Source of the DNA: an uncultured Spartobacteria bacterium
Lineage (GTDB): Bacteria; Verrucomicrobiota; Verrucomicrobiia; Chthoniobacterales; Chthoniobacteraceae
Length of the DNA stretch: 32,324 bases
Reading direction: 5' to 3'
Assembly: GCA_903919125.1 (NCBI GenBank)
Contig: CAIXGS010000019.1
Coordinates: 1-32,324, forward strand
Below are positions 1 through 32,324 of the stretch, in pieces. The notes below the pieces were generated by a model. It was not told the DNA's origin, did not search any database, and worked only from the letters and a program-made list of their open reading frames with translations. Both the position numbers and the translations under genes were made by a program. Within the stretch, counting starts at the first letter, position 1. Each line of letters begins with the position of its first letter.

Positions 1-1
1 C

Positions 2-796
2 AAACTGGAACCCAGTTCGTCCACAGTAAAAACTGCCAAAGACCTATATGCCGGCAGTTCTTGGTCGCCGGTTCGTGAGATTATAGATTCTGCAAGAGCG
101 AACGTGTGGATCGCATCTGCGGGGTACGGATTAATTACACCAGCGACCTCCATCCGCTCCTATTCGGCAACATTCACGCGAAACCATCCTGATTTTGTTG
201 GTGCAGATGATGTCAAGAACGGCGCTCAAAACTGGTGGTCCAAGTTGACCGCAAGGAACATCAAGCGTGAGCCAATCAGTTCCGTTTCTGAACTCGTCAG
301 ACAAAACCCTGACATCCCTCTCATTGCATCTTTGTCCGAGGACTATTGGGCAGCCTTGAAATCGGACTTCGAAGAGGCGGCGCGGATTGTCAGGTCGCCG
401 GAGAACATGGTCATTGTGGCCGCCGGCGTATCCGAAAAGGGTAATCTCGGAGGTCATTTTTTACCGTGCAGCGCAAGGTTGGAACGAGAACTGGGCAGGG
501 GACGCTCCGCCCTGAATGTGCGGACGCTCGCCCACATTTTAAAAAAATATCCGTATCTGGTCGGCAAACGTGAATTGTTTGAAACCTTCCAACAACTTTT
601 ATCTAGTTTGGATGACTATCCCTATCCCCAAAGGAGTCAAACCTCAGACGAACAGGTGGTAGAATTTATCCGACGAAGAAAGTTGGATTGCCCCAAGGTT
701 TCGCACTCAAGCCTTCTTCGTGAATTCAGAGCAGGAGGGAATGCGTGTGAACAGAGTCGTTTCAGAGAACTTTTCAAGCAAACTAATCCCATTTAA
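2..796 (+). CDS. dpdC: DpdC-like protein (YaaA/DUF328-like), 5' end cut by window
   Basis: The frame is open to the left window edge, so the gene starts outside the window and the GTG at 104 is only an internal codon. Visible residues include AKDLYAGSSW near the edge and then VWIASAGYGLI, the pattern of the YaaA (DUF328)/DUF6884 fold, where a 'DLY.G' motif precedes a strand ending in S..YGL. About 264 residues are visible. In the known Dpd pathway DpdC has a DUF328-type domain and converts DNA-inserted preQ0 to amido-7-deazaguanine. It lies 8 bp upstream of a DpdB gene and in the same operon as the transglycosylase, which supports this name. The C-terminal half (about residues 150-264) is not recognised. 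The alternative is a generic DUF6884/YaaA protein with another role. The family assignment is fair; the exact reaction is inferred from context. Confidence 0.62.
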   Translation, partial: KLEPSSSTVKTAKDLYAGSSWSPVREIIDSARANVWIASAGYGLITPATSIRSYSATFTRNHPDFVGADDVKNGAQNWWSKLTARNIKREPISSVSELVRQNPDIPLIASLSEDYWAALKSDFEEAARIVRSPENMVIVAAGVSEKGNLGGHFLPCSARLERELGRGRSALNVRTLAHILKKYPYLVGKRELFETFQQLLSSLDDYPYPQRSQTSDEQVVEFIRRRKLDCPKVSHSSLLREFRAGGNACEQSRFRELFKQTNPI

Positions 797-804
797 GTCC
801 GAGA

Positions 805-1944
805 ATGAAAAATCATATTTTAGAACGCAAGGCTCTCAGGGTTGATCAGAAGGGTGGCAAACACGTCTATCTCCTGAGCTTGAGTGGCGATGAGTTGCTT
901 GAAATTGCAGGAGTCTCACGAGTGACGCGCTCGGATGATGGAAAACTTATTGGATATCAACGGGCGGAGGTGAAGCGGCACGTTCGCGAAATCGCGGACT
1001 ATCTCGAGACCTCTGAGATGCTTCTGGCTCACCCAATTATTTTATCATTTGGCTCAAATGTCCGCTTTGTTTCGAGTCGTGGCCAAAAAACATCAGACGG
1101 GTTGGCGGTGGCCGGAATGCTCGAGATACCGCTCCCCAGCCCAGAGGGGATTAAACCAGCATGGATTGTCGACGGACAGCAGCGCGCTAGGGCGATCAGT
1201 TTGTGCAAGGACCGATCCTTCGCTGTACCCGTTTGCGCTTTTATCGCAGATGACGTGGAGATTCAGCGCGATCAATTTCTTCGCATTAATAACACGCGCC
1301 CCCTCCCAAGGGGACTAGTCACGGAATTGCTGCCTCAGGTTTCATCACCACTTCCTCCTCACCTGTCCGTTCGAAAGATTCCATCCACCCTCTGTGATCT
1401 TTTGAACTCCGAACCAACATCGCCCTTTTTGGGACTAATCAAAAGACCATCCCTTTCAACTGAGGGAAAGAAGTCCGCCGTCGTCACAGATACGGTGATT
1501 GTAAAAATGATAGAGGACAGTCTGACTAACCCATCGGGTTGCCTGTTCCCGTTTCGAAACTTTGCCACAGGTGAATACAATCATAGCGCAATTTGGGCAG
1601 TTCTCACCCTCTTCTGGACTGCGGTAAGGCAGACCTTTCCCCAAGCTTGGGGGAAATCGCCCTCTGAAAGCCGCTTGATGCATGGCGTGGGCATCCGTTC
1701 CATGGGTAAGTTGATGGATCGGGTGATGTCTGTCGTTGATGTTTCGCACAAGGACGCTCTAAAGCATGTCAAAGTTGAGATTTCGAAAATTGCGCCGTTT
1801 TGTCGGTGGACCTCCGGAGAGTGGGAAGCCATCGGAAATATCCGCTGGGACGAACTCCAGAACTTGCACAAGCACTTCGCCATGCTTTCCAATTTCCTCA
1901 TTAGAACGTATTTAGACGAACGCTCGAAACCTGCATCAGCATGA
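805..1944 (+). CDS. dpdB: DpdB-like DGQHR-domain protein, copy 1
   Basis: This 379-aa protein carries WIVDGQQRARAI (DGQQR at about 123-127), a variant of the DGQHR signature shared by DndB and DpdB proteins. It also has the family's NNTRPLPRGL segment further on. DpdB is required together with DpdA for placing preQ0 in DNA; in Salmonella the two are the minimal insertion machinery. It starts 8 bp after the preceding stop, and its TGA overlaps the ATG of dpdA (ATGA at 1941-1944), so the two are translationally coupled. A clear paralog lies at 3184-4308; the two align end to end, sharing IGYQR.EV, IVDGQQR, LP.GL..ELLP and a SRL.HG.GI..MG segment. Which copy works with DpdA cannot be told from sequence. 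DndB of phosphorothioation systems is the closest alternative name, but the neighbouring TGT-like gene favours DpdB. Confidence 0.82.
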   Translation: MKNHILERKALRVDQKGGKHVYLLSLSGDELLEIAGVSRVTRSDDGKLIGYQRAEVKRHVREIADYLETSEMLLAHPIILSFGSNVRFVSSRGQKTSDGLAVAGMLEIPLPSPEGIKPAWIVDGQQRARAISLCKDRSFAVPVCAFIADDVEIQRDQFLRINNTRPLPRGLVTELLPQVSSPLPPHLSVRKIPSTLCDLLNSEPTSPFLGLIKRPSLSTEGKKSAVVTDTVIVKMIEDSLTNPSGCLFPFRNFATGEYNHSAIWAVLTLFWTAVRQTFPQAWGKSPSESRLMHGVGIRSMGKLMDRVMSVVDVSHKDALKHVKVEISKIAPFCRWTSGEWEAIGNIRWDELQNLHKHFAMLSNFLIRTYLDERSKPASA

Positions 1945-3182
1945 AGTTCTTCTTCCCAGATGCACATGACCTTGTCGATCCTTCCTTTAATTTTGACACC
2001 GAACAAAGGCAGTTCAACGGCAGTCGGCAGTTAGCTCAGCTTTACGCGCACGAGCGACTCGACCGACCGCCATATGATGGAATGTTAATTTCCAAGGCGA
2101 TGGTGGATGGACGGGGCAAGAGCCTCAGGTACTCCTTCACGCAAGTCCAGAAACTGAAACGTTTAGGGGCGCGGGAATTCCTCCGCCTGGATCGCCCCCA
2201 TTTCACGCGCCGAATGGAGACGATGGGAGACTGCGGGTCTTTTTCCTATCTCACAGAGCCAACACCTCCCTTCAGTGTTGATGAAGTCATAGAATTCTAC
2301 CTAGATGCGCAGTTCGATTACGGCATCTCGCTGGACCATGTCATTCTTGGATACGACGAGAAGTCCAAAAGTATCTCGGAAGCACCTGAGGAGTGGAGAG
2401 GCCGGTTTGAAATAACACTTCAGTGCGCCAAAGAGTTTTTCTCTAAGTGCCAGACCAGAAAGGTGCCATTTTGTCCGGTCGGCGCCGCCCAAGGTTGGAG
2501 TCCACAATCGTACGCGGTTGCGGTGTCAGAATTACAAAAAATGGGTTACCACTACATCGCCCTGGGTGGAATGGTTCCTTTGAAAAGTCGGGAGATTCTG
2601 GCCTGCCTCGAGGCCGTCAATGAAGTTCGGAATCCTCGGACAAAGCTTCACCTGCTAGGCATCAACCGTTTGGAAGCTTTGGACGAGTTTGCGAGAATGG
2701 GCGTCCACAGTTTTGACAGCACGTCGGCGCTCAAAAAGGCGTTCATGGACGACAAGGATAACTACCACACCAAATCTCGGGCTTATACGGCGGTTCGTGT
2801 GCCCCAGGTGGGTGAGAACGCCGCATTGAAGAAGAAAATTCTTGCGGGAACCGTTGACCACGCGCGGGCCCGGTTTCTTGAAAAGACGTGCATGGATGGC
2901 CTGAAAGCTCTGGGCCAAAATAATATCGGACTGACAGAGGTGTTGGGGCGGCTTCGCGAATACGACATTCTCTGGCGGGATGGCAGAGATGAAACCGAGC
3001 GCTATCGGGAAACCTTGCAGGATGCTCCCTGGCGCAAATGCTCCTGTTCAATCTGCAGAGATCTCGGGGTCCATGTCGTCATATTCCGCGGCGCAGACCG
3101 CAACCGGTCCCGTGGATTCCACAATTTACATGTTCTCAGCGAAAATCTTAGAGAATGGACCGCGCGAAACCAACCAACCTAG
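1941..3182 (+). CDS. dpdA: DNA 7-deazaguanine transglycosylase DpdA (TGT-like)
   Basis: This 413-aa protein is related to tRNA-guanine transglycosylase and would exchange guanine in DNA for preQ0. The TGT landmarks are in order. GDCGSF (Asp97) matches the DSGGFQ base-binding Asp. SLDHVI (Asp132) matches the second base-recognition Asp. PVGAAQGW and GYHYIALGGM (about 179-211) match the GIVQGG/AIGGL segments. GVHSFDST (Asp259) corresponds to the nucleophile region GxDMFD. The C-terminal zinc site is C367-x-C369-x2-C372 with His394 in FHNL. All presumed catalytic and zinc residues are present, so it should be active. The ATG overlaps the dpdB stop by 4 bp, and the stop is followed after one base by the second dpdB gene. 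A genuine tRNA TGT is unlikely given the divergence and the context. Confidence 0.9.
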   Translation: MKFFFPDAHDLVDPSFNFDTEQRQFNGSRQLAQLYAHERLDRPPYDGMLISKAMVDGRGKSLRYSFTQVQKLKRLGAREFLRLDRPHFTRRMETMGDCGSFSYLTEPTPPFSVDEVIEFYLDAQFDYGISLDHVILGYDEKSKSISEAPEEWRGRFEITLQCAKEFFSKCQTRKVPFCPVGAAQGWSPQSYAVAVSELQKMGYHYIALGGMVPLKSREILACLEAVNEVRNPRTKLHLLGINRLEALDEFARMGVHSFDSTSALKKAFMDDKDNYHTKSRAYTAVRVPQVGENAALKKKILAGTVDHARARFLEKTCMDGLKALGQNNIGLTEVLGRLREYDILWRDGRDETERYRETLQDAPWRKCSCSICRDLGVHVVIFRGADRNRSRGFHNLHVLSENLREWTARNQPT

Positions 3183-3183
3183 T

Positions 3184-4308
3184 ATGAGTTCCACCAGAAT
3201 CCTCGAATTGCCCGCCATTGCCATCCAGCAGAGCGGTAAGCACAAACTTTTCACATTTGCGATCGACGGCAAACAACTCCACACAATCGCCCAGGTTTCC
3301 CGACTCGGGCGCGGAGATAATGAGAAAATCATTGGCTACCAAAGGCCTGAGGTAATTTCGCATATCACCCAAATCCGTAATTATCTAGAATCCGCAGATG
3401 CGATGCTCCCCAATGCGATAGTCGTCGCATTCGAACCATCCGTAGAATTCCGACCACTAGAAGCCAATGATCGGGGGACTACACGGCACGGTCACCTCGT
3501 GGTGCCCCTAAAAGCTGACGGAAATTGTCCGGGATGGATTGTTGACGGTCAACAGAGGGCGGCGGCGATACGCGACGCATCGGTCGAGCAATTTCCCGTA
3601 TTTGTGACAGCATTTGTCACCGACAACGTGGAGGAACAACGCGAGCAGTTCATTCTGGTGAACTCCACAAAACCACTTCCGAAGGGACTCATCTACGAAT
3701 TGCTGCCCTCAACGGACATGGCTCTCTCAACCAATCTGCAGAAGAAGCGTTTTCCTGCATATCTTTTGGAGAGATTAAATTTTGATTCGCGCTCTCCGTT
3801 GCTTCGGTCCATCCAAACACCGACTACCCCCCAAGGATTCATCAAGGATAACTCCATCCTGAAAATGTTGGAGAACAGCCTGAACGATGGGGCCCTGTGT
3901 CGGTTCATTTCCGCGAGTCGCGGAGAGGACCAGACCGACGACATCCTTACCCTGCTATTCAACTTCTGGAACGCAGTCGCCACCGTATTCCCCGATGCAT
4001 GGAAACTTCCTCCAACGAAGTCACGCCTCACCCATGGGGCTGGCATCCAAACAATGGGGCACCTGATGGACGCTATTTGTGACCGGTTTCGTAACCAAGG
4101 CATCCCGACAACCGCCCAATTTGAAGCCGACCTCCGCCCCCTTGAGCCCATATGCTCGTGGTCGAACGGTTACTGGAACTTCGGCCCAAACATGCAGCGT
4201 AAATGGAACGAAATCCAGAATACCTCTGGAGACATACGGCTAGTCGCGAGCCACTTGCTAGTTCAATACAAGCGGCTAGTTTGGTCGGCAGGCGATACTC
4301 GAAACTGA
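3184..4308 (+). CDS. DpdB-like DGQHR-domain protein, copy 2
   Basis: A 374-aa paralog of the protein at 805-1944, with WIVDGQQRAAAI (DGQQR at about 121-125), NSTKPLPKGLIYELLP and SRLTHGAGIQTMGHLMD. The frame extends upstream to 2980 inside dpdA, but the ATG at 3184, one base after the dpdA TAG, aligns with the start of copy 1 and is preferred. It is the last gene of the plus-strand operon and faces dpdD across 74 bp. The duplication could give a heteromeric DpdB partner for DpdA, or one copy could act as a DndB-like DNA-binding regulator. No residues distinguish these options. The family call is firm; the separate role of this copy is unknown. Confidence 0.8.
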   Translation: MSSTRILELPAIAIQQSGKHKLFTFAIDGKQLHTIAQVSRLGRGDNEKIIGYQRPEVISHITQIRNYLESADAMLPNAIVVAFEPSVEFRPLEANDRGTTRHGHLVVPLKADGNCPGWIVDGQQRAAAIRDASVEQFPVFVTAFVTDNVEEQREQFILVNSTKPLPKGLIYELLPSTDMALSTNLQKKRFPAYLLERLNFDSRSPLLRSIQTPTTPQGFIKDNSILKMLENSLNDGALCRFISASRGEDQTDDILTLLFNFWNAVATVFPDAWKLPPTKSRLTHGAGIQTMGHLMDAICDRFRNQGIPTTAQFEADLRPLEPICSWSNGYWNFGPNMQRKWNEIQNTSGDIRLVASHLLVQYKRLVWSAGDTRN

Positions 4309-4354
4309 CCACCTGCTTGCTTTCAAGATCCCAACGCGGAAGGGCAAGTATGAG

Positions 4355-4382
4355 TTCTCAAAATCTAACGACGACTTGAGAA
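4355..4382. terminator. Possible bidirectional hairpin between convergent operons
   Basis: An inverted repeat, TTCTCAA (4355-4361) and TTGAGAA (4376-4382), lies in the 74-bp gap between the convergent dpdB copy 2 and dpdD ends. The stem is 7 bp and AT-rich, with a 14-base loop and no clean T-tract. The location suits a shared terminator, but the structure is weak and could be chance. Confidence 0.25.
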
Positions 4383-6194
4383 TTAATGGTTGGTACACCA
4401 ACGCTCCAGCGAGCGCACGATGCTGCCTGCTCCAGTACCTTGAACATAACAAAAACGCCTCTTGTCGTAACTATCGAATGCTCGAAACACAGCATGGGTA
4501 GATGCCAACCAAACAAACATGACAACATCTGCCGTCAGGGCTAATTGGGTCTCATAACCAGACTCTGTAGCAGTCACCACAGTAACTCTAATGCGACTAC
4601 GCTGTTGGATCTCTTCGGCTGCCTGCTTTGCCTGCTTCTCACGAAGACAAACAATGGCGACGTGCTGCAACCCGGATTCTGCTAGTGGATCGACTGTATC
4701 GTGCTCCTGAGCCTGGTAGGGCAGGTAACCGAAAATGGTCGGTTGATCAAAACCGAGTCTTAGCCCCACTCGCCGCCATACCTCGCAATCAGCGGGAGGC
4801 AGCGTCTCCGCGGCGCGCTTTAGTACGTCGGCAGCATCAAGCCAAAGGTTTTCCGCATGTCGCAAGTCCGCCAGTTCGCGCTCCATGAGTTCGATGGCGT
4901 CGAGCGCGAAGTAAAGTTGGCTGAGGGCTGGTTTCGCCTTCCACCAGTTGCCAAGCGTTTGACACACGTCTGCCACATCTGCGTTGAGTTGGAGCAAGGC
5001 GCTGGCTAGTTCCAGCAAGACATGGCCATGTTCCCGACCGGCAGAGTTGCCCCCATGCAGCAGGCACCAAAGCTGGAGTAAGGAGAGGTATAAATTGGAA
5101 AACTCGGACCGAGGAAAACCCGACTCACGGACATATCGCTCCAAAATCTCTCCAACGGCAGGTAAAATCAGTCTGCGTTCGCGCGAACGGAGAGCATCAT
5201 CGATTATCAGCTCATCGATACATTTACACAGGGACTCAACCTGGTCTGCCGAGATATCGAATCCACTTAATTGACGCTCCTCACTGAGAAAAGCCTTGGC
5301 AACCGCTTCGTTGCCATCCCTGAGCGCCCCGAACCAATCAGCCCACGTGGCGATTGTTTGAAGAGATGGCGCCTCAGTATCATCTAACGTGCTCGAAGGC
5401 GACAAGGATGGTTCGGGCGGGAGCAGAGAAATTGGTGTATCCGGAACTGGCGGGGACAGTACCCCACAGGCTTCATCAATCCAGGAACGGATGCGCGCAG
5501 GCAGAGGTTGAGCCAGTAAGTGGGGTAATTCTGGATGGTCGCGTATCCGGTCGAGTTCGCCAAAGCGATACCACATCCTAATGCGCATAAACTGCGTATT
5601 GACAGCAGTTTCAAGCTGAAAGAGGTCGAGTTGACTAATGATGTCTTCCGCGCCACTGCGATCACCCACAAGGAGCGCTGAAGCAAAGCGCGCCCTCAAC
5701 TCGTACAGTGAAGGCCGAGGCGGTTGGACTCGTGCAGGGCGCGCATTCTCCATGCGGCGGAGCAATTGAAGTTTCCCCAAGACGCGATCAAAATTTTGCC
5801 GAGGGCAACGCCATCGATAATAACCATCCGGAGATGCTCGTATAATGTTTTCGGAGAGCGCCCCCTGCGCGGAAGTTACCCCGATAAACCCGTCACCTTC
5901 GCGTAAAGTTGCTCCTCCAAAACTGGGAAGCACCCAAACGCCAAGAGCAGTCACAGCGAGGCGGAGCGACTCCGCATCCGGCGCGGTCGTGCACCACACG
6001 ACGTCTACCGTAGTTCGGAAAAACGGCAAGGAGGCCGCGCGCCCACTGCAAAGGGCGAAGAGTTCACCATGCATAGGGTGATCTTGGTCCACTTCGACTT
6101 CTGTGCCTGTCAGAGATACCCTCAGATTGGGACAATGCCCGGTCCAATTTTGGGCGAAGGCAGAAATGAGCGGTGCAAAATTGCCTGCGTTCAT
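4383..6194 (-). CDS. dpdD: DpdD-like protein of the Dpd cluster
   Basis: This 603-aa protein is the last gene of the minus-strand operon. An upstream in-frame codon would extend it to 6233, but the ATG at 6194 overlaps the dpdK stop as ATGA, like other junctions here, and is preferred. No catalytic motif is obvious in the first 500 residues, which are largely helical. The last 110 residues look like a small Rossmann-like domain: a strand HVAIVCLRE, then VTVVTA, then ADVVMFVW, then a conserved-looking HAVFRAF and a terminal GTGAGSIVRSL. This resembles the DUF2325 pattern, in which a nucleotide or ligand could be bound. The name is by elimination: every other minus-strand Dpd component is accounted for, and an unclassified protein of about 600 aa is left. 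Function is unknown. Confidence 0.6.
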   Translation of the reverse strand: MNAGNFAPLISAFAQNWTGHCPNLRVSLTGTEVEVDQDHPMHGELFALCSGRAASLPFFRTTVDVVWCTTAPDAESLRLAVTALGVWVLPSFGGATLREGDGFIGVTSAQGALSENIIRASPDGYYRWRCPRQNFDRVLGKLQLLRRMENARPARVQPPRPSLYELRARFASALLVGDRSGAEDIISQLDLFQLETAVNTQFMRIRMWYRFGELDRIRDHPELPHLLAQPLPARIRSWIDEACGVLSPPVPDTPISLLPPEPSLSPSSTLDDTEAPSLQTIATWADWFGALRDGNEAVAKAFLSEERQLSGFDISADQVESLCKCIDELIIDDALRSRERRLILPAVGEILERYVRESGFPRSEFSNLYLSLLQLWCLLHGGNSAGREHGHVLLELASALLQLNADVADVCQTLGNWWKAKPALSQLYFALDAIELMERELADLRHAENLWLDAADVLKRAAETLPPADCEVWRRVGLRLGFDQPTIFGYLPYQAQEHDTVDPLAESGLQHVAIVCLREKQAKQAAEEIQQRSRIRVTVVTATESGYETQLALTADVVMFVWLASTHAVFRAFDSYDKRRFCYVQGTGAGSIVRSLERWCTNH

Positions 6195-6757
6195 GGGGTA
6201 CGGGGAGCCTCCGAATCGGCCAATTTTTCCCAAAGGCGATTAAACTCCAGCATGGCAGCAGCAATTTTTTTATTCCCAGTGTCCGTTTCCGGAGTGTGCG
6301 CGGTAATCTTCTCGTCGCGGCGATAGACACCGCTGTACGTAAAGTTCATCGATCCCTCCAGGTAGAAGGCGGAGCAGAGCAGACCCTTTTCATGATAGAG
6401 CGCGGAGGCGTAGCGCCCTGTTATCTTGGGAGATTGTTCACGGACAGTTACTCGCAAAAAGGCATCAGCGTAATCACCGGGGACACTAATAATTCGAACC
6501 GGTATTCTGCATGAGAGTTCCATAAGCGCTTGGCTGAAAAGGATGCTACCTTGCTCCCCGAACTCCGAATGCGCGCGGAAGAGCGGTTGAAATTGTCCGA
6601 AAGAGTTATCAAACACTGGGAAATCCGTCAGGTAAGGCGAGCACACATAGAGTGGTCCTGCGTCGGGCTTCACCAAAAGGCGGGATGACAAAAGAGATGC
6701 AAGTAGATCGCGGACTTGCAGACTCCCGGCACGAGACCAAATATCGCGACTAGCCAT
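6191..6757 (-). CDS. dpdK: DpdK, phospholipase D-like protein
   Basis: This 188-aa protein has one PLD-type half-site: YHEKGLL (His122, Lys124) followed by EGSMNFTYSG (GSxN at about 135-138). The classical motif HxKx4Dx6GSxxN has Ser at position 129 in place of Asp. With a single site, a dimer would be needed to build an active centre, as in Nuc-type nucleases. It overlaps dpdJ by 8 bp upstream and dpdD by 4 bp downstream. In Dpd clusters DpdK is the PLD-fold member and a candidate nuclease or phosphodiesterase for restricting unmodified DNA. The missing Asp leaves catalytic competence open, although His and Lys are kept. The family assignment is good; the nuclease role is inferred. Confidence 0.78.
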   Translation of the reverse strand: MASRDIWSRAGSLQVRDLLASLLSSRLLVKPDAGPLYVCSPYLTDFPVFDNSFGQFQPLFRAHSEFGEQGSILFSQALMELSCRIPVRIISVPGDYADAFLRVTVREQSPKITGRYASALYHEKGLLCSAFYLEGSMNFTYSGVYRRDEKITAHTPETDTGNKKIAAAMLEFNRLWEKLADSEAPRTP

Positions 6758-9700
6758 TCACAAAATCAGGGATGTGCAGCACAACCGCAACACGGTTGGC
6801 GCTCTGTTCAACGCGTGCAACTGAAACTGACACCTGAAGCGACTCCAGTTCCAGTTCGGCAACGGTCAGTTGTGGCAAGCCTTGAGCGAGTTCGGTTCGC
6901 TGGCTTAATGAAGCAACCAAACGAACTCTTCCGGATTCACGCAGCGCCTGACGGGCCTTATCCAGCCAGCCTTCAGGATCTGCGTCGAGGAAGACCTCAT
7001 GAATTTCAATGCCGAGCCAACCGCGGGCGAGCGCTCGAGAAGGAAGCCCAAGATCATAGTAGCGCCCACGCTGGTGTAAGCATTCCGGACAACCATCGGG
7101 ACAAGATTCAAACAAGAGTTGCTGGAGTTGTGCAAACAACTGCGACGGGGAAGGAGGTTCGCCGCCGATGTGTTCAAAATGCCTGCGAAGAATCGGCCCA
7201 ATCTTGGCATGCTGAGCATATGTGTAGGCGAAGGTTCGCCCCGGAACTGATATGCCCAAACGCGTAGACCGGCGGAACCAAGCGCGATTAATACGATGTG
7301 TTAAGCGGTCACTCGCGCCGTCACTGCCGGGGCGCAGTAGTTTGTTGACCACTGAGGCTACAACAGATCGAGTTGCGGAAAATCCCTGCGATTGCAAAGC
7401 CGAGCGCAATCGTTCGGAAGCCTCTTGAAGCGCGGCAAATCCAGCGGCCATGCGCACCTCAACAAAGGCCTCTTGCACTGGAGAATTGACATTGCAGGCA
7501 TCGCGGACAACTGCCAGCAAGTTGGCCGCAGTCTGCTCTCGTCCGCAGAAATGAAGAGCGAACTCTAAACCATCCAAAAAGCGGCGCGGTTGGCGCTGCA
7601 TCTCACGCACGATGGTTTCAATTTGTCCAACACCACCTGAGGATGTTTCGGTGATTGAAAGGTCAAATCCCCCTTCAGGTCGGGGCAGAACGTCCAGCGC
7701 GAGATCTTCCTCGCTGACCTGTGGCGCGAGACTCACCATCGCTGACCGCAACGCCTGCCCAAGAGTGACGGCATATCGCTGGCGGACCCAGACAGAAAAA
7801 GATTCTTCCGGAGGGTACCAAAGTACGGCTTCCAACTCAGCAATGGTATCGCGAATTGCGGGGACATCCCAAGCGGCAACCAATGTCTCCCTAAGTTTTG
7901 CTTCTTCCTCGGCGCCATTAACGCTGATACCGCGCATCTGGAAAATCACATCCAGAACACGTGCAGCGGCTTGGGGCCTGACACCCATCAGATGTTCCTG
8001 CGCCTTCGCAAGATCGCACTTTTTTGACATTGCCGTCGCTGAGAGCATGGCAAGTGACATATCGCTCAACCACTCCGCCTGAAAAGAGTTCACCAACCCC
8101 GACATTACCAGAGACTTTGAGACACGGAACTTGAAGTAATCACTGCGAAAGCGATCAGAGACCGCGTCAGCCAAAGGCGGACGACTATTCAAATGGTCTG
8201 CACTCAAAACAAAGTGAACACCGTCGGCCCGCAGTTTGAAGCCAACAGCCTGTCGTTCTGGATTGTTACTTTCGGCCATTCTTTGCAAACGCAGGTTGCC
8301 GGAAACTGCCTGCTTGTTGCGCCGCATCTCGAACAGACTTTCTTCGGAATACCGAACGATCTCAACCCACGCCGAACTTGAATGTAGATATGCACAAGCA
8401 TCGCTGAATGCATGAGACCAAGGAGTGATAAGTCGGACAGGAAGCAATTCGCCCTCGCCTTCAACACGAATCAAAGTCTGCCATATCCAATGTGCGTTGC
8501 TGGCATCACTCACATCTCTGGGCCGGTGCGTTATGTAAGCGGCATCGGGTTGAAAGATCGAAACACCCTCAACCTCCTGGAGGAAAGTATGCCTTGGAAA
8601 CAACTCGTCGATCGAAGGCGCATTTGAGCCAGCTTGCAATTTTGCCGAAAACTCAATCCAGTAACCCGGTTCATCTTGTTTCGTAGCAAAACGTTTTGAT
8701 ACCCGACCTGGGCACGTCTCAAACAGGAATCTTGAGACCTCCATACTCTCGGACTGCCGCTCAAACCTCTGGTAAGGCTCTAATTCAACGATTGCCTCGC
8801 CCACCTCCAACTCACCAAAAGTTGCCTTTGGAATAAACTGCGGTAGCGGCCTGCGAGCTCCTTTGTCCTCTACCGCTGCCGGCGTCGGCGGATAAGAGTA
8901 AGCCCAATTTGCTTCAAGTTTTCTTAGAAGCGTGGGCACAACCTGCATTAATAACGGCCGTGGTTCGTGCCAGAGCAGACTGGTCAAGAGGGCTTTGGCT
9001 GAGTCCTCCCCAAGACCGCTGGAGAAGCAAAAAAACTGCTGTAAATCGCGCTCGAACTGGTTCCAATCGTGCCCCTGCTCCAAAAGCCTGCGAAGCAAAT
9101 CGGAGGCTTTATCTGGCGCCGCACAATCGTTAAAGAAATTCAAAGGTCCCTGCAGGTAACGAAAGGCAGAAATATTTCCCCCGATGGACCGCCCAATCCA
9201 ATCAATCAGGAAGTGAGACACCTGCACACGGAGCACATACGGATTTAGGGTCGGCAGGACGAGGGAATCAACTTCCGGGTGAAAGAGTTGCTCGGCGGAG
9301 TGAAATGCCCAGCGATCAGCTCCGTAATCGGAAAGCACCACGACGGTCCATGGACGAGCCCCCCGAGTGCGCCCAGCGCGTCCTTTTCGCTGTATGAAAG
9401 ATGACATCGAGGAAGGGCGCTTATGATGGAGCATTGCCCCTACATCGGCGTCGTCAAAGCCCACCTCGAGCGAACTTGTGGCTATGATCAGGTCTGAATT
9501 CGCATCAGCGCCGGGGTCCTGTGAACTGCAGCGGGTCACTGTGAGAGGGCTACCGAGATTATGGCCGATGAGCTTAGATAACTCCCAGACCTGCCCTTCA
9601 GCGAAGCGCCGTCTTCGAATTAAATCAGGGACATCCTGCGGCGGCGGTTGGCGCACAGATGCAAGTCGTTTAGATTCGGCGTCAGACAGATCGTTGAACC

Positions 9701-11303
9701 AGCGATTGACAGAATCTAGATTGTCACTGAAACCGAAGACTTTTTTGCGATAAAATTCTTCTGGTCTGAGAGTCGAGTCGACGTCGTCCCCTTGAATGCG
9801 CGGCGTGAGTAAGCGCGCGAGTAGCATGCCAGCCTGAATAGATGTACTGAGAAGCGACGCGCCTGCGGCGGGGTCGCCCTTTACGGCAAGACTGTACTCA
9901 CCTCCCTCCGCCTCCATTTCTCCATCACTACCCAAACCATGGTGCGGTCGAAACTCCTCAACATTGCCTGGGGCCAAACTCGCAACTCGCGCCAGATGTT
10001 GCGATGCGTCTCTCAGCGTTGCGGACAACCCGACAACGTGTAGAGACTTCAGTCGCGCCCAGTACCGCCAGCGGCGTAGAACCCATGCGACTTGGGCACC
10101 CGTCAGCCCTTCGTGAGCGTGAACCTCATCAAGCAAAAGTAATCGAGGCGCCTGTTCGCGAGGGCGCCGCATCCCAAAGGCCCGGTCCCATTGAGGATTA
10201 CACATCTCCCGATTGAGCATCTCTAAGGAGATGAATAGGACATCAGGGGGATTACGTTGGATTTCTTCTCGCGTGATCGCGAGGACACCATCGGGTACGT
10301 CAGGGTTGGTCGCCCCTTTTCGATACAGACTGGTACGATGATTCTTGCGGTCTGTGGCGCGCCAGACCAACTCGCTGCGACCTCCGTCGACAGGAGATTT
10401 TAAATACGGGATAACCGCGTCGGTTCCTCGACGGTCCCAGTGGTAGGGCTTCGGATTCTGATCCTCGAACCACTGGGCGTAGGGAGTGCCGCCGAGCAAC
10501 GCTCCGAAGCGGATCGGTCGAAGGCCATTCGCGACCAGAACCGGACGCAATTTCTCGGCTTCCGATATGGCTTCTCGAAGTTGGTCAGCAAGGAGCACAT
10601 TGCGCGGGTAGATGGCAATGATCTTGGTGAAAGATTCGCCGCGTAGGCTCGCCGCGATACTCAGGAACGCGGGAACGTAAAAAGCTTTGGTCTTTCCGGA
10701 ACCCGTGCCCGCACAAACGACGGAACCGTGAAATCCAGAATCTCCATAACTCTTAAGAATGCGTTCAAAAGCTCTGACCTGAAAGCCTGAGAAGCTGAAA
10801 TGCCCCCCCTCTTTTCTGGCTGCGAGAGCAAAGAAGCATTGACGCATTAGTTCCCCATGAGGTGAGGGACAAACCGACTGAATGCGCTCCCATACAGATT
10901 CTGCGCTTTGGTCACGGCGAGGATAGAGGCGGGGGGAAACCTTTAGTTTTATGTCAGATACTAAGCGTGGACCCGTAGCCCAGTCATCAACCCGGAACAT
11001 TTGGCGGAGATTGGCCAGGAGGCGCACGCCTTCGGCAAAACGAGTGCGATACGAATTCTCAGAATCTGGGACCTGATAGATGAGATTGCGCTGCCGCATC
11101 TGCAGCAGGAACGACCTTATGGTGTGTCCTTGGTTGGCAAGGTCTATCCAACGCGCTTGGAGTTCATCTGGGGCCTCGGAGGAAAACGCCTCTTCGATTT
11201 CAGGAACAGTCCAACGAACATTGTGGAATCCCCAAGAGAGAAGGCGCTCCTCCCGTTTCTCGAGAAAGGTCAGGAACTCTCCGGCGAAGGACTGAACACT
11301 CAT
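6750..11303 (-). CDS. dpdJ: DpdJ, very large DEVH-box helicase
   Basis: This 1517-aa superfamily 2 helicase-like protein has motif I AGTGSGKT (about 198-205), motif II LLDEVH (about 391-395), motif III GLSATL (about 426-430), a motif V-like ATSSLEVGFDD (about 609-618) and motif VI QRKGRAGR (about 638-645). A long C-terminal half follows, with a Cys cluster CPDGCPECLHQRG near the end, like the DUF1998-type metal-binding tail of MrfA/DISARM-type helicases. The ATG at 11303 follows the dpdI stop by 2 bp. It belongs to the presumed restriction half of Dpd and would translocate on DNA using ATP. All ATPase motifs are intact. The name rests on family type plus cluster position. Confidence 0.82.
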   Translation of the reverse strand: MSVQSFAGEFLTFLEKREERLLSWGFHNVRWTVPEIEEAFSSEAPDELQARWIDLANQGHTIRSFLLQMRQRNLIYQVPDSENSYRTRFAEGVRLLANLRQMFRVDDWATGPRLVSDIKLKVSPRLYPRRDQSAESVWERIQSVCPSPHGELMRQCFFALAARKEGGHFSFSGFQVRAFERILKSYGDSGFHGSVVCAGTGSGKTKAFYVPAFLSIAASLRGESFTKIIAIYPRNVLLADQLREAISEAEKLRPVLVANGLRPIRFGALLGGTPYAQWFEDQNPKPYHWDRRGTDAVIPYLKSPVDGGRSELVWRATDRKNHRTSLYRKGATNPDVPDGVLAITREEIQRNPPDVLFISLEMLNREMCNPQWDRAFGMRRPREQAPRLLLLDEVHAHEGLTGAQVAWVLRRWRYWARLKSLHVVGLSATLRDASQHLARVASLAPGNVEEFRPHHGLGSDGEMEAEGGEYSLAVKGDPAAGASLLSTSIQAGMLLARLLTPRIQGDDVDSTLRPEEFYRKKVFGFSDNLDSVNRWFNDLSDAESKRLASVRQPPPQDVPDLIRRRRFAEGQVWELSKLIGHNLGSPLTVTRCSSQDPGADANSDLIIATSSLEVGFDDADVGAMLHHKRPSSMSSFIQRKGRAGRTRGARPWTVVVLSDYGADRWAFHSAEQLFHPEVDSLVLPTLNPYVLRVQVSHFLIDWIGRSIGGNISAFRYLQGPLNFFNDCAAPDKASDLLRRLLEQGHDWNQFERDLQQFFCFSSGLGEDSAKALLTSLLWHEPRPLLMQVVPTLLRKLEANWAYSYPPTPAAVEDKGARRPLPQFIPKATFGELEVGEAIVELEPYQRFERQSESMEVSRFLFETCPGRVSKRFATKQDEPGYWIEFSAKLQAGSNAPSIDELFPRHTFLQEVEGVSIFQPDAAYITHRPRDVSDASNAHWIWQTLIRVEGEGELLPVRLITPWSHAFSDACAYLHSSSAWVEIVRYSEESLFEMRRNKQAVSGNLRLQRMAESNNPERQAVGFKLRADGVHFVLSADHLNSRPPLADAVSDRFRSDYFKFRVSKSLVMSGLVNSFQAEWLSDMSLAMLSATAMSKKCDLAKAQEHLMGVRPQAAARVLDVIFQMRGISVNGAEEEAKLRETLVAAWDVPAIRDTIAELEAVLWYPPEESFSVWVRQRYAVTLGQALRSAMVSLAPQVSEEDLALDVLPRPEGGFDLSITETSSGGVGQIETIVREMQRQPRRFLDGLEFALHFCGREQTAANLLAVVRDACNVNSPVQEAFVEVRMAAGFAALQEASERLRSALQSQGFSATRSVVASVVNKLLRPGSDGASDRLTHRINRAWFRRSTRLGISVPGRTFAYTYAQHAKIGPILRRHFEHIGGEPPSPSQLFAQLQQLLFESCPDGCPECLHQRGRYYDLGLPSRALARGWLGIEIHEVFLDADPEGWLDKARQALRESGRVRLVASLSQRTELAQGLPQLTVAELELESLQVSVSVARVEQSANRVAVVLHIPDFVNG

Positions 11304-11305
11304 GG

Positions 11306-12016
11306 CTACGAGGACAACCGGACGCGAAATGAGTTTTGTAAGTTCAAGGATTTAATCTGCCCTGCCACATCTGGATGCTGCGCGTCGCTAAAAGATGCTC
11401 CATGCGCAGAGGCAGCAGCCTGCAGGAATTTGCCAAAAGGAGTGTCAAGGCGTAGTTGAGATACAGCCTCAGTTAATTGCTCCAAGTTTTCTACAACCAC
11501 TTCAACATCCTCGGATTTACTCGGTAACTTATCAGCATAAGAGCGCAGTCGGCCGACAGATGTTTTCAAGCGATCACTTTGCGCTCGAACAACGGGTATG
11601 TCTTGACCGATGGCACAGACGACTCCTGAAAGGGCCTCCCATTTCTCTATTTTGCTCTGAAGGGATGATCGCCAGCCTGATTTAGTTCTCTTCAGAGCCT
11701 CTTTCGCGCGCTCAGAAAGATTAGTAAAGCTCTCTTCAGTTCCTGACTCACTGATTGCGTCAGCATCCCTCCGAAGTTTTTCGGCTAATCTTTTTGCTAT
11801 ACGAGCGGAACTTTTTATCGACTTGTTCCCGACATCATACTCGAGCGATGGCAACGAGGATGAGGCGAATGAAATCGTCGTTGACGCTTCTGACAGATGG
11901 AGGTTTGCAGCTTCCGCCAGCGCATGAAATCGACTAAAAAGCCCAGCCTGCTTGAGGCTTTTTCGAAACTCAGGTAGGGCAACGAGTCTTTCTTTGAGGT
12001 TGGTCAAGGGTTTCAT
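11306..12016 (-). CDS. dpdI: DpdI-like small helical protein
   Basis: This 236-aa protein is rich in Lys, Glu, Ser and Leu. It has extended helical, coiled-coil-prone stretches (about residues 70-150 and 165-195) and no recognisable enzymatic motif, signal peptide or membrane segment. Its ATG overlaps the dpdH stop by 4 bp (ATGA) and its TAG ends 2 bp before dpdJ, so it is co-translated with the ATPase and the helicase. A bridging or scaffold role between DpdH and DpdJ would fit, but this is only inference from position. The name dpdI is by position and size within the cluster. Confidence 0.55.
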   Translation of the reverse strand: MKPLTNLKERLVALPEFRKSLKQAGLFSRFHALAEAANLHLSEASTTISFASSSLPSLEYDVGNKSIKSSARIAKRLAEKLRRDADAISESGTEESFTNLSERAKEALKRTKSGWRSSLQSKIEKWEALSGVVCAIGQDIPVVRAQSDRLKTSVGRLRSYADKLPSKSEDVEVVVENLEQLTEAVSQLRLDTPFGKFLQAAASAHGASFSDAQHPDVAGQIKSLNLQNSFRVRLSS

Positions 12017-15000
12017 TCAGAATCAGATTCGACTTGCTCTCCAGGCTCAAGATGAGATGCCATTTTATCTAGGACGGCTAGCAATTGAGTTCGAGTATCT
12101 CCCCGCGGGCCTCCCATGGTTTCAATTTCCTGCAATTGTCCATCTACGCGATTAAGGTGGCGTTCGATGACGCGCAGCGATTCAACGCATTGCCTTAGTT
12201 TTTTTGGATTGAAAACCGCCACCTCCAAAAGAGACGTTGCATCAAAAACGGCTTGAGCGTTTTCCAGAGCTACCCCCCACGACGCGCGGATGTCAGATGT
12301 CTGAATGTGCTTCTTCTGCCACAGATCCTCAAATTCTGGGTTTGGGATCGGCAATATCCCGGGCCTACGGTGGGCGCCGTGTTGAAGTTCAATCACCTCG
12401 ACCGCATCAGTTAGGCAGGCCTCGATATTTTCACGCGGACTGCCTCCGACGAAACCAGCGTCGTTCATAAATTTTCTAGTTGTTTCCAGATGGACGCCGA
12501 TCGCCTGCTTTTCCCTCTTTAGTCTTTCAGGAATGGACTCAAATGCGCCCATGCAAAAGGGATGAATTGCCTTAAAACGCGGGTTCCAGTGACCTTGCTT
12601 TGCTGAATCTGGCGGTGGTTCGAAACAGAAGCGCTGTTCGAAGTCGTTCAACAACTCGAGAAGCGGAACCGGATTGATGAAATCTTTTGGATCTGCATCC
12701 CCCTGACCCGCACCGACTTCTTGAATCACAAAACTTCTTAGAGTCGCGTGTTTTTGTTCAAGATCTTCAACGATGTCCCCCAGTTCAGAGGAAACAGTCA
12801 CGGGGCGCTCGGTACCAGGCCAGACTGCCTCCAGCAGCGATTGAATTCGCTCGGCACGGTTATCAGAGAACCGCTTCCGATCGCGAAGCATTGCGGTCAG
12901 AGCAAGCGCTTGAACGGCACTCCTGAGGCACTGCTCCACGACCTGCGGTTCAGTCGGTTGAATGCTGTTTACGACCAAACTGCGATGTTTGCGGAGCCAC
13001 CGGGAAACAGAACGCTTGTGAATCTCAGCGTCACTGAAATTCCAAGTTTTGGAAGGACTGCGATCGAACAAGAGTAGACTTTGTATTAAGCCTCGTGTTT
13101 CGGTATTACGTGGGAAATGGAAATTTAGCAGGCCTGTTGGTTTTGCCACTTGTCCTTCAATTTTTGGTACTGTACTGCCGCCAATCAGATGCTTTTTCTC
13201 GGCGATTGGAGTGCCCAGAAAATCCTCCCATTTAATGCAATCCTTAAGAAATTTTCCAAGCAAGCCCCTGAATTTGCTGTCTTCTTGCAATTGCTGACTG
13301 TTGTGCTCCCACTTGTCTAGATGTCCTAACAATCTGTCCAGTTCAGCATCGACTTTCGGTTTGGGGGTACCGAGCGTTGCTGAAGTCTGAGACTTTGGAG
13401 AAGCGTTAACGCTGTTGAGGGGTTGCGAAACAGGGCTTCCTGAAAATGACGGGAGGCCGAGCGGTGCCAGAAAAGGCTGTAAAGCAGTTGCCATCTCATC
13501 TGCGTTGTTTGCCGCAACCCAGAATGACGCCAGGAAGCGGAGGCGCTGACGACGCTCTTCGTCCCAAGCAGCGCCGCTGGAAAATCGATTCACAAATCCA
13601 GACCAAATTGGGGGAGTGGGAATTTCGACTTGAAAAACCTGTGCGCGAGGAAAGCGCTGCGCCTCAAGGCTATCGAAGGACTGCTCTAGAGCCTTGAGTA
13701 TAACATGATCTAAAAGGCCTCGCTGCGAACGATAACGAGCGTCCGTCAATTTATTAAGAAGCGCATGCGGCGCGTTCTCCGAAAATGGGAACATGCCAAC
13801 TTCAACCCCACCCTCAAAAGTGACTTTCCCAAAGACAGAGTGGCATTCTGGTTTGCAAGGACAATCCTGACAGCGACTGTGACTCACATCACCTTTGAAT
13901 CGACTCTCCGCGATGGCTTCGAGTTCGTCATCGGTCGACCGAACAGCGTTCAAATAACGAGCGGTAAATTTGGCAACATCCTCACGACTGGAGGCCCACT
14001 TTTGGGCGCCCTCCCCACCGACCTCGTACACTTGCGTGGCACGCTGCCGCTGACTGTCTGGAAGGCGCTGCCAACCATTCTCTGTTATGCCGAGAACGGC
14101 AACCATCGGGCAGAGGCCTTCTTCTTCGTCACGAGGCTCAAATGCATTTACGACGTCCTGATCCAGTCCGGTCACGGATACATCTTCGATAAATACGGCC
14201 AGCGACTCCTTTGACCCAAGTTGCCGACGGATTTCGGTAAAAATACGAAGCAGGTCATTGCCCTTGATTCCCGTCGTAGCGCGTATCGCGTCGCGCAATG
14301 CGATGTTCAGGACCTCCACCGCTTTTTCTCGCGTATCATCCTCCTCACTAAGATCTTCAACGAAATTGTAAACCTCAGCTGAAACTGTCTGCCTCGAAAA
14401 CGCACCTGGGGACACGCGTAATTCCTCGGTAGTGAAGGCAGGGTAGTGCTCCCGTTCATCTACGGAACTGGGGTCCGTGAGTCGCTTGATGATTTGATCA
14501 ATAACACCACCCTCTCGCTTCATTAACCCGCCAAAGCCTTCTGAGCGGAGAGCCTGCCCTAGATGCCTAAGTGAACGATCCAAGGGTTGGCGTCCGTGTT
14601 CGTTGACCCAGCGCGAGTCGACCTCAAGCGCAAGTTCGGCAAGGAGTGTTGCACGGGCGGTCTGCGCGGATAAACGGTCAATCGCCCCCTGAACGAGGCT
14701 CATGTGCCGCTCAAATTCATTGCCCAACTGGCGTACAATTTGCCCCAAAGCGTCCTTAAGACTACCATTGCCACGGGTCACAAGAACAATGCGGGGCTTG
14801 GCTGCGGAAGTAGATTCCTTATTCCATCTGTAGTCGGAACGCTCTTTAAGCCAACGGATGAGATGGGATTTGCCAGTTCCCGGTTCGCCTTTCACAAAGG
14901 CCTGCACCGATCGATTGGGCCGAGAAAAAATCGCGGTGAACACCTCCTCTTCGGTCAAGGTAACCCCGGTCGATTTTCCGTCGGTGATTCTGCTAAAAGG

Positions 15001-15120
15001 CGAGTGCGCCGCAAGGAAACTGGCAGCTGAACTGGAACTGGTCTGCGCAGTTAGTGAGATGACTTTCGGGACCTGATCCAAAGTCCAACATGGCTTACCT
15101 ACAGATTCTGGGTGTGGCAT
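12013..15120 (-). CDS. dpdH: DpdH, large P-loop ATPase
   Basis: This 1035-aa protein has Walker A GEPGTGKSHL (about 78-87) and a likely Walker B SLAVFIEDVS (about 306-315). A small Cys cluster CQDCPCKPECH (about 417-427) may bind zinc. The rest is large and helical without known motifs. The frame is open to a TTG at 15153, but the ATG at 15120 has AAAGGA five bases upstream and lies one base after the dpdG stop, so it is preferred. This is the STAND/AAA-like ATPase expected as DpdH in Dpd clusters, probably driving DNA recognition or signalling in restriction. It sits between dpdG and dpdI with overlapping or near-overlapping ends, which suggests a fixed stoichiometry. Confidence 0.78.
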   Translation of the reverse strand: MPHPESVGKPCWTLDQVPKVISLTAQTSSSSAASFLAAHSPFSRITDGKSTGVTLTEEEVFTAIFSRPNRSVQAFVKGEPGTGKSHLIRWLKERSDYRWNKESTSAAKPRIVLVTRGNGSLKDALGQIVRQLGNEFERHMSLVQGAIDRLSAQTARATLLAELALEVDSRWVNEHGRQPLDRSLRHLGQALRSEGFGGLMKREGGVIDQIIKRLTDPSSVDEREHYPAFTTEELRVSPGAFSRQTVSAEVYNFVEDLSEEDDTREKAVEVLNIALRDAIRATTGIKGNDLLRIFTEIRRQLGSKESLAVFIEDVSVTGLDQDVVNAFEPRDEEEGLCPMVAVLGITENGWQRLPDSQRQRATQVYEVGGEGAQKWASSREDVAKFTARYLNAVRSTDDELEAIAESRFKGDVSHSRCQDCPCKPECHSVFGKVTFEGGVEVGMFPFSENAPHALLNKLTDARYRSQRGLLDHVILKALEQSFDSLEAQRFPRAQVFQVEIPTPPIWSGFVNRFSSGAAWDEERRQRLRFLASFWVAANNADEMATALQPFLAPLGLPSFSGSPVSQPLNSVNASPKSQTSATLGTPKPKVDAELDRLLGHLDKWEHNSQQLQEDSKFRGLLGKFLKDCIKWEDFLGTPIAEKKHLIGGSTVPKIEGQVAKPTGLLNFHFPRNTETRGLIQSLLLFDRSPSKTWNFSDAEIHKRSVSRWLRKHRSLVVNSIQPTEPQVVEQCLRSAVQALALTAMLRDRKRFSDNRAERIQSLLEAVWPGTERPVTVSSELGDIVEDLEQKHATLRSFVIQEVGAGQGDADPKDFINPVPLLELLNDFEQRFCFEPPPDSAKQGHWNPRFKAIHPFCMGAFESIPERLKREKQAIGVHLETTRKFMNDAGFVGGSPRENIEACLTDAVEVIELQHGAHRRPGILPIPNPEFEDLWQKKHIQTSDIRASWGVALENAQAVFDATSLLEVAVFNPKKLRQCVESLRVIERHLNRVDGQLQEIETMGGPRGDTRTQLLAVLDKMASHLEPGEQVESDSE

Positions 15121-15121
15121 A

Positions 15122-16015
15122 TCAGTCCTTTGAGGGGAATTCGACGGCGACAAAGCGGGCGCTCGAGAAGTCCTCGTTACGCGGCGGTTCAGCCTCGCCT
15201 ATGTTCCAACCATCGCTGTCCGCTGGGCACGAAAGGCGGATAACTCCATCCAAATGAAGCTCGGTCAGAGCGTGGCTGAGGCCCAATGTGCAGTGTTTTC
15301 CAGAGCCATCCCATTTCCGGTTCGCCTGACGAAACAGTTCACCTCCATCGAGTTCGGGACAAGCCGCGGCCAATTGTTCCATGAACACATTGGCCTCTAA
15401 CTTTTTCTGGCGATCGAAAATCCTCGGGAGAGCACGTTGCAGACGCTCATAGGGATTGGGCTGAAACTCACTATTGGGATCATACCATCCGAGACCAACA
15501 AAGTTGAGCCACCTCCGCAGACCGGTGAGTTTATCGCCATTAAAAGGGTTGGCCTGTTTCTCATTTTCAAATACGGCTTCGTTAAAGGCGGCAGCCCATT
15601 GATCGTTGTTGTACGATCGAAAGTCGTGTGCCCTTTTACCCAAGCCAAGGATGTAGGCATAAAATAGCGCGAAATACTTCTCCACCTCGACGTTCGAGAG
15701 AACCACGGAGTCAAATGCATGCAGGATCGCTCCTCGCGAGTTGAATGACTGGCGGTACTGCTGGGAGAGTGTAAGCGTTCCCTCACGGTCGACCGCAAGT
15801 CCGAGCGCTGTCGCAGCCTGCACGGTTACCAATGCGGGATTTCCATCTCCAGTGGAAGGATTTAGAGGCCTAGGTTGCAGAAGTTTATATACATCTTCGC
15901 GAACCAACCCGCGTGGACAATAGGCTAGTAGTTCAACCAGTATCTGCAGGCGGACAGGGGTTACCGGATTGTGGGTAAACATGGAAGTGAAGTATTGGGA
16001 GGCTCTGGCAGCCAT
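15122..16015 (-). CDS. dpdG: DpdG-like protein of the Dpd cluster
   Basis: This is about 297 aa from the ATG at 16015. A TTG at 16033 and an ATG at 15982 are alternative starts, and none has a clearly spaced ribosome-binding site (a GGAGG lies only one base before 16015). All three overlap the end of dpdF, whose stop is at 15961. The N-terminal 80 residues (VRLQILVELLAYCPRGLVRE, then a later hydrophobic turn) look like a winged-helix DNA-binding domain; the remainder is not recognised. It lies between RecQ-like DpdF and ATPase DpdH, where Dpd clusters carry DpdG. A DNA-binding or adaptor role is inferred only. Confidence 0.62.
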   Translation of the reverse strand: MAARASQYFTSMFTHNPVTPVRLQILVELLAYCPRGLVREDVYKLLQPRPLNPSTGDGNPALVTVQAATALGLAVDREGTLTLSQQYRQSFNSRGAILHAFDSVVLSNVEVEKYFALFYAYILGLGKRAHDFRSYNNDQWAAAFNEAVFENEKQANPFNGDKLTGLRRWLNFVGLGWYDPNSEFQPNPYERLQRALPRIFDRQKKLEANVFMEQLAAACPELDGGELFRQANRKWDGSGKHCTLGLSHALTELHLDGVIRLSCPADSDGWNIGEAEPPRNEDFSSARFVAVEFPSKD

Positions 16016-18402
16016 GCCTCCGGCGATGTCCAACGACGAAAGCCCTCGTTAACCGCTATATCCCGTCCTTCGCCAATCGTCTGTCCAGAGTACAAATGGA
16101 CGGATGGGAAAGGACGTCCCAAGTTGAGTGCGAGAGATTCGACTTTGCTGAAATGGAAAAAAACTACTGGTTCATTCGCAAAGGCACCCAACCTCGCCTC
16201 CGAGGTTAACGGGTCCAGTCGATACGGTTCCGCCGTATTAGACCCCATGGCATCCGCAAAACACCGGAGGAGACTGCTAAAATGTTCCGAGCCACAATAA
16301 AATTGGCGGAGTCCTTTCTGATTAATGCACCGAGATATGATATCTACAAGGCTGACTCGAGACGCGGAGTTCGAGTATTCGGGTAAGCCTTCAACCCATA
16401 CTGAGCGAGAATTATCTGCCGAAGGCGGGAGATTCGGATAAAAAAGTCTTTCGCAGTCGATCGCCGGCAATTCGAGACGGCGGCAACGGGGGCAACCGGG
16501 ACACGCGCGTTGGTCGCTGGCGATTCCATACAAATTGCCAATCAGACGCGCGGCACATGATTCACCCACGAGGAAATTGTCCAGGTTCTCTAGGCCTCTC
16601 CGAAAGTACCGGAGTTCTTCAATTCGCGAATTCTCCATCAAACTCGCAAGACTTGGCGTGTTGGGCGGAAATCCAGTGACTTTGACTATTACCGATTCTC
16701 GTGGATCTTCATCTGGCGACGTCGATGGAGCATACTTGATGTCGAGCAATTCAATAAGCCCCGCTCGCTTCAACTGCAAAAGAAGGCGTTTGTTCCACCG
16801 GACATTTTCCCCATAGGTGCGCTGGCCAATCAGTTGATCATGGCGAGCGTTCACAGGCAACCCGTAGCAAAGATTGTCGATGTGCTCAGCGCTTTCCAGC
16901 ATGGCAGACCAGCGCCCTTGAATCATCTCGGGGGTCATTAGGGTGACAGTGATACCCTCGGCCGTTTTCCGATCTCCTGGGGCAGTCAGCAAAAGACTCA
17001 CCGAGGACCATCCATCGCGACCGCCGCGACCGACCTCCTGATAGTAGCGGTCAAGCGTTTCCGGGAAACAGGCGTGAACAACGGCGCGAACATCTTGCTT
17101 GTCCACCCCGACACCAAAGGCGGAAGTGGCGATCATAAGGTCGATCTCGTTGTCTTTCCAGCGGCACAAAATCTTCCGTCGTTGGCGCCGATTTGTATCG
17201 CCGTGGAAGGTCTCCAGACGCTGAAAATTCAAACTACGAAAGTGTGCTGCAAATCTCTCCGCGTCGGCTTTTTCAGTAACATATAAGATGGCAGGACGGG
17301 GCAAGTGCCAAAGCGCATCCACAACGGCGGCATCGCGGTCGCTCCGAGAGGAAAACTGGTGTGAATAGTACTGAATCTCAGGCCGTAAACGCTGACAAAC
17401 GAACTCGTGCGGTTCGGCATCATCAGAGAAAAGTTCCTGCAGTAACCCTCGACATTCAGAGGTCATGGTGGCCGAAAACAAGAACGTTCGAAGTCGGTTG
17501 CCTGAAGCGTCGCGCCACTTACGCCGAGTTGCCGAAAGAATTTGAAACTCGACTCGAAACTGAGCACCCCATGTCTCTACGAGGTGAGCTTCGTCGATAA
17601 CCAGATTTTCAAGCCAACCATCTGCGGCAAATCTGTCAAAAAGAGGTCGTAGTCGACCCGAGACGCACGCTTCCGGGGATGTAAACAAGAGACGGGTGCG
17701 TTTTGATGAGACAGTTTCCAGAGTCGCCTCGGCATCTTCGTCTGCGGCGAAGTAAACAGGACTCACATCGGCTAGTTCGCCAAACATCCGTGTAGCGCTG
17801 ATCTGTTGATCGATAGCTAGCGCAACGGTCGGAACGACTACCACGGTCAGGCCTCCGGTGAAGCGTGGTAATAGTTGAAAACAGAGGCTTTTTCCTGAAC
17901 CGGTTGGCAGCACGATGGTTCTGGTCGTTCCCGGCGGCGCGTTCAGAACCGCCCAAGCGGCCTCTTTCTGAGCAGGCGAGCGCCACTTTTGGTAGCTTAC
18001 GGATCGTAAAAAACTCTCTGCCTCAAGGCTCTCATCGAGAGAACGATTGACGGGAGGCGAGTCGCAAGGAGGCACCTCATCCAACCAAACAGGCGAGTAA
18101 GGCGCCGCTCGAAGGTTCCCGTCATAGCCCCAGTCAATTCCAGCCTTCTCAAGGTCCGACAAAAGAGCATTGTCGACCGTAGGCCTCGGACAAATAAAAA
18201 AAGGGGAGGTACGAGACCACCTCAATACCTGCCGAAAAAGCACAGCCTGGTCTGGACCAAAGTTACCTGCTTGCTTCCACGAATTGAGGAAACGCGAAAC
18301 AGCGTAGGAAAAGTCCGGTTCCTCCGGCAGCGTAAAGAAATCTCCCGCGGGCGGCTTGCTGCTTTGGATTGCAGACCTCAAGGCTGTCAGCGGATCTATC
18401 AT
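15961..18402 (-). CDS. dpdF: DpdF, RecQ-like DEAH helicase
   Basis: This 813-aa RecQ-family helicase has PTGSGKSLCFQ (about 166-176), VIDEAHLVETWG (about 268-279), FSATM (about 309-313) and motif VI YYQEVGRGGRDG (about 453-464). A Cys-rich stretch CPGCPRC follows in the last third and may be a zinc site. The N-terminal 150 residues are an extra domain not found in minimal RecQ. The ORF could extend to 18438, but the ATG at 18402 overlaps the dpdE TGA as ATGA and is preferred. It is the second gene of the minus-strand operon, and DpdF in known clusters is RecQ-like. It likely unwinds or translocates on DNA during discrimination of unmodified DNA. A housekeeping RecQ is unlikely because of the context and the N-terminal extension. 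Confidence 0.83.
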   Translation of the reverse strand: MIDPLTALRSAIQSSKPPAGDFFTLPEEPDFSYAVSRFLNSWKQAGNFGPDQAVLFRQVLRWSRTSPFFICPRPTVDNALLSDLEKAGIDWGYDGNLRAAPYSPVWLDEVPPCDSPPVNRSLDESLEAESFLRSVSYQKWRSPAQKEAAWAVLNAPPGTTRTIVLPTGSGKSLCFQLLPRFTGGLTVVVVPTVALAIDQQISATRMFGELADVSPVYFAADEDAEATLETVSSKRTRLLFTSPEACVSGRLRPLFDRFAADGWLENLVIDEAHLVETWGAQFRVEFQILSATRRKWRDASGNRLRTFLFSATMTSECRGLLQELFSDDAEPHEFVCQRLRPEIQYYSHQFSSRSDRDAAVVDALWHLPRPAILYVTEKADAERFAAHFRSLNFQRLETFHGDTNRRQRRKILCRWKDNEIDLMIATSAFGVGVDKQDVRAVVHACFPETLDRYYQEVGRGGRDGWSSVSLLLTAPGDRKTAEGITVTLMTPEMIQGRWSAMLESAEHIDNLCYGLPVNARHDQLIGQRTYGENVRWNKRLLLQLKRAGLIELLDIKYAPSTSPDEDPRESVIVKVTGFPPNTPSLASLMENSRIEELRYFRRGLENLDNFLVGESCAARLIGNLYGIASDQRACPGCPRCRRLELPAIDCERLFYPNLPPSADNSRSVWVEGLPEYSNSASRVSLVDIISRCINQKGLRQFYCGSEHFSSLLRCFADAMGSNTAEPYRLDPLTSEARLGAFANEPVVFFHFSKVESLALNLGRPFPSVHLYSGQTIGEGRDIAVNEGFRRWTSPEAWLPEPPNTSLPCLPTIR

Positions 18403-21400
18403 GGAATCAAACCACCTTTCACAGACAGGAACCCACAAGCATCAAGCTCCAAATCCCACCCATGGATAGCCTTCTGAAGAGTTTCCAACCCCTCAATTTC
18501 CTCTTCCCAACCGTGCGCTCTTGCGGCCTCTGCTTGCCGGATTTGCTCAGCAATTCTAGCGCACTCAGCCTCAATGGAGGGTGCAAGCGAGATTGCAAAA
18601 AGTTTTTTTGCCTCGATACGCGCTTTCGCCTCTGCCCTATTCACAAGTGCCTCCCATCCCGAGTTGGCGTAATGGTCTGAGAGCACTTGAGTTCTTCCGT
18701 TGTTGAGCGTGAAATTCTGCCAAACCTTATTTTTCGTCTCGTTAGTCAACGACCTCCTCAGAGAGAGAAGTTCCAATGCAGTCGACGCCAATTGGAGGTC
18801 TTCCCCGACAAAGCAATGTTCGGTCCGTACGGCTAAAACCCGGTCCAAATGTTTCCGATGGCCCGGGTGCCGAGTAAGCAGACCGTAATCGCCAAACGGG
18901 CGATAAGAGAATTCGAATCCTCTCCACGGTGAATGGTCCACATGACACTCAACCGCATAAGTCCGTCCCTTTGTGGAATGGTTCAACGAGGCGCAAACCG
19001 CATCAAAGAACTCGTTTCCAACACTAAAGAATTCAAGATCTGGCCGCTCTTGGGCGATTTGTCGGCGGAATGTGCCTACACGGTCGGGTTGGACTCCATC
19101 TTGAGTGGCGGTTAATCGAATGGAACCCGCGGGAATCTGGTTCGGTCGGAAGTCCAAGATACATTTGTCAGGGAGGTCGCCTGTGGGCGGAAAGCCAAGT
19201 GCACCAGGACCGCAGACGAAACTGAACCAGTCGCAAAACGCCTCCTCAAGAGCGATGTCCCTGTCAGGAGTCGACTGTGCTCGACGAAATACCTCGGCGC
19301 TAACTCGATCGAGGGAAGCCTCATCGAGCACACCTTGAGCGTCGTCCTCGGATCGCTCGAGTTCGGCCCGCTCCTTGATGTCATCAACGAGCGCATTAAG
19401 GTCCTCGTAACCACCAGAGATTGCAGTCTTAGAAATCTTTGCCTCAAGTGCAGTGAGGGCGAACTCAAGCCCACTGATCGAGCGCGTAAAAATCTGAAAG
19501 CCAGATTCCAGACAGCGTAACCATCCGTCTTCCTCCTCACCAATTGAGAAAAGCACGTTGGAACAAACACTAGAAGTTTTGCGGCCTAAACGGTCTAATC
19601 GACCGATGCGCTGCTCTATCTTTGAGACACTCCAAGGAAGATCAAAGTGGATCAATTCATCGACAAACTGGAAGTTGCGGCCTTCTCCTCCAGTCTCATC
19701 GGAGACCATAAGCCAGCACTGAGGATCGCGCTTAAACCTCATCGCGGCCTTCTCTTTAGCCTTTGTTTCCATGTTCCAGGTAAACTGCGCAATACCTGCC
19801 GCCCCAAAAGTTTCAGACAAGTACTGCGCCAATTTCTCCCCTAGACCGAAGAAACCTGCAAAAATGATGAATTTTTTCGATGGAGTTTTCCTGTGCTGTT
19901 TTCGGAGGAAAGATATCAGGGTCGCAATCCTTGCCGAATTATCGGCTTTTTGGCTCCAGTTTTCTGCTGCGCGCTGAAGCGCAAGTAGCGCTTCGTCCTC
20001 CCATCGTTCTCTTACAGCCCCCAAAAGACCTGACGCATATTCACTCCAATTTTGATAGCCAATCTGACCACCAAACTCCAATAAGTTTGTTTCTTCCTCT
20101 GAATTGGAATTGAACACAGAGACAAACTCTGCGAAGCAACCGGGATCGCACAAGGAATGAAATAAGTGCCTCGTCAGCGGCAGTAAAACTCTATCTTCAA
20201 CCCCACATGCCTGCAGGCTTTGCAAAAAGGTGCGAACTGCGGAACTGGCGTCCAGCTCGAATTGGTCAGGATCATGCCCCAAGCGACACATCTTTCTATC
20301 AATCCGCAGGTCGGGTTCGACGTCGAAGAGTTGGCTTCGGCGATTTCGCAGAATGCGCCTGCTAATCCGATACCGATCGCCGATGTAATGCAACAAGGCA
20401 TGGACATCGCCTATAAACTTTGTTGGATCGGTTGGATCGAGTGACTCCGCCAAGGAAAGCAACTGTTCATCCTGTGCCAGTACCGGGAAAGAACACAATT
20501 CACTGATTTTTTCTATGATGCGGTCCGCGGACTGTTCTTCATCAGCGAATTCTCCGAGTCGCCTCGAAATATACCGGAGTTTTCGGCCTAGTTCGATTTG
20601 ACGGTCGTAAAGTTGCTTAAAGTTCGCCTGAACATCAGCACTGTCGATGTTGTAGCGATGCGGTTCAAGCAAAGCGAGTAGGCGCAGATATTCCTCTTCG
20701 CGGCGTTGGACTGGTATGGCACTGAGAAGAAGGCATCCCCGTGCATTTCGAGAAAGGCTTTGCGTTAGATCATATAGTTCAGGAAACTCGATTACGTGAT
20801 GGGTTTCATCTACGACAACCAAATCCCATTCACTCTCTTTGATTCGCGACGCAAACAGCAACGCGTCGGTGAACGATACAATCACCTTCCTCGGAATTTT
20901 CCCATAGGCCGCCGCCTCGAGGTGGAGTTCTAGCAGGCTAAAGACCTTGCCAGAAAACTTGGAATACAATTCGCAAAGCCACTGTTGGGTGAGTGTTCCT
21001 GGACATAGAATCAGAATGTTAGCGTCCGGTTTCTGCTCCAAGATATCGTGAATTACGATTCCAGCTTCTATCGTCTTGCCCAACCCAACCTCGTCCGCGA
21101 GCAGGTAACGAGGAATACGATCCATCAGAACCGTACCTGCGACATAAGCCTGGTGCGGTCGCAGATCGATGCGACTCGATAGCAAAGCGCGAAGCCCAAG
21201 AGCACCGCGTGCGCTTGCCCCCCAGGCGGTTAGAAGTGACTCCCGCTTCTGGAAAGTTCCATATCCCTCTAACTGAAGTTCCGCTAACGCTACCAGCGGA
21301 CATGTCACCGGGGGAAGTTCTACAGGGACCAAATCAACTTCGGACACTTCCCTCGAAATTCCGTCATCGAACTCGATTTGATAGCGGTGCGGTTCGTTTG

Positions 21401-21638
21401 CAATAACTGCGGCAAATATGCTTTTAATCCGACAGTCAATGTACTTTTCGGCCTCTTTAAGTTTACAAACGGTGTTAAGCGGTAGAAGCGCTCGTCTTAA
21501 ACTGGGTCTTCCACCAACTGTTCTAGCGAGTTCCTTCGGTTCGTTAACCGAAACAAAAAAAACAATAAACCGTCCCCCTTGATCGTTGAAGATCTTACCA
21601 ATACCGAAGCCGCTGTGCTTCACAATGAAACCAATCAT
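18399..21638 (-). CDS. dpdE: DpdE, SNF2-like helicase/translocase
   Basis: This 1079-aa SNF2-family protein has an N-terminal small beta domain (about 1-110, starting MIGFIVKHSGFGIGKIF), of the kind seen at the start of RapA/SNF2-like proteins. It is followed by ADEVGLGKTIEAG (about 181-193), VVDETHH (about 275-281), LLSAIP (about 304-309) and the C-terminal lobe motif EQRIGRLDRLG. A conserved GGEGRNFQ segment precedes motif VI. All ATPase motifs are intact. It is the first gene of the eight-gene minus-strand operon, 147 bp downstream of queD. DpdE is the SNF2-like member of Dpd clusters and probably moves along double-stranded DNA. The ATG at 21638 has no obvious Shine-Dalgarno sequence. Confidence 0.85.
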   Translation of the reverse strand: MIGFIVKHSGFGIGKIFNDQGGRFIVFFVSVNEPKELARTVGGRPSLRRALLPLNTVCKLKEAEKYIDCRIKSIFAAVIANEPHRYQIEFDDGISREVSEVDLVPVELPPVTCPLVALAELQLEGYGTFQKRESLLTAWGASARGALGLRALLSSRIDLRPHQAYVAGTVLMDRIPRYLLADEVGLGKTIEAGIVIHDILEQKPDANILILCPGTLTQQWLCELYSKFSGKVFSLLELHLEAAAYGKIPRKVIVSFTDALLFASRIKESEWDLVVVDETHHVIEFPELYDLTQSLSRNARGCLLLSAIPVQRREEEYLRLLALLEPHRYNIDSADVQANFKQLYDRQIELGRKLRYISRRLGEFADEEQSADRIIEKISELCSFPVLAQDEQLLSLAESLDPTDPTKFIGDVHALLHYIGDRYRISRRILRNRRSQLFDVEPDLRIDRKMCRLGHDPDQFELDASSAVRTFLQSLQACGVEDRVLLPLTRHLFHSLCDPGCFAEFVSVFNSNSEEETNLLEFGGQIGYQNWSEYASGLLGAVRERWEDEALLALQRAAENWSQKADNSARIATLISFLRKQHRKTPSKKFIIFAGFFGLGEKLAQYLSETFGAAGIAQFTWNMETKAKEKAAMRFKRDPQCWLMVSDETGGEGRNFQFVDELIHFDLPWSVSKIEQRIGRLDRLGRKTSSVCSNVLFSIGEEEDGWLRCLESGFQIFTRSISGLEFALTALEAKISKTAISGGYEDLNALVDDIKERAELERSEDDAQGVLDEASLDRVSAEVFRRAQSTPDRDIALEEAFCDWFSFVCGPGALGFPPTGDLPDKCILDFRPNQIPAGSIRLTATQDGVQPDRVGTFRRQIAQERPDLEFFSVGNEFFDAVCASLNHSTKGRTYAVECHVDHSPWRGFEFSYRPFGDYGLLTRHPGHRKHLDRVLAVRTEHCFVGEDLQLASTALELLSLRRSLTNETKNKVWQNFTLNNGRTQVLSDHYANSGWEALVNRAEAKARIEAKKLFAISLAPSIEAECARIAEQIRQAEAARAHGWEEEIEGLETLQKAIHGWDLELDACGFLSVKGGLIP

Positions 21639-21785
21639 AATGGCTAAAATTGGCTTCTGACGACATTGATGCGTACTAAATGCGAGTTCATGGTTCCAGT
21701 GCGGAAAAATCCGCCAAAGAGCACGCGCTTAGTGCATGTCGTCCAAGAGTAGAGCGAACAGTTGTGGAGGTCAGCAATATTTGGA
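21639..21785 (-). other. Intergenic gap between queD and dpdE
   Basis: This is the only sizeable gap inside the minus-strand run of que and dpd genes. It contains a small GCGGA-AAAA-TCCGC hairpin (21701-21714) with no T-tract on either strand, so it is not a convincing terminator. A promoter for the dpdE-dpdD operon might lie here, but no good -35/-10 pair was seen. Confidence 0.4.
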
Positions 21786-22241
21786 TCACTCCCCGTACTC
21801 TGCCCAAGCACTGGAGGTTTCCCACAGCCTGACAGACCGAAGCCGAACACTAGCTTGAAGGGGATAGCGAACATTCGGTTCAGACATATATCCCAAAAGA
21901 CTGGATGAGCAAACATCAAAGATAGTCTTGGCCATCAGTTCTGTTGTGGGGTCCTGCTTTTCAAATGGGATGATCCGGTCTCCGTAGGCTGCCTTGAAGG
22001 TCTGAAACATAGGATCATCGGTGTTCATGGCCATGGCATGGTCCCATGCATCCAGAAACTCCCCCATGAGTTCCTTGATGATCTTGAAATCGCAGACCAT
22101 CTCGTTGGCATCCAATTGCTCTGCTTCCAAAACAAACTCGACCTTCCGGGTGTGCCCGTGGGGGAACTTACACTTGTCGGGATGTTTGGAGAGCATGTGA
22201 CCACTCTCGATTTCGATGGTTTTGCAGATTCGGTAAGGCAT
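21786..22241 (-). CDS. queD: 6-carboxytetrahydropterin synthase QueD
   Basis: This 151-aa PTPS-family enzyme converts dihydroneopterin triphosphate to 6-carboxytetrahydropterin in preQ0 synthesis. Zinc and catalytic residues are visible: His15 in ESGHML, then CKFPHGH with Cys24, His28 and His30, then WDHAMAMN (Asp67-His68), then DPTTELMA and the terminal VRLWETSSAWAEY, all typical of QueD. The frame runs upstream to 22322, but the ATG at 22241 gives the family's usual N-terminus and lies 4 bp after the queE stop. It is third in queC-queE-queD and feeds base precursor to DpdA. No FolE is seen in the window. Confidence 0.95.
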   Translation of the reverse strand: MPYRICKTIEIESGHMLSKHPDKCKFPHGHTRKVEFVLEAEQLDANEMVCDFKIIKELMGEFLDAWDHAMAMNTDDPMFQTFKAAYGDRIIPFEKQDPTTELMAKTIFDVCSSSLLGYMSEPNVRYPLQASVRLRSVRLWETSSAWAEYGE

Positions 22242-22245
22242 GGGA

Positions 22246-22941
22246 TTAGGTTCCGCGTTTGTTGCCAAAGAGCTCAACGTGCAGGCGGTTTGCGAAACGG
22301 TACCCGCGATCTTTACAGACACCGATGATAAAGTCAGTCCGGTCCCTTAAGGTTTTGAGCGAAGTGCCTTCGGGCATGAGTTGGATTTTATGAGCAGGAA
22401 TCGGAAAAGGGAGCCGTGAGATAAGATCCTCCAATTCGGCAAGGTCCTCAGGGGATTGGACAACAAACTTAAACTGGAAGGAATAACACGACGCCCAAGC
22501 CGCAAGTACCTCAGGCTGAAACCTGATGGCATCGTGTTTTGCACGCCAGGACTCGGTAATTTCACCCGAGATTGGAGTGGAGTTGCCCAGCTTTGGACTG
22601 ATCGATGCCAGATCGCACGCAATCCCCTCCGGAGGAATGGTGCCTGCCGTCTCGATGGTGATATGCTTGCCCCGCGCCTTCAGGGCTAACGCGAGCGCAT
22701 GGATATCCTTGGCAACCATCGGTTCGCCACCTGTAAGAACCACATGCGCCGCGGGGAATGCACAGACATGATCGACGATCTCTGCTACGGATTTGTGCTC
22801 TCCTTCAGGGCTCCAAGACGCGTATTTCGTGTCGCACCAGCGGCATCGAAGATTGCAACCGGACGTCCGCACAAAGACCGACGGCACACCGGTCAGTTCG
22901 CCTTCTCCCTGAATCGAGTAAAAGATTTCAGAAATCAACAT
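22246..22941 (-). CDS. queE: 7-carboxy-7-deazaguanine synthase QueE
   Basis: This 231-aa radical SAM enzyme contracts the pterin ring to 7-carboxy-7-deazaguanine. The N-terminus reads YSIQGEGELTGVPSVFVRTSG, followed by the cluster motif C29-x3-C33-x2-C36 (CNLRCRWC) and VLTGGEPM. Length and motif spacing fit QueE. The ATG at 22941 lies 2 bp after the queC stop. It needs S-adenosylmethionine, which is of interest because a MetK-like gene lies about 1.2 kb upstream in the same direction. Confidence 0.94.
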   Translation of the reverse strand: MLISEIFYSIQGEGELTGVPSVFVRTSGCNLRCRWCDTKYASWSPEGEHKSVAEIVDHVCAFPAAHVVLTGGEPMVAKDIHALALALKARGKHITIETAGTIPPEGIACDLASISPKLGNSTPISGEITESWRAKHDAIRFQPEVLAAWASCYSFQFKFVVQSPEDLAELEDLISRLPFPIPAHKIQLMPEGTSLKTLRDRTDFIIGVCKDRGYRFANRLHVELFGNKRGT

Positions 22942-22943
22942 AC

Positions 22944-23633
22944 TCAGGACTGGGACGGCTTCTCAGGGAGGGGAGCAAGACTTGCGTAATCAGTGGGATC
23001 CGAAATACCGGTAAGCATGAACGCCTCCCGACGTTCTACGCAGGTTCCGCAGGTCCCGCAGTGAATTTCTCCCCCCTTGTAACAGGACCATGTTTGGGCG
23101 AAATCAACACCCAACGAGTGCCCTCGTGCGGCAATCTGGGCTTTTGTCAGGTGAATAAATGGACGCAGAACCTGAATCTCAGCGTAAGTTCCCAACCGGA
23201 TGGAATCGCTGATGGACTGCATAAAATCCTCCCGACAGTCCGGGTAGATGGCATGGTCACCGGAGTGGGCAGCAATGACCAGAGCCGAGGCGCCCACGCT
23301 TTCGGCGAATCCGGCGGCGACCGCGAGCATGATGCCATTCCGAAAGGGCACAACCGTCTGTTTCATGTTCGCCTCCTCGTAGTGCCCGTCGGGGATCGCC
23401 CCACCTGACTGCAGAAGATCGGAGCGGAAGAGTTGGTTTATAAAGTCCAACCGAATCGTGTGATGCGGGACCCCGAGTCGAGTCGCGTGCTTCACGGCGA
23501 AAGGAATCTCCAGCGGATTGTGCTTCGAGCCGTAATCAAAGCTCAAAGCGCCCACCACTTCATGCTCCTTTTCCGCATGGTAGAGCGCAGAAACGGAATC
23601 CATCCCACCACTTAGAAGAACGACGACTTTCAT
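22944..23633 (-). CDS. queC: 7-cyano-7-deazaguanine synthase QueC
   Basis: This 229-aa ATP-dependent enzyme makes preQ0 from 7-carboxy-7-deazaguanine and ammonia. It has the PP-loop LLSGGMDSVSA at the N-terminus, SFDYGSKH, and the C-terminal zinc site Cys184, Cys192, Cys195 and Cys198 (HCGTCGTCVERREAF). The frame runs upstream to 23849, but only the ATG at 23633 gives the usual MKxVVLLSGGMDS start. No Shine-Dalgarno sequence is visible. It is the first of the three que genes and is separated by 106 bp from the upstream unknown gene. Confidence 0.95.
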   Translation of the reverse strand: MKVVVLLSGGMDSVSALYHAEKEHEVVGALSFDYGSKHNPLEIPFAVKHATRLGVPHHTIRLDFINQLFRSDLLQSGGAIPDGHYEEANMKQTVVPFRNGIMLAVAAGFAESVGASALVIAAHSGDHAIYPDCREDFMQSISDSIRLGTYAEIQVLRPFIHLTKAQIAARGHSLGVDFAQTWSCYKGGEIHCGTCGTCVERREAFMLTGISDPTDYASLAPLPEKPSQS

Positions 23634-23739
23634 GAGACTCACGCTAACATGGAACTCGGTTGAATATCCAAGAGACTCAGAAGTTATCTGTGTTTGTACC
23701 AGTGAACCGAATTTTCCCACGGCTTTACCTCTTCCGGCC

Positions 23740-24156
23740 CTACAGAAGCTCAAGCGCACCTTCGGTGTCATCTCGGGAAAGAAGCGTCTCGATGGCCTGC
23801 ACGCGCTCCGCTTCGGGCCAGATGGTCCACCCTGAATAGTTGCACCCAAGGGTTCCCGCGCCCTGCGTCATGTGTGCCCAACCGCCACCAAATCCCCAAC
23901 TCTTTTTGGGTGCACCGTGGATGTAGTCGGGAACGTAAAGGTATTTGAGCGGCACAATCAATCCGCCAACCCCAATTTCTGTGATCGTGAGGTTCTCGAT
24001 TTTGGCGAGGCAGATGAACCGCTCACAGTAGATCACTTTGTTTTCGTGCAGATTCTCAAAAAATGGTGTCCACACGGAGCGTCTAAATACGGCATCACCG
24101 CCACTGCCCTGTAATGCCGGGCCAGGGTATTTTGCGAGCAAGTCGTTCAGTCTCAT
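23740..24156 (-). CDS. Unknown 138-aa protein between MetK-like gene and queC
   Basis: This 138-aa protein is not recognised. It is rich in aromatic residues and glycine in its second half (GAPKKSWGFGGGWAHM and GTLGCNYSGWTIWP) and has a short acidic tail. No transmembrane segment, signal peptide or known catalytic motif is seen. It starts 27 bp after the MetK-like stop and ends 106 bp before queC, on the same strand, so it probably belongs to the same transcript as the MoxR-VWA-MetK genes. Coding status is supported by tight spacing and by the lack of a better frame, not by homology. Confidence 0.6.
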   Translation of the reverse strand: MRLNDLLAKYPGPALQGSGGDAVFRRSVWTPFFENLHENKVIYCERFICLAKIENLTITEIGVGGLIVPLKYLYVPDYIHGAPKKSWGFGGGWAHMTQGAGTLGCNYSGWTIWPEAERVQAIETLLSRDDTEGALELL

Positions 24157-24183
24157 AATGCTTTTTGGATAAAGTTCAGTTTC

Positions 24184-25296
24184 TTATTGCTCCCACGAGT
24201 GCGTCTGGTGTGCGAAGTACCCACGCAACAAGTCAGCGCGCCAGTCCCGCTCAGTCAGCTCGAGGTCGCGCACAATCTGTTTGATTGAAAACCAGTCCTC
24301 CACGGGCAGTTCCTCCCTCGGTAGTTGAAGACGCACGCCTCCCGTGCTTGTCACCGCTTCCACAAGAAACGGGGCGTCCCCACCGGGTGCCCAGCCCAAG
24401 GTGACCGTGGCCTCGTCCGCTCCAGCCCGCACCAACTGCTTGGCAAGTTGCCGTGCGCGTAGTGCGCCGCATTTGTCGATCTTGTGCGGGTCCTTGCCCG
24501 AAAGTGCGCCGCCTCCAATCGGCACCAACGGACCGTAGTGGTCGATGACCAGCTTCTTGCCAGACAGGCCATTGTCCCCCTCAGGTCCGCCGATGGCGAA
24601 TTCCCCTGCCCCGTTGAGAACCAGTTTGCGCGGATTGAAGTGGGTTGAGATTCCGTTCAATCCGGAGGCTTCCAGCTCCTCGAGGATTTGCAACAGATGC
24701 GGCCACAACAGGCGGTGCTGCTCCTCCTGCGCTAGTCCGGGGCGGTGCAGAATGCTCAGCACAAGACGGTCCCAATCCAACCCACCGGCGTGTTCCTCGA
24801 GTGAAGCGAGAATTTTAAAATCAGGTCCGAAGATGGCGGCCAACTCAGGGTCACTCCTCACAATTTTGAACAGTCTTCTGCCAAGCTCACCAGCCACCCA
24901 ATGCGCCGTCGGCAGATGGTTGGTTGCCTCCGAATTGCAGGCATACCCGACCACGACATTCTGATCGTCGGAAAACGGGCGGATATCCGACTCCAACGCC
25001 GGCAACTCTTCCTCGCAAAGGTCATCGACGATCCTCAGTTTGGCTGGGTCGGGAATCCATTGGTCGCCGTATCCCGCAGCCTCATAGACTTCCCGAACAA
25101 TCCGGTGGCTATCAACCGGATCAGCTCCAGCGGCGACGCGGCCGTCAATGAAGACCACATCTCTGTGGACGGCCACCTCAACACCCACAAGGGCGTCTGG
25201 GCGTTGCCGTACGGCCTCAGTGACGATGCCCTCGGCAATGGCATCCGCAAGACGGTCGGGGTGACCGGGTGAAACATATTCAGCGTAGATTTTCAT
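24184..25296 (-). CDS. Divergent S-adenosylmethionine synthetase-like protein
   Basis: This 370-aa protein has the three-part MetK pattern. VSPGHPDRLADAI (about 8-20) matches ES.S.GHPDK.AD. DDQNVVVGYACNSE (about 110-123) matches GDQG..FGYA..E. NGAGEFAIGGPEGDNGLSG (about 228-246), with PIGGGALSGKDPHKIDK (about 259-275), matches the FVIGGP.GD.GLTGRK and HGGGAFSGKDPTKVDRS segments. Several near-invariant positions differ: GDQG is DDQN, HGGG is IGGG, and the final region is shortened. It probably binds ATP and methionine, but it may be an altered or specialised enzyme and not the housekeeping MetK. It starts 7 bp after the VWA gene and is thus co-transcribed with the MoxR-VWA module. SAM supply to QueE or another partner is possible but unproven. 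Confidence 0.85.
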   Translation of the reverse strand: MKIYAEYVSPGHPDRLADAIAEGIVTEAVRQRPDALVGVEVAVHRDVVFIDGRVAAGADPVDSHRIVREVYEAAGYGDQWIPDPAKLRIVDDLCEEELPALESDIRPFSDDQNVVVGYACNSEATNHLPTAHWVAGELGRRLFKIVRSDPELAAIFGPDFKILASLEEHAGGLDWDRLVLSILHRPGLAQEEQHRLLWPHLLQILEELEASGLNGISTHFNPRKLVLNGAGEFAIGGPEGDNGLSGKKLVIDHYGPLVPIGGGALSGKDPHKIDKCGALRARQLAKQLVRAGADEATVTLGWAPGGDAPFLVEAVTSTGGVRLQLPREELPVEDWFSIKQIVRDLELTERDWRADLLRGYFAHQTHSWEQ

Positions 25297-25303
25297 GGAG
25301 TGT

Positions 25304-26881
25304 TTAGGGTTTGGGCAGTTGGTTGAGTTCGGAAATCCAAGGCTTGAGATCGGCGTCGTACGCGGGATAAGTCAGCGCGGCTACCGTGCGTATTTTTGCG
25401 AGACTGGAAAGGAGGTGGCTTCGCGCAGAACCCACATAACCGTCAGTCACGATGAGGATAACCTTCGGTCGCTTTTTAGCTGGAATGGAGGCGGCATGAA
25501 CCAGCACCGCGTTGATGTCAGTGCCCTGCGTGTTGGCAAAGGTGGCCCTCGTGAGGTTGCTTCCCTTGACCTCGCTGACCACCGTGGAAAAGGCGAACAC
25601 CTTGAGTTCGCCCCTGCGGAAGGGTTCACGGCAGGCTGCGGTCAGATACGGCAGGTAACCCGACATGGAGCCGCTCACATCAAGGTAGAGATGCACCACC
25701 GGCACCCGCTTCGGTCGTGGGCGGATTTGGCAATCCAGAGAACGGTAGATGAGGGGCGTGCGGCCCGTGATGGCTTTGAGGGCCGTCACCCGTCGGTCCC
25801 GTTCGTCGGGTACGACCGATTCGCGCACAAACTCCGTGATCGTTAATTCGCGCCGATAGACCGCCGGTCCCCGCCCTGAATGGATGCCGCAGCGCCGCAG
25901 CAAGCCCTTGAATGCTTTGGTAAACGCCGACCCGGGCTTTTCTTCGTGGTTGAGTTGAAAAGCCCCCGCGCTCCTTCCTTCGTCACGCCCTGCAATCCGG
26001 AATGGCGGGGGAGGCCAACCTTCCACAATTCGCCGGATGACGCCGGTGAGAAGCGGATCCGCGGCTTCCCCGCCATCGTGGTTTCCAAGCAGCTTTACCT
26101 TTAGTTCGCTCCCTGCAACCGCAGGCGCGTCGTCCTCTTCGGTCGAAGACGCATCCCGCTTATCCTCGTCAATTTGGTGCTCAAGTCGGCCTGACTTGGA
26201 TACGGCCTCTTCTCCGTCGCTGCCCTTGCCTTCCTCGGTCGGCGGCGGAGTCTGCGCCTTCACTTCTCCCGTAATTTGAACTTGGAAGGCTCCGGAATCG
26301 TCATGCTTCCCAAAAGAGCGTCGCAACAGGCGATAAATGTCGTGGTAAGTCAGGGCATCATCACTTTCGCCATACAGCAGACGAATCACGCGGGCTTCTT
26401 CCTCGGGCAGATTGACGAGCGCGGCTTCAAAAGAACCCGGCCAACCGGGAGGAGGTCGCAGCAACCTGGCGGGAAAATCCTCCCACGCGTTGGTTGAGGT
26501 AAACAAACGAACGCCGACGCTCCTGCCCACGGTGCGGCTAAGGATCGAGTTGATCACCGCATCAAACGCGATGTTATCAATCCGGTCGACCCTCGGAAAT
26601 AGCCGCGTGTGCCCGAGAATGACATGGTGCAATTCGTGAAGAATCAGCAAAAACAGATCACCGTCGTCCGCGCAGTACTCTTCCACAAAATGGCGGTTGA
26701 GAAGAAGTTTCGGCGTGTCTCTGCATTCCACACAGGCCGTTTCGGTTTGGTCGCTGTATTCGATATCGAGCAGGCCGAATAGCTTTTCGAGCTGATAGGA
26801 AGCCGAGGGCAGGACATTGAAGATTCTGGCGCGAACTTCAGCGGCATCGGCGTTGCGGGGTTTGTTATATAAAAGGTTCAT
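25304..26881 (-). CDS. Metallopeptidase-like (DUF2201-type)/VWA-domain protein
   Basis: This 525-aa protein has an N-terminal zinc-peptidase-like domain, with LHELHHVILGH (HExxH at 82-86 and a further His91). A charged, low-complexity linker follows (about 205-265). The C-terminal von Willebrand A domain has the MIDAS motif DVSGS (about 401-405) and later VTDGYVG. This DUF2201-VWA architecture is the usual partner of MoxR AAA+ ATPases. The frame is open to 27118, but the ATG at 26881 overlaps the previous TAA by one base and starts at a sensible N-terminus (MNLLYNKP). It probably acts with the MoxR ATPase as a chaperone or remodelling pair. Both motifs look intact, so metal binding and possible peptidase activity are plausible. 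Confidence 0.88.
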   Translation of the reverse strand: MNLLYNKPRNADAAEVRARIFNVLPSASYQLEKLFGLLDIEYSDQTETACVECRDTPKLLLNRHFVEEYCADDGDLFLLILHELHHVILGHTRLFPRVDRIDNIAFDAVINSILSRTVGRSVGVRLFTSTNAWEDFPARLLRPPPGWPGSFEAALVNLPEEEARVIRLLYGESDDALTYHDIYRLLRRSFGKHDDSGAFQVQITGEVKAQTPPPTEEGKGSDGEEAVSKSGRLEHQIDEDKRDASSTEEDDAPAVAGSELKVKLLGNHDGGEAADPLLTGVIRRIVEGWPPPPFRIAGRDEGRSAGAFQLNHEEKPGSAFTKAFKGLLRRCGIHSGRGPAVYRRELTITEFVRESVVPDERDRRVTALKAITGRTPLIYRSLDCQIRPRPKRVPVVHLYLDVSGSMSGYLPYLTAACREPFRRGELKVFAFSTVVSEVKGSNLTRATFANTQGTDINAVLVHAASIPAKKRPKVILIVTDGYVGSARSHLLSSLAKIRTVAALTYPAYDADLKPWISELNQLPKP

Positions 26882-27444
26882 TAGATGATGGCTAGGGGGT
26901 CGTCGAAGGCGATGGGGAGATCGAGCAGAGTGTCCCAACTGAGGTTTGGGGCGCGTCTGGAAAGGAACAGCGGCCCCGCGCATTGGGAGAGAATTCCGGC
27001 GCACAGAAGCGGATCCGAGCAGAAGACGGGCTTGAGCAGACGGATCTGGCTGCTCGAGTCGTCGGTGTTCAAATCCTCGTAGCGCACCCTGTAACCGATC
27101 AAAAAATCGGCAGCCCAATCGGCGGAAATCGGCTGCCCGATCTGGGCGAAAAAGTCGGTCGGGGTTTCAAACAGATCGCGCAGTCTCTGCGACAGTTTCG
27201 GCAAGGAGTCGGGCAGCTCGTGTCCGATGCGTGGGATCCCGTCTCTTTCCCAATTCCAGCTAACGCCACGATTCCTTTTCTTGGATGTGCGTTTGGAAGC
27301 CTCGGCTTGGGTGGGCGATGTGGGATGCACCTTCTGGGCCAAAGCCCAGACGAAACACACGATCTTGGTTTGCCCGGCGACCGTATTTCCGCGGAGCGTG
27401 ATGCTCGTGCGCGGAGGGGCGCTCATGTTGTGGAGAAAATTCAT
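26881..27444 (-). CDS. Unknown 187-aa protein between MoxR and VWA genes
   Basis: This 187-aa protein is not recognised. The preferred ATG at 27444 overlaps the MoxR stop as ATGA; the frame itself extends to 27477. It has a basic patch (ASKRTSKKRNRG, about 62-73) and several Trp and Phe residues in the second half. No membrane or signal segment is seen. The 4-bp overlap upstream and 1-bp overlap downstream indicate coupled translation with both partners, so it is probably an obligatory third component of the MoxR-X-VWA module, such as an adaptor or substrate. This is an inference from spacing. Confidence 0.68.
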   Translation of the reverse strand: MNFLHNMSAPPRTSITLRGNTVAGQTKIVCFVWALAQKVHPTSPTQAEASKRTSKKRNRGVSWNWERDGIPRIGHELPDSLPKLSQRLRDLFETPTDFFAQIGQPISADWAADFLIGYRVRYEDLNTDDSSSQIRLLKPVFCSDPLLCAGILSQCAGPLFLSRRAPNLSWDTLLDLPIAFDDPLAII

Positions 27445-28922
27445 AACGATTCTCCCTCCAATCCGAAGCGGTCCCACAGCTGGGTGAAGAAATCCTGCAG
27501 ATCCGGTGGTTCGATCGAATTGTAGCCGTCTGGCAAAAAGCCGTTGAGCAGGTTTCGTGTGTACAGGTCTTTGGGAGTTTTCCTCAAAGTGCTACACAAG
27601 TTGGAGACCTGGCGGCACCGTTCGAGCGTTTTTCCGTAAACCTGATGCGTCGTGTTCTTCGGGCGCAGAACATCTTTCAACTGCCCCGCAAGCGTCTCTG
27701 CGGCAGTCGCTGCGATCTTTTTCGCGACCCTCAACTTTAGGTAGATGATCAACGCAACCGCGCTCCGCTTCTCCTCGCCTTTTTGTGAGGCAACCGCCTC
27801 AAGCACAAGCGACGAAAAATCCGCCTCAGAAAGGGGAAAGCCCGCGCGTGAAGCGACCAGCACACGCTCAAGCGGATCCGTGATTTGGAGCAATTCCTTC
27901 CACGGGTCGTTCTCCTCAAGCCCCGCGATGTTCCACGCCTGCCGATGCAAGGCCAGCAGGGCAGCCCGGTCCAGAGACCGCTCCGCCAGGCCTGGATGTC
28001 CGTGCGAGAGCGCAAGGAAGAGCGTGGTTTCCAAGTCGGGCGCGATTGTTTTCCCACCGAGTTGTTCCAATGTGATGCGGGCAGCTTGGATGCCCAAAGC
28101 AGTCCGGAAAAGAGTCGATAGACGACGGGGCGAGAACCGCGTTCCTACGCCACGGAGTTGGGCTTCGAGGGCGATAAAGTAACTGCACAGGTTTGGCGGG
28201 TTCTCGCAAAAGAACCGGAACGTGGCTTCCGTTCTACGCACGAGTTCACGAACATCGACGGGGAATTCGTGCCGACCGCGGAACTGGTCGAGCAGGATCA
28301 CGCTTCGGTCTGCGTCGGTGAGGTCACTCCAATCCGGCACCTCGATCAGAAAGCCAAACCGATCGGCCAATGCAGGATCCAGCGACTCCGCGCCAAGGTA
28401 GACGTCTCCGTCGTCGTCATCCGTTGGCGGAGGGTTCATGGCCGCCCAGCGGTAAGAGAGCTTTTCCAGTGGAATGCCCTGCACGCGTCGCTCGTGAATG
28501 ATCGAGAACAGCTTGTTTTGCAGGTCTGGACGCGTGCGGTTTAATTCGTCAATGAACACGACCTCGGCGTCCCAGATCGCCGTGGGGGTGCTGATGTAAC
28601 GCAGCGCCGTGTGCTGTTCGTTGGGAACGGGAATTCCGACTAGATCGTCGTAGTTGATGAGGGAGGCGTTGTAGAAGCGGTAGTTGAGTTGGAGTACCTG
28701 CGCGAGTCGCTCGAGCAGGAAGCTTTTCGCGGTGCCGTGTTTGCCGATGAGCAGTAAAGGTTCTCGCGTGGCGAGTGCGGCGAGCAAAACGGGTTCCAGA
28801 CGTTCCCACCCCAGCAGACCGAGCGGTTTGGTGAGGAAGGAGGGGGCCTGCTTTTTCTTCGACGCAGTGCCCGGGATGGGGGCCGTCTTTTTGGTGGGTG
28901 TGATTTTCTTTTGGGTAGGCAT
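27441..28922 (-). CDS. MoxR-family AAA+ ATPase
   Basis: This 493-aa AAA+ protein has a short Lys/Thr/Pro-rich N-terminal tail (1-30). Walker A LLLIGKHGTAKSFL (about 56-70) and Walker B VVFIDELNRT (about 121-130) follow, then AAMNPP and DPALADRFGF, as in MoxR/RavA ATPases that work with VWA proteins. The Gly-Lys-Ser core is intact. The C-terminal half is helical and less conserved. It is the first gene of the MoxR-X-VWA-MetK run, and its stop overlaps the next ATG. MoxR ATPases typically remodel or activate a partner with the VWA protein as adaptor; the target here is unknown. Confidence 0.9.
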   Translation of the reverse strand: MPTQKKITPTKKTAPIPGTASKKKQAPSFLTKPLGLLGWERLEPVLLAALATREPLLLIGKHGTAKSFLLERLAQVLQLNYRFYNASLINYDDLVGIPVPNEQHTALRYISTPTAIWDAEVVFIDELNRTRPDLQNKLFSIIHERRVQGIPLEKLSYRWAAMNPPPTDDDDGDVYLGAESLDPALADRFGFLIEVPDWSDLTDADRSVILLDQFRGRHEFPVDVRELVRRTEATFRFFCENPPNLCSYFIALEAQLRGVGTRFSPRRLSTLFRTALGIQAARITLEQLGGKTIAPDLETTLFLALSHGHPGLAERSLDRAALLALHRQAWNIAGLEENDPWKELLQITDPLERVLVASRAGFPLSEADFSSLVLEAVASQKGEEKRSAVALIIYLKLRVAKKIAATAAETLAGQLKDVLRPKNTTHQVYGKTLERCRQVSNLCSTLRKTPKDLYTRNLLNGFLPDGYNSIEPPDLQDFFTQLWDRFGLEGESL

Positions 28923-29019
28923 GGCGTTTGGAGGCGTTGGAGTTGTCGAGCTGTTGGGTTGCAGAACAGGAAGGCGTGCTGTCTCGGTCGCTCTGAGGAA
29001 GAGGAGTGCGCCGACTGCG

Positions 29020-29256
29020 TTACGCTGCGAGCGCGAGCGGGCGCGTTTGCGTTTGTTGCGGTGCGTCCCAGGTGAGTAGCACGTCCCGAATGGCGCGTGC
29101 CGCCTTGACGTTGTGGGTGCGAAGGCTCAGGCGCACCCTGCGCTTGGTGTAGTCTGCGAGGTGCTCGGTGTAGTGCAGCCACCACGTGCCGTTGTTGTTC
29201 CAGAGGTGGTGGTTCGGGTTGCTGCCGATGCGGATGGCGATCTTTGAGTTTTTCAT
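29020..29256 (-). CDS. Small protein resembling an integrase arm-type DNA-binding domain
   Basis: This 78-aa protein (or 85 aa from a GTG at 29277) contains NNGTWWLHYTEH followed by KRRVRLSLRTHNVKAARAIR. That pattern, a short beta unit with a 'W.hY' strand, a Lys/Arg-rich turn, 'SL.T.....AR..RD', is typical of the N-terminal arm-binding part of tyrosine recombinases. No catalytic domain follows. It sits 97 bp upstream of the MoxR gene and downstream of a strong terminator-like hairpin. It may be a small DNA-binding regulator of the MoxR operon, or a remnant of an integrase. No Shine-Dalgarno sequence is visible. Confidence 0.55.
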   Translation of the reverse strand: MKNSKIAIRIGSNPNHHLWNNNGTWWLHYTEHLADYTKRRVRLSLRTHNVKAARAIRDVLLTWDAPQQTQTRPLALAA

Positions 29257-29295
29257 GGTGCGTGTGGGAATTGACACACCAGAAACCCGAGCAAC

Positions 29296-29329
29296 AAAAA
29301 ACCGCCGATCCCAATCAGGAAGCGGCGGT
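29296..29329 (-). terminator. Intrinsic terminator or attenuator (minus strand)
   Basis: Read on the minus strand, the 7-bp stem ACCGCCG/CGGCGGT continues after one mismatch into TTCC/GGGA around a 5-base loop (TGATT), and is followed directly by a run of six T. This is a convincing rho-independent terminator. It lies 40 bp upstream of the 78-aa gene, so it either ends Fic-side transcripts or acts as an attenuator in the leader of the MoxR operon. Confidence 0.72.
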
Positions 29330-29553
29330 AAAGGCGCGGAGAGATTTTTGTTCAGCGGATTTTTCCCCGCTGCGCATCGAGAGGCACTCGCCCCTCAGCC
29401 ACCGTAGGATTTCTCCGTCCCCGGTTGGCAGCACTGGTTACCCAATGCGTTCCTGATGTGTTAGTGAGTACAGCAGACCGGACTGGAGTAGGCAACTGCT
29501 GTGTGTGTCATAAAAAATCAGGGCTCGTCTGCCAGACGGCATCTGCCGAATGA

Positions 29554-29608
29554 AAAGCTATAAAAGCTGAGAAAGTCCCGCACACACTTTGATAGCTTTC
29601 ACAGCTTT
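29554..29608. repeat. Palindrome with tandem 9-bp AAAGCT motifs
   Basis: The left arm (29554-29575) carries AAAGCT at a 9-bp period followed by AAAG. The right arm (29587-29608) is its inverted copy, with 17 of 22 positions matching across an 11-base spacer. The motif repeats within each arm, so it is not a plain hairpin. It is likely a protein-binding array (operator or iteron-like), but the binder is unknown. Confidence 0.6.
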
Positions 29609-29697
29609 CCAAGTGGTAACTGATGCGACTTTTTGCCGTCAGCAATCATCTAACTCAGACGCCCAAGACAGAATAGGGCCCGCGCGACATTTAGAAA

Positions 29698-30822
29698 TTA
29701 CTCATGGGCAACAATTTGAAGATGGTAGCGAGTGCTCTTCAAGTTGCCTGTTCGAATCAGCGCTTTCTTCTCCGCGAGGGCTTGAAGATCACGGGTTGCA
29801 GTGGCGCGGGAGGTGCCGGTGATGCTGATGTATTTCTCCGCGCTCAATCCACCTTTGAACCCGTCCGGTCCCTCGCGCATCATCCGCGCGATCACCTTTT
29901 CCTGGCGTTCGTTGAGTTGCCCGCGGAAACGATCATAGAATTTGGTCTTGGCGATGATGAAATCAACGAGGTTCTGTGCCCCCGATTGAGCCTCGATTAC
30001 GGTCCGCGCAAAATAGCCAAGCCACTCGGTGATTTTGTTGCACCTGTTGCTGGCCTCAAGCATCTCGTAGTACGTCTTGCGCCCACGGTTGATGGTCTGA
30101 GACAGGGCTAGCAGGGTGGCATGCCCCAATCCCTCCGAGATGGCTTTTTCTGCAATAGCGCGGCCTATGCGACCGTTGCCATCCTCGAATGGATGGATGC
30201 AGACGAAGTAGAGGTGAGCGATGCCGGCGCGGGTTAAAATGGGGAGCGGCGAATCTCCCGTTGGCGCGGTGCGTTGGAACCAACGCACGAACCGCCTCAT
30301 TTCGTCTGGAATGATCGCTGACGGTGGAGCTTCAAAATGAACCCTGGGGGAGTGGATCGGACCCGACACCACCTGCATAGGGTATTCATCCGTGCGGTAG
30401 CAGCCAACGTCCTTGAGGTCACGCCTACCGTTCACGATCAGCTTATGCCAATGAAAAAGAAGTTCTTCGGAAAGCGGTGCGTCAAACTGTCGGTAAAGCT
30501 CCACCATCATCTGAGCGATGCCTTGCTCGGCTGGTCGAACCCTCCGATGGTCGGTGCTGAGGCCGAAGTTGCGGCGAATAGAAGATTGCAGGCTGTCGCG
30601 GTTCAGCATCTCGCCCTCGATCTCTGAGGTGTTGATCGCCTCATTGCTGATTAATTCGATACAAAGCTGCTGCTTGTCCTCGTCGCCAACGTGCCGAAAT
30701 GAGCCAATGAAAATGCCCGATTGACGCAGGAATTCCGCTTCGAGCGCCTCCATTTTTGCGCAGTCGTAGCGAAATTCTGGCCAATCCTTGAGCTGCCAGT
30801 TCCAAATCGCTGAGATGGGCAT
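29698..30822 (-). CDS. Fic-family AMP-transferase with self-inhibitory helix
   Basis: This 374-aa protein has the Fic core HPFEDGNGRIGR (about 210-221), with catalytic His210 and the phosphate-binding GNGR. An N-terminal inhibitory motif, TSEIEG, has Glu69 (S/T-x3-E-G/N), so it is a class II, self-inhibited Fic. The first 60 residues resemble the DUF4172 domain often fused to Fic, and the C-terminal 60 look like a winged helix (SAEKYISITGTSRATATRDL). Fic enzymes AMPylate protein Ser/Thr/Tyr side chains; the target is unknown. A TTG at 30828 could extend it by two residues, but ATG 30822 follows an AGGAAG site with better spacing. An operator of three TTATTGCTC copies lies directly upstream, consistent with autoregulation through its winged helix. 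Confidence 0.9.
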   Translation of the reverse strand: MPISAIWNWQLKDWPEFRYDCAKMEALEAEFLRQSGIFIGSFRHVGDEDKQQLCIELISNEAINTSEIEGEMLNRDSLQSSIRRNFGLSTDHRRVRPAEQGIAQMMVELYRQFDAPLSEELLFHWHKLIVNGRRDLKDVGCYRTDEYPMQVVSGPIHSPRVHFEAPPSAIIPDEMRRFVRWFQRTAPTGDSPLPILTRAGIAHLYFVCIHPFEDGNGRIGRAIAEKAISEGLGHATLLALSQTINRGRKTYYEMLEASNRCNKITEWLGYFARTVIEAQSGAQNLVDFIIAKTKFYDRFRGQLNERQEKVIARMMREGPDGFKGGLSAEKYISITGTSRATATRDLQALAEKKALIRTGNLKSTRYHLQIVAHE

Positions 30823-30840
30823 GATCAAAAATCTTCCTAC

Positions 30841-30894
30841 TTATTGCTCACAATGATCTACTTTCACGAGCAATAAATCCAGCGCTTATTGCTC
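30841..30894 (-). promoter_or_regulatory. Three-copy operator upstream of fic
   Basis: The 9-base motif TTATTGCTC occurs at 30841-30849 and 30886-30894, with its exact inverted copy GAGCAATAA at 30868-30876. The set ends 18 bp before the fic ATG and straddles the expected promoter. This looks like a binding site for a dimeric winged-helix protein, most simply the C-terminal domain of the Fic protein itself. Confidence 0.7.
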
Positions 30895-31029
30895 AGGAGA
30901 GGGGCATTCCCATCACCAACCGCAACGAAGCCATCAATTTTGCCCCCCCCCTCTACAGTTCGCATTGGAATGGTGCCGTCTACGCCCTAGATGAAAAATT
31001 TGGAACCAGTTCAATGTAGGTTTCGTATT

Positions 31030-32091
31030 TCATGGCCGGCAAAAGCCTTCCCATTCCCGCAATGCAGATGCTGCGTCTGGCCCTCGCAAGCCCGTCCTTT
31101 GCAGGTCTAGATAAATTTGTGCATCGCTGACAAGTGTTAGCCCGCCACGATGCTGGGTTTCGATAAAAAGCCCCTCATCGTCCGGGGTGTGGAGCCAAAG
31201 CTTTCCACCGTCAGTCACCGGACGGAGGCCAAGTTTTTCCAGCGCAACAGCTCCAAGAGGACGGTCAACATACGCGGAACAGACTGCTGGTTCTGTATAG
31301 GGGTGCCGCGTCCAAGCAGCACTCCACTGGGTGAAGGCCAATCGCGCTTTCTGAGACTCAGCCCATTCTTGAAGCCGATCCGAGAGTTCTTGAGGCGAAC
31401 CAAAGAAACCCGCGTAGAGGGTGGAGCGGACTCGTTTTGGAAATCGGTCGGAATCCGCCCAAGAATCAAGCAACCCCAGCCAATCACGGAGGCGAAACTC
31501 GCGGGCAGTGATTTTTTCCACAAACCCCTGACCGATTAAATACTGGATGATGCGCGAGACTAGGCCAGAACTCGCCCCGGTTCGCCGCGCGATCTCCGCT
31601 TGGGTCCAGATGCGGTCGCGATCGGAGAGCATGCTGCGGATGATGCGTGCGCTCTTGCCAACGAAAATATTGCGCGGTTCCAATTCGTAGCGGAACGAAC
31701 GGCCTTGCAGAGGACCGCGGTCGATAAGCAATCCGGGTGCGCGAAGCCATGCTCGGCCATTCAAGTCGATGGCAGCCACGTTGTGTGCTTTGCAGGCTGC
31801 AAGGACGCGCGGGGACAGCTCGGGCGTGACGAGCAAGAGGCGCGACGAAGAGGAAGAAACCTCAAGTTTTTCCAGCCACGGGACGCTGGGTTTTAGGGCG
31901 TAGAGGAGACGGAACTCAAATCGGCTGCCGTCGAATTCAAGTGCCAAGCGGTCTAATTCGTAGCTTGCTGGCGTCTGACTTTCCGCACAAAAAGTCCAGT
32001 GAAGGTCAGGGTAGTCTTGGATAAGTTCACGAAAGTGGGCCGCGAGCTCACTCTCGTGTCGGATAATCCCGTTTTTACTAGAACCCCTCAT
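31030..32091 (-). CDS. AbiEi-like winged-helix regulator (antitoxin-type), no partner seen
   Basis: This 353-aa protein is taken from the ATG at 32091; a GTG at 32097 gives two more residues. A central winged helix-turn-helix, IWTQAEIARRTGASSGLVSR, follows FVGKSARIIRSML, the arrangement seen in AbiEi-type antitoxin/transcription regulators. The N-terminal part has RLALEFDG, LLLVTPELSPRVLAAC and VAAIDLNGRAW. Type IV AbiEi normally represses its own promoter and is followed by the AbiEii nucleotidyltransferase toxin. Here the next downstream gene, after about 200 bp, is Fic and no AbiEii is present. A 21-bp inverted repeat surrounds its promoter. The family call is reasonable; an antitoxin role is uncertain without a toxin. 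Confidence 0.72.
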   Translation of the reverse strand: MRGSSKNGIIRHESELAAHFRELIQDYPDLHWTFCAESQTPASYELDRLALEFDGSRFEFRLLYALKPSVPWLEKLEVSSSSSRLLLVTPELSPRVLAACKAHNVAAIDLNGRAWLRAPGLLIDRGPLQGRSFRYELEPRNIFVGKSARIIRSMLSDRDRIWTQAEIARRTGASSGLVSRIIQYLIGQGFVEKITAREFRLRDWLGLLDSWADSDRFPKRVRSTLYAGFFGSPQELSDRLQEWAESQKARLAFTQWSAAWTRHPYTEPAVCSAYVDRPLGAVALEKLGLRPVTDGGKLWLHTPDDEGLFIETQHRGGLTLVSDAQIYLDLQRTGLRGPDAASALREWEGFCRP

Positions 32092-32176
32092 TTTCACTGG
32101 AGAGTAAGAATATGATTCGGCAAGAGGAAGGCAAGACCGTTACTGGATTCGGCTATTTTTACTCACCAGTGAAAAT
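32090..32176 (-). promoter_or_regulatory. Inverted-repeat operator around the AbiEi-like promoter
   Basis: The left arm (32090-32110) and right arm (32156-32176) are inverted copies matching at 19 of 21 positions (core ATTTTCACTGG and GAGTAA), separated by 45 bp. AbiEi antitoxins are known to bind two inverted repeats at their own promoter and bend DNA, so this is likely the autoregulatory operator. The left arm covers the start codon. Confidence 0.72.
32107..32134 (-). promoter_or_regulatory. Sigma70-like promoter of the AbiEi-like gene
   Basis: On the minus strand, -35 TTGCCT (32129-32134) and -10 TATTCT (32107-32112) are 16 bp apart. Transcription would start near 32100, about nine bases before the ATG, giving a nearly leaderless message. 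The pair lies between and against the arms of the inverted repeat, as expected for repression. Confidence 0.5.
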
Positions 32177-32238
32177 CAGAGTCATACCATCTCTGTGAAA
32201 TAACTGGCCTTTTTGTCAGGATATGATTAGCCTAATTC

Positions 32239-32324
32239 ATGCGAACACGACAGCTACGACTTGGTCGCCCAGACTTAAGTGGCGAGATTGAAAACCGGTA
32301 CCGGAAAGAGATAGATGTACGGAG
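32239..32324 (+). CDS. N-terminus of a plus-strand gene cut by window end
   Basis: From the ATG at 32239 the frame is open to the window edge for 28 complete codons: MRTRQLRLGRPDLSGEIENR, then YRKEIDVR. The basic start followed by a likely helix could be the first part of a helix-turn-helix protein, for example an IS630-type transposase N-terminus, but this is not provable from so little. It is divergent from the AbiEi-like gene and would share the 32.1-32.24 kb control region. Confidence 0.4.
   Translation, partial: MRTRQLRLGRPDLSGEIENRYRKEIDVR

What the first reader, a model, noticed from the sequence alone, without database searches (positions are those of the whole stretch)
805..4308. 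Two paralogous DpdB proteins flanking DpdA
Known Dpd clusters, to my knowledge, use one DpdB with DpdA. Here two DGQQR proteins of 379 and 374 aa sit on either side of dpdA, both full length with intact motifs. They may form a heteromer, recognise different sequence contexts, or split into modification and regulatory roles as DndB does in phosphorothioation.
Basis: partly seen in the sequence, partly recalled or inferred. Interest (0 to 1): 0.68.

Follow-up and report, generated by a model that had tools for sequence, protein, structure and literature searches.

The report
Paired DpdB genes flanking dpdA
The window holds a normal bacterial DNA-marking (Dpd) defence island whose base-swapping enzyme gene lies between two related helper-ATPase genes; this two-helper layout is widespread among bacteria rather than unusual, but the two helpers are old, separate subfamilies, and what the second one does has not been tested as far as I could find.

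Summary
In detail: dpdB1 (805-1944), dpdA (1941-3182) and dpdB2 (3184-4308) follow dpdC in a dpd island with dpdD, K, J, H, G, F, E and queD, E, C. Both B proteins pass NCBI's DpdB model and fall far below the DndB model's cut-off. The interpretation that double DpdB is unusual is wrong. Of 80 genomic dpdA loci nearest to this one, 66 have C-B1-A-B2 and 13 have C-A-B2 only; nine alphaproteobacterial plasmid records also carry pairs. A 2025 survey already reports dpdB as the dpd gene with most extra copies (n=801). What I add: the copies are two ancient lineages. Every B upstream of dpdA is B1 (one clade, 100/100 support), every downstream one is B2; single-B islands, the E. coli type included, keep B2, never B1. 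Neither lineage groups with DndB. Both keep an invariant DGQQR motif and a predicted ParB/Srx fold. Most likely B2 is the canonical DpdB that drives DpdA, and B1 is a co-translated accessory ATPase, perhaps a heteromer partner; that role is inferred. Verdict: new member of a known kind, modest interest.

The parts
2..796 (+). dpdC, 3' part; the frame is open to the contig edge, true start missing
   Evidence: PADLOC DpdC 7.7e-45 on 104-793; frame open from base 2
805..1944 (+). dpdB1, 379 aa, accessory DpdB lineage
   Evidence: NF041060 403.9 bits, cut-off 300; B1 clade 100/100; AlphaFold pLDDT 90.3
1168..1185 (+). VDGQQR motif of B1 (residues V122-R127)
   Evidence: sequence; D123-R127 invariant in the aligned B1 set
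1941..3182 (+). dpdA, 413 aa, DNA-directed TGT-like transglycosylase; start overlaps dpdB1 stop by 4 nt
   Evidence: NF041059 541 bits; PADLOC DpdA 2.1e-163
3184..4308 (+). dpdB2, 374 aa, core DpdB lineage
   Evidence: NF041060 478.4 bits; groups with downstream and single-copy DpdBs; AlphaFold pLDDT 91.6
3541..3558 (+). VDGQQR motif of B2 (residues V120-R125)
   Evidence: sequence; invariant in the aligned B2 set
4383..6233 (-). dpdD
   Evidence: PADLOC 2.5e-80; NF041061 188.8 bits, below its cut-off of 300
6191..6757 (-). dpdK
   Evidence: PADLOC 2.6e-38
6750..11303 (-). dpdJ (helicase)
   Evidence: PADLOC 1261 bits
11306..12016 (-). 236-aa protein between dpdJ and dpdH, no confident family
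   Evidence: only sub-cut-off Pfam matches
12013..15153 (-). dpdH
   Evidence: PADLOC 1.7e-135
15122..16033 (-). dpdG
   Evidence: PADLOC 1.7e-6, weak
15961..18438 (-). dpdF
   Evidence: PADLOC 4.5e-141
18399..21638 (-). dpdE
   Evidence: PADLOC 5.4e-182
21786..23849 (-). queD, queE, queC: preQ0 supply
   Evidence: Pfam PTPS, Radical_SAM, QueC; NCBIfam QueD and QueE matches below cut-offs

Best explanation
This is a Dpd DNA modification-restriction island of the two-DpdB type. DpdA exchanges guanine in DNA for preQ0 (supplied by QueD/E/C), with DpdB as an ATPase partner; DpdC converts preQ0 to ADG; DpdD-K attack unmodified DNA. DpdB2 (downstream of dpdA) is the core DpdB, the only one kept in single-B islands. 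DpdB1 (upstream, start/stop-coupled to dpdA) is an ancient accessory paralogue with an intact motif and fold, most likely a second ParB-like subunit of the same DpdA complex that alters assembly or DNA-site choice. Shown here: gene identities, order, lineage split, motif conservation, predicted fold. Reported elsewhere: DpdA/B/C chemistry. Inferred: that B1 joins the complex and what it changes.
For: Family assignments. B1 clade 100/100 and in all 200 checked bootstrap trees, DndB outside. Every complete pair has B1 upstream and B2 downstream; no complete island with B1 alone. Single-B loci fall with B2 and those genomes hold no second above-cut-off DpdB, apart from one genome with a second, paired island. 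The commonest B1/A junction, 49 of 65 counted, is an overlap of exactly 4 nt. DGQQR invariant in B1 and B2. Mean pairwise identity 55% for B1, 53% for B2, 54% for DpdA over 75 loci, so similar constraint. Both AlphaFold models match ParB/Noc nucleotide-binding domains, Z 9.2 (B1) and 8.6 (B2). DpdB as ParB-like ATPase and DpdC chemistry: PMC12839542.
Against: No interaction, ATPase or modification data for B1. DpdA distances follow B2 (0.87) more closely than B1 (0.79; partial 0.65 against 0.37), so B1 may be more loosely tied to DpdA. B1 is lost or gained repeatedly between close relatives (L083 against L104), so it is dispensable in some settings.
Confidence: 0.6

Rival explanations
1. B1 is a regulator: it represses the dpd operon, as DndB is reported to do in phosphorothioation (from memory), and takes no part in base exchange.
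For: Shared DGQHR/DndB superfamily (Pfam PF14072); B1 is dispensable in many islands; ParB-like proteins such as KorB repress transcription (KorB is among the fold matches).
Against: B1 does not group with DndB, passes the DpdB model and fails DndB; it sits inside the synthesis operon, overlapping the dpdA start, and keeps the same motif as B2.
Confidence: 0.17
2. The two DpdBs act separately with DpdA: each forms its own DpdA-DpdB complex and directs preQ0 to different DNA sequence contexts.
For: Both lineages are intact, similarly constrained, and differ at lineage-specific conserved sites such as G93, P279, G283 and R367 in B1 and F83, K167 and G218 in B2; orphan DpdBs exist without dpdA.
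Against: B1 never occurs without B2 in complete islands, which separate complexes would not require.
Confidence: 0.18
3. B1 is a redundant relic of a duplication with no distinct role.
For: Repeated absence in close relatives.
Against: Ancient split, invariant motif, conserved position and overlap across many phyla, constraint equal to B2 and DpdA.
Confidence: 0.05

Closest known systems
Dpd islands with two dpdB genes (e.g. Sinorhizobium americanum CCGM7 plasmid B, Caulobacter sp. S6 plasmid, Agrobacterium vitis CG957 plasmid, Myxococcus sp. RHSTA-1-4)
   Same: dpdC-dpdB1-dpdA-dpdB2 order; both copies annotated DpdB in the annotated plasmid records
   Different: The window's nearest relatives are Verrucomicrobiota (L038) and it carries a nearly full dpdD-K set; the alphaproteobacterial plasmids carry queE-queD-queC directly after dpdB2
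Dpd island of the enterobacterial type (E. coli, Enterobacter; S. Montevideo from memory)
   Same: dpdC, dpdA, dpdB2 order and restriction genes dpdD, dpdK, dpdJ
   Different: No dpdB1; one DpdB of B2 lineage
DndB of DNA phosphorothioation
   Same: Pfam PF14072 superfamily, DGQHR-type domain
   Different: Outside the DpdB clade; window proteins miss TIGR03233 (tree)
DNA phosphorothioation-associated DGQHR protein 1 (TIGR04172)
   Same: DGQHR domain
   Different: Window proteins score 58.9 and 62.2 bits against a cut-off of 450

Membership tests
DpdB (NF041060) | Whole-protein score over curated cut-off 300 bits | tested here: met
   B1 403.9, B2 478.4
DpdB (NF041060) | Adjacent to dpdA and dpdC in a dpd island | tested here: met
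DpdB (NF041060) | ParB/Srx-like fold with DGQxR motif | tested here: met
   Motif invariant; predicted fold matches ParB/Noc, Z 9.2 and 8.6, about 95 residues aligned; a middling Z, so supporting and not proof
DpdB (NF041060) | ATPase activity required for preQ0 insertion | not testable with these tools
   Reported for DpdB in PMC12839542; not known for B1
DndB (TIGR03233) | Score over 328 bits and grouping with DndB | tested here: not met
   B2 23.2 bits, B1 no match; tree places DndB outside
Dpd modification-restriction island | dpdA with dpdB, dpdC and restriction genes dpdD-K, plus preQ0 genes | tested here: met
   All but dpdI matched; dpdG weakly; a gene without a family match sits between dpdJ and dpdH
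Dpd modification-restriction island | dPreQ0 or dADG in DNA | not testable with these tools
   needs mass spectrometry

The most novel reading that the evidence does not exclude
DpdB1 and DpdB2 form an obligate heteromeric ParB-like ATPase with DpdA, defining a two-B class of Dpd system in which B1 sets the sequence or topological context of base exchange, unlike the single-B class of enterobacteria.
Probability: 0.35. Interest if true: 0.55.

Novelty: new member of a known kind. Interest (0 to 1): 0.3.

Why it matters
The experimental picture of Dpd comes, to my knowledge, mainly from a single-DpdB island. In my sample, drawn towards this window's DpdA, the commoner layout has a second, ancient DpdB lineage that is always upstream of dpdA. 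A clear B1/B2 split would let annotation tools name the two apart and tells bench workers which gene to leave out to test how DpdB drives base exchange.

Tried and rejected
Recent tandem duplication: rejected, 36% identity and old lineage split. One copy a DndB regulator by descent: rejected by score and tree. B2 as one strict clade: not settled; the free tree needs two changes, but the AU test does not reject one clade (p 0.33), so B1 may have arisen from within a B2 grade. Rooting uses long-branch outgroups and the bootstrap had not fully settled. Sequence search for solved structures of B1 or B2: no relative found. Foldseek alone gave no E under 0.001 for B2, with ParB and Noc chains among the best rows. 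The 2023 Dpd biochemistry paper is not held, so its content is from memory. No Salmonella Montevideo sequence was examined. Unbiased prevalence is poorly sampled: in random draws of 398 Pseudomonadota and 296 Actinomycetota genomes, beyond the centre genomes, 2 pairs and 1 single appeared.

Full report
Observation. The window is contig 19, bases 1-32324, of a 4.34-Mb assembly in 87 contigs. At its left end lie dpdC (open to the contig edge), dpdB1 805-1944, dpdA 1941-3182 and dpdB2 3184-4308, all on the plus strand. On the minus strand follow dpdD, dpdK, dpdJ, a 236-aa gene without a family, dpdH, dpdG, dpdF, dpdE, then queD, queE and queC. Both B proteins pass NCBI's DpdB equivalog model (403.9 and 478.4 bits against 300) and do not meet the DndB model. 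The two are 36% identical.

How common it is. Plasmid records already show the same C-B-A-B order with both copies annotated DpdB, for example in Caulobacter sp. S6, Sinorhizobium americanum, Bradyrhizobium sp. 41S5, Skermanella rosea, Methylobacterium sp. XJLW and Agrobacterium vitis; in all nine plasmid records have two full-length places. A scan of one genome per species with a DpdA alignment confirmed 307 relatives and kept the best 80. Of these, 66 have B1-A-B2, 13 have only B2 after dpdA (in one of them, L062, B2 is interrupted), and one (L105) is cut by a contig end; these counts are my reading of the table. The sample leans towards DpdAs like the window's. [quoted passage not shown] the text does not say which set the 801 refer to. 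The single-B picture fits the enterobacterial island: 161 of 5,426 E. coli genomes match, one place each.

Two lineages. In every complete pair the upstream copy scores higher with window B1 and the downstream copy with window B2, across Actinomycetota, Myxococcota, Planctomycetota, Pseudomonadota, Cyanobacteriota, Verrucomicrobiota and others (one label error at L063 comes from an over-long open frame; L038 and L066 were listed as single only because B2 fell outside my length filter or off the contig). In a careful IQ-TREE of 71 proteins B1 is one clade, 100/100, and DndB and other DGQHR proteins lie outside. Single-B and orphan DpdBs fall with B2. Whether B2 is itself one clade is open (AU p 0.33). 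Genomes with single-B islands hold no second above-cut-off DpdB, except one genome (G442) that has a second, paired island.

Anatomy and fold. The commonest dpdB1/dpdA junction, 49 of 65 counted, is an overlap of exactly 4 nt, as in the window. VDGQQR is present in every B1 and B2 examined, and 39 positions are conserved over 95% in both lineages; each lineage has its own further conserved positions. AlphaFold models are confident (pLDDT 90.3 and 91.6). VIA-align places ParB and Noc nucleotide-binding domains on top for both, Z 9.2 and 8.6 over about 95 residues, followed by sulfiredoxin. Those Z values are middling; the agreement of many ParB/Srx entries is the stronger sign. B1, B2 and DpdA are about equally conserved over 75 loci, and DpdA distances follow B2 more than B1.

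Mechanism. From PMC12839542, DpdA is a TGT homologue, DpdB a ParB-like ATPase needed for preQ0 insertion, DpdC makes ADG; from memory, the 2023 biochemistry was done with the Salmonella Montevideo proteins. B2 fits the core role, because it is the copy that remains when there is only one. B1 is inferred to be an accessory subunit because it overlaps the dpdA start, keeps the motif and fold, and does not occur without B2. Regulation, separate complexes and redundancy are weighed as rivals.

Novelty. The window is an ordinary two-DpdB Dpd island. The lineage split is a useful refinement that I did not find stated in the papers I could search, but that library lacks most subscription journals.

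Noticed in passing
window 11306-12016 (-): 236-aa protein without a confident family between dpdJ and dpdH; ORFs of similar size lie at the same place in L181/L182 (about 13123-13908) and in G324 (L028+L029, 29856-30662), with similar C-terminal ends by eye. Possibly a fast-changing dpdI or a new dpd gene.
   Followed up: partly
window 24184-28922 (-): A divergent MetK-like protein (171 bits against a cut-off of 309), a VWA protein and a MoxR-like AAA ATPase follow queC; they were not found in the dpd loci of the nearest relatives.
   Followed up: partly
window 29698-30828 (-): Fic-domain protein close to PADLOC SoFic (7.3e-43), beside the dpd island.
   Followed up: no
L102 3796-4983 and L108 3740-4858: In two B1-less Acidimicrobiia islands a third, distant DGQHR protein lies just upstream of dpdC; it forms its own clade with genes in L086 and L045. 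It might stand in for B1.
   Followed up: partly
L161 5004-6149, L160 4992-6089, L162 5001-6107: Orphan DpdBs on plasmids without dpdA nearby: Euzebya beside MoxR, VWA and cytosine methyltransferase genes, Variovorax beside type I-E cas genes and a DUF6884 gene, Nonomuraea alone.
   Followed up: partly
L062 7352-8527 (also L171): dpdB2 of Nannocystis pusilla is interrupted: two pieces in different frames, one stop inside.
   Followed up: no
L031, L034, L035, L036: Cyanobacterial and Paenibacillus plasmid islands have a longer dpdA (about 690-715 aa) without a DpdB of this family found nearby; two have a DGQHR or DndB-annotated gene instead.
   Followed up: no

What the first reader, a model, noticed from the sequence alone, without database searches (positions are those of the whole stretch)
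23740..28922. MoxR-X-VWA-MetK module physically linked to queCED and the Dpd cluster
Five same-strand genes (MoxR AAA+, unknown 187 aa, metallopeptidase-VWA, divergent MetK-like, unknown 138 aa) abut queC-queE-queD with gaps of at most 106 bp, and the first four are overlapping or 7 bp apart. MoxR-VWA pairs are known; a SAM synthetase-like member in such a module next to a DNA 7-deazaguanine system is, as far as I know, not described. It may be a SAM-supplying or SAM-consuming accessory of Dpd, or an independent ternary system that lies beside it.
Basis: partly seen in the sequence, partly recalled or inferred. Interest (0 to 1): 0.82.

Follow-up and report, generated by a model that had tools for sequence, protein, structure and literature searches.

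The report
MoxR-vWA gene cassette with altered SAM synthetase
A travelling set of four to five bacterial genes, found next to but not belonging to a DNA-modification defence cluster, pairs a protein-remodelling machine with a SAM-synthetase relative whose methionine-binding site has been changed, so it probably makes a different and still unknown compound.

Summary
A small gene Y (29020-29256) upstream of MoxR was missed. The link to Dpd looks like chance adjacency: dpdH was found in 0 of 14 other cassette genomes, and nine que/dpd proteins gave no hit in 56 related locus records. The cassette itself is conserved and patchy. A scan of 84,980 species genomes gave 41 loci with the MetK-like gene (MetK') in many lineages; MoxR-vWA-MetK' order holds in 33 of 34 with enough upstream sequence, with X recognised in 29 of those 33. 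MetK' forms one clade apart from housekeeping MetK. It keeps the ATP and triphosphate residues but replaces two methionine contacts: Glu55 is Arg in 42 of 42 rows, Gln98 is lost in 41 of 41. So MetK' probably adenosylates something other than ordinary methionine. The MoxR P-loop (GxxxTAKS) points to MoxR-vWA conflict systems, here as a subtype I found no description of. Function is untested. Most likely: an accessory, perhaps immune, MoxR-vWA machine using a MetK'-made adenosyl compound.

The parts
29020..29256 (-).
   Evidence: DUF6538 E 0.0048 here, 1.6e-4 in L041, both below Pfam's cut-off
27441..28922 (-). MoxR AAA+ ATPase, 493 aa, P-loop GKHGTAKS
26881..27444 (-). X: 187-aa protein with N-terminal motif HNMSxPPR[TS]; no Pfam or NCBIfam family and no PDB relative found
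25304..26881 (-). vWA protein: N-terminal HELHHVILGH zincin-like motif, C-terminal vWA domain with DVSGS MIDAS motif
24184..25296 (-). MetK': divergent S-adenosylmethionine-synthetase paralogue, 370 aa, two methionine-contact residues replaced
23740..24156 (-). U138: unknown, found only on two related contigs besides the window; passenger or lineage-specific accessory
21786..23633 (-). queC-queE-queD: neighbouring preQ0 genes of the Dpd cluster; not part of the cassette

Best explanation
It is a self-contained accessory cassette, Y-MoxR-X-vWA-MetK', spread patchily over many lineages, that lies by chance beside the Dpd cluster. Shown: the cassette, its conservation, its occurrence without Dpd, and the clade-wide change of the MetK' methionine pocket. 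Inferred: MetK' is an active enzyme that uses ATP and its triphosphatase chemistry to adenosylate a substrate other than ordinary L-methionine, giving a SAM-like compound. Inferred from known MoxR-vWA pairs: a MoxR ring remodels the vWA-HExxH protein, with X as adaptor or substrate, and so switches a metal-dependent (peptidase-like) output on or off; the MetK' product is the small-molecule signal or cofactor of that switch. Y probably binds DNA and controls the operon. The likeliest role is a regulated conflict (anti-phage) system.
For: Autonomy: 41 MetK' loci; MoxR-vWA-MetK' order in 33 of 34 with upstream sequence, X recognised in 29 of the 33; X found in 4 of 387 phylum genomes, all 4 with MetK'; the five strongest vWA hits among 343 Planctomycetota genomes all have MetK', though two of the five were known from the MetK' scan; distances of the four proteins correlate at r 0.845-0.948 over 26 loci (shared ancestry contributes). 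Patchiness: 3 of 12 genomes of the genus, 4 of 57 relatives, several incomplete. Not housekeeping: a separate canonical metK in the own genome, in 6 of 6 and 5 of 7 further genomes. Rewired pocket: R at E. coli E55 in 42 of 42, Gln98 lost in 41 of 41, P at I302 in 38 of 39, while H14, D16, E42, D118, K165, D238, K245, K265, K269, D271 are kept in nearly all rows; the human equivalents Glu70, Gln113 and Asp258 bind the methionine main chain (passages of PMC6850014 and PMC7271947). Conflict-system kinship: GXXXTAKS P-loop as described for two MoxR-vWA conflict classes (PMC7159879 section 22); bpMoxR hit above cut-off; best Foldseek hit of the vWA model is a NorQD complex chain. Context: restriction genes beside several cassettes (L039, L063, L057, L050).
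Against: No assay. In human MAT2A the Gln113Ala mutant keeps about 76% of SAM production, so loss of that residue alone does not abolish methionine use, and the counterpart of Asp258 is retained; MetK' could still make SAM. Two of 14 genomes checked (G444, G445) show no canonical MetK beside MetK' (completeness not told). Some cassettes (L030, L031) carry a canonical-type MetK instead, with Glu55 and Gln98 intact, and L035 and L036 carry both. Weaker vWA relatives have no MetK in the stretches held. The flanks hold many ordinary metabolic genes, and the defence comparison is small and not matched. No plasmid match to the vWA protein. X has no fold match; in the second structural look NorD was not among the 50 best vWA rows.
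Confidence: 0.4

Rival explanations
1. MetK' is still a SAM synthetase, an isoform with another way of holding methionine, which secures SAM for the MoxR-vWA system or the cell.
For: Catalytic ATP and triphosphate residues and the Asp238 equivalent are kept; sister cassettes L030 and L031 use a canonical-type MetK, and L035 and L036 have one besides MetK'; G444 and G445 show no other MetK.
Against: Glu55 to Arg in 42 of 42 reverses the charge that holds the methionine amino group; Gln98 and Ile302 are also replaced clade-wide; 12 of 14 genomes have a canonical MetK as well. L035 and L036 keep both types, so the two are probably not interchangeable.
Confidence: 0.2
2. The cassette is a maturation machine, like CoxD/CoxE or NorQ/NorD: MoxR and vWA insert or remodel a metal or adenosyl-type cofactor that MetK' helps to make.
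For: The best Foldseek matches of the vWA model include three NorQ/NorD complex entries; VWA_CoxE is the Pfam hit; MoxR-vWA pairs with known roles are often metalloenzyme chaperones (recalled; the abstract start of PMC3893208 in the listing speaks of maturation of protein complexes).
Against: No client enzyme gene recurs beside the cassette (flanking ORFs of 80 aa or more recur in at most 4 of 43 loci), which client-specific chaperones usually have (recalled); patchy spread.
Confidence: 0.2
3. MetK' is a decoy or guard: an inactive look-alike that phage proteins aimed at host MetK would bind, triggering MoxR-vWA.
For: A paper title in the reference list of PMC12839542 says that phage T3 SAM lyase also inhibits SAM synthesis; MoxR-vWA systems are proposed to have a sensing component (passages of PMC12839542 and PMC7159879).
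Against: A decoy need not keep the whole ATP and triphosphate site, yet nine of the twelve catalytic residues listed in PMC7271947 are identical and one is conservative, and the methionine pocket is changed in one consistent way.
Confidence: 0.08
4. The module is an accessory of Dpd that supplies or consumes SAM.
For: Tight same-strand adjacency in this window.
Against: dpdH in 0 of 14 other cassette genomes, 12 of the MetK' kind and 2 of the canonical-MetK kind (own genome found as control); no hit of queC, queD, queE, dpdA, dpdB, dpdE, dpdF, dpdH or dpdJ in 56 related locus records of 748,563 bases; in congener G390 other genes follow U138.
Confidence: 0.03

Closest known systems
MoxR-vWA-centric ternary conflict systems (VMAP, iSTAND, FtsH and beta-propeller classes; PMC7159879, passages and section 22 seen)
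   Same: Adjacent MoxR and vWA genes with further constant components; MoxR P-loop GxxxTAKS as often in the FtsH and beta-propeller classes; a peptidase-like motif in the vWA protein; spread in Verrucomicrobiota, Planctomycetota and others.
   Different: None of the four third components was recognised; MetK' and X stand in their place; the HExxH region is constant, not one of a variable set; the vWA domain ends the protein. A term search of that paper shows no SAM synthetase.
MoxR-vWA chaperone pairs NorQ/NorD, CoxD/CoxE, RavA/ViaA
   Same: AAA+ plus vWA architecture; NorQD complexes are among the best Foldseek matches of the vWA model.
   Different: No recurrent client enzyme here; MetK' and X are added; RavA model scores 18.6 bits against a cut-off of 681.
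Methionine adenosyltransferase (MetK)
   Same: N, M and C domains by sequence; ATP, metal and triphosphate residues kept.
   Different: 32% identity to the own genome's MetK; TIGR01034 score 171.4 against a cut-off of 309.4; methionine contacts Glu55 and Gln98 replaced clade-wide.
Dpd 7-deazaguanine DNA modification system
   Same: Neighbour in this window.
   Different: No shared component; no co-occurrence in the 14 other cassette genomes searched.
SAM-AMP signalling in type III CRISPR (abstract start of PMC12255297 in the listing)
   Same: Precedent for a SAM-derived second messenger in defence.
   Different: Formed from ATP and SAM by the Cas10 pathway, not by a MetK homologue.

Membership tests
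Dpd system accessory | Occurs in genomes with dpd genes | tested here: not met
   dpdH in 0 of 14 other cassette genomes; positive control own genome
Dpd system accessory | Conserved adjacency to que or dpd genes | tested here: not met
   0 tblastn hits of nine que/dpd proteins in 56 locus records
MoxR-vWA-centric ternary systems | MoxR AAA+ gene paired with a vWA gene | tested here: met
   33 of 34 loci with upstream sequence
MoxR-vWA-centric ternary systems | P-loop variant GXXXTAKS ('often' in the FtsH and beta-propeller classes) | tested here: met
   window GKHGTAKS; exact form in 14 of 30 loci with the P-loop, T/S/C-AKS in 29 of 30; description
MoxR-vWA-centric ternary systems | Beta-propeller C-terminal to vWA (beta-propeller class) | tested here: not met
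   the vWA domain spans residues 392-526 of 526, the end of the protein
MoxR-vWA-centric ternary systems | VMAP, iSTAND or FtsH as third component | tested here: inconclusive
   no such family named in the cassette proteins by Pfam or NCBIfam, but the paper's own alignments were not compared
MoxR-vWA-centric ternary systems | Variable effector domains | tested here: not met
   HExxHxxxxH motif in 33 of 33 vWA proteins that reach that far
MoxR-vWA-centric ternary systems | Acts against invaders | not testable with these tools
   needs phage assays
MetK (SAM synthetase) | N, M and C S-AdoMet synthetase domains | tested here: met
   (M domain 28.0 bits, cut-off 29, so just under)
MetK (SAM synthetase) | NCBIfam equivalog cut-off TIGR01034 | tested here: not met
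   171.4 bits against 309.4
MetK (SAM synthetase) | Twelve conserved catalytic residues listed in PMC7271947 | tested here: not met
   window: nine identical, Arg264 to Lys, Glu70 to Arg, Gln113 to Glu (human to E. coli numbering matched by me)
MetK (SAM synthetase) | Makes SAM from ATP and methionine | not testable with these tools
   needs enzyme assay
DUF2201 putative metallopeptidase | PF13203 above cut-off | tested here: inconclusive
   15.4 bits against 23.2; HExxHxxxxH motif present
DUF6538 for Y | PF20172 above cut-off | tested here: inconclusive
   17.0 bits for the window protein, best 21.7 (L041), against 27

The most novel reading that the evidence does not exclude
MetK' is a new class of adenosyltransferase that makes an unknown SAM-like nucleotide from ATP and a non-methionine substrate, and this compound is the signal or cofactor of a fifth class of MoxR-vWA immune system spread over many bacterial phyla. 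The swap of Glu to Arg at the amino-group site, with mostly Glu at the carboxylate site, would even fit a substrate held the other way round, such as a D-amino acid or a carboxylate-headed thioether.
Probability: 0.28. Interest if true: 0.88.

Novelty: new variant of a known kind. Interest (0 to 1): 0.66.

Why it matters
If MetK' makes a compound other than SAM, it is a new natural product of one of the most conserved enzyme folds in biology and a possible new nucleotide signal. It also adds a subtype to MoxR-vWA conflict systems, whose triggers and outputs are largely unknown, with a purifiable enzyme as an entry point. For the window, it removes a false lead about Dpd.

Tried and rejected
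Dpd accessory: rejected. U138 as core member: rejected. Viral scan with X: 5 stretches matched a pattern, no relative. Plasmids with the vWA protein: no match. Phages with MetK': 125 records, all under 60% identity, the 15 listed at 32.4% or less; I did not look at their pocket residues. X model (pLDDT 77): no PDB match (best E 6.5; 16 chains aligned again, none at Z 2); profile searches of PDB sequences with X and with vWA were empty. vWA model (pLDDT 75): the vWA part matches many vWA domains; the N-terminal part was barely tested because one domain filled the list, and no NorD row is among the 50 shown. Rfam: no RNA in 21000-32324. Promoter-like sites: 2 against 2.6 in shuffles. Recurrent neighbours: none beyond Y, and in a few kin U138 and HTH355.

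Weak points. In some searches my queD query was out of frame and tested nothing; repeated in frame. One search used two peptide patterns, so 41 loci is a lower bound; two of its 43 loci (L074, L075, Patescibacteria) have a canonical pocket and were dropped from the MetK' counts. Residue counts are over 43 rows (the window and 41 loci, L059 as two pieces), gaps left out. L069 (fragment, no vWA in 1.7 kb upstream) is the one exception of 34. X was not recognised in L059, L066, L068 and L071. Five MetK' rows (two L059 pieces, L069, L071, L073) were left out of the tree, which is a quick one with long branches. Weaker vWA relatives lack MetK in what was held: G227, G323, G346, G692, G581, G465, G611 (2.5-3.5 kb only). 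Of the 14 genomes, G140 and G160 have the canonical-MetK kind of cassette, and the G392 contig ends inside vWA. One search scored only part of the first-look candidates. Defence-context test: of 187 flanking ORFs of 170 aa or more within 7 kb 88 went into; control 85 of 122 ORFs from 20 Verrucomicrobiota stretches, some very short or masked; 98 against 7 PADLOC families, of which I saw 25 and 7; families overlap on few proteins, only 20 flanking proteins were scanned singly (further weak hits at L049 and L065, 15 of the 20 without a strong restriction hit), and the control is not matched, so it is suggestive only. Literature: searches were judged from listings (25 of 40 papers shown); none of the papers listed under MoxR plus a MetK name was opened.
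Full report
OBSERVATION. The window is a whole 32,324-base contig of a 4.34 Mb genome. Judging by the names of its nearest kin it belongs to Verrucomicrobiota (inference). On the minus strand MoxR, X and vWA overlap by 4 bases and 1 base and MetK' follows 7 bp on; U138 follows after 27 bp and queC after 106 bp. A small gene Y (29020-29256) ends 97 bp before MoxR and was missed. A profile of it matches 22 locus entries, which are 18 distinct cassettes, 19 with the window. It lies just upstream of MoxR, or of the canonical MetK that precedes MoxR; in seven loci it overlaps, in another frame, the over-long 5' end of the MoxR ORF as I called it. It was not detected in the remaining cassettes. Its nearest family is DUF6538, below the cut-off.

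INDEPENDENCE FROM DPD. Congener G390 carries the cassette at 91-98% protein identity, with U138, and other genes follow instead of que and dpd. Congener G392 carries MoxR, X and the start of vWA on a contig that ends there. dpdH is absent from all 14 other cassette genomes searched, 12 of the MetK' kind and 2 of the canonical-MetK kind, while the same query finds the own genome among 387 (2 of 387 positive). In-frame queC, queD, queE and six dpd proteins gave no tblastn hit at 1e-5 in 56 locus records, 748,563 bases, some of them the same contig held twice. One phmmer hit to dpdE in L057 is a helicase whose best PADLOC family is another, HKD+Snf2.

SPREAD. A scan of the species genome collection with a MetK' alignment gave 43 loci. 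Two have a canonical pocket and another setting; 41 are MetK'. A vWA gene is found with MetK' in 39 of 41; the exceptions are a contig end (L061) and a fragment (L069). MoxR is present in 33; in seven of the other eight the contig begins inside X, vWA or just before MetK'. All 33 keep order and strand, and X is recognised in 29 of them. Record titles name Verrucomicrobia, Lentisphaerae, Kiritimatiellae, Planctomycetota, Chloroflexota, Spirochaetales, Clostridia, Bacilli, Deltaproteobacteria, Uhrbacteria and Proteobacteria, among others; some MAG labels are doubtful. Searches with vWA or X in place of MetK' agree: X in 4 of 387 phylum genomes, all 4 with MetK'; among nine vWA hits in the 387, four have MetK', two a canonical-type MetK, three none; in Planctomycetota nine of 343, of which the five strongest have MetK' (three new; two were known) and the four weaker showed no MetK in the stretches held. 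Presence is patchy: 3 of 12 genomes of the genus, some incomplete. The four proteins' distances correlate (r 0.845-0.948, 26 loci), which fits joint inheritance, though common ancestry alone also raises such values.

METK'. On a quick tree of 52 rows MetK' is one clade (support 100) apart from housekeeping MetK and from the MetK of a second cassette type. In the rows with the position present, E. coli Glu55 is Arg in 42 of 42; Gln98 is Glu in 33, Gly in 4, another residue in 4 and never Gln (41 rows); Ile302 is Pro in 38 of 39; Gly117 is Asp in 41 of 41; Arg244 is Lys in 39 of 41. His14, Asp16, Glu42, Asp118, Lys165, Asp238, Lys245, Lys265, Lys269 and Asp271 are kept in nearly all. Three further Planctomycetota proteins share Arg at 55, no Gln at 98, Lys at 244 and Pro at 302. 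In human enzymes Glu70, Gln113 and Asp258 hold the main chain of methionine (passages of PMC6850014 and PMC7271947); I match these to Glu55, Gln98 and Asp238. So the nucleotide side is kept and two of three amino-acid contacts are exchanged, in one consistent way. Against over-reading: Gln113Ala in human MAT2A keeps about 76% of SAM production, and the gating loop is short here and hard to align. Selection on MetK' is strong (dN/dS 0.12). A separate canonical metK stands elsewhere in the own genome, in 6 of 6 and in 5 of 7 further genomes; G444 and G445 showed none.

OTHER PARTS. MoxR has the P-loop GKHGTAKS; Kaur and others report GXXXTAKS as a peculiar variant often seen in two classes of MoxR-vWA conflict systems (PMC7159879, section 22 read), and Pfam's bpMoxR model passes its cut-off. 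The vWA protein has HExxHxxxxH in 33 of 33 and DxSxS in 37 of 37 sequences that reach those regions. Its model (pLDDT 75) has a NorQD complex chain as best Foldseek hit (E 6.2e-5), and many vWA domains at Z up to 11.6 over residues 392-526, NorD not among the 50 rows shown. X keeps Asn-Met-Ser-x-Pro-Pro-Arg-Thr/Ser near its start in most of 31 sequences, with the Asn invariant, and has no match of fold or sequence.

CONTEXT. No flanking ORF of 80 aa or more recurs in more than 4 of 43 loci, so apart from Y the cassette stands alone. Some cassettes lie by restriction genes: type IV enzymes at L039 and L063, type IIG and an HKD-Snf2 gene at L057, a type II methylase at L050, and Dpd in the window. 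The control is small and unmatched, and many neighbours are ordinary metabolic genes, so this only suggests a defence setting.

READING. I hold it for an autonomous MoxR-vWA accessory system of a subtype for which I found no description (and term searches inside PMC7159879 and PMC12839542). The most likely mechanism joins a MoxR-driven vWA-HExxH switch with an adenosyl compound made by MetK'. That the product is not SAM, and that the role is immunity, are inferences.

Noticed in passing
L030:5464-10928, L031:6758-11206, L035:5486-11119, L036:5472-11119: A second cassette type: a canonical-pocket MetK (Glu55, Gln98 kept) precedes MoxR and vWA; L035 and L036 carry both this MetK and MetK', so the two enzymes probably have different jobs. 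In L030 an unknown 349-aa gene lies between MetK and MoxR.
   Followed up: partly
window 29698-30828: A Fic-domain gene lies between the HTH gene at 31030-32097 and Y here, but is absent at the same place in congener contig L023, which suggests an insertion or loss.
   Followed up: partly
window 805-1944 and 2980-4308: Two DndB-type (DpdB-like) genes flank dpdA in this Dpd cluster.
   Followed up: no
window 104-796 and 4383-6233: Two uncharacterised genes at the Dpd cluster; the first has a very weak hit (E 0.2) to PF03883, the family to which DpdC is assigned in PMC12839542.
   Followed up: no
G444 (genome of L060): Clostridia MAG with two MetK'-like copies (the second judged by identity alone) and no canonical MetK detected in the held assembly.
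   Followed up: no
L032, L112, L113, L114, L129: Related MoxR plus vWA pairs without recognised MetK or X, a wider family around this cassette.
   Followed up: partly
L034:11463-12260: A calcineurin-type phosphoesterase-like gene (my reading of the sequence, no search) stands between MetK' and U138.
   Followed up: no
window about 29295-29330, minus strand: A GC-rich inverted repeat followed by a T run lies just upstream of Y, a possible terminator or leader element; seen by eye, not among the hits.
   Followed up: no
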